NCBI GenBank assembly: GCA_014156375.1
Contig: RQJH01000005.1
Coordinates: 434,001-498,000 of the forward strand
From: Enterobacteriaceae bacterium 89
GTDB lineage: Bacteria; Pseudomonadota; Gammaproteobacteria; Enterobacterales; Enterobacteriaceae
Length of the DNA stretch: 64,000 bases
Reading direction: 5' to 3'
Part shown: positions 1 through 64,000 of the stretch, one piece after another
Position numbering within the stretch: the stretch's first letter is position 1
Layout: every line of letters starts with the position of its first letter
Program-made: the position numbers and the translations under genes
Notes under the pieces: model-generated
Seen by the model: the letters and a program-made list of their open reading frames with translations, nothing else
Database searches by the model: none
What the model was told of the DNA's origin: nothing

Positions 1-452
1 TAGGCTGGAACGGTTGCAGCATCTTTGTGAATCAATGCCCAGGTTGCCCGGCCGATATACAGTGGTTGTTTGTAATGTGTGCCACTGGTGTTTTCAGCCA
101 TCCATTGACCGATCGCTTGTTTTGCTTTTGGCGTCAGATAGCTATCCGTAGGGTTGACCATCGAATCGATGCTGCTGCCTTTATAATTCTCTTTGTCAAA
201 GCTGCTGGTGCTGACATTGCCCGTTAGTGCAGATAACACAGCCAGCCCTTTGCCCATCGCGTTGTCACCAGGCGTTACGACTCTAAGTTTATTGTCAGCG
301 ATGCGATTGTTATTTAAATCAGATAAAGCCGCTGTGCTGTAGATCTCTAAGGTACCACCATTTGCTGATGTTACTGCTTCAGGTTTCGGTGAGTTTGCGC
401 AGCCAGTTAAAACAGTCATTGCTGCCAGAGTTGCTATCACTTTTGCTTTCAT
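1..452 (-). CDS. Lipoprotein of unknown function, 3' end outside window
   Basis: The reading frame opens at an ATG (450-452) preceded by a good ribosome binding site (AGGAAAG) and stays open to the window edge, so at least 150 residues are present and the C-terminus is missing. The N-terminus is a short hydrophobic signal ending in the lipobox LTGC, with Cys18 as the lipidation site, so export and membrane anchoring are likely. The rest is polar, with phrases such as LSDLNNNRIADNK and IGQWMAENTSGT. I do not recognise the family. It is on the same strand as cdiB-cdiA-cdiI but about 410 bases after cdiI, so it may be a separate unit. No function is claimed. Confidence 0.75.
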   Translation of the reverse strand, partial: MKAKVIATLAAMTVLTGCANSPKPEAVTSANGGTLEIYSTAALSDLNNNRIADNKLRVVTPGDNAMGKGLAVLSALTGNVSTSSFDKENYKGSSIDSMVNPTDSYLTPKAKQAIGQWMAENTSGTHYKQPLYIGRATWALIHKDAATVPA

Positions 453-862
453 TTTCTTTCCTTGATGTTTCCATGTGTACTTGCTTTCGATTTTGTTGTG
501 AGCGTAGAGTTAGTCTCAATAGATATTTATTATCGGTTTTAATCGTTTAAACTTTAATTCCTTTTGTGACTTGTTTTAAAAAATACTCGGGATGAAACCA
601 TATGCTAAAGGAACAAACTTAGTGCCGATATCATTTTTCTGGACGTAGTAGTTGGGTTGTTGGTTCGCTTTAAAAATTATGTGTCATTAAAATTGATTTT
701 TTCATTGCACTCTATAAATACAATGGTGTTGTAAGGTTTTTTGTTGTCTAATAACTAATTAATCAGTTGAGTAAAGCACGTTCTTTGTTTGTATATGGCT
801 GTTTTCATTTGGTTCTATATAAAATGAATTCATTTTTAATGAAAGGTTATTACCCATGATAA
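453..862. other. AT-rich intergenic region between cdiI and the lipoprotein gene
   Basis: There is no convincing gene on either strand in these 410 bases. The region is strongly AT-rich, like the neighbouring cdiI. A perfect 16-base palindrome, AAAATGAATTCATTTT, lies at 821-836, just after the cdiI stop. It could help end transcription, but it has no loop and no clean T-run. The promoter of the lipoprotein gene is presumably here, but I cannot fix it. Confidence 0.5.
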
Positions 863-1465
863 CTATAGCTTTAGCTTCCAAAAATTCATGCCATCAATTA
901 GCCAATATTGCTCTCTATCGGGAACAAGCAAGCCAAAGTCATCATTTGCTTGAGCTGCCCAATCAGCTGGAGCAAGTTCTTCATGATTAATTTCCCAATC
1001 GGTGTGGCGGTATATCTTTTTGGCAAAATTAATATAAAACATAGGGAGCCGCATCCTCAACTCGTCCCACTTACTTGAAACAGTTCCCAATGATATGGAA
1101 TGAAATTCCTCTATGTAATTGTAAAAGTCAAATAGCTCATCCTTAGTTTTACCAAAAGTAAAGAAATTTCGCATCATATCCGTTGAGAACACAGTAACAT
1201 TGTTTTTAACTAAATACTCATCAAAATTATGTTCTGTTAATACGGGGATGCCTTTCCTGAAAGTAGTAACGGCTTCTTCATACTGTGATTCTTTCATCCA
1301 TCCCTTCTGAATGTATTTTTTGTACTCTGAAGACACATCTATACAAAAATTAACTTTATCATCGAAAACGTAATAATGTTTTCCTTTAGCGACGAAAACA
1401 GCAATAGCCATGTCACCGTTGAATAGTGCATCGAGTAAGCGTTCTGTTTCATTTACCAAATTCAT
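863..1465 (-). CDS. cdiI: Probable CDI immunity protein (CdiI)
   Basis: This 200-residue acidic cytoplasmic protein, without signal peptide or membrane segment, lies directly after cdiA. Its ATG (1463-1465) falls inside the last codons of cdiA, so the genes overlap by 17 bases, and an AGAGGAG binding site lies within the cdiA end. That overlap and the visibly AT-rich composition are typical of immunity genes that travel with a CdiA C-terminal toxin. The protein is rich in aromatic residues, for example KHYYVFDDKVNF and ELFDFYNYIEEF. I do not recognise an immunity family, so the role rests on position: it should bind and neutralise the toxin at the CdiA C-terminus. The symbol is given by position only. 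Confidence 0.75.
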   Translation of the reverse strand: MNLVNETERLLDALFNGDMAIAVFVAKGKHYYVFDDKVNFCIDVSSEYKKYIQKGWMKESQYEEAVTTFRKGIPVLTEHNFDEYLVKNNVTVFSTDMMRNFFTFGKTKDELFDFYNYIEEFHSISLGTVSSKWDELRMRLPMFYINFAKKIYRHTDWEINHEELAPADWAAQANDDFGLLVPDREQYWLIDGMNFWKLKL

Positions 1466-4400
1466 TTGTGAACTCCTCTTTTGTCAATACTCGAGCCTTA
1501 GACGAATTTTGCTCAATAAGCCGATCCCATACTTTTGGTAACTCCAAAGACACGCTAGGCTCTCCTTTGTTAGGATCAACAATCTTAGGTGCATTTGGAT
1601 CTTTTGCAACCCCCGGAATTGGCCTCTGAGGAACTGCTGCATCCATGATCTGCTTGTGCAAAGCAGCATCAACTTCAAATACTACAACGGAACCATCTGC
1701 TCTTTTGTTAGTAAGATAGTATGCGGCATGATTTGGGCCATTTGTACTGACGCACAATTGTCCACTGCATCCCGAATTAATACTTACAGTACCATCTTCA
1801 TTAACACTGATTCTGTTCTGACTTGTTTTAGTACCGCTTCCTCCTCCTTCTACCCTAAAGTAAGTCTCTGTAGTTGATTTTGGCTTTTCTGAGACAGCGT
1901 CACTAACACCATTCTTGGATACCGAAGAATCAATCCCTTTCATCCCTGCAATAATGCTTACTATTGCATGTAGCTGCATTGCATCATCATAGGTTTTCGC
2001 CACTTCATCCCATGACTTTTTCTCTCCTTTCTGAGCACTCGCACCTACGAGAGCCGTTATCGCCGCGTCACGAGTGATGCTTCCTTCATCCAAGCCTCTC
2101 ATTATTGCTTCGGCATTAGCGTAATCAGCCGGGAAAATATCCTTGTAGGATAATCTGTATCCCGCCGCGCTGTCGCTGTAACCTTCCAACGCTTTTTGAG
2201 CTTTTACAATCAGCTGCCCACAGCCGGCGCTACTCTTATTCCCTTGTGTACAGACGTCCAGAATCTGCTGATCGCGGGCTTTGTCCGTTGCATTGATGTT
2301 GGCAAGTTCTTGCGTCAGTGTCTGACGTTCATCAGCCGTCAAGTCACCATGCTCGAGTTGATATTCAACCTGCATTTTACGTTCGGCTTCTTTGTGATCC
2401 AGATAGTTAAACCGCACTGAATCCAACGAAGTCGCCGCGCCCGACTGCGCACCGTTTGAGCCACCTATGACGCCGCCAATAGCACCACCACTAACTGCAG
2501 CAGCCCACTGGGTGATCGCCGCTTTTTCATTCGGGCCCAGCGTCGTATGGCTGTCCAGGTAGTTACTCACCAGTTGCCCGAAGGCTTCGCTGGTCATACC
2601 CGCCATGCCTCCAGCTAGCGCATTACCCCCTCCAAAACTTGCCTGAATGGCACCGATAATGCCGTGGATCGCGGCTTTTTCTTTGCTGTCTGCCGCCCAG
2701 CCCATGGCTGCGCCCAGGTCACCGGCATACTGGTTTGCCATCTGCCCAAAGAGGCCTGCCAGTTCCTGTTGCTCCTGAACTTTCTCTTTATCGAAAATTT
2801 TACCGATATGACCGTTGGCGTTATCCGTATCGCGGCTAAGTCCAGCGACATCCTGCTGCTGATTTTCTTTATCGCGGATAGTAATTGTGCCGCCAGCAAT
2901 CGCCGAATGCGTGGTACCTGATGCTTCACCCTCACTCCCCACACCAATAATTGGTACCGCGCCACCACCGTTATGGCGTTCGCCATCAGCGTCTTTTGAG
3001 GATGAAAATCCTCCGCTTATCCCACTGGTATCAGCGCTGTAATCAGCGCTGTTGTGGATGTCCCGCCAGCCAAGCGTTCCGGTATCAAGCGAGTTTTTGT
3101 CTGCCGTTGCCGTGCTGGCAATCACAGCCCCATCCAGCTGCGTGTGTTTGCCGACGGTGATATCAAAGCCTCTGTCACCTGCAAACAGGCCACTTTGCTC
3201 GCCGACACTGGCGTAATCACTGTCGGTTTTGCTCTTGCTGATACTCAGTGAGGCCGAGCCTGTCATCGAACCGAACGTGAAGCTGGCACCACCGCTGACG
3301 TCTTTCTGCCAGCTGTGATATTCATCGGTGTCCTGCAAGCTTGTGACCAGCAGATCGCGCCCCACATCGGCAGTAATTTTGTCGCCCAGTGCCTGCGCAC
3401 CTGCGATGACCGTGTCACGTCCGCTGCTGAGGCTCAGTTCATCGCGAGCGTTTATGCGCGAGTTGACATACTCAACAGATTTTCCATTGTCACCGCCTTT
3501 CGACTGATAGCCGCTGGCCTGAACGCCAATCCCCGTTTCTTGTCCGATGGAGACATGCACACCCGCACTCCAGCCGCTGCTGTTGTTCGAGCTTTTTTGC
3601 TCCTGATTGTTTGAAGCCGCATTGAGCAGCAGGTCATTTTGTGCCACCAGTGTGACGTTGTTCCCTGTGACTCCGCTGCCTGTAACCTTCAAATCACCGC
3701 TGGTACCATTCAGCCCGGTGGCGACCATATTGATGTCGCCCCCGGCGGTCAGCGTGCTCCCACGAACTTCATTTTGCTTCAACTCAGAGGTGGAAGTGCT
3801 TTTGCTGGAGCCTACGTTGAGCTCCACCCGCACCGCGTTAACGCCATTCTGCATGGCTCCGCCAACTGCTGAGGCTGCACCCGATCCTGCAACCCAGGCA
3901 TCCTGCGCGGCTTTAACGCTGTAAAGTGCCTTCAGACGATCGTCACTGACTTCACCGCTACGTTTGTAAGCGTCATTCGCAGCCAGCGCCGCATCAGTAA
4001 TGGAAGAAGATACCGAAAGCGTCAGACCGCTTTTCTTCTGCTCATAGGTCTCTTTGCGGCGCAGCAAATCGTTACCCGGATCGACGGTAATTTCCCCGGC
4101 AGCCACATTCAAATTTTTAGCAGCAATCACATCCGCACCGCTGATATGAGCTTTATTGTCGGCGAGAATGCTGACGTTTCCGCCTGTAGATCCGACGGTA
4201 CTCACACTCTGGCTCTGAGTTGTACCATCTTCGTTAATCTGGTGTCGGGATGCGCTGGTTCCGATAGTAAAACCGATGCCACCTGAACCCATCAGGCCGC
4301 TGGTTTTCTTTTCCTTCAGATGGTACGAAGACTGTTCATCGGTTGCGGCTACGATGTTTACATCGTGACCTGCTTTCAGCGTGACATCACTTTCACCAAT

Positions 4401-7400
4401 GACGGATGAACCCTTCACCGTCACATCATTGCCCGCCGAAACGGTGACATTCTCACCGCTCAGCGAAGTGCCTTTTTCGTAAGTCGAACTTTCTTCATCA
4501 ATAGTGTGCGTGGTCGTTTTCTTGAGGAAACCTTTTTTAGTTTTCTTTTCCTCTTTGTATGAATAATCGCTTTCTGTCGCTGTAGTGATATTCACATCTC
4601 GCCCGGCAGCCAAGCCGAGATCACCTTGCGCGGTCACCTGAGTGGCTTCGGCGGTTACGTCCCGTCCGGCGTTGATCTTTGTGTCGCCGCCGCTGGCAAT
4701 TTCAGTGCCCTGTTGGCGCACGGACTCGTTGATAGTGGATTTGTTTTTCGAGCGTGAGCTGTTGCCTTCGGTCGTCGCTTCCGCCAGCAGGTTTACATCA
4801 CGCCCGGCCTGCATTCCGACGTTGTTTTCAGCGACGATACCTGCCGCCTGGCTGGTGATATCGCGGCCCGCGACCAGAGTCACGTTGTCGCCTGCGGTGA
4901 CGGTGGTGCGATCTGCACTGCTGCTGTGGCTTTCACTGCTGCCTTTGCGGCTGCTCTGGCTGTTGCCTGCGGCGTTGAGGTTCAGGTCGTTGCCTGCCAC
5001 CAGCTGTGCGGTTTTGCCTGCGTCAATCTGGCTGGCCGTGACGGTCAGATCGTTTCCGGCCTGCATGACGGTGTTGCCGCCAGAGGTGATCGTGCTGCCC
5101 TGATTGCTGGTGGCCGACGAACTGCTGTCTTTCTGCCACCAGAAGCCAGACTGGCTGCGGCTTTCATTCATCTGATTGGCGGCAATATTAAGGTTATTGC
5201 CTGCGTCCATCGCCAGATCGCCACCCGCGCTGACTTTGGCACCGGTGATGTTGATGTCGTTTGCGGCTGACATAAACAGGCCATCAGTGGCGGTAATCGA
5301 CGCGATTTGTCCAACATCGGTTCCGCTGATGGAGACATTGCCCTGACGAGTTCGGCTATTCACCGCCCAGTCCTCTGTCTGGGTAATGTTATTGATGCTG
5401 CCGCCAACGCTCTCCAGCTGTACGGTTTTGCCGCTGATGTTGGAGCCGATGTTGTTGATATCGCCTAACGCGCTCAGGTTCAGCCCGCCGCCTGCGCTGA
5501 TAAGCCCGGCGTTGAGGTTGCTGATGCTGTTGCTGCTGTCGATACTCAGGCCGTTCTGCGCAATAACGGAGCTGCCATCGTTGGTGAATGTTCCGCCCGC
5601 CAACTGGACGCTACCGCCGTTAATCACGCTGCCGTTCTGGACGCTGACGTCTTTGGGTGACAGATACACTTTCGGCACCATCACGGTCTGGCCGTTAATG
5701 GTTGAGGCTTCCCACCACAGAATGCTGTGATCCAGCGCGGCGATCTGATCGGCGGTGAGCGCTACGCCAAACGTCAGTCCCAGTGCGGTTTGTGAAGCCG
5801 CTGCGTTGTCCATCAGATAGCGCATCTGATCCAGATCGGAGCCTAATCCGTTGATGTAACGTGATCCGGTCTGGTTCAGAACATAGTTACTGACGTATCG
5901 GGTATCAAACGCCGCATCGCCGAGGAAGCGGTAATCTTTATCCGGATTGAGATTGAGGCGATCGACCATGTACGACGAGCCAAGGAACTGGTTGGCGTCG
6001 GTGAATTTGCTGTTGGTTTCAATCGTTGGCTGGCCGGGCTTAAGGCCGAGCATGCTGTACAGATCGCCGAACAGATTCGGATCTAACTGCCCCAGACCAT
6101 CAAGCTTTGGATTGACGGTGATGAGGTAAGGGCTGTCCGGGTTGGTCGAAGGAACAAAATAGCCATTGTTGCCAGAGGGCAGGGGATAGTTGCCGTCCAT
6201 GCCGCCAGGCACAAGTGCGGTGCCATCGGCAATGGTTTGCCCTTTTGCCCCTGCATCTTTCCAGTCCGGATTGGTGAGACCGAGTGAACCTGCCTTCTCA
6301 AGCGCCTGTTGGGATTGCCCGCCGCTGATGCTTTGCGCCGAAGGCGTATTCAGATTAGGCGCGGTAATCGTGTTGCTGATGTGCCCGGAGTTGGCCGCGG
6401 TGTTGGTGTTGCTGATATTGCTGGCAAAATTGGCGTTTACGCTGCCGCCTGCCTGAATGACGGAGCGGAAGATTTCGCCTTCTTCCGTAGTGGTGTCCCG
6501 ACCTGTCAGTTTGAATGCCAGAGTGGTCGTTTTTGGCATCACAATCGAATAACTATTGTCGGGCTTAGGTACTCCGTTATTAGCGTGCGAAGCGAAGCCA
6601 TAGCGCTTTGAGTCGTATTGATAAACATACCACTCAGTTGAGGTCCCGTTTTGCCAGCTCTGATTATTAAGCGTATTTCCAGTCAGTGAAACATTGCCAT
6701 TAGCCAGAATGTTGCTGGCCTGGTTGTCGAGGGTGCCTGCATAAATAGCCAGATTGTTGCCGGAAGCAATCCGTGCGGCACCGCCCTGACTGGTAACATC
6801 GGTACGAGACTGGCTGGCAATAAATCTCTGCTCAGCCGTATCGGAATAGGCCGCATAGCTGAACTGGTTATAGTGGTTATAGTTGCATGCGCCATGGCCG
6901 TTACAGGAGCCTGATTGAGTTTCAATGACATTATTAATCATGCCGTAGCTGCCGTCAGGCAACAGGCTGATATCAACATTAATCGTGGCGTTGCCCATCC
7001 CTGCAATGATCTGGGTGCCGTTTATCTGCGTTGTCGTTGCCGTCAAACCATCACGCTGATTCAGCAGATGCCCGGTGTTGATGGACAGATCGCCTCGCTG
7101 CGTTTCGATTGAACCAGAAGTGTTAATCACCTCAGTGTTCGCCGCGCCGCTGGCATCTCTCTGCATTACGAGGTTATTACCCGCCAGCATATCGCCGTGC
7201 AGGTTCTGGATGCTGTTAGCGAACAGCGAAAGCGAGTTCCCGGCGTAGAGCAGGGTGGTGTTAATGATTGAGCCAGAGGCCGTCAGCAGCAGATTGCCTG
7301 CGGTGCCGGTAAAGCCATTCAGCGCAATGTTGTTGCGGCTGGTCAGGCTAACGTCGCCGCCCGCCTGCAGTGCGCCATTGGCATTCATGGTGATGCTGCT

Positions 7401-10400
7401 ACCGTTGAGCGTGGTCGTGCCGTAGCCCGCCGTCAGCTGTCCGCTGTTCACCAACTGGCCGGAGGCATTCAGAGTAATGCCGTTGCCCTGCAACGTACTG
7501 GCGTTGACGATGTCGCCCTGGCTGGTGATCGTCAGCTGTTTATTTGCTGCCACCACTCCTTGCGTGGTCCAGCTGCCAACCAGGTTCAGCGTCAGATTGC
7601 CCAGTGCCACCAACTGGCCTGCGCCGCTCAGATTGGTGGCCTGCAGGATCAAATCGCCGCCGCTGAACGTTTTGCCGTTCTGGTTGTTGAAGCTGTTGGC
7701 CTGAATACCCATACGGCTGTTGCCGAGCAGAGTCCCGCTGTTAGTCAGCGTCTGTGCGTTCAGATCCAGCACTGCGGCCTGAAGCGTACCGGAGTTAGTC
7801 AGACTGCTGCCTGTGAAGGTGGTTTGGTTGGCGGCCATCAGCGTGCCGCCGTTAGCCAGTTTCGCCGTGTTCAGCAGCAGGTTAGTGGCCTGCAGCCAGC
7901 CGTTGCCACTGTAGTCTGGCGTGGTCAGATTCAGATCGTCACCGGAGAGGATTTTGCCAGCATTGCGGGTCTGGGTGGCGGCGGTCAGCGTCGTTTTACC
8001 GTTGCCCTGCAGGGTGCCGTCATTGGTCAGCACTGGTGCGGTCACGTTGAGGTCTTGCTGGCTGAGGATGCTGCCGCTGGCCTGATTGCTCAGGGCATTC
8101 AGCAGCGCCAGCGTCAGAGCGCTGTCGCCCTGCACGCGTCCGCTGTTCGTCAGCGTGTTGGCATCCACCCGTGTGTCAGCGCCCTGCAGCTGACCTGTGT
8201 TAGTGATGTCCTGTGCTTTCAGCGCCAGCGAGCCGCCGGTCAGCAGTTTCCCCTGCTGTTGCAGGTTGCCGTTAAGCGTAAGAGAAAGGCCGTTAACTCC
8301 ACTGATTTCACCGCTGTTATTCAGCGAACTGCCGTTGAGCGTGACGCTGGCAGCGCTCACCAGCCCCTGATTGCTGAACGCCTTACCTGCGAGCCGGGCA
8401 TCGCCCAGCGAGGTGATTTTACTGCCCGTGGCGGCAGTTATATCGCCACTCAGCAGCAGCGCCAAATCGAGGGTACTCTGGATTGCACCGCTGTTAGTCA
8501 GGCTGGAACCTTGCAGACTGACGTTTTTGCCCTGCAGTTGCCCGCCGTTGGTGATATCCCCGGCATTCACTGACAGTGTCTCCTGCGTCAGCAAATCGCC
8601 GCTGTTGTTCAGCTTGCCGGTGGTGTTCAGCGTCAGTCCGCCAAGACCAATAGCTTGTCCACGGTTATCAATGCTGCCCTGACGCAGAGTCAGAGTATTG
8701 CCCTGCAGCGCGCCGTCGTTGAGCAGTTGATCACCCAGAAGTGAGGCGTCTCCAGCGGAGAGCACTTTACCGTGGTTGAACAGAGAGGAGGCGTTGAGCG
8801 TCAGATCGCCCTGGCTCAGCAGCTCGCCGCTATTGGTGAGAGAACGCTGAAGCGTGGCATTGAGATGGTCGGTACCCAGAACCGAAGCACTGTTTTCCCA
8901 GTCATTGCCTGTAATCGTGAGGCCGCTGCCCTGCAGAGTACCCGCGGTAGTCAGTGAACCGGCATCCAGCATCAGTTGGCCACCGCTTAGCAGGCGACCC
9001 GTTTGTTCCTGCGTGACATCATCAGCCTTTATGGAGAACGCATTTGCGCCCTGCATCAGGCCAGAGTTTCGCAGCGAATTACCATCAAACGTCAGGCTGC
9101 TGCTGATGATTTTGCCAGTATTTGTGGTAGTGACACCTTTCACTCCAATCCCGGCATCGCTGCCGATGGTGCCTCGGTTGGCAATCTCAGAGCCCGTCAG
9201 AAGCATTGCCCCACGGCTGTAAATCGTGCCGCCAGAATCATTGGTAAAGGCGTTGCCGTTGAGCGTCAGATGAGTGTTGCTTTGCAGAACCCCGCTGTTG
9301 TTCAGCTTGCCAACATCGAAAGAAAGTGAATCCCCAAGCCACTGGCCGCTGTTACTAAAGTTCTGTCCGTTCAGCGTAATGCCGCGCTTGCTCGCTACTA
9401 CGCCGTCATTGATTAGGTCTGGAATATTTAGCGTCAGGGCTGCGTCGCTGTACAGGGTGCCGTGCTGCAGGTTATTCAGCGCGTTGGCGTTGAGTGCCAG
9501 CAGAGAATCCCCTTGCAAGGTGCCGCTGTTATTAAGGGTTTTGGCACCGGCGTTGAGGGTGTTTGCCACCAGCGTACCGCTGTTGTTGATCGTCTGCGCA
9601 GAGACGTTCATCTGAGCTGAACTGCTTTTACCACTGTGGTTCAGTGCTTCGCTGGCGTTGATCGCGAGCTGATTTTTCGCTGCCTGGGTTCCGGCAAGTG
9701 TAGCCTGCCGTGCTTCGATACTGAGATCGTTTCCGCCCTGCAACCTGGCGTTTTCTGCGGTGGTAACCCGATCGCTTTTCAGCTTCAGATCGCGGGCCGC
9801 ACTAAGTTCACCTTCGACGGTTGCCGAAGTGGCGGTGACGGAAAGTGAATCGCCGCTGTGCGTCAGGGAACTGCTGCCGGAAGTCAGCGTGTTGGTGTTG
9901 ATAGTCAGGCCCTGGCCGCCCGCAATGGTGCCATTTTGCACAACGTCACCGGCGGCGAGCGTCAGCGTGCCATCGCTGAGCAGAGCGCCGCTATTGCTGA
10001 CAACGCCGCTTGCGGTGATGCTGGCGTTACCCTTCGCGCCGATGTTGCCCGTCTGACTAAGATCATGGGTATTCAGGCTGAGATCGCTGGCGCTGAGTAG
10101 CGAGCCGCTGTTGTTGAGCTGGGTGCTGTTCACCGTCAGAGCGTTGCTCTGCAGGTAACCGCTGTTGTTCAGCGTTGCCGCATTGAGCTTCGCGGCATTG
10201 CCAGCAAGCAGTTTGCCATTCTGGTTCAGCATGCCGGCATTGACCGACAGATCCTGGCCTGCCGTCATCTGTCCCAGGGTCGTCAGGGTGTCGCTGGCCG
10301 TCGCTGAAATATGGCGTGCGGCATTGGTGGAACTGCCAGCGTCCTGGGAAATATTTTTCGCGGCGAGCACGACGTCGCGACCCGCTGTCATGGTGGCTGC

Positions 10401-11447
10401 GGAATGAGAAAGCGTGCCGTTGGCATTGAGCTGGAGGTCGTTATCGCTGGTCAGAGAACCGTTGCTGACTGCCAGATCGCCCTGACTGTTCAGCGCAATG
10501 CTGCCGCTGGCTTTATGGTCACCGGTCAGAGCAATGCTCTGGCCTTTGGCCGTGATGCTGCCGCTGGCAAGGCTGTTGTGGACAGTCAGTTTACCGTTGG
10601 CATCAAGAGTGATATCACCCTGGCGGGCATTGAGATCGCCAAGGTTAACCCCGACGCCGTTCTCGCTGGAAACAAGGTGGATACGGTTGGCATACATCCC
10701 GCCCAACGCGCCGGTATCGACAGCAACAACCGGGGCGTCTCCTTCTCCCTGTTGCGCCTGCACGGTTCCGTCGCTGCCCACTCGGTTAGCTCCGGCAATC
10801 ACCTTCAAATCTTTGGCGTGGATCGCTGCGTTAATGGTGGTGGCACGGCTGATGATGGAAAGCGCATCGCTGTTGCTGGCATCCAGCCCCTGGCCTTCAA
10901 TAGTAATGCCGCCTTTTTTGACATCCAGCGCCTGTAAGTTGCCGTTGGCATCAAACACCGGTTTACCGGTGGTGAGCGTCGCCTGTGGGGTATTGATAAA
11001 TCCACAGCCGCTACAGGTAATGCCGTAAGGGTTGGCGACCATCACGTTGGCCGCTTTGCCCGCCACTTCTGTGTAACCCTGCAGCTGGGAGCGGTTACCG
11101 CCGATCACCTCATTGATGATCCCTTTCGCTTCTTTGCCTGCCTGCAGGTTAGGGTTGCTGGTGATCAACCCGCCGAGCTGAGTCTGGTTCAGCTTGCCGG
11201 TGGCATTGTTGAGGATCAGCCCCTCTTTGCCGACGTTGTAATCCTGATACTGGTTATGAGAAATGCCAGCGCCGTTTGGCGTGGCGATATTCACGACCGG
11301 CACGCCGTTTGCCGCCTGGTCAGCCGCCGTGTTTCCCGTTGGCGTCAGCGTAGCCGCGACCGCGGGTAACAGCGGCTGCCCCGCAATCAGGAAGCTAATC
11401 AGATAGCTGAGCAGGCGTGACGTTAAGCGAACGGGAGGCTGATTCAT
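1449..11447 (-). CDS. cdiA: CdiA-type contact-dependent inhibition exoprotein (filamentous haemagglutinin family)
   Basis: The protein has 3,332 residues. I start it at the ATG at 11445-11447, with AAGGAT just upstream, because this gives a proper signal peptide (cleavage near AVA-A, residue 31-32). A longer frame only runs back into cdiB. Domains in order: secretion (TPS) domain to about residue 270 with NPYGI at 139-143; first haemagglutinin repeat field, about 280-1450; non-repetitive, probably receptor-binding, centre, about 1500-1930; second repeat field, about 1950-2850; pretoxin region, about 2870-3010. The usual VENN boundary appears as SVRFNYL near residue 3010. A cytoplasm-entry segment follows, then a toxin tip from YFRVEGGG (about 3189) to the end. 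The tip may have an ADP-ribosyltransferase-like or nuclease fold, which I cannot decide. CdiB should export the protein to the cell surface for delivery into neighbouring cells. Confidence 0.92.
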   Translation of the reverse strand: MNQPPVRLTSRLLSYLISFLIAGQPLLPAVAATLTPTGNTAADQAANGVPVVNIATPNGAGISHNQYQDYNVGKEGLILNNATGKLNQTQLGGLITSNPNLQAGKEAKGIINEVIGGNRSQLQGYTEVAGKAANVMVANPYGITCSGCGFINTPQATLTTGKPVFDANGNLQALDVKKGGITIEGQGLDASNSDALSIISRATTINAAIHAKDLKVIAGANRVGSDGTVQAQQGEGDAPVVAVDTGALGGMYANRIHLVSSENGVGVNLGDLNARQGDITLDANGKLTVHNSLASGSITAKGQSIALTGDHKASGSIALNSQGDLAVSNGSLTSDNDLQLNANGTLSHSAATMTAGRDVVLAAKNISQDAGSSTNAARHISATASDTLTTLGQMTAGQDLSVNAGMLNQNGKLLAGNAAKLNAATLNNSGYLQSNALTVNSTQLNNSGSLLSASDLSLNTHDLSQTGNIGAKGNASITASGVVSNSGALLSDGTLTLAAGDVVQNGTIAGGQGLTINTNTLTSGSSSLTHSGDSLSVTATSATVEGELSAARDLKLKSDRVTTAENARLQGGNDLSIEARQATLAGTQAAKNQLAINASEALNHSGKSSSAQMNVSAQTINNSGTLVANTLNAGAKTLNNSGTLQGDSLLALNANALNNLQHGTLYSDAALTLNIPDLINDGVVASKRGITLNGQNFSNSGQWLGDSLSFDVGKLNNSGVLQSNTHLTLNGNAFTNDSGGTIYSRGAMLLTGSEIANRGTIGSDAGIGVKGVTTTNTGKIISSSLTFDGNSLRNSGLMQGANAFSIKADDVTQEQTGRLLSGGQLMLDAGSLTTAGTLQGSGLTITGNDWENSASVLGTDHLNATLQRSLTNSGELLSQGDLTLNASSLFNHGKVLSAGDASLLGDQLLNDGALQGNTLTLRQGSIDNRGQAIGLGGLTLNTTGKLNNSGDLLTQETLSVNAGDITNGGQLQGKNVSLQGSSLTNSGAIQSTLDLALLLSGDITAATGSKITSLGDARLAGKAFSNQGLVSAASVTLNGSSLNNSGEISGVNGLSLTLNGNLQQQGKLLTGGSLALKAQDITNTGQLQGADTRVDANTLTNSGRVQGDSALTLALLNALSNQASGSILSQQDLNVTAPVLTNDGTLQGNGKTTLTAATQTRNAGKILSGDDLNLTTPDYSGNGWLQATNLLLNTAKLANGGTLMAANQTTFTGSSLTNSGTLQAAVLDLNAQTLTNSGTLLGNSRMGIQANSFNNQNGKTFSGGDLILQATNLSGAGQLVALGNLTLNLVGSWTTQGVVAANKQLTITSQGDIVNASTLQGNGITLNASGQLVNSGQLTAGYGTTTLNGSSITMNANGALQAGGDVSLTSRNNIALNGFTGTAGNLLLTASGSIINTTLLYAGNSLSLFANSIQNLHGDMLAGNNLVMQRDASGAANTEVINTSGSIETQRGDLSINTGHLLNQRDGLTATTTQINGTQIIAGMGNATINVDISLLPDGSYGMINNVIETQSGSCNGHGACNYNHYNQFSYAAYSDTAEQRFIASQSRTDVTSQGGAARIASGNNLAIYAGTLDNQASNILANGNVSLTGNTLNNQSWQNGTSTEWYVYQYDSKRYGFASHANNGVPKPDNSYSIVMPKTTTLAFKLTGRDTTTEEGEIFRSVIQAGGSVNANFASNISNTNTAANSGHISNTITAPNLNTPSAQSISGGQSQQALEKAGSLGLTNPDWKDAGAKGQTIADGTALVPGGMDGNYPLPSGNNGYFVPSTNPDSPYLITVNPKLDGLGQLDPNLFGDLYSMLGLKPGQPTIETNSKFTDANQFLGSSYMVDRLNLNPDKDYRFLGDAAFDTRYVSNYVLNQTGSRYINGLGSDLDQMRYLMDNAAASQTALGLTFGVALTADQIAALDHSILWWEASTINGQTVMVPKVYLSPKDVSVQNGSVINGGSVQLAGGTFTNDGSSVIAQNGLSIDSSNSISNLNAGLISAGGGLNLSALGDINNIGSNISGKTVQLESVGGSINNITQTEDWAVNSRTRQGNVSISGTDVGQIASITATDGLFMSAANDINITGAKVSAGGDLAMDAGNNLNIAANQMNESRSQSGFWWQKDSSSSATSNQGSTITSGGNTVMQAGNDLTVTASQIDAGKTAQLVAGNDLNLNAAGNSQSSRKGSSESHSSSADRTTVTAGDNVTLVAGRDITSQAAGIVAENNVGMQAGRDVNLLAEATTEGNSSRSKNKSTINESVRQQGTEIASGGDTKINAGRDVTAEATQVTAQGDLGLAAGRDVNITTATESDYSYKEEKKTKKGFLKKTTTHTIDEESSTYEKGTSLSGENVTVSAGNDVTVKGSSVIGESDVTLKAGHDVNIVAATDEQSSYHLKEKKTSGLMGSGGIGFTIGTSASRHQINEDGTTQSQSVSTVGSTGGNVSILADNKAHISGADVIAAKNLNVAAGEITVDPGNDLLRRKETYEQKKSGLTLSVSSSITDAALAANDAYKRSGEVSDDRLKALYSVKAAQDAWVAGSGAASAVGGAMQNGVNAVRVELNVGSSKSTSTSELKQNEVRGSTLTAGGDINMVATGLNGTSGDLKVTGSGVTGNNVTLVAQNDLLLNAASNNQEQKSSNNSSGWSAGVHVSIGQETGIGVQASGYQSKGGDNGKSVEYVNSRINARDELSLSSGRDTVIAGAQALGDKITADVGRDLLVTSLQDTDEYHSWQKDVSGGASFTFGSMTGSASLSISKSKTDSDYASVGEQSGLFAGDRGFDITVGKHTQLDGAVIASTATADKNSLDTGTLGWRDIHNSADYSADTSGISGGFSSSKDADGERHNGGGAVPIIGVGSEGEASGTTHSAIAGGTITIRDKENQQQDVAGLSRDTDNANGHIGKIFDKEKVQEQQELAGLFGQMANQYAGDLGAAMGWAADSKEKAAIHGIIGAIQASFGGGNALAGGMAGMTSEAFGQLVSNYLDSHTTLGPNEKAAITQWAAAVSGGAIGGVIGGSNGAQSGAATSLDSVRFNYLDHKEAERKMQVEYQLEHGDLTADERQTLTQELANINATDKARDQQILDVCTQGNKSSAGCGQLIVKAQKALEGYSDSAAGYRLSYKDIFPADYANAEAIMRGLDEGSITRDAAITALVGASAQKGEKKSWDEVAKTYDDAMQLHAIVSIIAGMKGIDSSVSKNGVSDAVSEKPKSTTETYFRVEGGGSGTKTSQNRISVNEDGTVSINSGCSGQLCVSTNGPNHAAYYLTNKRADGSVVVFEVDAALHKQIMDAAVPQRPIPGVAKDPNAPKIVDPNKGEPSVSLELPKVWDRLIEQNSSKARVLTKEEFTNEFGK
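7150..10450 (-). repeat. FHA-1 repeat field inside cdiA
   Basis: The translated minus strand shows dozens of degenerate units of about 20 residues built on L-x-N-S-G-x-L-x-G or LTNSGTLQ-type phrases, which form the beta-helical shaft of the exoprotein. At DNA level the + strand repeats words related to ccgctgttattcag and ctgccctgcag. The repeats are imperfect and stay in frame. They explain the long open frames on the opposite strand here, which are not genes. Confidence 0.8.
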
Positions 11448-11458
11448 CTTTTTTATCC

Positions 11459-13147
11459 TTAAAAAGCGACGGCAACGCGGTAATAAACGGTGAGGTGATC
11501 CGGGCCGAGCCAGTCCGGATAAGCCAGCGGGACACCCACGGTCAGTGAGGTCGACACCCAGCGGTTCGCGGTACTCAATCCGGCAGCTGTTCCCCACAGC
11601 GTGCCGGCAGAGTACGAATCAAATTTGTCGGAGTGCAGCCAGCCGCCGTCCAGCGCCAGCAGACTGCTCACCTGGCCGATAACCGGCAGGGTGAAAAGCT
11701 GATAGTTGAGCTCGTTGCGCCAGTAGGCACCGTTGTCGCCGGAAATACTCTGTTCTTTAAAACCGCGAACGGAGCTTTCGCCGCCGATGGTCATGCGCTC
11801 GCTGCCGTACAGACGGTCCGGTGTCCACTGTCCGTAGACGCTGGCAAGCCACCACAAATCGTTAGCCACGGGGCGCTGATAGCTGGCGTTCAGGCTCCAT
11901 TTGCGGAACTGAGCTTTTGGCAGATCGCCGTTTTTGTTGCCATCCACTTCGGCATCAAACCACGGCATGCCGCGGCTGAACGTCGGATTAATCGTTGCCA
12001 CGCCGCCGAGGATTTTCTGGGTATGGTTCAGGCCAAACAGCAGGCTGGTGAGCTTACGACTGCTGCTTTGGAGCAGCACGTCATCGAGATAGTTGCGGTT
12101 GATTCGGTGGCTGAGGCCGAGTGAAACGCCCGTTTTAATATCGCCGTTGCGGAATAAAACATGGGAGAAGTTAAAGCGATGCGTTTCCGTGTCGCCGCTT
12201 GAGCGCCACAGCCAGCCGTTGTTATCGATAGTACTGAGGTAGTTGTTCCAGCTGTAGCTGTAGTCGAACAGGCTGTAGCCATAGGGGATACTGACCCCGG
12301 TGGCAAAGTTCTGTGCATCTTTCGAATTGGAGAAATCGCTGCTGCGCCCGCCGCTAACAAACCAGTTATCGGCAAGCCCAAGTAAATTTTTCCCCGTCAG
12401 CCCGCCATTAAGCTGCCCGACGCCGGTACTCTTTTGTCCGCTGTTATCAAAGCTGACGGATCCACTGATGGGGAATTCAGGTGTGGCCGTCAGATGAACG
12501 ATCGACCAGCCCTGTTTTTCACCGGGCAGGATCTCAATCTGCACTGGCGTTGTTCTGGTGCGGTTAATCTGCTCCATACCCTGTTCAATATCGCGCAAAT
12601 TAATAATGCCGCCTTTCAGTCCTGGAAAAGTCATTTTTATTTCGCGCTCGGGCGCACCGTCCATGGCTATTTTTTCAAGACGACCTTCCAGCACTGCCAG
12701 GTGTAATTCTCCGGAGCGCAGATCCTGCTCGGTTAAAAAAGCCCGGCTGGTGATATAGCCACGACTGATATACCAGTCGGAAACGGCATTAGTCAGTTGA
12801 TTTATTCGCGATATATCGAGGCATTTATTTTGCCACGGAGCGATGAGCTTTTGCTGTGCCCGTGAGTCAATCAGCGTTGCGCCGTCCAGATAAATACTGT
12901 GGACGGTGAAACAGGGGCCGGTAACGGGTTCAGTATCAGCGGGTTGAGTGGCCCGTGGCAACGGCGTGGCGCGCTCCAGCGAGTCACGCTGCTGCTGGTT
13001 TTGCCGCAGCAGTTGTTGCTGTTGCTGCTCAATGCTGTCGCGATCGGCCGGTGAAAGAGGGGCGGCCCAAGCAGAAACTGTGGACAGGAGCGCAATAGTT
13101 AAAAGGGAAGCACTGACAAACCGCTGTTGTCCTGAAGTCCTTTTCAC
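11459..13147 (-). CDS. cdiB: CdiB outer-membrane transporter (two-partner secretion, FhaC/ShlB family)
   Basis: The 562-residue protein has a signal peptide ending SAWA-A, a Q-rich linker, two POTRA-type domains (about residues 75-220) and a C-terminal beta-barrel. The barrel carries the signature VRGF (in GGESSVRGFKEQ) and ends in Phe, as outer-membrane proteins usually do. It belongs to the Omp85/TpsB family and should recognise the TPS domain of CdiA in the periplasm and pass it through the outer membrane. The start is a GTG (13145-13147) with AAGG upstream. Its stop is 11 bases before the cdiA ATG, so the two are co-transcribed. The order cdiB-cdiA-cdiI is the E. coli type. Confidence 0.93.
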   Translation of the reverse strand: MKRTSGQQRFVSASLLTIALLSTVSAWAAPLSPADRDSIEQQQQQLLRQNQQQRDSLERATPLPRATQPADTEPVTGPCFTVHSIYLDGATLIDSRAQQKLIAPWQNKCLDISRINQLTNAVSDWYISRGYITSRAFLTEQDLRSGELHLAVLEGRLEKIAMDGAPEREIKMTFPGLKGGIINLRDIEQGMEQINRTRTTPVQIEILPGEKQGWSIVHLTATPEFPISGSVSFDNSGQKSTGVGQLNGGLTGKNLLGLADNWFVSGGRSSDFSNSKDAQNFATGVSIPYGYSLFDYSYSWNNYLSTIDNNGWLWRSSGDTETHRFNFSHVLFRNGDIKTGVSLGLSHRINRNYLDDVLLQSSSRKLTSLLFGLNHTQKILGGVATINPTFSRGMPWFDAEVDGNKNGDLPKAQFRKWSLNASYQRPVANDLWWLASVYGQWTPDRLYGSERMTIGGESSVRGFKEQSISGDNGAYWRNELNYQLFTLPVIGQVSSLLALDGGWLHSDKFDSYSAGTLWGTAAGLSTANRWVSTSLTVGVPLAYPDWLGPDHLTVYYRVAVAF

Positions 13148-13425
13148 CGGGTGACCTTAAGCTAAATAGAGCAGGAATAAGAGTTATCTTAAAACAAAAG
13201 TTAATTTGTGTAAATCTCATTAATATTTGTGTGATTATGTAACGTTATGGGGTGGGATATCTCTTATAAAAATTTAATTTAGGATTTTTCCTAGCCAGAA
13301 TGATGAGTGATTTTATTTAATCACTCACAGTTATTGTCGGGGAAATAAGTGTGGCGCGGCTTAACTGTTTATCTTAAATAAGCAGTTAAGACTGGGTTGA
13401 ATGCCGTGACAGCGTAATCATCGCT
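13148..13425. promoter_or_regulatory. Upstream region of cdiB with two inverted repeats
   Basis: This 278-base AT-rich gap separates the end of the ECF operon from cdiB, both on the minus strand. It should hold the cdiBAI promoter and the end of the sigma-factor transcript. Two inverted repeats stand out: TGAGTGATT/AATCACTCA (13304-13312 and 13319-13327, loop 6) and CTTAACTG/CAGTTAAG (13360-13367 and 13383-13390). Neither is followed by a strong T-run on the minus strand, so they are weak terminators or protein-binding sites. I could not fix a promoter with confidence. Confidence 0.45.
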
Positions 13426-14061
13426 TCAACGGCTGGCGACGTTGACCCAGCGCCAGCCCAGGCCCATGGTCGTACAGACGATGGTGACGATTGCCGCAAG
13501 GTGCATCAGAAAATCTTCCGGATGGACGTGCACCGGATGGCAAAAATAAAGCAGGGTCAGTGCCATGCAGGCCACGCCCGTGCCTGACAGCGCGAGGCTG
13601 CGCAGCGGGGTTAAGGTGCGGGTCCGCCGCAGATAGGCCAGAACGAGGGCGATCATCGGGACACTCACGGTCAGCATAAAGGTGTAGCAGTGGGTGTCGT
13701 GCAGATCGCTGATGACAAGAGGATGCTGGCTCAGACTCATTCCTGCCGATGAAAACCAGAGCGCAATCAACAGCATCAGCCAGCGCAGGCGCGGTGTACG
13801 ACGGCCCGCAATGCTGCCGTTAAAAGCAGAAGCGATTGCCAGCAGGCCGATCACAAAGACCAGTATCAGCTGCGCCACTGCCCATCCAGCCCCTGGCTGC
13901 GACCAGTCGGTGGCAGTGCGGACCAGCAGCAGGCTCATCAGAATGCCTGCTGGCAGAGCCATCAACAGCCAGCTGGTCACCCGAAGCCCTACGGGCGGCA
14001 CCCGTTTTACCGGCGTGGCCGTCTGGCTTAGTTTGGCAATTAACGCATCATGACTGGCCAT
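13426..14061 (-). CDS. NrsF-like (DUF1109) membrane anti-sigma factor
   Basis: The 211-residue protein has about six membrane segments after a short cytoplasmic N-terminus that begins SHDALIAKLSQTATPVKRVPP, the usual start of DUF1109 proteins, so it is read as the anti-sigma factor that holds the adjacent ECF sigma inactive. The Caulobacter homologue NrsF works through conserved cysteines. Here Cys125 (HDTHCY) and Cys174 (YFCHPVHVH) sit in histidine-rich loops, with two more at 165 and 196. The ATG overlaps the end of the sigma gene by 14 bases, which suggests translational coupling. It is the last gene of the operon. Confidence 0.85.
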   Translation of the reverse strand: MASHDALIAKLSQTATPVKRVPPVGLRVTSWLLMALPAGILMSLLLVRTATDWSQPGAGWAVAQLILVFVIGLLAIASAFNGSIAGRRTPRLRWLMLLIALWFSSAGMSLSQHPLVISDLHDTHCYTFMLTVSVPMIALVLAYLRRTRTLTPLRSLALSGTGVACMALTLLYFCHPVHVHPEDFLMHLAAIVTIVCTTMGLGWRWVNVASR

Positions 14062-14617
14062 GATTGGCTCCGTAACGACGAAGATTGTTCAGCGCCCGGT
14101 GCAGCAGCGATTTGACCGCCGCCACGCTCAGGTTGTGCTCTTTTGCGGCCTGCATCAGGCTCATCTCCTGCAGATGAATATTTTCCACAATCTGGCGCTG
14201 CCTCGCGGGAAGCTGATTCAGAAAGCCGTACAGTTCTTCGCGAGACTCCTGATGTTCTGTATTCCGCGCGGGGCTCAGGTCGGCAACGTTTTCTACCCAT
14301 TCTTCTTCAACGACCTCGCGGCGGGAGAAGCGTCCCTGGCGGCGCAGGGCATCAATGGTTCTTGCTTTGGTGATAGCCATCAGCCACGGCAGAAAAGGGC
14401 TGGCGGGATCGTAGGTGTGACGAACCCGGTGCAGGGTTAGCAGCACATCCTGAATCACATCCTCAATCAGCACTTCATCGTCCATTTGTTTGCGGACAAT
14501 GGCCCGGATCACCGGGACCAGAGTATGCAGCAAACTGGCGTAAGCCTGTCTGTCGCCCGCCTGGGTTCGTACCATGTACTCAGGCCATTGTTCGCGCGGG
14601 ACTTCTGCTTCACCCAT
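14048..14617 (-). CDS. ECF-family RNA polymerase sigma factor
   Basis: The 189-residue protein has the two-domain layout of ECF sigma factors. Region 2 is seen as EDVIQDVLLTLHRVRHTYDP followed by PFLPWLMAITKARTIDALRR. Region 4 carries the helix-turn-helix in LPARQRQIVENIHLQEMSL and AVKSLLHRALNNLRR. It lies 21 bases after the DsbD-like gene and overlaps the DUF1109 gene, the pairing known for SigF/NrsF of Caulobacter. It should direct transcription of its own operon and possibly distant genes when the membrane anti-sigma releases it. A matching promoter element is seen upstream of the first gene of the operon. Confidence 0.92.
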   Translation of the reverse strand: MGEAEVPREQWPEYMVRTQAGDRQAYASLLHTLVPVIRAIVRKQMDDEVLIEDVIQDVLLTLHRVRHTYDPASPFLPWLMAITKARTIDALRRQGRFSRREVVEEEWVENVADLSPARNTEHQESREELYGFLNQLPARQRQIVENIHLQEMSLMQAAKEHNLSVAAVKSLLHRALNNLRRYGANHGQS

Positions 14618-14638
14618 ATGCCGCCTTGTTGTGGCGCG

Positions 14639-15859
14639 TTACGCCTTTTTGCCCGCTGCCTTGTCGAGCGCATTCACCACGATATCCGGAGTTAATACCT
14701 GAGGCAGGATTGTCGGCGCACCGCCGTCGGCAGGATAAACCACATACAGCGGCAGTCCACCCTGACCAAACTGGCTCAGCGCATCATCAACGTCAGCATT
14801 AAATTTAGTCGAATCTGCCACCATATAAAGCGTGCCGGTGCGGGCCAGCGCATCCTTAACCGCCTGAGTGGAGAGCGACGTCTTGTCGTTGACCTGACAG
14901 GTGATGCACCAGGAAGCGGTAAAGTTGACGAAGATGGCTTTGCCATGTCCCCGCTGCTGCTCTACGGCCTGCGGCGTCCATTTTTCTTGTGTCACCGTTT
15001 CTGCGGTCTGGGTGGTTGTCGGTTTCATCACTCCGGGGAGCGGGATCAACACCGCCAGAATCAATGCAGCGGTGACCAGATACATCACCCGGAAACCCCG
15101 CCCGGCCAGCTGACGCTGTTGTGCCATACCGTAAAGCCAGGCAGCAAAACTCAGCACGACCGAACCTGCCAGCAGCACGCCAAGCGCGGTGGTGCCAGCC
15201 TGCTGAGCCAGCACCCACACCAGCCAGCCATAGGCGCCAAACATCGGGAAGGCGAGGCCGCGTTTCAGCACGCTCATCCAGGCGCCAGGACGCGGTAAGC
15301 GGCGGGCGAGAGCCGGAAATAGCGAGATCAGCGTAAAGGGAGCGGCAAAACCTAAAGCCAGCGCGAAGAAAATGGCCAGTGAGACGGCGGGCGGCTGCAC
15401 CAGGGCGTAGCCGATGGCTCCGGCCATAAACGGCGCAGAGCAGGGCGTGGCGACGATAATCGCCAGCGCACCGGTCAGCGCCGAACGAACAAAGGCTCCG
15501 CGCCCAACCGAGATTTCCCCGGCGCGCTGTAATGAGAGCCCCACCTCAAACACCCCAAGCATATTCAGCGCTGCACCCAAAATCACCAGCGCCAGCAGTG
15601 AGATCACCAGCGGAGACTGAAGCTGAAAGCCCCAGCCCACGGCGTTACCGCCTGCTCTGGCAGCCAGCAGAATAGCGGCCAGCGCCATCATGGTGATCAC
15701 CACGCCAAGCAGGAAAGCCAGGCCTTCGCTGCGGGCGCTGTTGGTGTCGCCGTTATGGCGCATCAATCCGAACGCCTTTAATGAGACGACCGGAAAGACG
15801 CACGGCATGAAGTTGAGAATAATGCCGCCCACAAAGGCGGCGAACATGGCGGTTAACAT
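14639..15859 (-). CDS. DsbD-like membrane thiol reductase lacking the N-terminal alpha domain
   Basis: The 406-residue protein starts straight into the DsbD membrane domain. Its paired redox cysteines sit in NFMPCVFPV and ATPCSAPF, with about eight membrane segments to residue 275. It ends in a periplasmic thioredoxin domain with the active site ASWCITC. Classic DsbD and ScsB have an extra N-terminal periplasmic domain, which is absent: the peroxiredoxin stop is only 19 bases upstream, so there is no room for it. By family knowledge it carries electrons from cytoplasmic thioredoxin across the inner membrane. The natural acceptor here would be the peroxiredoxin encoded just before it. That pairing is inferred. 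Confidence 0.88.
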   Translation of the reverse strand: MLTAMFAAFVGGIILNFMPCVFPVVSLKAFGLMRHNGDTNSARSEGLAFLLGVVITMMALAAILLAARAGGNAVGWGFQLQSPLVISLLALVILGAALNMLGVFEVGLSLQRAGEISVGRGAFVRSALTGALAIIVATPCSAPFMAGAIGYALVQPPAVSLAIFFALALGFAAPFTLISLFPALARRLPRPGAWMSVLKRGLAFPMFGAYGWLVWVLAQQAGTTALGVLLAGSVVLSFAAWLYGMAQQRQLAGRGFRVMYLVTAALILAVLIPLPGVMKPTTTQTAETVTQEKWTPQAVEQQRGHGKAIFVNFTASWCITCQVNDKTSLSTQAVKDALARTGTLYMVADSTKFNADVDDALSQFGQGGLPLYVVYPADGGAPTILPQVLTPDIVVNALDKAAGKKA

Positions 15860-15878
15860 ACCTTTCCCCGCTGAGCGA

Positions 15879-16436
15879 TCAGGAGTGCGACTGGGCGTAC
15901 TGTTTCACCGCATCCATCGTTTTCTGGATATGGGCGTCCGGATTACGGTCGGTGTAGCTCAGCAGAATTTTGCCGTTTGGCGCAATCACAAACGAAGTGC
16001 GGTCCGACAGCGTTTTGCCGCCCATCTGCATCTGGGTCTGGTATTCCGCAGCCACTTTTGCGCCAGGATCGGCAGCAACGGCGAATTTATTACGGCACTC
16101 CAGCTGCGAGAATTTCCCGACCTGATCGGTATTGCCCGCGGTCACCCCAATCACCGTAGCGCCGAGCTTTTTAAAATCGTCTGTGGCTTCGGCAAAGTCA
16201 TGAGCTTCCAGCGTGCAGCCCTTGGTAAAGGCCGCCGGGAAGAAGTACAGCACTACAGGTCCTTTTTGCAGCGCCTGCTGGAGAGAGAAGGTCAGCGGTT
16301 TACCCGCCAGCGCACCCTCAAGCTTGAAATCTGGCGCGGTGGCACCGGTTGGCAGAGCGGCTGAGGCGGTGAACGTCATCAGGCTAAAAGCAGCAGCGGA
16401 AGCAAGCAAAGCTAAGCGATGTTTTACGGCAATCAT
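15879..16436 (-). CDS. Secreted peroxiredoxin (AhpC/TSA, BCP-like)
   Basis: The 185-residue protein has a signal peptide ending ASA-A (about residue 26), which places it in the periplasm, and a thioredoxin-fold peroxiredoxin domain. The peroxidatic Cys74 lies in FFPAAFTKGCTLEAHDF. BCP proteins often have a resolving cysteine five residues later, but here that place is His79. The only other cysteine is Cys114 in QLECRNKF, which could act as the resolving thiol. The protein should reduce peroxides outside the cytoplasm, recharged by the DsbD-like reductase downstream. It is the first gene of the operon with ECF sigma and anti-sigma, and the start has the spaced site TTGG only, so initiation may be modest. 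Confidence 0.87.
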   Translation of the reverse strand: MIAVKHRLALLASAAAFSLMTFTASAALPTGATAPDFKLEGALAGKPLTFSLQQALQKGPVVLYFFPAAFTKGCTLEAHDFAEATDDFKKLGATVIGVTAGNTDQVGKFSQLECRNKFAVAADPGAKVAAEYQTQMQMGGKTLSDRTSFVIAPNGKILLSYTDRNPDAHIQKTMDAVKQYAQSHS

Positions 16437-16478
16437 GGTTGGCTCCAGTGGTCTCTGTTTATGAGGCTTTAAACATAG

Positions 16479-16504
16479 TTCGCTGGAGGGAAGGGGAAAG
16501 TTTC
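16479..16504 (-). promoter_or_regulatory. Candidate ECF-sigma promoter of the redox operon
   Basis: On the minus strand GAAACT (16499-16504) and CGAA (16479-16482) are separated by exactly 16 bases, about 42 bases before the peroxiredoxin ATG. SigF-type promoters in Caulobacter have, as I recall, the form GTAACC-N16-CGAA, so spacing and -10 fit and the -35 is close. This would make the sigma factor drive its own operon. It is inferred from pattern only. Confidence 0.5.
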
Positions 16505-16509
16505 GCCGG

Positions 16510-16548
16510 AAGGAAAAAATAATAAAATTCGCCCGACGCTGCCGGGCG
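16510..16548 (-). terminator. Rho-independent terminator after the PdxI-like gene
   Basis: On the minus strand the stem CGCCCG/CGGGCG (16530-16548) is followed by a T-rich run (complement of 16510-16528). It lies 9 bases after the stop of the aldo/keto reductase gene and would separate that gene from the redox operon. Confidence 0.75.
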
Positions 16549-16556
16549 ATTCAGTA

Positions 16557-17435
16557 TTAATGCTTCGCAGCCTGCGGCATGTTGTTCAGAACATCAATGG
16601 CCTCTTGCGGCAGTTTCAGCGCTGCAGCAGCGAGGTTTTCCTGCAAATGACCCAGTGAGGAAGTGCCGGGGATCAACAGGATGTTCGGCGAACGCTGGAA
16701 CAGCCAGGCAAGCGCAACCTGCATTGGCGTGGCTTTCAGGCTGGCGGCGATGTCGTTGATTTCCTGAGACTGCAGCGGGGTGAAACCACCCAGCGGGAAG
16801 AACGGCACATAGGCGATGTTTTTTGCTGCCAGCTTGTCGATAAGCGCATCATCGTGGCGGTTAGCGACGTTATAGAAGTTCTGCACGCAGACGATATCCG
16901 TCATTTTCAGGCCGTCTTCCACCTGCTTTTCCGTGACGTTGCTGAGACCGATATGGCGAATCAGCCCGCGATCTTTAAGCTTAATCAGCGTCTCCAGCGG
17001 CGCTTCCAGCGAACCTTCCGCCGGGCCGTGCTGGCTAATCATGCTGCGCAGGTTGACCACGTCCAGCACGTCCAGTCCGAGGTTGCGCAGGTTGTCTTCT
17101 ACCGCTGAGGTCAGCTCTTCGGCAGACAGCGCCGGTAGCCAGTTGCCTGTCTCATCGCGGCGGGCGCTGACCTTGGTGACGATAGTCAGATCTTTCGGGT
17201 AAGGATGCAGCGCTTCTTTAATCAGTTTGTTGGTGACGTGTGGGCCGTAGAAATCAGAGGTATCGATGTGGTTAACCCCCGCTTCCAGCGCTGCGCGCAG
17301 CACTTTGACGGCCATTTCAGGATCTTTAGGTGGACCAAAAACACCAGGACCGGCCAACTGCATTGCGCCGTAACCGAGGCGGTAAACCTCGCAATCGCCG
17401 AGGGTAAAAGTGCCGGACTGTTTAACGCTGGACAT
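16557..17435 (-). CDS. pdxI: Aldo/keto reductase, PdxI (YdbC)-like pyridoxal reductase
   Basis: The 292-residue protein closely resembles E. coli YdbC, now called PdxI, which reduces pyridoxal to pyridoxine with NADPH in vitamin B6 salvage. Shared segments include RLGYGAMQLAGPGVFGPP near the start, the active-site stretch NHIDTSDFYGPH, TKVSARR, and the cofactor-binding stretch LLIPGTSSLGHL near the end. The length matches the family. It stands alone between yqeG and the redox operon, with its own terminator. In E. coli ydbC lies elsewhere, so this could be a moved orthologue or a second copy. The enzyme family is certain, the exact substrate less so. Confidence 0.82.
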   Translation of the reverse strand: MSSVKQSGTFTLGDCEVYRLGYGAMQLAGPGVFGPPKDPEMAVKVLRAALEAGVNHIDTSDFYGPHVTNKLIKEALHPYPKDLTIVTKVSARRDETGNWLPALSAEELTSAVEDNLRNLGLDVLDVVNLRSMISQHGPAEGSLEAPLETLIKLKDRGLIRHIGLSNVTEKQVEDGLKMTDIVCVQNFYNVANRHDDALIDKLAAKNIAYVPFFPLGGFTPLQSQEINDIAASLKATPMQVALAWLFQRSPNILLIPGTSSLGHLQENLAAAALKLPQEAIDVLNNMPQAAKH

Positions 17436-17543
17436 AGCTGTTTCCTCATAATGGCTTAACCGGCTAAGTGTAAACCCGTTATGCGAGGAATGACGCTAAG
17501 AAAGTTTAACGGAATGTGCGGCAGTCCGTTGCCGCAGAGATGA

Positions 17544-18773
17544 TTAGCCGAAGAACATCACGGAAACGCAGAGCAAGCCGACGATCAGGGTGATCAGGCT
17601 GCCGATGGAACGATAAGGTTTCAGTGTCGGAATGAGGTAGGTTGAAAGCGTCGGCATAATGAACAGGATCATCGCAATCAGCGGGCCGCTAATTGCATAA
17701 ATCATCGAGATGGCGTTCGGGTTTATGCAGCACACCGCGAAGGTGACGGCGGAGACCAGCATAATCGACACCGCGCGGTTAAAGGCACGGCTTTTACGTA
17801 CGCCCACCTGATTCAGCGAGGCTTTAACCATCTCGCTTGCCCCTTCAATCACGCCAAAATAGGTGCCGAGGAACGATTTCGACATCGCCACAATCGCCAC
17901 GATAATCCCTGAAACCGCCAGCCAGTGCGGTGCGGCAGGCATCATCGCCAGCGCGGACAGGATCGTCACGCCTTCATCTTTCGCCGTTGAAATGTAGCTT
18001 TCCGGGATGGCCAGCAGGCAGCTAAAGACGAAAAACAGTACGCTCAGGCAGATGATCAGATAGGCAATCCGCATAATTTTTTTGCATTTATCCATCGCCT
18101 GGTCGCCGAACTTCTCTCGTCTGTCGATGGCGAAAGTCGAGATGATCGGCGTATGGCTAAAAGCGAAAACCATCACGGGAATCGACAGCCACACCTGATG
18201 CAGCGTCTGCGGAGTAAAGTCCAACTGACCGCTGAACATCGCCGGTTGCCAGGAGCCGGTCAGATACAGCGACAGAAACAGGAAGTAGGCAATCAGCGGG
18301 AAGACCAGGAAACCCATCACCTTCAGCGTCGCGTGGCGGCCCATCAGGAAGATCAGGTTTAGCACCAGCACCACGCCAAGGCTGACCAGCATGCGGATAC
18401 CCAGAGTCACCGTCATCTGCTTCGCCAGTTGCTCGGTCAGCGAGTTGGTGATGGCGACAGCGTAGATCAGGATCACCACAAAGAAGGCAACGAAGTACAG
18501 CGAAGTGATCAGATTGCCAATTTTCTTGCCGTAATAGTGATTCACGGCCCCGGTAATGCCAACGTTGGCGGGCAGGTTCGCAGAGAGAATAAAACGACAC
18601 AGCGCGCGGTGCGGCCAGTAGGTTAACGGCCACGCGACGAGCGCGGTAATGATAAGCACCATGGCTCCGGCGGAGCCTAACTGGATCGGCAGGAACAGGG
18701 TGCCAGCCCCTACCGCAGTACCATATAAGGCGAAACTCCAGAGGGTTTCGTCTTTTGACCATAATTTCGACAT
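17544..18773 (-). CDS. yqeG: YqeG, inner-membrane amino acid permease (SdaC/HAAAP family)
   Basis: The 409-residue, roughly 11-segment membrane protein matches E. coli YqeG nearly end to end, from MSKLWSKDETLWSFALYG to LLCVSVMFFG. I chose the ATG at 18771-18773, the conserved start. An upstream extension of 39 residues has no homologous sequence and runs into queH. The family moves serine, threonine, tryptophan or tyrosine with protons or sodium; the YqeG substrate has been reported as serine-like but should be treated as open. In E. coli yqeG is next to yqeF; here queH has come between. Confidence 0.9.
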   Translation of the reverse strand: MSKLWSKDETLWSFALYGTAVGAGTLFLPIQLGSAGAMVLIITALVAWPLTYWPHRALCRFILSANLPANVGITGAVNHYYGKKIGNLITSLYFVAFFVVILIYAVAITNSLTEQLAKQMTVTLGIRMLVSLGVVLVLNLIFLMGRHATLKVMGFLVFPLIAYFLFLSLYLTGSWQPAMFSGQLDFTPQTLHQVWLSIPVMVFAFSHTPIISTFAIDRREKFGDQAMDKCKKIMRIAYLIICLSVLFFVFSCLLAIPESYISTAKDEGVTILSALAMMPAAPHWLAVSGIIVAIVAMSKSFLGTYFGVIEGASEMVKASLNQVGVRKSRAFNRAVSIMLVSAVTFAVCCINPNAISMIYAISGPLIAMILFIMPTLSTYLIPTLKPYRSIGSLITLIVGLLCVSVMFFG

Positions 18774-18886
18774 TTGTTGAACTTTTACACCAGATAACCA
18801 AAAAACGGCGGTGAATTTACCATAAAAATGGGTTTGGCGGGGGAACTGTGTGGTGGGACGCTGCCGTCGGGCCGCGTCCCGGATGG

Positions 18887-19558
18887 TCATTCTGAGGTTT
18901 CGTCATCAACGCCGTAATACAGCTTTCCGAGCTTTATCAGCGGTCTGCCCTGAGATTTTCGGTGCAGGTTAGAGTCACGCAGCGAGTAAACACAGCCACA
19001 ATATTCCTGTTGATAAAATTGCTCGCGCTTGCTGATTTCAATCATGCGCGAGGAGCCACCCTGTTTACGCCAGTTGTAATCCCAGTAAACCATGCCGGGG
19101 TAAGGGGCGACGGCACGCTGACCGCAGTCGTTGATCTGCTGCATGTTTTTCCAGCGGGAGATGCCCAGCGAACTGCTGATCACGCTGAAGCCGTTTTCCG
19201 CGGCGTAGAGTGCGGTGCGTTCGAAGCGCATGTCAAAACACATCGTGCAGCGAACGCCTCGTTCCGGCTCCCACTCCATGCCTTTCGCCCGTTCGAACCA
19301 GTTATCGGTATCGTAGTCGGCATCGACAAACGGCACGCCGTTCTGTTCGGCAAAGCGAATATTCTCTTCCTTGCGGATCAGATATTCCTTCTGCGGGTGA
19401 ATGTTTGGGTTATAGAAAAAAATGGTGTAGTCAATGCCGGACGCCTGAATGGCCTCCATTACTTCACCCGAACAGGGGGCGCAGCAGGAGTGCAACAGCA
19501 GCTTGTCAGCTCCCTGCGGCAGTTCCAGAACAGGGCGCTTAAATTCAGATAATTTCAT
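18887..19558 (-). CDS. queH: QueH, epoxyqueuosine reductase
   Basis: The 223-residue protein has the QueH cysteine pattern: HSCCAPCS (Cys25, Cys26, Cys29), RCTMCFDMR (Cys104, Cys107) and EYCGCVYS. These residues bind the iron-sulfur cluster and a second metal. QueH performs the last step of queuosine synthesis, reducing epoxyqueuosine in tRNA, and is not related to the cobalamin-dependent QueG used by E. coli. It is divergent from yqeF and sits 113 bases before the yqeG start, on the same strand. E. coli K-12 has no gene here, so this is an addition relative to that layout. Confidence 0.92.
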
Positions 19559-19764
19559 CGCGATTTGCTTCTGTATCGGTCAACGTGCGGCGAGTATAGC
19601 ATTGCTCAAGGCTTACGGATTCACGTAAGTGCGAGAAAACCCGGCGGGTTAAGGTTCAGTGACAGTGGTGACCTTTGTGATAAAACTCACTTTTTTTAAA
19701 CAATTACGATAATAGTTGATAACAATACTCTACTATGGTGCGGTTAATTTGCGCTGAGGTCGGG

Positions 19765-20946
19765 ATGAAAGACGTCGTAATCGTAGGTGCGGTACGCACA
19801 CCCATTGGCTGCTTCCAGGGCGCGCTGTCGCGCTTTACGGCCGTTGAACTGGGTAGCGTGGTGGTGAAGGCGCTGGTGGAACGCACCGGGCTGGATCCGA
19901 TGGCAGTGGATGAGGTGATCCTCGGACAGGTGCTGACGGCGGGCGCCGGGCAGAACCCTGCGCGCCAGTCCGCGATCAAAGGCGGGCTACCTAATACCGT
20001 CTCGGCCATTACCATCAACGACGTCTGCGGTTCCGGCCTGAAGGCCCTGCATCTTGCTACTCAGGCGATCCAGTGCGGCGAGGCGGATGTGGTGATCGCC
20101 GGCGGCCAGGAAAATATGAGCCGCGCTCCGCATGTGTTAACCGACAGCCGGACCGGCGCGAGACTGGGCAACAGCCAGCTTATCGACAGCCTGGTGCATG
20201 ACGGGCTGTGGGACGCGTTCAACGACTATCACATGGGCGTGACGGCGGAAAATCTGGCGCGTGAATACGGGATTACTCGCGAATTACAGGATGCCTGGGC
20301 GCTGAGCTCCCAGCAGAAGGCGCGTAGCGCCATTGATTCCGGGCGTTTCCGCGATGAAATCGTCCCGGTGGTCAGCATCCAGAAAAATGGTACGGCTCAG
20401 GTGGTGGATACCGACGAACAGCCCCGCACCGATGCCAGCGCCGAAGGTCTGGCGCGTCTGATGCCCGCTTTCGATATGCTGGGCTCTGTCACCGCAGGCA
20501 ATGCCTCCTCTATTAACGACGGCGCAGCAGCAGTGATGATGATGAGCGAGTCAAAGGCTCTGGAACTGAACCTGCCGATCCTCGCCCGTATTCGCGCGTT
20601 TGCAAGCGTGGGGGTCGATCCGGCGCTGATGGGCATTGCGCCTGTTTACGCCACCCGCCGTTGCCTTGAGCGAGTGGGCTGGCAGCTCGCCGATGTGGAT
20701 CTGATCGAGGCCAATGAAGCTTTTGCCGCGCAGGCTATCTCGGTGGGCAAAGTGCTGGAGTGGGATGAAAAACGGGTCAACGTCAACGGCGGCGCTATCG
20801 CGCTGGGCCATCCGATTGGCGCTTCCGGCTGCCGTATTCTGGTTTCTCTGGTGCATGAAATGATTAAACGCGACTCCCGCAAAGGGCTGGCGACGCTGTG
20901 CATCGGCGGCGGTCAGGGTGTGGCGCTGGCGGTTGAGCGAGAATAA
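19765..20946 (+). CDS. yqeF: YqeF, acetyl-CoA acetyltransferase (thiolase)
   Basis: The 393-residue protein matches E. coli YqeF. Thiolase catalytic residues are visible: Cys88 in [10 protein letters not shown], the histidine in [14 protein letters not shown] and the C-terminal cysteine in [10 protein letters not shown]. The family condenses or cleaves acetyl-CoA and acetoacetyl-CoA. I start at MKDVVIVGA (19765), which has GAGG seven bases upstream; a start ten codons earlier has no homologous sequence. The physiological role of YqeF is not settled. It is followed by REP-like DNA rather than a clear terminator. Confidence 0.93.
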
Positions 20947-20953
20947 TTTAGAT

Positions 20954-21043
20954 ATTGCCTGCTGGCGCTTCGCTTAGCAGACCTGCAAAATCCTCCGAAA
21001 TTGCTGGGCCCCCAGGTCCGGCAAACACAGTGCCACCGGGCAT
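20954..21043. repeat. Degenerate REP-like palindromic pair
   Basis: The left arm (20954-20986) reads TTGCCTGCTGGCGCTTCGC and so on to AGACCTGC; the right arm (21013-21043) reads CAGGTCCGG to CCACCGGGCA. They are the two ends of the same element seen cleanly at 35883-35958, here with more mismatches. It lies between yqeF and kduI. The remainder of the 380-base gap (21044-21327) is AT-rich and holds the kduI control region. Confidence 0.6.
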
Positions 21044-21214
21044 TGTCCCCTTCTGAAGTCCCCATCTTTGATTTTTGACACCATTTCTTCGCGATAGCTT
21101 CTTTTTTCAAAGTTCTATTAACGTTCTGTTTTTGAATGAAAAATTGAAAGACAAAAAACGTTAATTGGCGTTTAACGTGATCGCTTTTGCAATTCTGGCA
21201 ATTCCAACCAATAA

Positions 21215-21235
21215 AAATGAAACGATGTTTTAATT
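21215..21235. promoter_or_regulatory. KdgR-type operator upstream of kduI
   Basis: The sequence AAATGAAACGATGTTTTAAT(T) is a near-palindrome fitting KdgR boxes, which control pectin and hexuronate breakdown genes and are relieved by 2-keto-3-deoxygluconate. It matches the element upstream of kdgF at 26099-26119 (read on the other strand) in all but two positions. It lies about 93 bases before the kduI start. Confidence 0.65.
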
Positions 21236-21327
21236 GTAATTGAAAACCTTCAGGGTGAGGGCTAAGATGGCCTTAAGTGAAAAGCGAAACTGCTTTTCAA
21301 AATGGATAAACTGACCCGGAGGTGAAG

Positions 21328-22164
21328 GTGGACATCAGACAAAGCATTCACAGTGCACATGCAAAAACCCTGGATACTCAGGCGCTGCGCCAGGAATTTT
21401 TAGTTGAGCAAGTATTCGTCGCGGATGAATACACCATGGTGTACAGCCACATCGACCGCATTATCGTCGGCGGCATTATGCCGGTGGCTAAAACCGTCTC
21501 CGTTGGTGGCGAAGTGGGTAAACAGCTGGGTGTCAGCTACTTCCTTGAACGTCGTGAACTGGGAGTGATCAACATCGGTGGGCCGGGCACCATCACGGTC
21601 GATGGCAAATGCTTTGAGATTGGCCATCGCGATGCGCTGTATGTCGGTAAAGGGGCGAAAGAAGTGGTCTTCGCCAGCATTGATAGCGGCAAACCGGCGA
21701 AGTTCTACTACAACTGCGCACCTGCTCACGCCACTTTCCCAACCAAAAAAGTGACTCCGGCGGACGTCGCTCCGGTCACGCTGGGCGATAACCTCACCAG
21801 CAACCGCCGCACCATCAACAAATACTTCGTGCCGGATGTGCTGGAAACCTGCCAGCTCAGTATGGGATTGACCGAGCTGGCCCCCGGGAACCTGTGGAAC
21901 ACCATGCCGTGCCACACCCATGAACGCCGGATGGAAGTCTATTTCTATTTCAACATGGCCGACGATGCCTGCGTGTTCCACATGATGGGTCAGCCGCAGG
22001 AAACCCGGCACATCGTCATGCACAACGAGCAGGCGGTGATTTCGCCGAGCTGGTCAATTCACTCAGGCGTGGGGACTCAGGCCTATACCTTCATCTGGGG
22101 CATGGTGGGTGAAAACCAGGTCTTCGACGATATGGATCACGTGGCGGTGAAGGATCTGCGCTAG
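21328..22164 (+). CDS. kduI: KduI, 5-dehydro-4-deoxy-D-glucuronate isomerase
   Basis: The 278-residue cupin enzyme matches E. coli KduI almost throughout. Zinc ligands are seen in [15 protein letters not shown] (two His and a Glu) and SWSIHSGVG. It converts 4-deoxy-L-threo-5-hexulose uronate to 2,5-diketo-3-deoxygluconate, the substrate of KduD. The start is the GTG at 21328, with GGAGG 5-6 bases upstream; a GTG two codons earlier overlaps the binding site. It lies 63 bases before kduD and shares its KdgR-type control region. In E. coli the order in this cluster is the same. Confidence 0.95.
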
Positions 22165-22227
22165 TCGCGGGCAGCTAACTACTTTGCCTGTCCGGAACAG
22201 GCGTTAACGAACGAATAAGAGGTTTTT

Positions 22228-22989
22228 ATGATTCTTGATGCATTTTCACTGGCAGGCAAAGTTGCCGTTGTAACGGGCTGTGATACCGGGCTGGGGCAGG
22301 GGATGGCCATCGGCCTGGCGCAGGCGGGCTGCGACATCGTCGGGATTAACGTCGTTGAGCCGAAAGAGACCATTGAACAGGTCACCGCGCTGGGACGTCG
22401 TTTTCTGAGCCTGACCGCCGATCTGCGTAAGATCGATGGCATTCCACAGCTGCTGGAGCGCGCGGTTTCGGAGATGGGGCACATTGATATTCTGGTCAAC
22501 AACGCCGGGCTGATTCGCCGTCAGGATGCGCTTGAGTTCAGCGAGCAGGACTGGGATGACGTGATGAACCTGAACATCAAAACCGTGTTCTTTATGTCGC
22601 AGGCGGCGGCGAAGCACTTTATTGCGCAGGGCAACGGCGGCAAGATCATTAACATTGCGTCGATGCTCTCTTTCCAGGGCGGGATCCGCGTACCTTCCTA
22701 CACCGCTTCAAAAAGTGGGGTGATGGGCGTGACCCGGCTGCTGGCGAACGAATGGGCAAAGCACGGGATTAACGTCAATGCTATCGCTCCGGGCTACATG
22801 GCGACCAACAACACTCAGCAGCTGCGTGCAGATGAGCAGCGCAGTGCTGAAATCCTTGACCGTATTCCCGCCGGTCGTTGGGGTCTGCCTTCAGATCTGA
22901 TGGGGCCAGTGGTGTTCCTGGCATCGCCTGCTTCGGATTACATCAACGGCTATACCGTTGCCGTCGACGGCGGCTGGCTGGCGCGCTAA
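22228..22989 (+). CDS. kduD: KduD, 2-dehydro-3-deoxy-D-gluconate 5-dehydrogenase
   Basis: The 253-residue short-chain dehydrogenase has the cofactor motif TGCDTGLGQG (residues 16-25), NNAG (91-94) and the catalytic Ser145, Tyr158 and Lys162 (YTASK). It reduces 2,5-diketo-3-deoxygluconate with NADH to 2-keto-3-deoxygluconate, the product that also inactivates KdgR. The ATG has AAGAGG upstream. A strong terminator follows 20 bases after the stop, so the kduI-kduD unit ends here. Confidence 0.95.
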   Translation: MILDAFSLAGKVAVVTGCDTGLGQGMAIGLAQAGCDIVGINVVEPKETIEQVTALGRRFLSLTADLRKIDGIPQLLERAVSEMGHIDILVNNAGLIRRQDALEFSEQDWDDVMNLNIKTVFFMSQAAAKHFIAQGNGGKIINIASMLSFQGGIRVPSYTASKSGVMGVTRLLANEWAKHGINVNAIAPGYMATNNTQQLRADEQRSAEILDRIPAGRWGLPSDLMGPVVFLASPASDYINGYTVAVDGGWLAR

Positions 22990-23008
22990 GAACTTCAGCC
23001 GTGAGGAC

Positions 23009-23034
23009 AACCCTGCCAGGTGGCAGGGTTTTTT
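23009..23034 (+). terminator. Terminator after kduD
   Basis: A perfect stem AACCCTGCC/GGCAGGGTT with a four-base loop runs into six T residues. It ends the kduI-kduD transcript. Confidence 0.9.
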
Positions 23035-23326
23035 ATACTTTCAAACTGCGAAACAGTCATTTTTACCTAATATCGGAAAAAGAATAAAACATAGTGAAAT
23101 TCAGGAAGAAACCATCCATCCAGGGGCATTATCAGCAGAAAACATTAATCAACTACATGTTTTAGTAGGATCGCTGGAGTCTTTGAGATAAGTACTATGG
23201 TTTGTGTGTGCTTAATCCTAAAAGACTAGCTGTTATGCGAAGCTATCAAATAAAAGGTTTTAAGATAATTCTGAATCGTCTATATTGGCGGGAGATCAAA
23301 ATCGCTCTCAATATAATGAACTCATC
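23035..23326 (+). promoter_or_regulatory. AT-rich leader region of the first fepE-like gene
   Basis: These 292 bases hold no credible gene. Base composition is clearly lower in GC than kduD. The stretch from about 23170 to 23310 has several TATAAT-like and TTGAGA-like words, so the promoter of the fepE-like gene is probably here, but I cannot choose one. Confidence 0.35.
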
Positions 23327-24463
23327 ATGTCAACTATGGATATCAGAACGCAACAGGACGCGGCCTCCCCCTCAACCCGTCCCCTTCAGACCTCAGATAA
23401 CTCACAGGAGATAGATCTCCTCGCGTTGCTGGAGATACTGTGGTGTGCTCGTAAACGCATCTTTGCTATAGCGTTTTGCTTTGCCCTTGCTGGGCTGGCT
23501 ATTGCCCTGTTGTTACCGCAAAAGTGGACCAGCAACGCAGTCGTGACGCCAGCGGAGCGGACACAGCTACTGCCGCTCAGTACCCTGACATCCAGCGTGC
23601 AGGTTCTGGGTGTCGAGAGTAATATCGACAGTACCGGCATTTTCAATCTGTTTATCAAGAAGTTCAGCTCTTCTGTTCTGTTAGAAGAGTACATCAAATC
23701 ATCATCGGGATTGCTCGATAAGCTTGCCGGAGTCGATGTGGATCCGATGGAGCTCCACCGGGCGATTCTTAAGATTTCTGAAAGAATGAAAGCGGTGGAC
23801 GACGCCAGCGGCAAGAAAGAGAACAATTCTTTGTACAGTTCCTGGACGCTTTCTTTCACCGGCCCTAAACCGGATGAAGCACAACAGATCCTGGCAGGCT
23901 ACATCAAATATGTTAGTGCAGAAGTAGTTAAGCAGACGTTATCCATACTTAACGATAATGTGGCAATGAAGATCCAGATTGAAAAGCAACGTCTGGAGCT
24001 TGACCGTGCGAGGTTGGAAAATGACAAAGACACGAAAATCAGACGTCTGAATTATTCTCTGCAGGTTGCGAAAGCGGCCGGAATTAGTAAGCCGGTATAC
24101 AGCAATGGGCAGACGATTAAGGACGATCCGGATTTTTCCGTGACGCTGGGGACAGACGGCCTGAATAAAAAACTGGAGATTGAGAAATCTATTAAAGATG
24201 TTTCTGAATTAAACGCGGAAATTCTTAATCGGGAATATTTGTTGCAACAGTTGGAAGATCTGAAAATTAAAGAAATCCAGTTTCCTGTGGTGAATTATCA
24301 GCTTATGCCTTCATTGCCCGTGAAAAAAGATGGTCCAGGGAAAGCACTGGTGATACTGCTGGCAACGCTGATTGGCGGCGGGGTGGCTTGCGGCTATGTA
24401 CTGCTGCAAAGCGCTCGTGAGTCTCGTCGGGCAGCAGTGCTGCTTGATAAACAGTTAGTATAA
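23327..24463 (+). CDS. FepE/Wzz-family O-antigen chain-length regulator (copy 1)
   Basis: The 378-residue protein resembles E. coli and Salmonella FepE, which sets very long O-antigen chains. It has a first membrane segment at about residues 45-65 followed by LPQKWTSNAVVTPAE, a long periplasmic helical domain with the family phrases NLFIKKFSS, SWTLSF and YSNGQTIKDDPDF, then SLPVKKDGPGKA before the second membrane segment. I chose the ATG at 23327; an internal ATG at 23336 is also possible, and neither has a strong binding site. The gene is AT-rich compared with kduD and kduI. It ends in its own terminator, 210 bases before a second related gene. Confidence 0.87.
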   Translation: MSTMDIRTQQDAASPSTRPLQTSDNSQEIDLLALLEILWCARKRIFAIAFCFALAGLAIALLLPQKWTSNAVVTPAERTQLLPLSTLTSSVQVLGVESNIDSTGIFNLFIKKFSSSVLLEEYIKSSSGLLDKLAGVDVDPMELHRAILKISERMKAVDDASGKKENNSLYSSWTLSFTGPKPDEAQQILAGYIKYVSAEVVKQTLSILNDNVAMKIQIEKQRLELDRARLENDKDTKIRRLNYSLQVAKAAGISKPVYSNGQTIKDDPDFSVTLGTDGLNKKLEIEKSIKDVSELNAEILNREYLLQQLEDLKIKEIQFPVVNYQLMPSLPVKKDGPGKALVILLATLIGGGVACGYVLLQSARESRRAAVLLDKQLV

Positions 24464-24485
24464 TCCCCTGTCTTACCGAATCAAA

Positions 24486-24509
24486 AAGGGAGCCCAGGCT
24501 CCCTTTTTT
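24486..24509 (+). terminator. Terminator after first fepE-like gene
   Basis: The stem AAGGGAGCC/GGCTCCCTT with a two-base gap is followed by a T-run, 23 bases after the stop codon. Confidence 0.88.
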
Positions 24510-24672
24510 GCTTTCGCCGGCAAGTGAAGCTGGTATCACTGCGTTTATATTATGTCCAGTCGGGGGTGTGTTCTTTTTCGGATGATTAAATTTTTGTCTG
24601 AGCCTTCCTGACTCCCTTATGATCTTCCGCACTCAATTTTTTTCCCTCTTCGTTAAGTTTCCGGGACCTGCT

Positions 24673-25740
24673 ATGTCGCTATCCGAGCTTCCTCTTCCTG
24701 CCAGACAGGAGAATGATATCGATTTAACCGTCATTGTTGAACGTTTGCTAGCGGTAAAAAAACAGCTTACAGCCGCAACCCTGGGCTGCGCATTGTTCGG
24801 GTTGATGTTGACGTTCATCCTCCCACAAAAATGGACCAGCCGGGCAGAGATTATCCCTCCCGACCAGGTTCAGTTGGCTCAGTTACGCAATATTATTACC
24901 CCCATTCAGGCCATGAATGTTGATATTAAAGAGACGCGTAATGATATCTTCATGCTGTATGTGAAGGAGTTAAGCTCCCGTTCACAGTTTGAAAACTGGC
25001 TGCTCTCCTCGCCCCAGGTATTAGAAAAACTGACTACAGACAATCGTGATGCTGAAGGGATGCATCAGGCCATCGTGGCGATGGCTGATGCTTTTAAAGT
25101 GACCAGCGCCTTTGACAGCAAGCACGTTGACGATCAGCCCTTCAAAAGCTGGACGCTGAGCTTCACCGACCGCCAGCCTGAGCAGGCGCAGCGGGTGCTG
25201 AAAGAGTACACCAGGTTTATTTCGGCTAAGGTGCAGGAAGATGTCATCGCTTTGTTGAAAAGCAAGCAGCAGGCCAGAATTGGCTATGAGAAAGAAAAAC
25301 TGTCGCAGACCCGCGAAGCGCTAAACAGCGTGCGTGATGCAAAGATCCAGCAGTTAAAGTATGCGCTGCAGATTGCGACTGCCGCAGGCATCAAGAAACC
25401 CATTTATAGTGAAGGACAGGTCGTCAACGACGATCCGGATTTTGCTGTTTCGCTTGGGACTGATGGGCTACGAGCCAAGCTGGAGGTAGAGAAATCCCTG
25501 AGCGATGTCTCCAGCATCAGTGCAGATTTGCGCAATCGGGAAATTCAATTGAAAAAGCTTTCGGATTTCCACATTCCGCAGATTGAGTTCCCTCCTGCAC
25601 AGTTTTTACTTTCCCCCACCTTGCCGGTGAAGCACGATGGCCCGGGCAGGCTTGTCGTGGTCCTTCTGAGCGGCTGTATAGGCCTGATGCTGGCATGCGG
25701 CTATTTTTTGCTGCACCAGGCGATGGCTGACAGGCATTAA
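24673..25740 (+). CDS. FepE/Wzz-family chain-length regulator (copy 2)
   Basis: The 355-residue paralogue of the preceding gene shares LPQKWTSRAEIIPPD after membrane segment 1, KSWTLSFTDRQPEQAQ, AAGIKKPIYSEGQVVNDDPDF and LPVKHDGPGR before membrane segment 2. The start at 24673 (MSLSELP) gives the normal N-terminal length; the frame opens 18 codons earlier without homology. Two chain-length regulators of the same family side by side suggest control of two polysaccharide lengths, or a duplication followed by divergence. No polysaccharide synthesis genes are nearby. A shared two-way terminator separates it from kdgF. Confidence 0.87.
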   Translation: MSLSELPLPARQENDIDLTVIVERLLAVKKQLTAATLGCALFGLMLTFILPQKWTSRAEIIPPDQVQLAQLRNIITPIQAMNVDIKETRNDIFMLYVKELSSRSQFENWLLSSPQVLEKLTTDNRDAEGMHQAIVAMADAFKVTSAFDSKHVDDQPFKSWTLSFTDRQPEQAQRVLKEYTRFISAKVQEDVIALLKSKQQARIGYEKEKLSQTREALNSVRDAKIQQLKYALQIATAAGIKKPIYSEGQVVNDDPDFAVSLGTDGLRAKLEVEKSLSDVSSISADLRNREIQLKKLSDFHIPQIEFPPAQFLLSPTLPVKHDGPGRLVVVLLSGCIGLMLACGYFLLHQAMADRH

Positions 25741-25763
25741 GCTCGCCGCCGTGCGAGCTTTTT
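25739..25763. terminator. Terminator between convergent fepE-like gene and kdgF
   Basis: The stem AAGCTCGC/GCGAGCTT (loop CGCCGT) is followed by T residues on the + strand and flanked by A residues, so it can serve both directions. It overlaps the stop codons of both genes. Confidence 0.8.
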
Positions 25764-26085
25764 AGCCTAAAAAATCTTTCCGCATGGGCGTAAAGGTATC
25801 CAGCAAAGTCCCCGCCTGCAGGCAAACGCAGCCATGCACGATATTCGGTTGCTTGTACAGCGTATCGCCAGCGCGGACCACCTGGGTTTCATCACCAATC
25901 GTAAATTCAAACTCCCCGGAAAGTACCGTGGTGAGCTGCTCGTGAGGGTGGCTGTGCAGGGGGCCGACGGCTCCCGTTGCAAAATTCACTTCAACCGCCA
26001 TCAAATGACCTGCGTGGGCCAGAATGCGGCGCGTTACGCCGTTGCCTAAATCTTCAAGCTTCGTCTCTTTGTGCAGTACAAACAT
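25762..26085 (-). CDS. kdgF: KdgF, cupin protein acting on unsaturated uronates
   Basis: The 107-residue single-domain cupin has the metal-binding pattern HSHPHEQLTTVLSGEFEF and VHGCV. It resembles KdgF of pectin-degrading bacteria, which speeds the opening of 4,5-unsaturated galacturonate to the linear form used by KduI. It lies 3.6 kb from kduI-kduD with two fepE-like genes between, and carries the same KdgR-type operator upstream. That supports the assignment. In E. coli K-12 this position holds araE instead. Confidence 0.85.
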   Translation of the reverse strand: MFVLHKETKLEDLGNGVTRRILAHAGHLMAVEVNFATGAVGPLHSHPHEQLTTVLSGEFEFTIGDETQVVRAGDTLYKQPNIVHGCVCLQAGTLLDTFTPMRKDFLG

Positions 26086-26098
26086 ACAATTTCCCTTA

Positions 26099-26119
26099 AA
26101 TTAAAACGTTGTTTCATTT
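26099..26119. promoter_or_regulatory. KdgR-type operator upstream of kdgF
   Basis: AATTAAAACGTTGTTTCATT(T) lies 14 bases before the kdgF start codon. Read on the minus strand it matches the kduI operator at 19 of 21 positions. A repressor bound here would cover the kdgF promoter region; ygeA, on the other strand, starts 102 bases away. Confidence 0.65.
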
Positions 26120-26220
26120 AATCTATCCTGGTCGCAGGCAAATGAAAATCCTGGTGCGGAGAAGTGGAAAGTTGATCACATCTCTGTTTCACTGTGGAAA
26201 ACACTCTCAAAGGACAACGC

Positions 26221-26922
26221 ATGAAAACGATTGGACTGCTCGGCGGGATGAGTTGGGAATCCACGATCCCTTACTATCGGCTTATCAACGAAGGCGTTAA
26301 GCAGCGCTTGGGTGGCCTGCACTCAGCGAAAATACTGATGCACAGCGTTGATTTTCATGAAATTGAGGCCTGTCAGTCATCCGGCGAATGGGAGCGGGCC
26401 GGGCGTATTCTGGCTAACGCGGCGGCAAGCCTGGAAAGCATTGGCGCGGAAGGCATTGTGCTGTGCACTAACACCATGCACAAAGTGGCTTCGCAGATTG
26501 AAACCCGCTGCCAGGTGCCGTTCCTGCATATTGCCGATGCCACCGGGCGGGCGATTGCGAAACAGGGCGTGCGTAAAGTGGCGCTGCTGGGCACTCGCTA
26601 CACCATGGAACAGGACTTCTATCGTGGTCGTCTTGAGCAGGAGTTTGAGCTGGAATTGTCGATTCCTGATGCCGATGAGCGTGGGCGCATCAACCAGATT
26701 ATTTTTGATGAGCTGTGCCTGGGCACCTTCAGCGAAGCCTCACGCGATTATTATCTGCGGGTGATTGAGCGGCTGGTGGGCGAGGGAGCTGAAGGGGTGA
26801 TCTTCGGCTGCACGGAAATTGGCCTGCTGGTGCCAGCAGATCGCTGTCCGGTTCCGGTGTTTGATACCGCGGCGATCCACGCCTCCGATGCCGTAGATTT
26901 TATGCTTTCCAGTCGGGGCTAA
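26221..26922 (+). CDS. ygeA: YgeA, amino acid racemase (Asp/Glu racemase family)
   Basis: The 233-residue protein matches E. coli YgeA. The two catalytic cysteines of the family are visible: Cys82 in VLCTNTMHK and Cys197 in [10 protein letters not shown]. coli YgeA is a broad-range amino acid racemase with low activity and a possible role in D-amino acid supply or lysine metabolism. The start [10 protein letters not shown] (26221) has AAAGGA upstream; an earlier frame start has none. Its end overlaps the end of lysR by 23 bases, the genes being convergent. Confidence 0.93.
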
Positions 26923-27835
26923 GCATCCTTTCAAGCGGGGTGACGATGGCCGCCAGGCTGGTTTGCAGATGATCGACAAACGCATCCACCAGCGCCGAGC
27001 CGGGACGATGCAAAGGGCGGATCAGGCTGACGGTAAAGGGCACCTCCACGCTGAAACGGCGAATGGCAATACCGCTGCTGGCGTAGTCCAGCGCGGTAAA
27101 CGGATTGACCACTGAAATGCCCACTCCGGCGCGCACCATCGCGCAAATGGACGCCGCGCTGTGAGTTTCCACCACCATTCTTCGGCGGATGCTATGTTCG
27201 CTAAACAGGTTATCCAGCAGCTGACGGTAGCTGTCGGTTCGTGACAGGCTGATGTAGTTTTCCCCTTCAAAATCCTGCGGCGTCAGTACTGACTTTTCTG
27301 CCAGCGGATGCGCGGCAGGCAGCACGCAGACTTCATTCATGCTCAGCAGCGGTTTACGCTCCGTGCCTGGCGGCGTATGCAGCGTTTCAGTCAGCCCCAG
27401 ATCGTGGCGCTGGGCCGAAAGCCACTCTTCTAACAGCGGTGATTCCTGGGGAACAATTTGCAGGCTGACCTCGGGATAGCGCGCCAGAAAAGGCTGGAGC
27501 AGAGTGGGTAAAAACGACTGAGAGAACACCGGCAGGCAGACTACGGAAAGTTCGCCCTGGCGGAATTCGCGCAGGCTTTCCGCCGCGCTGACAATCCTGT
27601 CCAGGCCGTACCAGGAGCGCTGTACTTCTTCAAACAGCCGCAGGCCTTGTACGGTCGGATGCAGTCGACCGCGGCTGCGTTCAAACAGCTTTAATCCCAG
27701 CACTTTTTCAAGGCGCGCCAGTTCACGGCTGACGGTGGGCTGCGAGGTGTGCAGCATGCCTGCGGCCTCGGTCAAATTTCCTGTGGTCATTACCGCATGA
27801 AAGATTTCGATATGACGCAAATTGACAGCGGGCAT
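26900..27835 (-). CDS. lysR: LysR, activator of lysA
   Basis: The 311-residue protein is the namesake LysR-type regulator, with a winged helix-turn-helix at residues 5-65 ([20 protein letters not shown]) and a diaminopimelate-sensing effector domain. It matches E. coli LysR almost along its whole length. It is divergent from lysA, which it activates when diaminopimelate is high, and represses itself. The C-terminus is slightly longer than in E. coli. Confidence 0.95.
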
Positions 27836-27956
27836 GCTGATTTTCCTTTCCTGACGTTATCCATATCAATTCTGCATGAAGTCTGGATAAAACGATATTT
27901 TTTATTCCACAGCGTCTGTGGCGTAATCATGAAAAGTGAAAATACCGGAGTACGCC
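27836..27956. promoter_or_regulatory. lysR-lysA divergent control region
   Basis: The 121-base region between the two starts holds an inverted pair TTATCCA (27857-27863) and TGGATAA (27884-27890), a plausible LysR binding arrangement. GGAG at about 27948 is the lysA ribosome binding site. Confidence 0.4.
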
Positions 27957-29219
27957 ATGCCACGCCCACTGAACAACACTGATACCGACCTGAACGCTGA
28001 GAACCTGCTGCGCCTGCCTGCCGAATTTGGCTGCCCGGTGTGGGTTTACGACGCAGAGATCATCCGCAAGCAGATTGCGCAGCTCAGCCAGTTTGACGTG
28101 GTGCGCTTTGCGCAGAAGGCCTGCTCAAACATTCATATTCTGCGTCTGATGCGCGAGCAGGGCGTGAAGGTGGATTCTGTGTCGTTGGGTGAAATCGAGC
28201 GTGCGCTGGTCGCCGGCTTCAATCCGGCAACCCATCCTGACGATATCGTCTTCACCGCCGATATGATTGACGAAGCGACGCTTGCTCGCGTCAGTGAGCT
28301 GAAGATCCCGGTTAACGCCGGAGCGGTCGATATGCTGGCTCAGCTTGGGGCAGTTTCTCCCGGCCATCGCGTCTGGCTGCGCGTGAATCCTGGTTTCGGT
28401 CATGGTCACAGCCAGAAAACCAATACCGGCGGTGAAAACAGTAAACACGGGATCTGGCACAGCGATCTGCCGCTGGCGCTGGACGTCATCAGGCAGTACG
28501 GCCTGAAGCTGGTCGGGATCCATATGCACATCGGATCCGGCGTAGACTACGGTCATCTGGAACAGGTTTGCGGGGCGATGGTGCGTCAGGTCATCGATTT
28601 CGGTCAGGATCTTGAAGCCATTTCCGCAGGCGGCGGCTTATCCATTCCTTACCGCTACGGTGAAGAAACCATCGATACCGGCCACTATTATGGCCTGTGG
28701 AATACCGCGCGCGAGCAGATTGCGAAGCATTTAGGCCATCCGGTGAAACTGGAGATCGAGCCAGGGCGTTTCCTGGTAGCTGAAGCGGGCGTGCTGGTGG
28801 CGCAGGTACGCAGCGTGAAGGATATGGGCAGTCGTCACTTTGTGCTGATCGACGCCGGGTTTAACGACCTGATGCGCCCGTCGATGTACGGCAGCTATCA
28901 CCACATTAGCGCGCTGGCCGCTGATGGACGCGATCTGACCAATGCACCGCAGGTTGAAACCGTCGTCGCAGGGCCGCTGTGTGAGTCCGGCGATGTGTTT
29001 ACCCAGCAGGAAGGCGGTAAGGTCGAGACGCGTGCGTTGCCGGAAGTGGCTCCGGGCGATTATCTGGTTTTACACGATACCGGTGCTTATGGCGCGTCGA
29101 TGTCTTCCAACTACAACAGCCGTCCGCTGCTGCCGGAAGTGCTGTATGACAACGGCAGCGCGCGCCTGATCCGCCGCCGTCAGACTATTCAGGAACTGCT
29201 GGCGTTGGAACAGTTCTGA
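27957..29219 (+). CDS. lysA: LysA, diaminopimelate decarboxylase
   Basis: The 420-residue enzyme has the same length as E. coli LysA. The pyridoxal-phosphate lysine is Lys54 in RFAQKACSN. Also seen are the HIGSGVDY and SAGGGLSIPY loops, EPGRFLVAEAG and the C-terminal CESGDVF active-site motif. It makes L-lysine from meso-diaminopimelate. I start at MPRPLNN because it aligns with E. coli; the frame begins seven codons earlier. Its last 31 bases overlap the convergent LacI-family gene. Confidence 0.97.
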   Translation: MPRPLNNTDTDLNAENLLRLPAEFGCPVWVYDAEIIRKQIAQLSQFDVVRFAQKACSNIHILRLMREQGVKVDSVSLGEIERALVAGFNPATHPDDIVFTADMIDEATLARVSELKIPVNAGAVDMLAQLGAVSPGHRVWLRVNPGFGHGHSQKTNTGGENSKHGIWHSDLPLALDVIRQYGLKLVGIHMHIGSGVDYGHLEQVCGAMVRQVIDFGQDLEAISAGGGLSIPYRYGEETIDTGHYYGLWNTAREQIAKHLGHPVKLEIEPGRFLVAEAGVLVAQVRSVKDMGSRHFVLIDAGFNDLMRPSMYGSYHHISALAADGRDLTNAPQVETVVAGPLCESGDVFTQQEGGKVETRALPEVAPGDYLVLHDTGAYGASMSSNYNSRPLLPEVLYDNGSARLIRRRQTIQELLALEQF

Positions 29220-30223
29220 TAAAACGGACCGGTAGTGACCGATTCGCGCAGCACCAGCTTTCCGGTGAACGGCGGTAAAGTCTCTATCGGTTGGTTATTG
29301 GCAAGCTTAATCGCCTGATCGATGGCGGTGGTGATCATGTCATCGATCGGCAGGTAGACAGTGGACAGACCCGGTTCAAGCCATTTCGCGCTTGGGGCAT
29401 CGTCAAAGCCGAACAGTGAAATATCCTGCGGGATCTTAAGCCCCGCCTGGTGCAGCGCTTTTGACGCACCCAGCGCCATATCGTCGTTACAGGTAAACAG
29501 GGCGCTGAACTTCACTTTTTCATCCAGCAGCTGCTGGCAAAGCTCATAGCCGCGCGTCATGCCGGAATCCCCGTACTTCACCTTGTTTTCATCCCAGGCG
29601 ATGCCGTGCTTTTCCAGCGCGCTGCGGTAGCCCTGCAGGCGGGCTTTGCCGGTTGGCGTGTGAATTGGGACGGTGATACAGGCAATATCGCGATGACCCT
29701 GGGAAATCAGGTAGTCGACGGCCTGAAAGGCGGCATCCTGCTGCTCGAAGAACACGCAGCGATCGCGGGCCTGGCTGACGTCGCGGTTGATCACCACCAC
29801 CGGCATGGCGATCGAATCGATCAGCTTCATGATCGCTTTTTCGCTCATAAAGCGGGTGTAGAGCACGATGGCATCGCACTGTCTGTCGGCGAGCATTTGC
29901 ACGGCCTGCTCTTCGCGCTCCGGCGTATCGTGGCCGTCGGTGACGATCAGCTGCTTGCCGTGGGTTTCCGTTTGGCGGGAGGCCTGTTGCAGCAGGCGGC
30001 CGAAGTAAAAACCGTCAAAGGTGGAGACCACCAGGCCAATACTGTTGCTGGTCTGCCTGGCCAGTGAGCGGGCGAGAAAGTTCGGGCGATAGCCCAGTTC
30101 TTCCATGGCCTTATACACCTGCTTGCGGGTGCTTTCCTTTACCTGACCTGTGCCGTTCAGTACGCGCGAGACGGTCGCTTTCGACACGCCAGCCCGTAGT
30201 GAGACATCCAGCATTGTTGCCAT
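29189..30223 (-). CDS. LacI-family transcriptional repressor (AscG-like)
   Basis: The 344-residue protein has an N-terminal helix-turn-helix (DVSLRAGVSKATVSRVLNG), a hinge helix (NFLARSLARQ) and a sugar-binding core ending FGFDDAPSAKWLEPGLSTV. It is nearest in style to AscG, the repressor of beta-glucoside genes, but clearly diverged. No sugar genes lie next to it. E. coli has nothing here, so it belongs to a small insert between lysA and galR. It may regulate itself, the divergent GNAT gene or a distant operon. Its 3' end overlaps lysA. Confidence 0.85.
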   Translation of the reverse strand: MATMLDVSLRAGVSKATVSRVLNGTGQVKESTRKQVYKAMEELGYRPNFLARSLARQTSNSIGLVVSTFDGFYFGRLLQQASRQTETHGKQLIVTDGHDTPEREEQAVQMLADRQCDAIVLYTRFMSEKAIMKLIDSIAMPVVVINRDVSQARDRCVFFEQQDAAFQAVDYLISQGHRDIACITVPIHTPTGKARLQGYRSALEKHGIAWDENKVKYGDSGMTRGYELCQQLLDEKVKFSALFTCNDDMALGASKALHQAGLKIPQDISLFGFDDAPSAKWLEPGLSTVYLPIDDMITTAIDQAIKLANNQPIETLPPFTGKLVLRESVTTGPFYQNCSNASSS

Positions 30224-30444
30224 TGTTTATTCCTGATGTCACATGATTGCCGCAGTTTATCACAGACAATCAGGGGCATATCTGCTGCGTTCAATACAAA
30301 TAACTATCGCGATCACGCTTTTTGACAGCGTTTCCCGGAAATTAGCCTGCCCTGTGCGGGAAGTGAACAATACCGGTGGTCCTGTTAATTTTGTTACTAT
30401 AGGCGCGCTCAACCAGCCTTTATCAATGATTCGGGGAAAATACT

Positions 30445-30897
30445 GTGAAAATTCAGCCGCTTTATGCCGTGCCTCACCATGCGCGCCAGGTAACAGACTG
30501 GCTGTGGCAGGCTTTTGGCGGCGTGGCGATGCCGCGTGAATTTTTTGCCAGCATCATTGAACACAGTCAGAAACCGGACTCGCTGCCGTTAACTTTCGTC
30601 CTGACGGAGGGCGATAAGCTGCTGGCGACCGTCGGACTGTGGCGCTGCGATCTGATCAGTCGTCAGGATCTGTTTCCGTGGATGGCTGCGCTGTATGTTG
30701 ACGAATCTGCGCGCGGACAAGGGCTGGCCGGAATGTTACAGCAGCATGTTATTCAGTACGCCAGAGGTAAAGGCTACTCGCAGCTGCATCTCTATTCGGC
30801 CTGTCGGGACTTTTATGAGCGCTATGGCTGGCAGTACATCGGCGATGGCATTGAATATCCTGCCACCACCGTGCATCTGTATCGCTACGAGCTTTGA
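30445..30897 (+). CDS. GNAT-family N-acetyltransferase
   Basis: The 150-residue protein has the GNAT acetyl-CoA loop in ESARGQGLAGMLQQHVIQYA and the end DFYERYGWQYIGDG. The substrate is unknown. The start is a GTG with GGGG upstream. It is divergent from the LacI-family gene (221-base gap) and convergent with galR, overlapping it by 13 bases. Absent from this place in E. coli K-12. Confidence 0.83.
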   Translation: MKIQPLYAVPHHARQVTDWLWQAFGGVAMPREFFASIIEHSQKPDSLPLTFVLTEGDKLLATVGLWRCDLISRQDLFPWMAALYVDESARGQGLAGMLQQHVIQYARGKGYSQLHLYSACRDFYERYGWQYIGDGIEYPATTVHLYRYEL

Positions 30898-31901
30898 GTT
30901 TCGCTCGGGGCGATGACGGAATGGCGTCGTACCAGAGTCGGATTGAACAGATGGGTCACTTCCGGCAGAGGGCGTTTTTCTGCCAGCGCTAACGCCAGCT
31001 CCGCGGCCTGAGTGGCCATAGTGACTATCGGATAGCGCACGGTAGTCAGGCGCGGACGTACATAGCGCGAAACCAGCACATCATCGAAGCCAATCAGCGA
31101 GATTTCACCCGGCACGTCAATGCCGTTGTCATTCAGCACGCCCATTGCGCCGGCGGCCATGGAGTCGTTATAGCAGGCAACGGCGGTAAAGTTTCTGCCG
31201 CGACCGAGCAGCTCGGTCATCGCCTGTTCGCCACCGCTTTCATCCGGTTCGCCAAACGTCACCAGCCTTTCGTTACAGGGCAGCCCACTCTCTTTTAGCG
31301 CATCGTAATAACCCTGCAACCGATCTTCAGCATCAGAAATCGCGTGGTTCGAGCACAGGTAACCAATTTTAGTGTGCCCCTGCTGGATCAGATGCCGCGT
31401 GGCGAGCCATGCTCCGTAGCGGTCATCCAGCGCCACGCAGCGCTTCTCAAAGCCTGGCAGGATCCGGTTGATCAAAACCATGCCGGGTATTTGCTTCATC
31501 AGCCCTGCAAGCTCTTCATCGGGTAACATTTTGGCGTGCACCACCAGGGCGGCACAGCGATGGCGAATCAGTTGCTCGATGGCCTGGCGCTCTTTTTTCT
31601 CGTTGTGGTAGCCATTGCCAATCAGTAAGAAATTTCCGGTGTGATAGGCCACCTGCTCCACGGCTTTGACCATCGCGCCAAAGAACGGATCGGAGACATC
31701 ACCCACAACGAGCCCGACGGTCTCGGTGGACTGTTGAGCAAGCGCCCGCGCGTTGGCATTGGGGTGATAGTTCAGGGATTCCATGGCAGAAAACACTGCC
31801 TGGCGTGAGGCATCGCTGGCTTTGGGCGAGTGATTGATTACCCGCGAAACGGTTGCGACGGAGACACCAGCTAAACGGGCCACATCCTTTATTGTCGCCA
31901 T
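30885..31901 (-). CDS. galR: GalR, galactose repressor
   Basis: The 338-residue protein is almost identical to E. coli GalR through its helix-turn-helix (MATIKDVARLAGVSVATVSR) and core (IGFDDVLVSRYVRPRLTTV). It represses the gal and mgl genes until galactose binds. Only the last few residues differ from E. coli. A GalR operator lies 18 bases before its start codon. It neighbours omrB and omrA as in E. coli. Confidence 0.96.
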   Translation of the reverse strand: MATIKDVARLAGVSVATVSRVINHSPKASDASRQAVFSAMESLNYHPNANARALAQQSTETVGLVVGDVSDPFFGAMVKAVEQVAYHTGNFLLIGNGYHNEKKERQAIEQLIRHRCAALVVHAKMLPDEELAGLMKQIPGMVLINRILPGFEKRCVALDDRYGAWLATRHLIQQGHTKIGYLCSNHAISDAEDRLQGYYDALKESGLPCNERLVTFGEPDESGGEQAMTELLGRGRNFTAVACYNDSMAAGAMGVLNDNGIDVPGEISLIGFDDVLVSRYVRPRLTTVRYPIVTMATQAAELALALAEKRPLPEVTHLFNPTLVRRHSVIAPSETQSS

Positions 31902-31918
31902 ATCTTGCCTTCTTAAGA

Positions 31919-31934
31919 GGGAAAACGGTTACAC
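31919..31934. promoter_or_regulatory. GalR/GalS operator at galR
   Basis: On the minus strand GTGTAACCGTTTTCCC fits the consensus GTGKAANCGNTTNCAC at all but one position. It lies between the galR promoter area and its start codon, so galR is probably self-regulated. Confidence 0.7.
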
Positions 31935-32154
31935 AGCCTTCAGTGTTACGGAAAAGCCAGAGCTGTTCAAGGTTAAGTGGACATTTGCTCTGGCAAATGT
32001 GAGCCAGAAGAGGTGCTAGGCAGAAAAAGTTACACAGCAAGTCACAGGCAATTGAAAACGAAAAAGCTGAATTCAAACCTTTAGTTACACTTTGCGAAGG
32101 GCTGTTGCGAATGTTTGCTGGAGGAGTTATCAGCGGGGTTGATACTCTGAATAT

Positions 32155-32239
32155 CCCAGAGGTATTGATAGGTGAAGTCGTCCCTAACCGGAAGGCTACC
32201 AGAATTACACCAACCTGCGCAGATGCGCAGGTTTTTTTT
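32155..32239 (+). ncRNA. omrB: OmrB small RNA
   Basis: The 85-base element starts CCCAGAGGTATTGATAGGTG, the conserved 5' end used for base pairing, and ends in the hairpin AACCTGCGCAGATGCGCAGGTT with eight T residues. It sits between galR and aas, the location in E. coli, on the aas strand. OmrB is an Hfq-dependent RNA switched on by OmpR that lowers several outer-membrane proteins, including TonB-dependent receptors, and curli control. The middle section differs from E. coli, as is normal. Confidence 0.93.
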
Positions 32240-32356
32240 GTTCCAAATTCAGGGCTTGTAACAGTAACGGATAATCGTAACACCTCGTTGCACTTAGGTT
32301 AATTCCTTTGCGTTTTCTGACTGGCGGCCCGCCTGCCGAGAGACCACAATCAAGAT

Positions 32357-32444
32357 CCCAGAGGTATTGATTGGTGAGATTTTTTCGGTACGTTTTTCGT
32401 ACTTATCTCTTGCACCAACCTGCGCAGATGCGCAGGTTTTTTTT
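32357..32444 (+). ncRNA. omrA: OmrA small RNA
   Basis: The 88-base element starts CCCAGAGGTATTGATTGGTG and ends in the same terminator hairpin as OmrB. The central part, with GGTACGTTTTTCGTACT able to form a stem, is the OmrA version. It shares 5' and 3' ends with OmrB, 118 bases upstream, but the middles differ, as in E. coli. It ends 84 bases before aas. Confidence 0.94.
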
Positions 32445-32528
32445 GCCTGAAATTCCGCCTCCGTACTGCTTTTCCTCCCCTGACTCGTGTAACCTGCCAA
32501 AAGTCTTCTTATTCCAAATGGAGTGGAT

Positions 32529-34688
32529 ATGCTTTTGGGCATTTTTCGTTTAGTTTTCAGAGTGCTGTTTCGCGTCAGGATGACCGGAAATACCGAGGCT
32601 CTTTATCAGCCAAAGGTGCTGATTACCCCAAACCACGTCTCTTTTATTGATGGCATTCTGCTGGCGCTGTTTCTGCCTGTGCGGCCGGTGTTTGCGGTCT
32701 ATACCTCAATCAGCCAGAAGTGGTTTATGCGCTGGCTGGCACCGCTGGTGGACTTTGTGCCTTTGGATCCGACCAAGCCTATGTCTATCAAGCATCTGGT
32801 GAGGATGATTGAAGGCGGTCGCCCGGTGGTGATTTTCCCGGAAGGGCGAATCTCCACGACTGGATCGCTGATGAAAATCTACGATGGCGCAGCGTTCGTG
32901 GCGGCAAAATCTCAGGCTGTCATCGTACCGGTGCGTATCGAAGGGGCTGAACTTACTTTTGCCAGCCGTCTGAAAGGATTGGTGAAACGCCGCCTTTTCC
33001 CGCGCATTCAAATCCATCTTTTGCCGCCGACATCGTTGCCAATGCCGGAAGCGCCGCGCGCCCGCGATCGCCGTAAAATTGCCGGGGAAATGCTGCATCA
33101 GATTATGATGGAAGCCCGTATGGCGGTGCGCCCACGTGAAACGCTGTATGAATCGCTGCTGTCAGCGCAGTACCGCTATGGCGATCGCAAGCCCTGTATT
33201 GAGGATATTAATTTTCAGCCGGATACCTACCGCAAGCTGCTGACGAAAACGCTGTTTGTGGCGCGTATTCTGGAAAAATACAGCGCCAAAGGTGAAAAAA
33301 TTGGCCTGATGCTGCCGAATGCCGGGATCAGCGCGGCGGTCATTTTCGGCGCGATTGCCCGTGGCCGAATTCCGGCGATGATGAACTACACAGCGGGCAT
33401 CAAAGGTCTCTCCAGCGCCATTACCGCGGCAGAAATCAAAACCGTCTTCACTTCCCGGGCTTTTCTCGAGAAAGGTAAGCTGTGGCATCTGCCGGAACAG
33501 CTGACCCAGGTTCGCTGGGTGTTTCTTGAGGATTTAAAAGGCGATGTCACCACCGCCGATAAGCTGTGGATCTTCGGTCATCTGCTGATGCCACATCTGG
33601 CGCAGGTGAAGCAGCAGCCGGAAGATGCGGCAATTATCCTCTTTACCTCCGGCTCAGAGGGCCATCCGAAAGGCGTGGTTCACAGCCACAAGAGCATTCT
33701 GGCCAACGTTGAGCAAATCAAAACCATCGCGGATTTCACAGCCGAAGACCGCTTTATGTCCGCGCTGCCGCTGTTCCACTCCTTCGGGTTAACGGTAGGG
33801 CTGTTTACGCCGCTGCTGACGGGCGCGGAAGTGTTCCTGTATCCGAGCCCGCTGCACTATCGCATCGTGCCGGAGCTGGTTTATGACCGCAACTGCACGG
33901 TGCTGTTCGGTACCTCAACTTTCCTCGGTCACTATGCGCGTTTTGCCAATCCGTATGATTTCCGCAAGGTCCGCTACGTGGTGGCCGGAGCCGAAAAACT
34001 TCAGGACAGCACGAAGCAGCTGTGGCAGGACAAATTCGGCCTGCGCATCCTAGAAGGCTATGGGGTGACGGAATGTGCGCCGGTGGTGTCAATCAACGTA
34101 CCGATGGCGGCAAAACCAGGCACAGTAGGGCGCATTCTGCCAGCCATGGATGCGCGTCTTCTGGCGGTTCCGGGTATTGAGCAGGGCGGACGATTGCAGC
34201 TTAAAGGCCCGAATATCATGAACGGTTACCTGCGGGTGGAAAATCCCGGAGTTCTGGAGCAGTCAACGGCAGAAAATCAGCACGGCGAACTGGAAACCGG
34301 CTGGTATGACACGGGCGATATCGTTGTCTTTGACGAGCAGGGCTTTGTCAAAATTCAGGGCCGCGCCAAACGCTTCGCCAAAATTGCCGGGGAGATGGTG
34401 TCGTTAGAAATGGTTGAACAGCTGGCGCTGGCGGTTTCGCCAGACAAAATGCACGCCACGGCCATTAAACAGGATGCCAGCAAAGGAGAGGCGCTGGTGC
34501 TGTTTACCACCGATAATGAACTCACCCGCGAAAAACTGCAGCAGCAGGCGCGCGCAACCGGCGTGCCGGAGCTGTCAGTGCCTCGCGATATTCGTTTCCT
34601 CAAGCAGATGCCGCTGCTGGGCAGCGGTAAACCGGATTTCGTCACCTTAACGGGTATGGTTGAACAGGCGGACAACACAGATGAGTGA
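32529..34688 (+). CDS. aas: Aas, acyltransferase / acyl-ACP synthetase
   Basis: The 719-residue two-domain membrane protein has the E. coli length. The N-terminal acyltransferase has NHVSFID (His36, Asp41) and FPEGRIS. The C-terminal adenylating domain has the AMP-binding loop [14 protein letters not shown] and later GWYDTGDIV. Aas re-acylates 2-acyl-glycerophosphoethanolamine delivered by LplT. The ATG at 32529, with GGAG five bases upstream, aligns with E. coli; a GTG two codons earlier is part of the binding site. It overlaps lplT by eight bases. Confidence 0.96.
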
Positions 34689-35874
34689 GACAGTACCAGC
34701 TAACACCTCGCTGAGGTCGAAAGGCATGATGGCGGTGATTTGCGCCCAGTTCCTTTCCGCTTTTGGTGACAACGCCTTGCTGTTTGCCACTCTGGCGCTG
34801 ATGAAAGCCCAGTTCTATCCGGACTGGAGTCAGCCAATACTGCAGATGGTGTTTGTGGGTGCTTACATTCTCTTTGCGCCGTTTGTCGGCCAGTTTGCGG
34901 ACAGCTTCCCGAAAGGCAGAGTGATGATGGTCGCCAACGGACTGAAGCTGGTTGGCGCGGCCTCAATCTGTGCAGGCGTGAACCCGTTTATTGGCTATAC
35001 GCTGGTGGGCGTGGGCGCGGCGGCCTATTCACCGGCTAAATACGGCATTCTGGGTGAATTGACCACCGGCGATAAGCTGGTGAAGGCTAACGGTCTGATG
35101 GAGTCCTCCACTATTGCCGCCATCCTTTTAGGATCGGTTGCCGGTGGCGTTCTGGCCGACTGGCACGTTCTGGCGGCACTGGGCGTGTGTGCGCTGGTGT
35201 ACGCCGGGGCGGTGGTAGCAAACCTGTTTATCACCCGCCTGCCAGCAGCAAGGCCGGGGCAGTCGTGGCGCTTTAACTCGATGACGCACAGCTTCTTTTC
35301 GGCCTGTCGCACGCTGTGGCACAACCGAGAAACGCGTTTTTCGTTAGTGGGTACTAGCTTATTCTGGGGAGCCGGTGTGACGCTGCGCTTCCTGCTGGTG
35401 CTATGGGTACCAGTGGCGCTTGGCATCACCGATAACGCCACGCCGACCTACCTGAATGCGATGGTTGCCGTCGGCATTGTGGTGGGTGCAGGTGCCGCGG
35501 CGAAACTGGTCACGCTGGAAAGCGTGGCCCTATGTATGCCTGCCGGTGTGCTGATTGGCGTGGTGGTGGTGTTCTTTGCTCTGCAGCATGCCCTGCTGCC
35601 GGCCTATGCGTTGCTGTTGTTAATCGGCGTTTGCGGCGGCTTCTTCGTGGTGCCACTGAATGCGCTGTTGCAGGAGCGTGGCAAACATACCGTCGGCGCG
35701 GGTAATGCCATTGCTGTGCAAAACCTCGGCGAAAACAGCGCGATGCTGATCATGCTGGGGCTTTATTCCCTGGCGGTGATGGTTGGCATTCCGGTTGTCG
35801 GTGTGGGGATTGGCTTTGGCGCTCTGTTTGCCGCCGCGATTATCTTGCTGTGGGCCTGGGGTAAAAAACAATAA
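34681..35874 (+). CDS. lplT: LplT, lysophospholipid transporter
   Basis: The 397-residue protein is a major-facilitator membrane protein of the E. coli LplT length, with the conserved [19 protein letters not shown] in segment 1 and [16 protein letters not shown]. It flips lysophosphatidylethanolamine to the inner face, where Aas re-acylates it. Its ATG lies inside the end of aas, so the two are translationally coupled. It is followed by a REP element. Confidence 0.96.
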
Positions 35875-35882
35875 CGAGATAC

Positions 35883-35958
35883 TTGCCTGGCGGCACTTCG
35901 TTTGCCAGACCTACTCGCGTTATGTAGGTCCGTGCAAGCGAAGCGCCGCCGGGCAATG
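35883..35958. repeat. REP palindromic pair between lplT and tas
   Basis: The left arm TTGCCTGGCGGCACTTCG continues to AGACCTAC, and the right arm from GTAGGTCC to GCCGCCGGGCAA mirrors it. The two arms form a long imperfect hairpin between convergent genes, a usual place for such elements. It probably protects mRNA ends or binds gyrase and IHF. The closest relative in the window is at 20954-21043. Confidence 0.8.
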
Positions 35959-35959
35959 C

Positions 35960-37000
35960 TTACGGTGCAGGGTAGGTATAAACCTGATGCACAGCTTCAA
36001 TCTCTGCCAGCACTTCTTCGCTCAACTCCAGATGCAAACTTTCCACGTTGGTTTTTAACTGTTCCATGGTGGTCGCACCCAGCAGGGTGCTGGCAACAAA
36101 TGGCTGACGACGTACAAACGCCAGCGCCATCTGCGCCGGATCCAGGTTGTGGCGTTTAGCGATATCCACGTAAGCGGCTACGGCTTTCTGTGCCTGTTCT
36201 CCGCTATAGCGTGTGAAGCGGCTGAACAGCGTATTGCGAGCGCCTTCAGGTTTCGCTCCATTCAGGTATTTCCCGGTCAGCGTACCGAAGGCCAGGCAAG
36301 AATACGCCAGCAGCTCGACGCCTTCATACTGGCTCACTTCCGCCAGACCCACTTCAAAGCTGCGGTTCAGCAGGCTGTACGGATTCTGAATGGTGACAAT
36401 GCGCGGCAGGTCATGCTTATCAGCCAGATGCAGGTAGCGCATCACGCCAAATGCTGTTTCGTTGGACACGCCGATATAGCGAATTTTCCCCGCGCGCTGA
36501 AATTCCGTCAGCGCTTCCAGTGTTTCCAGCAGAGTGATAACCGGCTGTGATTCAGTCCACTGATAGCCAAGCTTGCCGAAACAGTTGGTGGCACGCTGTG
36601 GCCAGTGAACCTGATAGAGGTCGAGATAGTCCGTTTGCAGACGCGTCAGGCTGTTATGCAGCGCATCGCGGATATTTTTGCGGTCCAGCGCCTGATTCGG
36701 GCGGATACCGCTGTCGTTATTGCGCGACGGGCCGCTCACCTTGGAGGCCAGCACCAGCTTTTCGCGGCTGCCGTGTTTCGCCAGCCAGTTGCCGACGTAG
36801 GTTTCCGTCAGCCCCTGGGTTTCCGGGCGCGGTGGAACAGGATACATCTCAGCGACGTCGATCAGGTTAATGCCCTGAGCCACGGCGTAATCGAGTTGAG
36901 CATGGGCGTCGGCTTCGCTGTTTTGTTCACCAAACGTCATTGTGCCAAGCCCCAGAGTACTGATCTCCAGAGAGCTGTGGGGGATACGGTGATATTGCAT
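35960..37000 (-). CDS. tas: Tas, aldo/keto reductase
   Basis: The 346-residue protein aligns with E. coli Tas (YgdS) from MQYHRIPHSSLE to VHQVYTYPAP, the same length. Active-site features of the family are seen in NLIDVAEMYPVPP (Asp, Tyr) and LASKVSGPSR (Lys). It binds NADPH. In E. coli it was found as a suppressor of tyrosine auxotrophy; its true substrate is unknown. Confidence 0.95.
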   Translation of the reverse strand: MQYHRIPHSSLEISTLGLGTMTFGEQNSEADAHAQLDYAVAQGINLIDVAEMYPVPPRPETQGLTETYVGNWLAKHGSREKLVLASKVSGPSRNNDSGIRPNQALDRKNIRDALHNSLTRLQTDYLDLYQVHWPQRATNCFGKLGYQWTESQPVITLLETLEALTEFQRAGKIRYIGVSNETAFGVMRYLHLADKHDLPRIVTIQNPYSLLNRSFEVGLAEVSQYEGVELLAYSCLAFGTLTGKYLNGAKPEGARNTLFSRFTRYSGEQAQKAVAAYVDIAKRHNLDPAQMALAFVRRQPFVASTLLGATTMEQLKTNVESLHLELSEEVLAEIEAVHQVYTYPAP

Positions 37001-37093
37001 AGCCGCCTTCCTTCATTTATATCAACAACGTCAGGCGCGAACTGCTGCCCGACAAGGGATATAAACATGGCAGAAGCGGAGAAAAAGCGGAAG

Positions 37094-37125
37094 CAAAAAA
37101 TAAAAAAGGCCAGACTGGCTGACCT
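37094..37125 (-). terminator. Terminator after ygdR
   Basis: On the minus strand AGGTCAG/CTGGCCT (37107-37125) forms a stem with one G-T pair and runs into TTTTTTATTTTTT. It lies eight bases after the ygdR stop. Confidence 0.75.
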
Positions 37126-37133
37126 GTTTTCTT

Positions 37134-37352
37134 TTAGCGCTTAATGATTTGGGATACGTCGTCGCGATTGATCTGCATTTTGTTGCCCTGCTGATCTTCG
37201 TAACTGATGAGACCGGTGTCATCGTCGACTTCCGGTTTCCCGTCAGTCAGGATCATACGACCATCCTTTGTCGCCATCACGTAGTCACTGCTGCAACCTG
37301 ATACCGCAAAAGCCAAACCTACCGCGGAAATCAATACTGCCCATTTAGTCAT
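37134..37352 (-). CDS. ygdR: YgdR, small lipoprotein (YgdI/YgdR family)
   Basis: The 72-residue lipoprotein has the lipobox VSGCSS at Cys20 and the small SH3-like domain [19 protein letters not shown] of the DUF903 family. It matches E. coli YgdR. The start is MTKWAVL (37352), with GAGGG about eight bases upstream; a start eight codons earlier has no support. Function unknown; family members are also called YgdI-like envelope lipoproteins. Confidence 0.93.
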
Positions 37353-37475
37353 CGTTATCACCCTCATATGCCGCAACTCATATCATTCTAGTAATAACCC
37401 GATTTCCGGTAAGTAAAAAGCAGTAAAATCTTAAAAAGATTGTGGAGCAGCGCCCAAATAAGCGCTACCGAATGT

Positions 37476-38189
37476 TTAAAGAGGATTCTTTTTGTTTCGC
37501 AATAAGTTAAGACTCTCGACCGCAATAGAGAAGAACATCGCGAAATAGATATACCCTTTAGGGATATGAATGCTGAAACTCTCCAGGATTAGCGTGAATC
37601 CGACGAGGATCAGGAACGACAGCGCCAGCATCTTCACCGAAGGGTGACGATCAACAAACTCACCGATTGGACGGGCAGCAAACATCATCACGCCAACGGC
37701 AATGACTACAGCTGCCATCATAATAAACAGATGATCGGACAGCCCTACGGCGGTAATCACCGAATCAAGGCTAAAAATAATATCCAGCAACATAATCTGG
37801 ACGATAGCGCCCATGAATGAGTGGACGTTAGTTTTCAGACTTTCTTCTTCACCTTCGATGGTTTCGTGAATTTCTTTACTCGCTTTCCAGATCAGGAACA
37901 GCCCGCCAAACAGCAGAATGAGATCGCGTGCGGAAAAGGCGTGATCGAACAGCGTAAACAGTGGATTGGTCAGCTTCACGACCCATGCGATGGAGGCTAG
38001 CAGGGCCAGTCGCATCACCATCGCGGCCATTAACCCCAGGCGGCGAGCGTGGTTACGTTGTGCCGTTGGGAGTTTTGCGACGACCAGAGAAAGGAAAATA
38101 ATATTGTCGATGCCCAGTACGATCTCGAGGATCGTTAACGTCCCGAGCGCCATCCACGCGTTAGGGTCGGTAATCCATGCAAATAACAT
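37476..38189 (-). CDS. ygdQ: YgdQ, TerC-family inner-membrane protein
   Basis: The 237-residue protein has about seven membrane segments and the TerC motifs EIVLGIDNIIFLS and LDIIFSLDSVITAVG with membrane-embedded acidic residues. TerC relatives move metals such as manganese or load exported proteins with them; YgdQ itself is untested. The start MLFAWITDPN aligns with E. coli and has AGGA upstream; the frame opens five codons earlier. It is 62 bases downstream of mutH on the same strand. Confidence 0.93.
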   Translation of the reverse strand: MLFAWITDPNAWMALGTLTILEIVLGIDNIIFLSLVVAKLPTAQRNHARRLGLMAAMVMRLALLASIAWVVKLTNPLFTLFDHAFSARDLILLFGGLFLIWKASKEIHETIEGEEESLKTNVHSFMGAIVQIMLLDIIFSLDSVITAVGLSDHLFIMMAAVVIAVGVMMFAARPIGEFVDRHPSVKMLALSFLILVGFTLILESFSIHIPKGYIYFAMFFSIAVESLNLLRNKKNPL

Positions 38190-38251
38190 TGTAAGTCCTG
38201 CCAAATACTAAAACGCCAATTATAAGCCTTTGGACAGGCATTACCCAAGCG

Positions 38252-38938
38252 TCAGAGCAGAAAATGGCGGGCGAGCAGGGCGGTGGTGAAGTTTTTCTTC
38301 AGATAGAAGCCGCGCGGCAAAGTAAGAATTGGCTGACCGTGCAGACCTACGGCTTCCGTCAGCGCTTTACTGTTGGCGGCTTTGGGACGCAACTGGAGTA
38401 CCTCACCATGACGAGCGGTGATCCGTTCGACCTGGCCCAGCACGATAAGATCCATCAGCTCTTCCCAGTCCATACGCAGCTGGTGGTCTTCTTCTGCGCT
38501 GGGACTCCATAACAGCGGGGAACCGACGTGGCGCTCGGCAAGCGGGATTTGGCGCTCTCCTTCGACGGGGATCCACAGCACGCGATTAAGCTTATGGCGC
38601 ACATGGCTGGTTTCCCAGGTCACGCCGCTATTGCCGGTAAGCGGCGCCACGCAGACGAACGTCGTTTCGAGCGGTCGCCCCTGGCTGTCGACGGGGATGG
38701 TCTTTAGCTCCACGCCCAATGCCGCAAAATCCTGCTCTGGTTTGCTCCCGGCGCTGGCACCCAGCCAGATCTCCAGCAGCACGCCAATCCAGCCTTTATC
38801 TCGCTTCAGATTGGGGGGAATGGGCAATTTTGCCATCGCCGCCAATTCACCCAGCGTATACCCGGCAAGCCGCTGGGCCTGAGCGAGAAGCTCTGCCTCT
38901 GACTGAGGTGGCTGGGAAAGCGGAGAGAGGGTGGACAT
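38252..38938 (-). CDS. mutH: MutH, mismatch-repair endonuclease
   Basis: The 228-residue protein has the catalytic residues Asp70, Glu77 and Lys79 in [16 protein letters not shown], the same numbering as E. coli. It nicks the unmethylated strand at hemimethylated GATC sites after activation by MutS and MutL. The C-terminus is conserved ([20 protein letters not shown]). The long intergenic region upstream carries DnaA boxes. Confidence 0.97.
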
Positions 38939-39127
38939 AGTGCTGCGCCTTTGGTGAAAAAATGAGCGGGAGTTTTCCCCGTTGTGGAAAGAGTTTACCT
39001 GTTTCTGGAAAACTTCACCAATCCAATGATTTTACGGGGTTTTTAATAATTTCAGCGCCAGCTTTTTTCGCGCTGAAAAAGGTTTTCCCATTCTGGTCAC
39101 TGACAATAAACAGGATCTTACACCATG

Positions 39128-39452
39128 TTATCCACAGAAAAATGGGATAACTGGGAAAAAGCACGACTACTGTTTCCATTTACAGCCTTGACGTGGGAGC
39201 AAAATCCAATTTTCACACAAAAAGTGTTTAACTTAGTGGCACAATCTGTGGATAAAAACGACGTTGCTCGATCTTTCATCAGTTGAAGGATCCCCTATGT
39301 GATGATCATCACGTTGTGGCATCTCTAATGAAAAAGAACTATTCTAAACTGATGAATAACATCATCTTATTTTCAAGTGAATATTGTGTGAATTTCGGAG
39401 TGTTCAGGGTTTTCCCGTGGTAATTCCGCACTTCTTCACAACTCTATCCACA
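39128..39452. promoter_or_regulatory. DARS2: DnaA-box cluster, probable DARS2
   Basis: The 682-base gap between mutH and rppH has no gene. It holds two perfect DnaA boxes, TTATCCACA at 39128-39136 (+) and its complement at 39247-39255 (-), plus CTATCCACA at 39444-39452 with one mismatch and weaker ones at 39209-39217 and 39432-39440. TTATCC and GGATAA at 39128 and 39145 face each other. E. coli carries DARS2, which turns ADP-DnaA back into ATP-DnaA with IHF and Fis, in exactly this gap. Location and boxes support the same role. I could not place the IHF and Fis sites. The rest of the gap (38939-39127, 39453-39620) should include the rppH promoter. Confidence 0.75.
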
Positions 39453-39620
39453 GAAAAAGTGAATAAAATGGCCCCGTAATGGCTTTCGCTGTTTATAACT
39501 TTGATGATTACTGTGAGTTATTCAATTGTTATCCGGTGTTATCGCCTGAAGAGAGTGGTTTACCGTTTCCGACGAGTGTGAAACAATCATTCACATTGAA
39601 GATTATTTAGAGGTAGTCCG

Positions 39621-40154
39621 GTGATTGATGACGATGGCTACCGCCCAAATGTTGGAATTGTAATTTGCAACCGCCAGGGCCAGGTGATGTGGGCAAGGCG
39701 GTATGGTCAGCACTCCTGGCAGTTCCCTCAGGGAGGGATCAATCCAGGTGAGTCAGCTGAACAGGCGATGTATCGGGAACTGTTTGAAGAGGTTGGGTTA
39801 AGCCGTAAAGATGTGCGGATCCTGGCGTCGACCCGAAACTGGTTGCGTTACAAGCTCCCAAAACGTTTGGTGCGTTGGGACACAAAGCCGGTGTGTATCG
39901 GCCAGAAACAAAAATGGTTTCTTCTGCAGTTAATCAGCAGCGATGCTGAAATCAACATGCAGACCAGCAGCACACCGGAATTCGATGGTTGGCGCTGGGT
40001 AAGTTACTGGTACCCGGTGCGTCAGGTTGTGTCGTTTAAACGCGATGTCTACCGTCGGGTGATGAAGGAGTTTGCCGGCGTGGTGATGGCCCTGACGGAA
40101 AGTGCGCCAAAACCGCAAAGTTCGGCTCCTGCTTATCGACGTAAAAGAGGTTAA
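39621..40154 (+). CDS. rppH: RppH, RNA pyrophosphohydrolase
   Basis: The 177-residue Nudix enzyme starts at a GTG, as in E. coli, with GAGGTAG upstream. The Nudix box spans residues 38-60 ([20 protein letters not shown]...). It removes pyrophosphate from the 5' end of mRNA and so opens it to RNase E decay. It lies 12 bases before ptsP, forming a two-gene unit as in E. coli. Confidence 0.97.
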
Positions 40155-40166
40155 GCCACGCACATT

Positions 40167-42413
40167 ATGCTCACCCGGTTGCGAGAAATAGTTGAAAAGG
40201 TGGCCAGCGCTCCTCGTGTCAACGAGGCGCTGGATATTCTGGTCACTGACATCTGTCTGGCGATGGAAACGGAAGTTTGCTCCGTCTACCTGGCCGATCA
40301 TGACAGACGCTGCTATTACCTGATGGCGACCCGTGGGCTGAAAAAACCGCGCGGTCGTACCATCACTCTCGCCTTCGATGAAGGGATTGTCGGGCTGGTG
40401 GGCCGCCTGGCTGAGCCCATCAACCTTGCCGATGCGCAGAAACACCCAAGCTTTAAATACATTCCTTCCGTTAAAGAAGAAAAATATCGCGCGTTTCTGG
40501 GCGTACCCATCATCCAACGGCGTCAGTTGCTTGGCGTGCTGGTGGTCCAGCAGCGCGAGCTTCGCCAGTATGATGAAGGTGAAGAATCCTTCCTGGTGAC
40601 CCTCGCCACGCAAATGGCGGCGATTTTATCTCAGTCACAGCTTACCTCGCTGTTTGGCCAGTACCGCCAGACCCGTATTCGTGCGCTGCCAGCGTCTTCC
40701 GGCGTTGCTATTGCCGAAGGCTGGATGGATGCCACGCTGCCGCTGATGGAGCAGGTTTACGAAGCTTCAACGCTGGACACCGTGCTCGAGCGTGAACGCC
40801 TGACTAACGCGCTGGAAGAAGCCTCCGGTGAGTTTCGTCGCTACAGCAAGCGTTTTGCCGCCGGGGCGCAAAAAGAAACGGCAGCCATTTTTGACCTTTA
40901 TTCCCACCTGCTTTCGGATGCCCGCCTTCGCAAGGAGCTGTTTGCCGAAGTAGATAAAGGCGCGGTGGCTGAATGGGCGGTCAAAACCATTATCGAAAAA
41001 TTTGCCGCGCAGTTTGCGGTACTCAGCGATGACTATCTGAAAGAGCGCGCGGGCGATCTTCGCGCACTCGGTCAGCGCTTACTGTTTCACCTCGACGATA
41101 CCACCAGCGGGGCTAATGCCTGGCCAGAGCGCTTTGTTCTGGTGGCGGATGAGCTTTCCGCGACCACGCTTGCTGAACTGCCGCAGGATCGATTAATCGG
41201 TGTAGTGGTGCGCGACGGTGCGGCTAACTCCCATGCCGCCATCATGGTACGCGCTCTTGGCATTCCAACGGTGATGGGCGCGGATATCCAGCCCGGCGTG
41301 CTGCATGGCCGTATGCTGGTTGTCGATGGCTATCGTGGTGAGCTGCTGGTCGATCCTGAACCGGTTTTGTTGCAGGAATATCAGCGTCTTATCAGCGAAG
41401 AAAACGAGCTTAGCCGTATCGCTGAAGATGATGTTGATCGCCCTGCTCAGCTCAAAAGCGGTGAGCGGGTGAAGGTGATGCTCAACGCCGGTTTAAGCCC
41501 TGAGCATGAAGAAAAGCTCGGCAGCCGCATCGACGGCATTGGACTGTATCGCACCGAAATCCCTTTCATGCTGCAAAGCGGTTTCCCTTCCGAAGAGGAG
41601 CAGGTGGCGCAGTATCAGGGGATGTTGCAGATGTTCAACGACAAACCTGTGACGCTGCGAACGCTTGATGTCGGCGCGGATAAACAGCTGCCGTATATGC
41701 CGATCAGCGAAGAGAATCCCTGCCTTGGCTGGCGTGGGATCCGCATCACCCTCGATCAGCCGGAGATCTTCCTGATCCAGGTTCGCGCGATGCTGCGTGC
41801 TAATGCCGCCACCGGGAATCTCAGCATTCTGCTGCCGATGGTCACCAGCATTGACGAAGTGGACGAAGCCAAACGGCTAATCGAACGTGCCGGACGGGAA
41901 GTAGAAGAGATGATTGGCTACGAGATCCCGAAACCGCGCATTGGCGTGATGCTGGAAGTGCCGTCGATGGTCTTTTTGCTGCCAAATCTGAGCAGCCGCG
42001 TGGACTTTATCTCCGTCGGCACCAACGATTTGACGCAATATCTGCTGGCCGTTGACCGCAACAATACCCGCGTGGCGAGCATTTACGACAGCCTGCACCC
42101 GGCGTTGCTGCGTGCCCTGGCGCTGATTGCTCAGGACGCGGAACGTAACGGCATCGATCTGCGGCTGTGTGGCGAAATGGCTGGCGATCCGATGTGTGTC
42201 ACCATCCTGATTGGCCTCGGTTTCCGCCATCTGTCGATGAACGGTCGCTCTGTGGCTCGCGTGAAATACCTGCTGCGAAATATCGATCTTGAGGAGGCGC
42301 AGAATCTCGCTCAGCGCAGCCTGGATGCACAGCTGACCACCGAAGTTCGTCACCAGGTGGCTGCGTTTATGGAACGCCGAGGTCTTGGCGGCCTGATCCG
42401 CGGCGGTCGTTAA
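40167..42413 (+). CDS. ptsP: PtsP, nitrogen-PTS enzyme I (EI-Ntr)
   Basis: The 748-residue protein has an N-terminal GAF domain (about 1-150) that senses glutamine in the known homologue and the enzyme I domains after it. The phospho-accepting histidine lies in GAANSHAAIMVRALG; the PEP-binding barrel shows GIGLYRTEIPFM, GWRGIRITL and FISVGTNDLTQY. It passes phosphate from PEP to NPr and EIIA-Ntr to adjust potassium and nitrogen metabolism. A GC-rich hairpin without T-run (42440-42461) follows the stop and may weakly end transcription. Confidence 0.96.
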   Translation: MLTRLREIVEKVASAPRVNEALDILVTDICLAMETEVCSVYLADHDRRCYYLMATRGLKKPRGRTITLAFDEGIVGLVGRLAEPINLADAQKHPSFKYIPSVKEEKYRAFLGVPIIQRRQLLGVLVVQQRELRQYDEGEESFLVTLATQMAAILSQSQLTSLFGQYRQTRIRALPASSGVAIAEGWMDATLPLMEQVYEASTLDTVLERERLTNALEEASGEFRRYSKRFAAGAQKETAAIFDLYSHLLSDARLRKELFAEVDKGAVAEWAVKTIIEKFAAQFAVLSDDYLKERAGDLRALGQRLLFHLDDTTSGANAWPERFVLVADELSATTLAELPQDRLIGVVVRDGAANSHAAIMVRALGIPTVMGADIQPGVLHGRMLVVDGYRGELLVDPEPVLLQEYQRLISEENELSRIAEDDVDRPAQLKSGERVKVMLNAGLSPEHEEKLGSRIDGIGLYRTEIPFMLQSGFPSEEEQVAQYQGMLQMFNDKPVTLRTLDVGADKQLPYMPISEENPCLGWRGIRITLDQPEIFLIQVRAMLRANAATGNLSILLPMVTSIDEVDEAKRLIERAGREVEEMIGYEIPKPRIGVMLEVPSMVFLLPNLSSRVDFISVGTNDLTQYLLAVDRNNTRVASIYDSLHPALLRALALIAQDAERNGIDLRLCGEMAGDPMCVTILIGLGFRHLSMNGRSVARVKYLLRNIDLEEAQNLAQRSLDAQLTTEVRHQVAAFMERRGLGGLIRGGR

Positions 42414-42619
42414 TTTTATTCGGCCTGCCTGAGGGCATTCCTGCCGTCACAGGCCGGCAGGACTTCTCTGCCAACCCTTCTTATACATATCTTTTACATC
42501 TTTCACCGCCGCGCCTCAGTCCTGCTTATGCTATTATTCGCACCTTTGGTGCAGTCGACAGACTGCTGATTGCTACCGCTGGCCACTTTCGGCGGAATAA
42601 CAAGTATTTGTGGTGACAG

Positions 42620-43492
42620 ATGAATAGTGGGTATCTGCATTTCCCGGACTTTGATCCGGTGATTTTTTCCATCGGACCGGTTGCCCTGCACTGGTATGGC
42701 CTGATGTACCTGGTGGGGTTCGTCTTCGCAATGTGGCTGGCGACCCGCAGGGCCAATCGCCCGGGCAGCGGCTGGACCAAGAACGAAGTCGAAAACCTGC
42801 TTTATGCGGGCTTCCTCGGGGTGTTCCTCGGTGGTCGTATCGGCTACGTGCTGTTCTACAACATGCCGGTCTTCCTGCAGGATCCGCTCTATCTGTTCCG
42901 CGTCTGGGACGGCGGCATGTCGTTCCACGGCGGCCTGATTGGCGTCATCGTGGTGATGATTGTCTTTGCTAAGCGCACCAAGCGTACCTTCTTCCAGGTG
43001 TCAGATTTCATCGCGCCGCTGATCCCGTTTGGCCTGGGGTGTGGACGTCTTGGCAACTTTATCAACGGTGAGCTGTGGGGGCGTGTCGATCCGAATTTCC
43101 GCTTCTCCATGCTGTTCCCGGGTTCCCGTGCCGAAGATCTGGCGCTGCTGCCTTCTCATCCTGAGTGGCAGTCGCTGTTCGATCAGTACGGTGTGCTCCC
43201 GCGTCATGCCTCTCAGCTTTATGAGCTGGCGCTGGAAGGTATTGTGCTGTTTATCATCCTCAATATCTTTATCCGCAAGCCGCGCCCGACGGGCTCCGTT
43301 TCTGGCCTGTTCCTGATTGGCTACGGATTATTCCGCATCATCGTTGAGTTCTTCCGTCAGCCAGACGCGCAGTTCACCGGCGAGTGGGTGCAGTACATCA
43401 GCATGGGACAAATTCTGTCTATCCCGATGGTACTGGCCGGAATTATCATGATGGTCTGGGCTTACCGCCGCCCACAGCAACAGCTTTCCTGA
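42620..43492 (+). CDS. lgt: Lgt, prolipoprotein diacylglyceryl transferase
   Basis: The 290-residue protein has seven membrane segments and the Lgt signature [16 protein letters not shown] with the essential HGGLIGVI loop. It moves diacylglycerol from phosphatidylglycerol to the lipobox cysteine, the first step in making all lipoproteins, including YgdR, MltA and the lipoprotein at the left edge. It is six bases before thyA, the enterobacterial pair. Confidence 0.97.
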
Positions 43493-43498
43493 GGACGC

Positions 43499-44293
43499 AT
43501 GAAACAGTATCTTGATTTGATGCAGAAGGTGCTCGATGAGGGCACCCAAAAAAATGACCGCACCGGTACCGGTACGCTGTCGATTTTTGGCCACCAGATG
43601 CGCTTTAACCTGCAGGATGGTTTTCCGCTGGTCACCACCAAGCGTTGCCATCTGCGCTCTATCATTCACGAGCTGCTGTGGTTCCTGAAAGGGGACACTA
43701 ACGTAGCTTATCTGCATGAAAATAATGTCTCCATCTGGGACGAATGGGCCGATGAGCAGGGCAATCTTGGCCCGGTTTACGGCAAGCAGTGGCGCGCCTG
43801 GCCAACGCCTGATGGCCGCCACATTGACCAGATCACCACGGTCATGAACCAGCTGAAAAACGATCCGGATTCACGCCGCATCATTGTTTCTGCATGGAAC
43901 GTGGGCGAGCTGGATAAAATGGCGCTGGCGCCTTGCCATGCGTTCTTCCAGTTCTACGTGGCCGACGGCAAGCTTTCCTGTCAGCTCTACCAGCGCTCCT
44001 GCGACGTGTTCCTCGGTCTGCCGTTTAACATTGCCAGCTACGCGCTGTTGGTTCACATGATTGCGCAGCAGTGCGATCTGGAAGTGGGTGATTTTGTCTG
44101 GACCGGTGGCGATACGCACCTGTACAGCAACCACATGGAGCAAACGCACCTTCAGCTGAGCCGTGAGCCTCGCGCTCTGCCGAAGCTGGTTATCAAGCGT
44201 AAACCCGCCTCTATCTTCGACTATCAGTTCGATGATTTTGAGATTGAAGGCTACGATCCGCACCCAGGCATTAAAGCGCCCGTCGCGATTTAA
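43499..44293 (+). CDS. thyA: ThyA, thymidylate synthase
   Basis: The 264-residue enzyme has the nucleophile Cys146 in [11 protein letters not shown] and the folate and dUMP binding segments [19 protein letters not shown]. It makes dTMP from dUMP using methylene-tetrahydrofolate. GAGG lies just before the ATG, inside the lgt end. A terminator follows 14 bases after the stop. Confidence 0.98.
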
Positions 44294-44306
44294 AGCACCT
44301 GATTCC

Positions 44307-44330
44307 AACCGGCCCCCGTGGCCGGTTTTC
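44307..44330 (+). terminator. Terminator after thyA
   Basis: The stem AACCGGCC/GGCCGGTT with loop CCCGT runs into TTTTCATTTTC. It isolates the lgt-thyA unit from the ppdA cluster. Confidence 0.85.
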
Positions 44331-44456
44331 ATTTTCTGAATCCACCTCGTCTCCTGATGTAACGCACTGCAACTCAGCGCGTTTCCTCTGAACCCGCCTC
44401 GATAAATACCGATCTCGCCGTCGCGATGTGCTGACGGACGCGGCAAAGTACGCGTC

Positions 44457-44927
44457 ATGAACAGTGAACAGGGTTACACCCTTATTGAAATGCTGGTGGC
44501 GATTTCGCTGATCGCCATTCTCAGCGCCAGTGGTCTGTATGGCTGGCAAAGCTGGCAGCGGCAGCAGCGATTATGGCAAACCGCTACTCAGGTCCGCGAT
44601 TACCTGATGATGCTCAGGAACGATGCCAACTGGCACAACAGGGACCGTCAGCCAAGGCTGGAAAAATATGCTAACGGCTGGTGCCTGAATGCGACACAAG
44701 GCGTCACAGAAAGCTGTTTGTCCATCAGCCCGCTTGTGCTGCGCCCGCAGTGGGATGAAGTCATGCTCAGCGACTTTACCCCCGCGTTGGCGTTTTATGG
44801 TTTACGCAACACAGCGTGGCCCGGACACATCAGGCTGGACAGTGGTGACAATCACTGGACGATTGTGGTTTCAAACTGGGGGAGGATCCGCCTGTGCAGC
44901 GAAGGCAAAGACAACGAATGCCAGTGA
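44457..44927 (+). CDS. ppdA: PpdA, prepilin-type protein
   Basis: The 156-residue protein has a class III signal: cleavage after the Gly in EQGYTLIEMLVAISLIAIL, with the conserved Glu at +5. It resembles E. coli PpdA, a minor pseudopilin-like protein of unclear role, possibly in type IV pilus assembly. It opens the ppdA-ppdB-ygdB-ppdC chain, in which each gene overlaps the next, feeding into recC. Confidence 0.93.
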   Translation: MNSEQGYTLIEMLVAISLIAILSASGLYGWQSWQRQQRLWQTATQVRDYLMMLRNDANWHNRDRQPRLEKYANGWCLNATQGVTESCLSISPLVLRPQWDEVMLSDFTPALAFYGLRNTAWPGHIRLDSGDNHWTIVVSNWGRIRLCSEGKDNECQ

Positions 44928-45475
44928 AGCAGCAGGGATTTTCGCTGATTGAAGTGCTGATTGCGATGGCCATCAGCAGCATTCTGATGCTGGCGACGGT
45001 GCGTTTTCTGCCCTCACTACAAAGCGCGGCTTACCGGCAGACGCAGCAGCAGGCGCTGGAAGAAGATCTCTGGCAGCGCTTATTCACGCTGGCACGCCAT
45101 GTGCAGCGCGCGGGTTTCTGCCGTGGCAACTGCGGCGGAGAAGGTTTGGTGATTGGACAACAGTGTTTTCTTTCCCGTTGGGACAGCAATCTTAACGGGC
45201 GCTGGGAAGAAGCTCCAACCAGTGTCGCGGAGGTGACAGGATTTCGCCTGCAGGACGGGGTGCTGGAAACGCTGCGTGGGGCGAGCAGTTGCACAGGCAA
45301 AGGCTGGGAGAAAATGACCGACCCGAATGTTACCGTGGTGGACAGCTTTGTGGTGCATCGGCGAAACATCGCCCATTTTGCCCCTGAGTTTACGATTGAA
45401 CTGACGGCGCATATGAAAGCCCACCCTGAGATCCGGGTGAGTGCCCGCTACGGCGCAACGGGTCATAATTTATGA
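44918..45475 (+). CDS. ppdB: PpdB, prepilin-type protein
   Basis: The 185-residue protein starts MPVKQQGFSLIEVLIAM, a clear prepilin leader with cleavage after Gly7. I chose this ATG because it matches E. coli PpdB and overlaps the end of ppdA by ten bases; the upstream start gives a longer leader that is not type IV-like. Four cysteines lie in the body, for example CRGNCGGEG. Role as for PpdA. Confidence 0.92.
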   Translation: MPVKQQGFSLIEVLIAMAISSILMLATVRFLPSLQSAAYRQTQQQALEEDLWQRLFTLARHVQRAGFCRGNCGGEGLVIGQQCFLSRWDSNLNGRWEEAPTSVAEVTGFRLQDGVLETLRGASSCTGKGWEKMTDPNVTVVDSFVVHRRNIAHFAPEFTIELTAHMKAHPEIRVSARYGATGHNL

Positions 45476-45870
45476 ATCGCCAGCGGGGGATGGCATCGCT
45501 ACTGCTGGTTTTGATAATTCTGGCACTGGGCAGTCTGACGCTGCAGGGAATGAGCAGACAGCAGCAGACCCGGCTGTCTGAGGCCGGGCTTGAGCTGACG
45601 GCGCTTAAAGAGAGCGCCAGCGTAGAGTCACTGCTGGAGTGGGGCAGAGTTTATTCCTGGTCTTCAGGGCCGATGGTGCAATGTCTGCCGGGTAAAGAAG
45701 GCCTGTGCCTGAGAACTTTCAGCGATGGCTCAGCCCTGCTGATTGCCTACAGCGGTCAGCAGAGCCGTTGGCAAACAGGGGAGTGGCTTGAAGATGGACT
45801 GCATTTTCATGAGAACGGCTGGAGTGATTTCTGCCCCCGGAAGGAGGTCACTGAATGTCAGCTTCCCTGA
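45472..45870 (+). CDS. ygdB: YgdB, DUF2509 prepilin-like protein
   Basis: The 132-residue protein begins MNRQRGMASLLLVLIILALG, a membrane segment placed like those of PilX-type minor pilins. It starts at an ATGA shared with the ppdB stop. It belongs to DUF2509 and always lies among ppd genes. The function is unproven. Confidence 0.92.
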   Translation: MNRQRGMASLLLVLIILALGSLTLQGMSRQQQTRLSEAGLELTALKESASVESLLEWGRVYSWSSGPMVQCLPGKEGLCLRTFSDGSALLIAYSGQQSRWQTGEWLEDGLHFHENGWSDFCPRKEVTECQLP

Positions 45871-46175
45871 AGGTCCAACAAGGTTTCAGCCTGCCCGAAG
45901 TCCTGCTGAGCGTGGTTTTAATGGTGATGGTTATAACAGCGCTGGCCGGAGGAATGAACGCTCTGCTCACAGGAGGCCAGCAGTTGAGCCAGTATCGCTT
46001 ACTGTGGCGAGCGGCCTCGGAACAAAGCAATCAGTTTCCCCCGGTGCTGCCCACAGGCTGGCAACAAAGCCGCGTGCAGACAAGCCAGCAAAGATGTGTC
46101 AGCATCACGGTCACAGTTACCACGCCGATGGGCAGGCAGGGGACGCTCTCCCGGCTGCATTGCCCGAAGAGTTAA
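45855..46175 (+). CDS. ppdC: PpdC, prepilin-type protein
   Basis: The 106-residue protein has the prepilin signal VQQGFSLPEVLLSVVLMVMV, with cleavage after Gly. It overlaps the end of ygdB by 16 bases and lies 29 bases before recC. AAGGAGG lies just upstream of the ATG. It is the fourth and last of the minor pilin-like genes. Confidence 0.92.
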   Translation: MSASLKVQQGFSLPEVLLSVVLMVMVITALAGGMNALLTGGQQLSQYRLLWRAASEQSNQFPPVLPTGWQQSRVQTSQQRCVSITVTVTTPMGRQGTLSRLHCPKS

Positions 46176-46204
46176 CGGTTTAACCAAAAGCACCAGGAGC
46201 GATT

Positions 46205-49200
46205 ATGTTAAGGGTCTACCACTCCAACCGTCTGGATGTGCTGGAAGCATTGATGGAGTTTATCGTTGAGCAGGACAGGCTGAACGACCCTTTCGAATCT
46301 GAAATGGTGCTGGTGCAAAGTACCGGCATGGCGCAGTGGCTGCAGATGACGCTGTCGAAGCGCTTCGGCATTGCCGCCAATATTGAATTCCCTCTGCCCG
46401 CCAGCTTTATCTGGGATATGTTTGTCCGGGTCCTGCCCGAAATCCCGGAGCAAAGCGCGTTTAATAAGCAAAGCATGAGCTGGAAGCTGATGACCCTGCT
46501 GCCAGAAATGCTGGCTCAGGAAGCGTTCGCCCCGCTGCGTCACTATCTGGCGGATGATGGCGACAAGCGAAAGCTGTTTCAGCTGGCTTCTCGCGTCGCG
46601 GATCTCTATGACCAGTATCTTGTGTATCGCCCTGAATGGCTGACTCGCTGGGAAGCCGGAGAGCTGATTGAAGGGCTGGATGAAGCACAACAGTGGCAGG
46701 CTCCCCTGTGGAAAGCGCTGGTCGAACACACCGAAGCGCTGGGCCAGCCGCTCTGGCATCGTGCCAACCTCTACCAGCGCTTTATCTCGGCGCTGGAAAA
46801 CAGCGAGCAGGCTCCGGCAGGTTTGCCTTCCAGAGTGTTTATCTGCGGTATCTCCGCGCTGCCGCCGGTTTACCTCCAGGCGTTGCAGGCCCTCGGCAAG
46901 CATGTGGATGTTTACGTGCTATTCACTAATCCCTGCCGATATTACTGGGGCGACATCAAAGATCCCGCTTTTCTTGCGAAACTGATAGCCCGACAGCGCC
47001 GCCATCATCGCGAACAACGAGAGCTGCCGTTGTTCCGTGATGCGAAAGAGGCTCCGGGTTTATTTAACGCCGATGGCGAACAGGATGTCGGCAACCCTAT
47101 GCTGGCCTCGTGGGGCAAACTGGGGCGGGATTACATCTATTTACTGGCGGGTCTGGAGCGCTATCAGGAGCTGGATGCCTTTGTGGATATCGAACCCGAT
47201 AACCTGCTGCATCGCCTGCAGTACGACATTCTGGAACTGCAAAACAGCGCCGTTGCAGGGCGTACAGCGAAAGAGTTTGCCACCAGCCAGAGCAAGAATA
47301 TTCTCGAACCGAACGACCGCAGCCTTGCCGTTCACGTCTGCCACAGTCCACAGCGTGAAGTCGAGGTGCTGCACGATAATCTGCTCGCCATGCTGGACGC
47401 CGATCCCTCGCTTTCTCCCCGCGATATCATCGTGATGGTGTCCGATATCGACAGCTACAGCCCGTTCATTCAGGCCGTATTCGGCAGCGCCAGCGGTGAT
47501 CGCTATGTGCCATGGGCCATTTCGGACCGTCGGGCACGTCAGTCGCATCCGGCGCTGCAGGCCTTTATCACGCTGTTGTCGCTGCCGGACAGCCGTTTTG
47601 CCAGCGAAGACGTGCTGGCCCTGCTGGATGTTCCGGTGATAGCCGCTCGCTTTAACATTGATGAAGAAGGGCTGCGTTATTTGCGCCAGTGGGTGAATGA
47701 ATCCGGGGTGCGCTGGGGCATGGACGATGACAACGTTCGCGAATGGGATCTGCCGGCAACCGGGCAACACACCTGGCGTTTTGGCCTCACGCGAATGCTG
47801 CTGGGCTATGCGATGGAAAGCCGTCAGGGAGAGTGGCAATCCGTTCTGCCTTATGACGAATCAAGCGGGCTGATTGCCGGGCTGGTGGGGCATCTGGCTT
47901 CACTGCTGATGAAGCTCAATCAATGGCGGCACCAGCTTGCTCAGGAACGCTCGTTAGCGGAATGGTTGCCGCTGTGCCGGGAAATGCTCAATGACTTCTA
48001 CCTGCCGGATCCTGATACAGAAGCTGCGCTGACGCTGATCGAACAGCAGTGGCAGGGGATTATCGATCAGGGGCTGGATTCCCGCTATGGTGACACTGTT
48101 CCGCTTTCATTACTGCGTGACGAACTGGCTCAGCGCCTGGATCAGGAGCGCATCAGTCAGCGTTTTCTCGCCGGGCCGGTGAATATCTGTACCCTGATGC
48201 CAATGCGTTCCATTCCTTTCAAAGTGGTGTGCCTGCTGGGGATGAACGACGGAATTTATCCACGCGCGCTGGCACCGCTTGGCTTCGATCTGATGAGCCA
48301 GAAACCGGTGCGCGGCGACCGCAGCCGCCGTGATGATGACCGCTATCTGTTCCTGGAAGCTTTAATGTCGGCAGAACACAGGCTGTATATCAGCTATATC
48401 GGCCGTTCCATTCAGGATAACAGCGAGCGCTACCCTTCGGTGCTGGTTCAGGAACTGGTTGATTACATTGGACAGAGCCACTGCCTGCGCGGTGACGAAG
48501 CGCTGAACTGTGACGAAAGTGAAACGCGGGTGAAAGCGCACATTACCCGGCTGCATACCCGAATGCCGTTTGATGCGGCCAACTTCCTGTCAGGTGAAGC
48601 GCAAAGCTATGCCCATGAATGGCTGGCGGCGGCAAGTCAGCAGGGCGAAGCTCACAGTGAATTCATCCAGCCGCTTCCTCCGATCGCTTTTGACACCTTA
48701 CCGCTGGAACAGCTTCAGCGCTTTTGGCTGCACCCCGTTCGGGCCTTTTTCCAGATGCGCCTGCAGGTGAACTTCCGCAGTGAAGAGAGCGATATCCCGG
48801 ACACCGAGCCCTTCACGCTGGAAGGATTGACCCGATATCAGCTCAATCAACAGCTGGTGAACACGCTGGTTGACGAGCAGGATGCGCAGACGATGTTCCG
48901 GCGTTTTCGCGCTGCGGGTGAACTGCCTTATGGCGCCTTTGGCGAAATAGCCTGGGACGATCAGCGTCAGGAGATGCAGGAGCTGGCCGACAGAGTGAAT
49001 GCCAGCCGCCAGCCCGGGAAAAGTCTGGAAATTGATTTGCAATGTGACGGTGTCAACATAACTGGCTGGCTGCCGCAGGTACAGTCTGACGGTCTGTTAC
49101 GCTGGCGGCCCTCGATGCAGAACGTCTCACAGGGAATGCAACTTTGGCTGGAGCATCTGGTCTATTGTGCCAGTGGCGGAACGGGTGAAAGCCGCCTGCT

Positions 49201-49573
49201 TTTACGCAAAGACGGTGAATGGCGTTTCCCACCGTTGCCTGCTGAACAGGCCATGAGCTACCTGACGGAACTGGTGAAAGGTTACCGTGAAGGCATGTCG
49301 CAACCGCTGCTGTTGCTACCTGAAAGTGGGGGGGCATGGCTGAAAGCCTGTTATGACGCCGAAAATGATGTCATGTTATGGGATGAAGAGACGCAGCAAA
49401 AAGCGCTCAGTAAATTTACGCAGGCCTGGGAAGGCAGCATGATGATTAGCGGGGAAGGGGCCGATGTCTGGTATCAACGCCTGTGGCGAACCCTCGAACC
49501 GGAGCACTATCAGGCGATAATCGGCCAGGCAGAACGTTACCTGCGCCCCATTTTTCGCTTTCATCAGTCGTGA
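46205..49573 (+). CDS. recC: RecC, exonuclease V gamma subunit
   Basis: The 1,122-residue protein has exactly the E. coli RecC length and starts MLRVYHSNRLDVLEALM. RecC is built like an inactive helicase-nuclease; it splits the DNA strands and reads Chi sites. Conserved segments include VQSTGMAQWLQM and the helicase-like FKVVCLLGMNDGIYPR. AGGAG precedes the ATG. It is followed by a 126-base gap, then ptrA-recB-recD. Confidence 0.97.
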   Translation: MLRVYHSNRLDVLEALMEFIVEQDRLNDPFESEMVLVQSTGMAQWLQMTLSKRFGIAANIEFPLPASFIWDMFVRVLPEIPEQSAFNKQSMSWKLMTLLPEMLAQEAFAPLRHYLADDGDKRKLFQLASRVADLYDQYLVYRPEWLTRWEAGELIEGLDEAQQWQAPLWKALVEHTEALGQPLWHRANLYQRFISALENSEQAPAGLPSRVFICGISALPPVYLQALQALGKHVDVYVLFTNPCRYYWGDIKDPAFLAKLIARQRRHHREQRELPLFRDAKEAPGLFNADGEQDVGNPMLASWGKLGRDYIYLLAGLERYQELDAFVDIEPDNLLHRLQYDILELQNSAVAGRTAKEFATSQSKNILEPNDRSLAVHVCHSPQREVEVLHDNLLAMLDADPSLSPRDIIVMVSDIDSYSPFIQAVFGSASGDRYVPWAISDRRARQSHPALQAFITLLSLPDSRFASEDVLALLDVPVIAARFNIDEEGLRYLRQWVNESGVRWGMDDDNVREWDLPATGQHTWRFGLTRMLLGYAMESRQGEWQSVLPYDESSGLIAGLVGHLASLLMKLNQWRHQLAQERSLAEWLPLCREMLNDFYLPDPDTEAALTLIEQQWQGIIDQGLDSRYGDTVPLSLLRDELAQRLDQERISQRFLAGPVNICTLMPMRSIPFKVVCLLGMNDGIYPRALAPLGFDLMSQKPVRGDRSRRDDDRYLFLEALMSAEHRLYISYIGRSIQDNSERYPSVLVQELVDYIGQSHCLRGDEALNCDESETRVKAHITRLHTRMPFDAANFLSGEAQSYAHEWLAAASQQGEAHSEFIQPLPPIAFDTLPLEQLQRFWLHPVRAFFQMRLQVNFRSEESDIPDTEPFTLEGLTRYQLNQQLVNTLVDEQDAQTMFRRFRAAGELPYGAFGEIAWDDQRQEMQELADRVNASRQPGKSLEIDLQCDGVNITGWLPQVQSDGLLRWRPSMQNVSQGMQLWLEHLVYCASGGTGESRLLLRKDGEWRFPPLPAEQAMSYLTELVKGYREGMSQPLLLLPESGGAWLKACYDAENDVMLWDEETQQKALSKFTQAWEGSMMISGEGADVWYQRLWRTLEPEHYQAIIGQAERYLRPIFRFHQS

Positions 49574-49699
49574 GGTCTGTATAAAAATTGCGCGATAAAT
49601 GGCTTTCTATTATCATGCGCAACTTGTCACGGACTGATGGTCAACAGTGAGGCTGCCATTCAGAGCAGCTCAGTAGTTTGTTAATGATGAGGTCCGTGA

Positions 49700-52588
49700 A
49701 TGCCCCGCAGCACCTGGTTAAACGTCGTATTTGTACTGCTCTTCGCCCTGTGGGCGCCCTTAAGTCAGGCCGACAACGGATGGCAACCGATCCCGGAAAC
49801 CATCCGTAAAAGCGAGAAAGATCCGCGCCAGTATCAGGCCATAAAGCTTGATAACGGTATGGTCGTGCTGCTGGTTTCCGATCCGCAGGCGGTCAAATCG
49901 CTGTCGGCGTTAGTCGTGCCGGTCGGTTCTCTGGAAGATCCTGATACTCATCCGGGGCTTGCGCATTTCCTCGAGCACATGACGCTGATGGGATCTAAAA
50001 AATACCCGCAGCCGGACAGCCTCGCTGAATATCTGAAAATGCACGGCGGCAGCCACAACGCCAGTACCGCGCCTTATCGCACCGCATTTTATCTTGAGGT
50101 GGAAAACGATGCGCTTGAGGGAGCCGTTGACCGCCTGGCCGATGCCATTGCCGAACCGCTGCTGGACAAAAAATATGCCGACCGCGAGCGCAATGCCGTC
50201 AACTCTGAGCTGACGATGGCTCGCAGCCGTGACGGGATGCGCATGGCGCAGGTCAGCGCCGAAACCATTAACCCGAAACATCCCGGTGCCCGTTTCTCCG
50301 GTGGTAACCTGGAAACTCTCAGTGATAAGCCCGGCAGTCCGGTGCTGGATGCGCTGCTGGCATTTCGCGATAAATACTACTCAGCCAATCTGATGAAAGC
50401 GGTTATCTACAGCAATAAACCGTTGCCAGAGCTGGCAAAAATCGCGGCAGAAACCTGGGGCCGGGTGCCAAACAAGAATATTACTCGCCCGGAGATTACC
50501 GTTCCGGTCGTCACGGATGCCCAGAAAGGCATCATTATTCATTACGTGCCTGCTCAGCCTCGCAAAGTCCTGCGCGTTGAGTTTCGTATCGACAACAACA
50601 CCCCGCAGTTTCGCAGTAAAACCGATGAGCTCGTCACTTATCTGATTGGCAATCGCAGCCCGGGTACGCTGTCAGACTGGCTGCAGAAGCAGGGGCTGGT
50701 AGAAGGGATCCGGGCGGATTCTGATCCGGTGGTTAACGGCAACAGCGGTGTGCTGGCAATCTCCGCCACGCTCACGGATAAAGGCCTGGCAAATCGTGAC
50801 CAGGTGGTCGCAGCCATTTTCAGCTACCTGAATTTACTGCGCGAAAAAGGGATCGATAAGTCCTACTTCGACGAGCTGGCGCACGTGCTGGATCTCGATT
50901 TCCGCTATCCCTCCATCAATCGTGATATGGATTACGTCGAATGGCTGGCGGACACCATGATCCGCGTGCCGGTAGAGCATACGCTCGATGCGGTGAACAT
51001 TGCCGATCAATACGATGCCAAAGCCATCAGCGAGCGCCTGGCGATGATGACGCCGCAGAATGCGCGCATCTGGTACATCAGCCCGAATGAGCCGCATAAC
51101 AAAACCGCTTACTTTGTCGATGCGCCTTATCAGGTGGATAAAATCAGCGATAAAACCTTCGCCGACTGGCAGCAGGATGCGGCAAAAATTTCTCTGCAGC
51201 TGCCGACGCTGAACCCGTATATTCCGGACGATTTTACGCTGATCAAAACGGATAAAGTTACTGATAAACCGCAGCTTATTGTTGATGAGCCACAGCTGCG
51301 CGTGGTGTATACCCCAAGTCGCTATTTCGCCAACGAACCCAAGGCGGATGTGACCCTGGTGCTGCGCAATCCTCACGCCATGGACAGCGCTAAAAATCAG
51401 GTGATGTTCGCGCTCAATGACTATCTGGCGGGCATTGCCCTTGATCAGCTGAGCAATCAGGCGGCGGTTGGCGGGATCAGTTTCTCCACCGGAGCGAATA
51501 ACGGCCTGATGGTCAACGCCAGTGGCTACACGCAGCGTTTACCGCAGCTGTTTGATGCGCTGCTGCAGGGTTACTTCAGCTATCAGCCGACGGAAGAGCA
51601 GCTTGAGCAGGCCAAATCCTGGTATGCGCAAATGCTGGATTCTGCGGACAAAGGCAAGGCTTTTGAACAGGCGATTATGCCGGTCCAGATGCTCTCTCAG
51701 GTTCCGTACTTCCAGCGTGAAGAGCGCCGTGCTCTGCTGCCGTCCATTACCTTAAAAGATGTCCTGGCCTGGCGGGATGACCTGAAAACCGGGGCGCGTC
51801 CGGAATTTCTGGTCGTCGGCAACATGACGGCTGATCAGTCGACAAAGCTTGCCCGTGAAGTGCAGCAGCAGCTCAATGCGCACGGCACGGAGTGGTGTCG
51901 CAACCAGGACGTGGTGGTGGATAAAAAGCAGAACGCTATTTTTGAAAAAGCGGGCAGCAGCAGTGATTCTGCGCTTGCCGCCGTGTTTGCACCGCCAAAA
52001 GCCGACGAGTTCAGCAGCTCTGCCGCCAGCGCCATGCTTGGGCAGATTATTCAGCCGTGGTTCTACAATCAGCTGCGCACAGAAGAACAGCTGGGCTATG
52101 CCGTGTTTGCTTTCCCGATGAGCATCGGGCGGCAGTGGGGTGTAGGTTTCCTGTTGCAAAGCAATGATAAACAGCCGGGCTTCCTCTGGCAGCGCTTTAA
52201 GGCATTTTTCCCGACCGCAGAGGCGAAATTGCGGGCGATGAAGCCGGAAGAGTTCGCGCAAATTCAGCAGTCGGTGATTGCGCAGATGCAGCAGCCGCCG
52301 CAAACGCTGGGTGAAGAAGCCTCGAAGCTCAGCAAAGATTTCGATCGCGGTAATATGCAGTTTGATTCACGTGATAAAGTAGTGGCTCAGATTAAACTGC
52401 TGACGCCGCAGAAACTTGCCGATTTCTTCCATCAGACGGTGGTGGATCCGCAGGGCATGACTGTACTTTCACAGGTCTCCGGCAGCCAGAACGGGAAAAC
52501 AGAATATGTACACCCGAAAGGCTGGAAGGTCTGGGAGAGCGTCAGCGCGTTGCAGCAATCCATGCCGCTGATGAGAGAGAATGAATGA
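49700..52588 (+). CDS. ptrA: PtrA, periplasmic protease III (pitrilysin)
   Basis: The 962-residue protein has a signal peptide ending SQA-D (about residue 24) and the inverted zinc motif HFLEH (His89, Glu92, His93), with the third ligand in NAVNSELTMARS. It degrades small peptides, such as insulin fragments, in the periplasm. Its place inside the rec cluster is conserved in enterobacteria without a known functional reason. It overlaps recB by four bases. Confidence 0.97.
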   Translation: MPRSTWLNVVFVLLFALWAPLSQADNGWQPIPETIRKSEKDPRQYQAIKLDNGMVVLLVSDPQAVKSLSALVVPVGSLEDPDTHPGLAHFLEHMTLMGSKKYPQPDSLAEYLKMHGGSHNASTAPYRTAFYLEVENDALEGAVDRLADAIAEPLLDKKYADRERNAVNSELTMARSRDGMRMAQVSAETINPKHPGARFSGGNLETLSDKPGSPVLDALLAFRDKYYSANLMKAVIYSNKPLPELAKIAAETWGRVPNKNITRPEITVPVVTDAQKGIIIHYVPAQPRKVLRVEFRIDNNTPQFRSKTDELVTYLIGNRSPGTLSDWLQKQGLVEGIRADSDPVVNGNSGVLAISATLTDKGLANRDQVVAAIFSYLNLLREKGIDKSYFDELAHVLDLDFRYPSINRDMDYVEWLADTMIRVPVEHTLDAVNIADQYDAKAISERLAMMTPQNARIWYISPNEPHNKTAYFVDAPYQVDKISDKTFADWQQDAAKISLQLPTLNPYIPDDFTLIKTDKVTDKPQLIVDEPQLRVVYTPSRYFANEPKADVTLVLRNPHAMDSAKNQVMFALNDYLAGIALDQLSNQAAVGGISFSTGANNGLMVNASGYTQRLPQLFDALLQGYFSYQPTEEQLEQAKSWYAQMLDSADKGKAFEQAIMPVQMLSQVPYFQREERRALLPSITLKDVLAWRDDLKTGARPEFLVVGNMTADQSTKLAREVQQQLNAHGTEWCRNQDVVVDKKQNAIFEKAGSSSDSALAAVFAPPKADEFSSSAASAMLGQIIQPWFYNQLRTEEQLGYAVFAFPMSIGRQWGVGFLLQSNDKQPGFLWQRFKAFFPTAEAKLRAMKPEEFAQIQQSVIAQMQQPPQTLGEEASKLSKDFDRGNMQFDSRDKVVAQIKLLTPQKLADFFHQTVVDPQGMTVLSQVSGSQNGKTEYVHPKGWKVWESVSALQQSMPLMRENE

Positions 52589-55500
52589 CCGAGACCGCCG
52601 AGTCCTTAAATCCCCTGCGCTTGCCGCTATACGGTGAGCGCCTGATTGAAGCCTCTGCGGGCACCGGAAAAACTTATACCATCGCTGCACTTTATCTGCG
52701 GCTGTTGCTGGGCTTAGGCGGCGAAGCCGCCTTTGTCCGTCCTGTCAATGTCGAAGAGCTGCTGGTGGTGACGTTCACCGAAGCGGCCACCGAAGAGCTA
52801 CGCGGGCGCATCCGCAGCAACATTCACGAACTACGCATCGCCTGCCTGCGTAACAGCACCGACAATCCTCTTTACGCCAGCCTGTTAGACGAAATTCCGG
52901 ACCGCGATGAGGCCGCCAGGATCCTGCTGCTGGCCGAGCGGCAAATGGACGAAGCCGCGGTCTTTACCATTCACGGTTTTTGTCAGCGCATGCTGAGCCT
53001 CAATGCCTTCGAGTCCGGCATGCTGTTTGAACAGCAGCTGATTGAAGATGAATCCCGCCTTCGCTTTCAGGCGTGCGCTGACTTCTGGCGTCGCCACTGC
53101 TATCCGCTGCCAAAAGACGTTGCTCAGGCGGTTCACGCCAGCTGGAAAGGGCCGCAGGAGCTGCTGAAATCCATCGACCGCTATCTGCAGGGTGAAGCGC
53201 CTCAGGTGAAAACGCCGCCTGCCGATGAAACACTGATCGAGCGTCACGAGCGCAACATTGCGCAGATCGCGGAGATCAAAACCCGCTGGCTGGCAGCGGC
53301 AGACGAGATCGTCGGCATTCTTGAAAGCTCGGATCTCGACAGGCGCAAATTCAATCGCGGCAACCAGGGAAAGTGGATCGACAAGATCACCGCCTGGGCA
53401 GCCGAGGAACACACCGGCTATCAGCTGGCAGAACCGCTGGAAAAATTTGCTCAGTCGTTTCTTTATTCGCGTACGAAAGAGGGCGGTTCGGCACCTGTCC
53501 ATCCGCTGTTTGACGATATTGAAGCGCTACTGGCGGCTCCGCCGTCGCTGAACGATCTGGTCATCTCCCGCGCGATGGTGGAGATCCGCGAAGCCGTGGC
53601 CCGCGAGAAGCGCCGTCGCGGCGAACTGGGCTTTGACGACATGCTGAGCCGTCTTGATGAAGCGCTACAGAGCGAAAGTGGCGATGCGCTGGCTGCGGCG
53701 ATCCGCCAGCGTTTTCCGGTGGCGATGATTGACGAATTTCAGGATACCGATCCGCAGCAGTACCGCATCTTTCGCCGCATCTGGCGCCAGCAGCCGGAGA
53801 CGGCGCTGCTGCTGATTGGCGATCCTAAACAGGCTATTTACGCTTTTCGCGGCGCAGACATTTTTACCTACATGCGTGCTCGCGGCGATGTTTCCTCCCA
53901 TTACACCCTGGATACCAACTGGCGCTCCGCACCGGGCGTGGTCGAGAGCGTTAACCAGCTGTTCAGTACCACCGACAACCCGTTTATGTTCCGCGATATC
54001 CCGTTTTTACCGGTGAAGTCCGCGGCGAAAAACCAGAGCCTGAGATTTGAGTTCAAAGGTGAAAATCAGCCAGCCATGAGCTTCTGGCTGATGCCGGGAA
54101 ATAACGTCGGCTCGGGCGACTATCAGACTTTTATGGCGCAGCTGTGCGCCGGACAGATCCGCGACTGGCTGAGCGCCGGGCAGAGCGGTGAAGCGCTGCT
54201 GTGGCGAGGTGAACACGCGCGTCCAGTTCAGGCATCGGACATTACCGTGCTGGTGCGTAACCGTCAGGAAGCGGCTTTGGTGCGCGATGCTCTGAACGCG
54301 CTGGGTATTCCGTCGGTCTATCTCTCCAACCGCGACAGCGTGTTTGAAACGCCGGAAGCGCAGGAAATGCTGTGGCTGTTGCAGGCCGTGCTGGCGCCAG
54401 AGAGGGAAAGCAGTTTGCGCTGTGCGCTGGCGAGCTCCATGTTTGGCCTCAGTGCCGTAGATATCGAACGCCTGAATCTGGACGAAGTGGCCTGGGATGA
54501 GGTGGTGGAGGAATTCAGTGAATATCGCCAGCTCTGGCAGAAGCGTGGCGTAATGGCGATGCTGCGTGCGCTGATCGCCGCCAGAAAAATAGCCGAGAAT
54601 CTGCTCGCCACCCACGGCGGAGAGCGACGTCTGACGGATATCCTGCATCTCAGCGAGCTGTTGCAGGAGGCCGCGGGCCAGCTTGAAAGCGAGCATGCGC
54701 TGGTGCGCTGGCTGGCCCAGCAGATTGGTGACCCGGACAGCGGGGCATCCAGCCAACAAATGCGTCTGGAAAGCGACAAACACCTGGTGCAGATCGTCAC
54801 CGTGCATAAATCGAAAGGGCTGGAGTATTCCCTGGTCTGGCTGCCGTTTATTGCCCGCCATCGCAAACAGGATCAGGCTTTCTATCATGACCGCAGCTCA
54901 TTTGCGGCGGTGCTTGATTTACATAAAGGCGAGGAGAGCCTTGAACTGGCCGAAGCCGAACGGCTCGCAGAGGATTTGCGCTTACTGTACGTGGCGCTAA
55001 CCCGCGCCATCTGGCATTGCAGTCTGGGTATTGCGCCGCTCAGCCCCCGCCGCAGCGATAAACCAGCGGATACTGATCTGCACCAGAGCGCCATCGGGCG
55101 ACTGGTACAGCAGGGAGAAGTGAAGGATGCGGCTGGCCTGGAGGCTTGTCTGCGCGCGCTCTGCAATGAGCATATCTCACTTGAGATCCCAGCCAGGGCG
55201 GAAGGCCAGCGCTGGCAGGCCATCACGCCGGAACTGCCGGCGCTGACCGCTAAACAAATGGAGCGCCGGATTGTCGACGACTGGCGCGTAACCAGCTATT
55301 CAGGCTTGCAGCAGCACGGTCAGCGGATGGCCCAGGATCTGCTGCCGAAGCTGGATATCGATGCGGCGGGCATAACCGAACTCATCGATGAACCAGAGCT
55401 TACGCCACACAGTTTCCCGCGCGGGGCTTCTCCGGGCACCTTCCTGCACAGCCTGTTTGAAGAAATTGATTTTACCCAACCGGTTTCGCCGGAATGGATG

Positions 55501-56127
55501 CAGGAACAGCTCGAGCGCAACGGTTTTGCCACGCACTGGACAGGTGTCCTGACCGAATGGCTGACCACGGTGTTGAACGCGCCATTAGCCGGGCCGGGAA
55601 TTTCGCTGAGCCAGCTGAGCGCTCGCGATAAGCAGGTTGAGATGGAGTTTTATCTGCCCATCGAACAGCTGTTGGTTCCACAGGCTCTGGATGCGCTGAT
55701 CCGTAAACACGATGCGTTGTCAGCTGGCTGTCCGGAACTCGATTTTCGCCAGGTCAGCGGGATGCTGAAAGGGTTTATTGACCTTGTTTTCCGCCACGAC
55801 GGGCGTTACTACCTGCTGGATTACAAATCTAACTGGCTGGGTGACAGCAGCGAAGCCTACACCCGGCAGGCTATGGCGCAGGCAATGCAGTCTCACCGTT
55901 ACGATTTACAGTACCAGCTTTACAGCCTGGCGCTGCATCGCTACCTGCGCCATCGTCTGGCAGAGTATGACTATGACCAGCACTTTGGCGGCGTGATTTA
56001 TCTCTTCCTGCGCGGCGTGGATGGAAACGATCCTTCACAGGGCGTTTTCTCAACCCGGCCTTCGCGCGAGCTGATTGACGGACTGGATGCGCTGTTCGCG
56101 GGCGATGCACAGGAGGCGAAGGCATGA
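52585..56127 (+). CDS. recB: RecB, exonuclease V beta subunit
   Basis: The 1,180-residue protein matches the E. coli length. The Walker A lysine is Lys29 in [15 protein letters not shown]; helicase motifs include [16 protein letters not shown] and [15 protein letters not shown]. The nuclease site lies near the end in [20 protein letters not shown]. It is the slow 3'-5' helicase and the only nuclease of RecBCD, and loads RecA after Chi. It starts at an ATGA shared with ptrA. Confidence 0.98.
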
Positions 56128-57962
56128 CTATGGAAGCGTTGTTACTGGAAGCGGCACAGCAGAAGCTGCTGCGTCCGCTGGATGTGCAGTTTGCGCTGAT
56201 GGTCGCCGAGCGTGCGCATCCGGCCGTTCAACTCGTGGCCGCGCTCCTCAGCCGCGATAGTGGGGAAGGCCACGTCTGCCTGCCGCTGGCACAGCTTCAG
56301 GCAGAGGAGCAGGCAAGCGGGCGGGCTCAGGCTCTGTGGCAGCAGATTTTTGCCCTGGCCGGGCCGATGGACGCAGTAGAGACGCATCTGCTGGCTTCCC
56401 CGGCGGTTAGCGATGGCAGCATTGCCACACCGCTGGTGCTGAGCGACGGGCGTCTGTACCTCAACCGCATGTGGCACAACGAATTAGCGATTGCCCAATT
56501 CTTTACTCACAGCGGGCCTGTGGCTGAAGACCAGCAGCCACAAATAGCGGCCGCGCTGGCGGCGCTGTTTCCCCCTTCGGCAGAGACGGACTGGCAGAAA
56601 GTGGCCGCTGCCGTGGCTTTAACTCGCCGTATTTCCGTTATTTCCGGCGGGCCGGGAACAGGGAAAACCACCACCGTAGCGAAACTGCTGGCCGCATTAA
56701 TCCAGACCAACGAATCACCGAAATGCCGGATTCGGCTGGCCGCTCCGACGGGGAAAGCGGCGGCGCGTCTGACGGAATCTCTGGGAGCTGCACTGCGTCA
56801 ACTGCCGCTCACTGAGGAACAAAAATCGCTGCTGCCTGCGGAAGCAGGAACGCTGCATCGTTTGCTGGGTGCACAGCCGGGCAGCCAGCGTCTGCGCTAT
56901 CACGCAGGAAACCCGCTGCATCTTGACGTGCTGGTGGTCGATGAAGCGTCAATGATTGACCTGCCGATGATGGCGCGCCTGATTGCGGCGCTGCCCGCAC
57001 ATGCGAGGGTGATTTTCCTGGGCGACCGCGACCAGCTTGCTTCGGTGGAGGCGGGTGCGGTGTTGGGTGACGTCTGTGCGTGGGTGAATGCAGGCTATAC
57101 GCCTGAACGTGCCCGACAGCTTAGCCAACTGACCGGATATCCGCTGCCAGCCGGAGAAGGCACTCAGGCCGGAGCGCTGCGCGACAGCCTGTGCTTGCTA
57201 CAAAAGAGCTATCGTTTCAACAGTGAATCCGGTATCGGACAGCTGGCGAAAGCGGTCAATGGCGGCGATGCAAAAATGATGAAAAGCGTGCTGGCTCAAT
57301 CCTATACCGATATTGAGCTCAAGCCGTTACGCACCTCCGCAGAGTACGAGGTTATGCTGGAGGACGCGTTTCAGGGCTATGCCGGTTATCTTGATCTGCT
57401 GAAAGCTCGCGCGGAACCGGCGGAGATTCTGGAGGCTTTTGATCGCTATCAGCTGCTTTGCGCTCTTCGTGAAGGGCCCTATGGCGTCAGCGGTCTGAAT
57501 GAGCAGCTTGAGCAGATGCTGGCACGTAAGCGGCGGATCTTACCTTCCCGCCATTCCCGCTGGTACGAAGGGCGGCCGGTGATGATTGCCCGTAACGACA
57601 GCACGCTTGGGCTGTTTAACGGCGATATCGGTATCGCGCTCGACCGGGGCAACGGGCTGCGCGTCTGGTTTCCGATGCCAGACGGCACGCTGAAATCTGT
57701 TCAGCCGAACCGCCTGCCGGAGCATGACACCGCCTGGGCGATGACGGTGCATAAGTCTCAGGGTTCTGAGTTCAACCACGCGGCGTTAATCCTGCCTTCG
57801 CAGAGCCTGCCGCTGGTGACCCGGGAGCTGGTGTATACCGCCATCACCCGCGCCAAAAAGCAGCTGTCGATGTATGCCGATGAAAGCATTCTGGCGAAGG
57901 CGATAACGATCAGGACCGAGCGCCGCAGCGGCCTTGCGGAGCTGTTTGCCCGGATGGGGTAA
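56124..57962 (+). CDS. recD: RecD, exonuclease V alpha subunit
   Basis: The 612-residue protein is the fast 5'-3' helicase of RecBCD. Walker A is [16 protein letters not shown] with Lys181; Walker B is [17 protein letters not shown]; the C-terminal motif is [14 protein letters not shown]. It starts at an ATGA overlap with recB, with AGGAGG upstream. It is slightly longer than in E. coli because of small insertions. Confidence 0.97.
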
Positions 57963-57975
57963 AATGGTTCGGTTT

Positions 57976-58055
57976 TGTAGGCCTGATAAGGTGAAACCGC
58001 ATCAGGCAATTATTACATCACATTGCCCGATGCGCTGCGCTTATCGGGCCTACAA
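57976..58055. repeat. REP palindromic pair between recD and argA
   Basis: The left copy (57976-58010) runs TGTAGGCCTGATAAGG to ATCAGGCAAT, and the right copy (58023-58055) runs TTGCCCGATGCGCTGCGC to GGGCCTACAA in the opposite direction. They resemble the E. coli REP consensus (GATGCGCTGCGCTTATCGGGC type), a different family from the 35.9 kb element. They lie between convergent genes. Confidence 0.8.
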
Positions 58056-58088
58056 CGTCAGGATCCGCGACGGTTATGTCGGCCTGAT

Positions 58089-59420
58089 TCAGCCTAAATC
58101 CGCCATCAACACCTTTGACCGCCGCTGATAGTTGTACATCTCCTTTTTGCTCTCAGGCAACAGATCCACTTCTACCGGCGTAAATCCGCGCTCCTGGAAC
58201 CAGTGGATGCTGCGGGTGGTCAGCACGAACAGCTTGCTGAGCCCCATCTGCTTTGCCTGAGTCGCTATGCGTTCCAGCAACACTTCACCACGCGAAGAGC
58301 TACGGTAATCCGGATGGACCGCCACGCAGGCCATCTCGCCGATGCGCTCTTCCGGGAACGGATAAAGCGCCGCGCAGGCGATGGTGGTGTTATCGCGCTG
58401 GATCACGGTGAACTTGTCGATCTCCATCTCCAGCTGTTCGCGTGAGCGGCGCACCAGAATGCCCTGTTGCTCCAGCGGTTCAATGAGTTCAAGGATGCCG
58501 CCGATGTCATTGATGGTGGCGCGGCGGATCTGTTCGGCGCTCTCCATCACGATTTGCGTGCCGATACCGTCGCGTGAGAACAGCTCCTGCAGCAACGCAC
58601 CGTTTTCCTGATAGCTGATTAAGTGACAACGACGCACGCCGCTGCGGCAGGCTTTTACCGCTCCACGCAGGAAACGTACCGTGCCGGAGTTATAGTCGCC
58701 TTCCTCTTCCAGCGTTTCCACACGGGCCTGAGCTTCGTTGGGGAACAATTCTGAGACGATCTCGCCATGTTTATCGTAGACCCCTTGCGATGAGCAGAAA
58801 CCGATCATCTTTTCGGCTTTCAGCTTCACCGCGAGCTGAGTGGCGATCTCTTCTGAGGTCAGATTGAAGCTTTCGCCGGTGACGGAAACCGCTACCGGCC
58901 CCATCAGCACAATCGCGCCGTTGTCGAGCTGACGATGAATGGCTTCTTCGTCGATACGGCGGATGCGACCGCTGTGGCAATAATCGATGCCGTCATCGAC
59001 GCCAAGCGGCTGAGCGATGATGAAGTTACCGCTGACCACGTTGATATGCGCGCCCTGCAATGGAGTATTGTTGAGGCTCATCGACAAACGCGCGGTGATA
59101 TCCAGCTGCAGCATTCCGGCGGCCTGCTTAACCAGATCCAGCGTTTTGGCATCGGTGACGCGGGTGTGCTTGTGGTAGATCGGCTCGTGATGATGTTCCG
59201 CCAGGTTGGCATCGATCTGCGGACGTGCGCCATACACCAGCACCAGGCGAATACCCAGACTGTGAAGCAGACCTATATCATTGACTATGCTTGAGAAATT
59301 CTCATGCTCTATGGCTTCCCCACCGAGCATAATGACAAACGTCTTCCCGCGGTGGGCGTTAATGTAAGGGACAGAATGACGAAATCCTTCAACCAGCTCG
59401 GTTCTACGTTCCTTCACCAC
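58089..59420 (-). CDS. argA: ArgA, N-acetylglutamate synthase
   Basis: The 443-residue enzyme matches E. coli ArgA. The N-terminal kinase-like domain ([19 protein letters not shown]) binds arginine for feedback inhibition; the C-terminal GNAT domain ([19 protein letters not shown]) transfers acetyl from acetyl-CoA to glutamate. It makes the first intermediate of arginine synthesis. It is preceded by a tandem ARG-box operator, so ArgR should repress it. Confidence 0.97.
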
Positions 59421-59432
59421 GGCACAACCCTC

Positions 59433-59471
59433 ATTGCATGATTATTCGTAATAACTGTATTTTTATTCTCT
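59433..59471. promoter_or_regulatory. Tandem ARG boxes of argA
   Basis: Two 18-base ARG boxes (59433-59450 and 59454-59471) have cores TGCATGATTATTCG and TGTATTTTTATTCT, matching TGAATWWWWATTCA at 11 and 12 of 14 positions. The three-base spacer is the normal ArgR arrangement. They lie 13 bases before the argA start codon. Confidence 0.75.
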
Positions 59472-59648
59472 TTTTGCGGCGAGTGCAAGCAGCAATTTCA
59501 CCGAAATCAGGAACTAAGTTAGTAAAAAAAGCGTAGGAATAAGGAATGTTTACCCTTTTATAGATGACAGTTTATGCGCCTTTGGTTAAAGTTTTCGGTC
59601 AAACAGGTCGTTTAAATAGTGAATTCGAATTTTTTGCACGGGATAGGC

Positions 59649-60902
59649 ATGTCTGGAAGTGAGTCAGGATTAAGCCGCCGCCGCTTGTTAAAAGGGGCAG
59701 GAGCGATGTGGTTACTTAGCGTAAGCCAGATGGGTCTGGCTGCCGTAAGCCAGGTAGTGGCGGTCCGCGTGTGGCCGTCGTCAACCTATACCCGCGTGAC
59801 GGTGGAATCCAGCCAGGTGCTGAAATACAAGCAGTTTGCGCTGAGCAACCCGGAAAGGGTGGTGGTGGATATCGAAGGTGTGAACCTGAATTCCGTGCTG
59901 AAAGGCATGGGTACGCAGATTCGCGATGACGATCCTTTTATCAAATCCGCTCGCGTTGGGCAGTTCGATCCGCAAACCGTGCGCATGGTGTTTGAACTTA
60001 AACAGAATGTGAAGCCGCAGCTCTTTGCTCTGGCTCCCGTTGCCGGTTTTAAAGAGCGCCTGGTGATGGATCTTTATCCTTCCTCGGCGACGGAAGTTCA
60101 GGATCCGCTGCTCGCACTGCTCGAGGATTACAACAAAGGCGATCTGGAAAAACAGGTGCCGCCAGCGCAAAGTGGTCCGCAGCCGGGCAAGGCTGGGCGT
60201 GACAGACCGATCGTCATCATGCTCGATCCCGGGCACGGCGGCGAAGATCCGGGGGCTATCGGCAAATATAAGACCCGTGAAAAAGACGTGGTGTTGCAGA
60301 TTGCCCGACGCCTGCGCGCGCTAATCGAAAAAGAAGGCAACATGAAGGTCTTTATGACCCGTAATGAGGATGTCTTCATTCCGCTGAAGGTGCGGGTGGC
60401 GAAAGCGCAGAAACAGCGTGCGGATCTGTTCGTTTCCATTCACGCCGATGCGTTTACCAGCCGTCAACCGAGTGGTTCATCCGTCTTTGCTTTATCCACC
60501 AAAGGAGCCACCAGTACCGCGGCGAAATACCTGGCACAAACCCAGAACGCCTCGGATTTGATTGGTGGGGTGAGCAAAAGCGGCGACCGTTACGTCGACC
60601 ACACCATGTTCGATATGGTGCAGTCGCTGACCATCAACGATAGCCTGAAGTTTGGTAAAGCGGTGCTTGGCAAACTCGGCAAAATCAATAATCTGCATAA
60701 AAACAGCGTGGAGCAGGCCGGGTTCGCGGTATTGAAAGCGCCGGATATTCCTTCCATTCTGGTGGAAACCGCCTTTATCAGTAACGTGGAAGAAGAGCGT
60801 AAGCTGAAAACGGCGACCTTCCAGCAGGAAGTGGCGGAGTCGATTCTGGCCGGGATCAAAGCCTACTTTGCCGATGGCGCGACGCTGGCACGAAGAAGCT
60901 AG
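59649..60902 (+). CDS. amiC: AmiC, N-acetylmuramoyl-L-alanine amidase
   Basis: The 417-residue protein has the twin-arginine signal [11 protein letters not shown], an AMIN domain (about 35-140) that places it at the septum, and an Amidase_3 domain with zinc residues in [12 protein letters not shown] and LVETAFISN. It cuts peptidoglycan stem peptides during daughter-cell separation and is activated by NlpD. I start at MSGSESG (59649), matching E. coli in length; the frame opens ten codons earlier. Confidence 0.96.
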
Positions 60903-60918
60903 AAGAGTGACGAAAGGA

Positions 60919-60944
60919 ATGACGCTGAAAGGCGTCATTTTTTT
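60919..60944 (+). terminator. Terminator after amiC
   Basis: The stem ATGACGC/GCGTCAT with a six-base loop is followed by TTTTTT, 16 bases after the amiC stop. Confidence 0.88.
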
Positions 60945-60976
60945 GGCAATTTTAGGGGATTAGCGAATTTCAGATA

Positions 60977-61002
60977 CAAAAAAACACCCGTTAAGGTGCT
61001 TG
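60977..61002 (-). terminator. Terminator of the tRNA operon
   Basis: On the minus strand CACC/GGTG, within AAGCACCTTAACGGGTGTTT, runs into seven T residues, 15 bases after the last tRNA. It ends the metZWV-type transcript. Confidence 0.8.
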
Positions 61003-61016
61003 TTGTTTTAGAAAGT

Positions 61017-61093
<77 letters not shown>

Positions 61094-61143
61094 TCCGTCT
61101 GTTTATCCTTCTGGCGGATAAACCTTTCTCTTCAATTTGTAGT

Positions 61144-61220
<77 letters not shown>

Positions 61221-61270
61221 TCCGTCTGCTTACCCTTCCATCGGGTAAACCTTTTTCTACAAATTTTAAT

Positions 61271-61347
<77 letters not shown>

Positions 61348-61556
61348 TCCGTGGATGCGCACTATACGCTGCTCGCATTTTCATGCAACCCTTTTTTTAC
61401 AGGAACTGTTTGATTTCCTGCACGGGTGGGTAAAAACAGCGCGTATTGACCGTTTTTTGTGCTGAATTTAGCGTCTGGCACGTTATCACATTTCAATACC
61501 CCTGGCGGTTTGTTATCTTCATCACGCACTCAGGCTGTAAAAGAAGACGAGAGATG

Positions 61557-62654
61557 ATGAAAGGACGTTGGGCAAAATATCTGGCGACGGGAGCAATGAT
61601 GGCACTGCTTGCCGCCTGTTCCTCCAAACCGACCGATCGCGGTCAGCAGTACAGCGACGGCAAACTGAATCAGCCGTTTTCCCTGGTGAACCAGCCGGAT
61701 GCGGTGGGCGCGCCAATTAATGGCGGCGACTTCGCCCAACAGGTTAATGAAATACGTAACGCCTCGCCGCGCCTTTATGGCAACCAGAGCGGGGTGTTCA
61801 GCGCGGTGCAGCAGTGGTTGCAGTCCGGCGGCGATACCCGAACCCTGAAGCAGTACGGGCTTGATGCCTGGCAGATGCAGGGCGCAGATAACTACGGTAA
61901 CGTGCAGTTTACCGGCTACTACACTCCGGTGGTTGAAGCACGCCACACGCGCCAGGGCGCATTCCAGTATCCAATCTACCGCATGCCGCCTAAGCGCGGT
62001 CGCCTGCCTTCCCGTGCAGAAATCTACGCCGGAGCGCTAAGCGATAACTACGTGCTGGCCTACAGTAACTCCCTGATGGATAACTTCATCATGGACGTGC
62101 AGGGCAGCGGCTATATCGACTTTGGCGACGGCTCACCGCTGAACTTCTTTAGCTACGCCGGGAAAAACGGCTGGGCCTATAAGAGCATCGGCAAAGTGCT
62201 GGTCGATCGCGGCGAGTACAAAAAAGAAGATATGTCGATGCAGGTGATCCGCCACTGGGGCGAAACCCACAGCGAAGCAGAAGTGCGGGCGCTGCTGGAA
62301 GAAAACCAGTCGTTCGTGTTCTTTAAACCACAGTCCTTTGCGCCTGTGAAAGGCGCGAGCGCCGTACCGCTGATTGGGCGTGCCTCCGTGGCCTCTGACC
62401 GCAGCATTATCCCACCGGGTACTACGCTGCTGGCTGAAGTGCCGCTGCTGGATAACAACGGTAAATTCAACGGTCAGTATGAACTGCGCCTGATGGTCGC
62501 GCTGGACGTCGGTGGCGCAATTAAGGGTCAGCACTTCGACATCTATCAGGGTATTGGTCCGGATGCCGGACACCGTGCGGGCTGGTACAATCACTATGGC
62601 CGCGTCTGGGTGCTGCGTAACGCGCCGGGTGCAGGCAATGTGTTTAGCGGTTAA
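61557..62654 (+). CDS. mltA: MltA, membrane-bound lytic transglycosylase A
   Basis: The 365-residue lipoprotein has the E. coli length. The lipobox is LAACSS (Cys21). The MltA domain shows NVQFTGYYTPVVEARHT and the 3D domain DVGGAIKGQHFDIYQG with the catalytic Asp. It cuts peptidoglycan glycan strands, leaving 1,6-anhydro ends, from the outer membrane. I start at MKGRWAKYL (61557); the open frame goes back 37 codons without homology. Confidence 0.96.
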   Translation: MKGRWAKYLATGAMMALLAACSSKPTDRGQQYSDGKLNQPFSLVNQPDAVGAPINGGDFAQQVNEIRNASPRLYGNQSGVFSAVQQWLQSGGDTRTLKQYGLDAWQMQGADNYGNVQFTGYYTPVVEARHTRQGAFQYPIYRMPPKRGRLPSRAEIYAGALSDNYVLAYSNSLMDNFIMDVQGSGYIDFGDGSPLNFFSYAGKNGWAYKSIGKVLVDRGEYKKEDMSMQVIRHWGETHSEAEVRALLEENQSFVFFKPQSFAPVKGASAVPLIGRASVASDRSIIPPGTTLLAEVPLLDNNGKFNGQYELRLMVALDVGGAIKGQHFDIYQGIGPDAGHRAGWYNHYGRVWVLRNAPGAGNVFSG

Positions 62655-62673
62655 TAACGTCGTTTGAGGTTTT

Positions 62674-63480
62674 ATGTCAGCAGTTCTTAGCGACGCCTGG
62701 CGCCAGCGGTTTGGCGGCACGGCGCGTTTATATGGTGAAAAAGCGTTGCAGCTGTTTGCCGATGCGCACGTCTGCGTTGTCGGTATTGGCGGAGTCGGGT
62801 CGTGGGCGGCGGAAGCGCTGGCTCGTACCGGTATCGGTGCGATTACGCTTATCGATATGGATGATGTCTGCGTTACCAACACCAACCGTCAGGTCCATGC
62901 GCTCGGCGGCAACGTCGGGCTGGCGAAAGCGGAAGTGATGGCGGAACGTATCCGCCTCATTAACCCGGAATGCCGGGTGACGGTGATCGACGACTTCGTG
63001 ACTCCAGACAATGTGGCTGAATATCTGGGAACTGGATTCAGCTACGTGATTGACGCTATCGACAGCGTGCGGCCAAAAGCGGCGCTGATTTCGTACTGCC
63101 GCCGCTTCAAAGTGCCGCTGGTGACAACCGGCGGGGCGGGCGGACAAATCGATCCCACGCAGATCCAGGTCGCCGATCTGGCGAAAACCATTCAGGATCC
63201 GCTGGCGGCGAAGCTGCGCGAGCGGCTGAAAAGTGATTTTGGGGTAGTGAAAAACGGCAAAGGGAAGCTCGGTGTCGACTGCGTGTTTTCGACGGAAGCG
63301 CTGATGTATCCGCAGTCTGACGGCTCGGTTTGTGCGATGAAAAGCACGGCGGAAGGGCCAAAGAGAATGGACTGTGCGTCAGGCTTTGGTGCGGCAACGA
63401 TGGTCACCGCAACCTTTGGTTTTGTTGCGGTATCCCATGCGCTGAAAAAGATGATGGCGAAGGCAGAACGCCAGGCTTAA
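62674..63480 (+). CDS. tcdA: TcdA (CsdL), tRNA t6A dehydratase
   Basis: The 268-residue E1/ThiF-like enzyme has the ATP-binding loop [19 protein letters not shown] and Asp in TLIDMDDVC. It adenylates and dehydrates t6A37 in tRNA to the cyclic form, ct6A. It works with CsdA and CsdE, whose genes lie just beyond. It lies 19 bases after mltA and overlaps the end of csdE by four bases. Confidence 0.96.
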
Positions 63481-63920
63481 GCCTTCCGCGCGGCGGCGAG
63501 TACCGCGTCGCGCAGGGCGTTCAGCCCCTGATTGCGGGAAGCGCTGAGCTGCGCGCGAAGCCCGAGTTCATCAAATAAAGCGAGCGGATCCTGGCTTAAG
63601 AGCTGATCCGCGCGTTTTCCCTCCACGGCGGTTAGCAGAACGGCCAGTAATCCCCGAACGATCCGGCCTTCACTGTCGCCGTAGAAATGCAGCGTACCCT
63701 GGGCTGAGTGAGTGGCCCCCAGCCAGACGCGGTTTTCGCATCCGGCAATTTCATGGGCCTGCTGTTTCAGATCGTCGGCCAGCGCCGGGAGCTGTTTCCC
63801 CAGCAGGATCAGCTGACGGTACTTATCTTCCCACTGGTTCAGTGGGGTAAAAATCTGCCGTAAGGTTTCTTCCGTTACGGTTGTGCCGAACGGGTGTCCG
63901 GCAAGGGCTGGGCTCGTCAT
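63477..63920 (-). CDS. csdE: CsdE, sulfur acceptor for CsdA
   Basis: The 147-residue SufE-family protein has the sulfur-accepting Cys61 in [12 protein letters not shown]. It receives persulfide sulfur from the cysteine desulfurase CsdA and helps TcdA. Its ATG is directly after the csdA stop, so csdA-csdE is an operon on the minus strand. Confidence 0.95.
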
Positions 63921-64000
63921 TTAATCCACCAGTAATTCAAGGGCGCGATCCACGGCGCTAACCAGCGCGTGAACGTCTTCCTGAGTATTATACGGGGCAA
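63921..64000 (-). CDS. csdA: CsdA, cysteine desulfurase, C-terminal end only
   Basis: Only the last 25 codons and the stop are in the window. The translation APYNTQEDVHALVSAVDR continues to LELLVD and matches the end of E. coli CsdA. The stop codon is adjacent to the csdE ATG. The rest of the gene lies beyond the right edge. Confidence 0.9.
   Translation of the reverse strand, partial: APYNTQEDVHALVSAVDRALELLVD

Follow-up and report, generated by a model that had tools for sequence, protein, structure and literature searches.

A putative self-controlled anti-oxidant operon with its own ECF16-type sigma factor and NrsF in an Enterobacteriaceae genome

In a window of 64,000 nucleotides from Enterobacteriaceae bacterium 89 (the whole stretch of DNA analysed here), four adjacent genes probably form one autoregulated operon for the reduction of periplasmic oxidants, most likely peroxides. 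That the genes form a self-contained operon with its own sigma factor is well supported by sequence comparison: the gene set and its order, invariant cysteines, a promoter, the absence of this promoter where the sigma factor and NrsF are missing, and the lack of other good promoter matches. The features of the region are as follows.

15879-16436, minus strand: peroxiredoxin gene (prx), 185 aa
14639-15859, minus strand: DsbD-like reductase gene (dsbD), 406 aa
14048-14617, minus strand: ECF sigma gene, 189 aa
13426-14061, minus strand: NrsF/DUF1109 anti-sigma gene (nrsF), 211 aa
16477..16505, minus strand: ECF16-type promoter, CGAAACTTT-N14-CGAACT
16529..16549, minus strand: terminator-like hairpin, a 9-pair stem followed by ATTTTATTAT

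Layout and recurrence of the gene set

A first-pass annotation of this DNA had described a minus-strand unit of four genes separated by 19 and 21 bases and, at one junction, overlapping. These positions are confirmed for the order prx-dsbD-sigma-nrsF, the overlap being 14 bases. Within about 3 kb, the module would combine an enzyme, its electron supply, a sensor and a transcription factor.

The neighbourhood search that the same annotation had proposed shows that the order recurs. It is found in 17 of the 18 loci compared first (the window, 15 genomes of the family and Enterobacter sp. CC120223-11), the exception being G147, a member of another family that has only the sigma and nrsF genes. 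Of 85 records bearing NrsF, 13 plasmid loci were opened, and all 13 have it, three of them from Sphingomonadaceae. Plasmid pPag3 of the biocontrol strain Pantoea vagans C9-1 carries the set as well. The arrangement thus occurs in two bacterial classes (represented by Enterobacterales and Sphingomonadaceae), which, together with the invariant active-site cysteines, makes it more than chance. The dsbD-sigma gap reaches 88 bp in some relatives.

The set is nevertheless uncommon. NrsF is carried by 16 of 198 family genomes, a partial match in G354 (89 residues, internal stops) being dropped, and all 16 also have the peroxiredoxin. Conversely, this peroxiredoxin occurs in 19 family genomes, three of which have no cognate sigma factor and NrsF; one of these three, G273, also lacks the reductase. 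The enzyme can therefore be retained in the absence of its partners. In G375, another of the three, a different ECF sigma factor, together with an RskA-type anti-sigma factor, lies 2.4 kb downstream. When genome contigs were scanned with the sigma protein as query, one locus only was found, because a single-protein query reaches close relatives only. The earlier remark that the set is not known from model enterobacteria holds for E. coli, the sole species tested, in which 20,395 records (5,426 described as complete genomes) gave no blastn match. In the available text of the openly licensed literature searched, we found neither a description of the four-gene set nor a study of an ECF16/NrsF system in Enterobacterales.

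Some loci were usable only in part. In L035 (genome G219, 49% complete), the genes are in frameshifted pieces, and the locus was left out of protein alignments and trees; L103 (a Pseudomonas silvicola record) also has its genes in pieces and was left out of the trees. The counts of 17 and 13 loci given above include L035 and L103, respectively. L132, L140 and L141, with weak NrsF matches, were excluded from the NrsF alignment and tree. In L101, the dsbD reading frame ends after 56 aa; this piece alone went into the reductase tree.

The four proteins and their cysteines

The product of prx appears to be a secreted PrxQ/BCP-like peroxiredoxin. It matches the Pfam families AhpC-TSA/Redoxin, and its best PDB sequence matches are proteins named BCP or peroxiredoxin. 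The PxxxTxxC active site and conserved Arg of PrxQ/BCP proteins are both present, as P67-x3-T71-x2-C74 with peroxidatic Cys74 and as Arg146. P67, C74, R146 and the candidate resolving residue C114 do not vary across the 16 aligned sets (the frameshifted L035 left out), whereas T71 does. In the common PrxQ/BCP subtype, the resolving Cys lies five residues after the peroxidatic Cys. Here, that position is occupied by His79, and the second invariant Cys, Cys114, lies 40 residues on from Cys74. Secretion is putative, being read from an N-terminal hydrophobic stretch (residues 8-26) and an AxA-type site recognised by eye. Structure prediction from a two-row alignment gave a model with a mean pLDDT of 47.8, which was set aside.

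The reductase matches DsbD_TM (residues 4-214) and Thioredoxin_7 (293-377), and has the features of the DsbD/ScsB superfamily: a transmembrane Cys pair (Cys20, Cys140) and a C-terminal thioredoxin domain with a CxxC motif (W317-C318-x-x-C321). All four cysteines are invariant in the same 16 sets. Compared with a full three-domain DsbD, the protein is devoid of the N-terminal periplasmic alpha domain: there is no DsbD_N match, the sequence starts at the first transmembrane helix, and the DsbD model is matched from position 171. No PDB sequence matched it at E<=0.001. One paralogue was found in the same genome, a protein of 686 aa with DsbD_N, DsbD_TM and thioredoxin domains (33%), which is found beside DsbA-like and ResA/TlpA-like proteins. 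This longer protein might serve the peroxiredoxin instead of the operon's reductase.

The sigma factor and its neighbour show several features of the ECF16 group. Pfam finds in the sigma factor only Sigma70 regions 2 and 4, along with the ECF model, and a DUF1109/NrsF protein is its neighbour both in the window and in the relatives examined. The window's NrsF covers profile positions 1-201 of 204 at 22 bits, below the gathering score of 26.8; of 17 relatives aligned, 12 hit the profile at E<=0.01, the lowest value being 1.5e-12. No PDB sequence matched NrsF at E<=0.1. Simple hydropathy gives five transmembrane segments, and a sixth, near residues 92-111, is seen by eye only. The two conserved cysteines about 50 residues apart that mark the group are represented by Cys125 and Cys174; Cys125 and Cys174-His175 are present in 28 of 28 aligned four-gene homologues, and the His also follows the Cys in several two-gene relatives. 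By spacing and position, rather than by an alignment with OsrA, we take the two cysteines as equivalent to OsrA C129 and C179. In the NrsF tree, the 28 rows from four-gene sets group on a single branch (support 100/99).

Promoter and predicted regulon

The ECF16-type promoter lies upstream of prx, with 42 bases from its CGAA to the start codon; nowhere else in the 4.72 Mb genome is the strict pattern matched perfectly. The ECF16 consensus is tGTAACc-N16-CGAA, as quoted in PMC3420878; the (C/G)HAAC and CGAA elements are found here at the spacing of this consensus. GTAAC itself is exact in L022 and L023, and most other loci have GAAAC or GCAAC.

The motif [CG]HAAC-N15-17-CGAA is found upstream of prx in 28 of 30 loci with the sigma gene and in none of three without the cognate sigma/NrsF pair, kinship being ignored in this comparison. 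The spacer is 17 bases in 24 of the 28 loci and 16 in the other four. Of the 13 plasmid loci, which had no part in its definition, 12 have the motif, whereas the rate expected by chance is 0.027 per stretch of 290 bases. The two misses among the 30 loci are L035 and L103; in L035, CGAAACTTT and AGAACT can be seen by eye at the expected place, with a spacing one base short. Note that the prx starts of L103 and L101 were taken as the starts of tblastn matches. Within 200 bp upstream of the sigma gene, no ECF16-type motif was found in any of 17 loci (the sigma start of L035 is uncertain). The conserved order, a single ECF16-type promoter before prx, none just before the sigma gene, and its absence where the cognate sigma/NrsF pair is missing together support the earlier proposal of a single self-controlled operon.

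As far as pattern searches tell, the sigma factor would have one target promoter. The 15 carrier genomes scanned (G219 not among them) contain ten further perfect matches, all of them within long reading frames and nine antisense. In L082 and L089, a same-strand ORF begins 116 and 54 bp after the extra match, respectively, but each is overlapped by a longer antisense ORF covering the site. Five one-mismatch sites in the window's own genome were set aside, as all are within open reading frames; one of them, C1:413892-413920, precedes a 214-aa ORF by 50 bp, but is located within the ORF upstream of that one and has a broken AAC core. With up to two mismatches, the genome has 141 sites and the reversed control 186, so that no wider regulon can be claimed.

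A sigma-70-type scan of 13100-16700 gave one weak match (13186-13214). The hairpin lies between an aldo/keto reductase gene and the operon promoter; matches of this type are not rare in shuffled sequence (6 in the region, shuffle mean 4.5).

Proposed mechanism, alternatives and known systems

The protein families suggest how the sigma factor is released, along which path electrons flow, and what the substrate, the inducer and the peroxide function may be. At rest, NrsF in the inner membrane would keep the ECF sigma factor inactive. An oxidant would act at the NrsF cysteines, most likely Cys174, and free the sigma factor, which with RNA polymerase would read the promoter upstream of prx and raise the expression of all four genes. 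In the peroxiredoxin, Cys74 would reduce peroxide and then form a disulfide with Cys114. The DsbD/ScsB-like protein would pass electrons from cytoplasmic thioredoxin through Cys20/Cys140 to the periplasmic Cys318-Cys321 pair, which would re-reduce the peroxiredoxin. Once the oxidant is gone, NrsF would recapture the sigma factor. The electron path fits the invariant cysteines, and the published ScsB-TlpA-PprX chain is close to it.

The signal may be of another kind. Among NrsF relatives it varies by species, being H2O2 and singlet oxygen, HOCl, or Cr/Cd (PMC3420878, PMC8315932, PMC3511200), and peroxide is therefore only one option as inducer. Under the same operon and sigma control, the system could instead sense and counter toxic metals or reactive chlorine species; the reductase would then chiefly mend envelope thiols, and the peroxiredoxin would be accessory. 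We regard this as possible though clearly less probable. Brucella BcrS and its NrsF-family anti-sigma factor serve HOCl resistance (PMC8315932), Caulobacter SigF/NrsF responds to Cr and Cd rather than ROS (PMC3511200), a DUF1109 anti-sigma factor in chlorite dismutase neighbourhoods is termed RCS-sensing (PMC9751292), and the invariant His after Cys174 points the same way, although two-gene relatives share it. However, the reported HOCl targets, a methionine sulfoxide reductase and a Met-rich peptide (PMC8315932), are absent from the operon, whose only dedicated enzyme is the peroxiredoxin, and the Bradyrhizobium member is H2O2-inducible (PMC3420878). More speculative, and rather unlikely, is a closed redox loop in which the peroxiredoxin is the sensor that passes oxidation to an NrsF Cys, the DsbD-like protein recharges both, and the operon is the sole target of the sigma factor; sigma activity would then report directly on the redox state of its single output.

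It is very improbable that the region holds two adjoining units, a housekeeping prx-dsbD pair and a sigma-nrsF pair governing other genes. The three genomes retaining prx without the pair and the wide dsbD-sigma gap of some relatives would suit such a division, but the motif distribution (28 of 30 before prx, 0 of 17 just before sigma, none without sigma/NrsF) and the lack of another good target, the ten extra perfect matches included, argue against it. A chance cluster with no joint function, for which the rarity of the set could be cited, is scarcely credible given that order and promoter are common to Enterobacterales and Sphingomonadaceae and that the four-gene NrsF copies form one branch.

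The autoregulated peroxide-reducing operon, which we prefer, shows a dedicated ECF16/NrsF system in Enterobacterales. It provides a simple setting in which to ask what NrsF senses, the answer to which differs among published cases, and the three relatives with the peroxiredoxin and no cognate sigma/NrsF provide natural comparisons.

Caulobacter SigF-NrsF and Brucella BcrS are similar in having a sigma/NrsF pair with conserved cysteines (PMC3511200, PMC8315932). Their regulons differ from the Prx-DsbD pair of the window, consisting of YedY, DUF692, DUF2063 and DoxX proteins in Caulobacter (PMC3511200) and of BcrXQP, with a Met-rich protein and methionine sulfoxide reductase, in Brucella (PMC8315932). 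In Caulobacter, the SigF regulon was not induced by ROS, and a response remained in single Cys mutants (PMC3511200). EcfF-OsrA of Bradyrhizobium japonicum shares an ECF16 sigma factor, a DUF1109 anti-sigma factor with two conserved cysteines, of which C179 is needed for the H2O2 response, a GTAAC...CG promoter and autoregulation (PMC3420878). Also under EcfF control are a DsbD-like protein of the membrane and a periplasmic thioredoxin with a membrane anchor, which were proposed to move electrons outward. The EcfF targets are, however, spread over several transcription units, and a methionine sulfoxide reductase was proposed to receive the electrons (PMC3420878). In the window, by contrast, a peroxiredoxin and a fused reductase share one operon with the sigma and anti-sigma factors.

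Cho et al. (2012) reportedly described the ScsB-TlpA-PprX envelope peroxide pathway in Caulobacter. In this pathway, as proposed for the window, electrons from the cytoplasm reach a peroxiredoxin of the cell envelope by way of a membrane protein of the DsbD superfamily, but with TlpA as a go-between (PMC5403849). The available text of that review names no sigma factor for PprX (PMC5403849). The window's operon has no TlpA, and its reductase is without the N-terminal domain. Each part of the operon has known relatives, and the packaging of peroxiredoxin, reductase, sigma factor and NrsF in one operon is the variant, which, if correct, would make it a minimal, portable anti-oxidant module for the cell envelope.

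The four-gene set and its distribution

The peroxiredoxin gene (prx), the DsbD/ScsB-like reductase gene (dsbD), the ECF sigma factor gene and the anti-sigma factor gene (nrsF) lie on the minus strand as the first-pass annotation placed them, with gaps of 19 and 21 bases and an overlap of 14 bases.

G000:C5:434001-498000: the window, part of a 4.72 Mb genome
Window 13426-16436 (-): the four-gene set

Pfam and NCBIfam identify the first product as an AhpC-TSA peroxiredoxin (the NCBIfam model closest to it, PRK09437 for thioredoxin-dependent thiol peroxidase, scores below its cut-off), the second as a DsbD transmembrane domain joined to a thioredoxin domain, and the third as an ECF sigma factor; the fourth is assigned to NrsF by Pfam alone, with a score below the gathering score. 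Directly downstream of nrsF (1449-13147, minus strand) are open reading frames for a 3382-aa haemagglutinin-repeat exoprotein and a 562-aa two-partner secretion transporter, presumably an FHA/CDI-type system.

NrsF of the window type is uncommon: within the order, 4 of 197 genomes have it, and within the family 17 of 198 (16 after removal of the partial match G354). Broader searches gave NrsF in 4 of 321 genomes for the class and in 14 of 349 for the phylum. We compared 18 loci: the window, its closest named relative found (Enterobacter sp. CC120223-11), the other 15 carriers in the family, and G147, a genome of another family. A neighbourhood search had been proposed for the set, and in this comparison it recurs: the order prx-dsbD-sigma-nrsF is present in 17 of the 18 loci, the window counted, one of them (L035) having its genes in frameshifted pieces, and G147 has sigma and NrsF alone. 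The exact set was not known from model enterobacteria, and for E. coli blastn gave no match in 20,395 records.

Among plasmids, 85 records match NrsF, 70 of them from Pantoea. All 13 plasmid loci opened have the full order, including those of Novosphingobium resinovorum, N. humi and Sphingobium yanoikuyae, and in 10 of these records the existing annotation calls the anti-sigma factor an NrsF family or DUF1109 protein. One replicon filed under Pseudomonas (L103; CP093281.1, Pseudomonas silvicola p1) has the replicon type rep_cluster_1232, as on Pantoea megaplasmids, and its copy of the four genes is fragmented; its organism label or assembly may be wrong. Outside the family, we took 13 genomes with NrsF (12 fetched from the class and phylum searches, and G147); a sigma relative is near NrsF in 11 of the fetched stretches, and a peroxiredoxin or DsbD relative in none (about 6 kb each side, less at contig ends).

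The putative promoter before prx and targets of sigma

The best conserved block 5' of prx, (C/G)G(A/C/T)AAC(C/T)TT-N14-CGAA(C/T), is preceded by an A/T tract and agrees with the ECF16 consensus tGTAACc-N16-CGAA, as quoted in PMC3420878. A looser form, [CG]HAAC-N15-17-CGAA, was fixed before the plasmid-locus DNA was inspected; it occurs within 260 bases before prx in 12 of 13 plasmid loci (chance 0.027 per 290-base stretch) and before prx in 28 of 30 sigma-bearing loci overall. The genes are in pieces in both exceptions, L035 and L103. No such motif lies within 200 bases before sigma in any of 17 loci, although for L035 it is uncertain where sigma starts.

Three family genomes have the peroxiredoxin without an adjoining relative of the sigma/NrsF pair:

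G097: peroxiredoxin and reductase
G375 (L144): peroxiredoxin and interrupted reductase
G273 (L145), 4412-5996 (reverse-complement coordinates): peroxiredoxin alone, without reductase, sigma or NrsF

The looser motif is absent from all three, in contrast to its presence in 28 of 30 (Fisher's exact p = 0.0018, loci treated as independent). Locus L143 differs from the motif by no more than two mismatches and a spacer lengthened by one, and in L145 the two half-sites are, by eye, closer together; because these near-motifs remain, they may be decayed remnants of the promoter. Since G097 falls inside a sigma-bearing Erwinia/Pantoea branch of the reductase tree (ten rows, support 97/94), its lack of sigma is more simply explained by secondary loss. 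In G375, a different ECF sigma and an RskA-type anti-sigma (L144, 8102-9342) lie 2.4 kb downstream of the peroxiredoxin and reductase genes; the G273 gene occupies the same permease-aldo/keto reductase-prx site as in the window.

The strict pattern has one perfect match in the window's own genome, the prx promoter, and five one-mismatch sites, all inside open reading frames. Across 15 of the 16 carrier genomes there are 24 perfect matches, of which 14 are operon sites and 10 lie at other places, versus 4 for the reversed pattern; G340, whose spacer is one base shorter, is the only scanned carrier without a match. As the 10 others all lie within long reading frames (9 antisense), like the one-mismatch sites, pattern matching predicts a single convincing target at this stringency. 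Weaker targets are possible: with two mismatches allowed, the pattern no longer exceeds its control in the own genome.

Conserved cysteines and reductase relatives

Across 16 aligned sets, Cys74 and Cys114 of the peroxiredoxin, Cys20, Cys140, Cys318 and Cys321 of the reductase, and Cys125 and Cys174 of NrsF are conserved. A tree covering 28 NrsF proteins from four-gene sets and 10 from two-gene sets places the former on a single branch (support 100/99), and several of the latter form long branches. Cys125, Cys174-His175 and His187 are conserved in all 28. The two-gene relatives have Cys125 in 10 of 10 and a cysteine aligned with Cys174 in only 2, with one two columns off in 2 more. Those of L133, L135, L136 and L137 have Phe or Val there, so the same pair cannot be the sensor in all NrsF.

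The window's reductase lacks the N-terminal domain and is thus not a full DsbD or ScsB. Its one paralogue found in the own genome (686 aa, 33%; DsbD_N, DsbD_TM and thioredoxin domains) has DsbA-like and ResA/TlpA-like neighbours (L071, about 1470-4973 for the group, on contig C5), an arrangement that we take to be scsBCD; the paralogue could also feed periplasmic peroxiredoxins. Longer proteins of this kind form the second tier of reductase matches across the 198 family genomes.

Predicted mechanism and known systems

The best reading of the four genes is a predicted autoregulated envelope peroxide-defence operon. Among the papers that the literature searches listed, there was no description of the four-gene, one-promoter arrangement and no ECF16/NrsF study in Enterobacterales; the components and the regulatory principle are all known already. 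The NrsF cysteines would act as the sensor by analogy with OsrA, in which the response to H2O2 requires C179, while C129 may be needed to hold sigma, as described in PMC3420878. Inducers reported for NrsF relatives vary: H2O2 and singlet oxygen, HOCl, or Cr/Cd (PMC3420878, PMC8315932, PMC3511200).

Electrons would be delivered as in ScsB-TlpA-PprX, a precedent taken from the review PMC5403849, and as proposed for the EcfF-controlled Bll1026/Bll1027 (PMC3420878). A ResA/TlpA-like protein, encoded at another site of the genome, could serve as intermediary. Unlike ScsB-TlpA-PprX, the window operon contains no TlpA gene, and a thioredoxin domain is fused to the reductase; gene content and fused domain suggest that transfer from reductase to peroxiredoxin would be direct.
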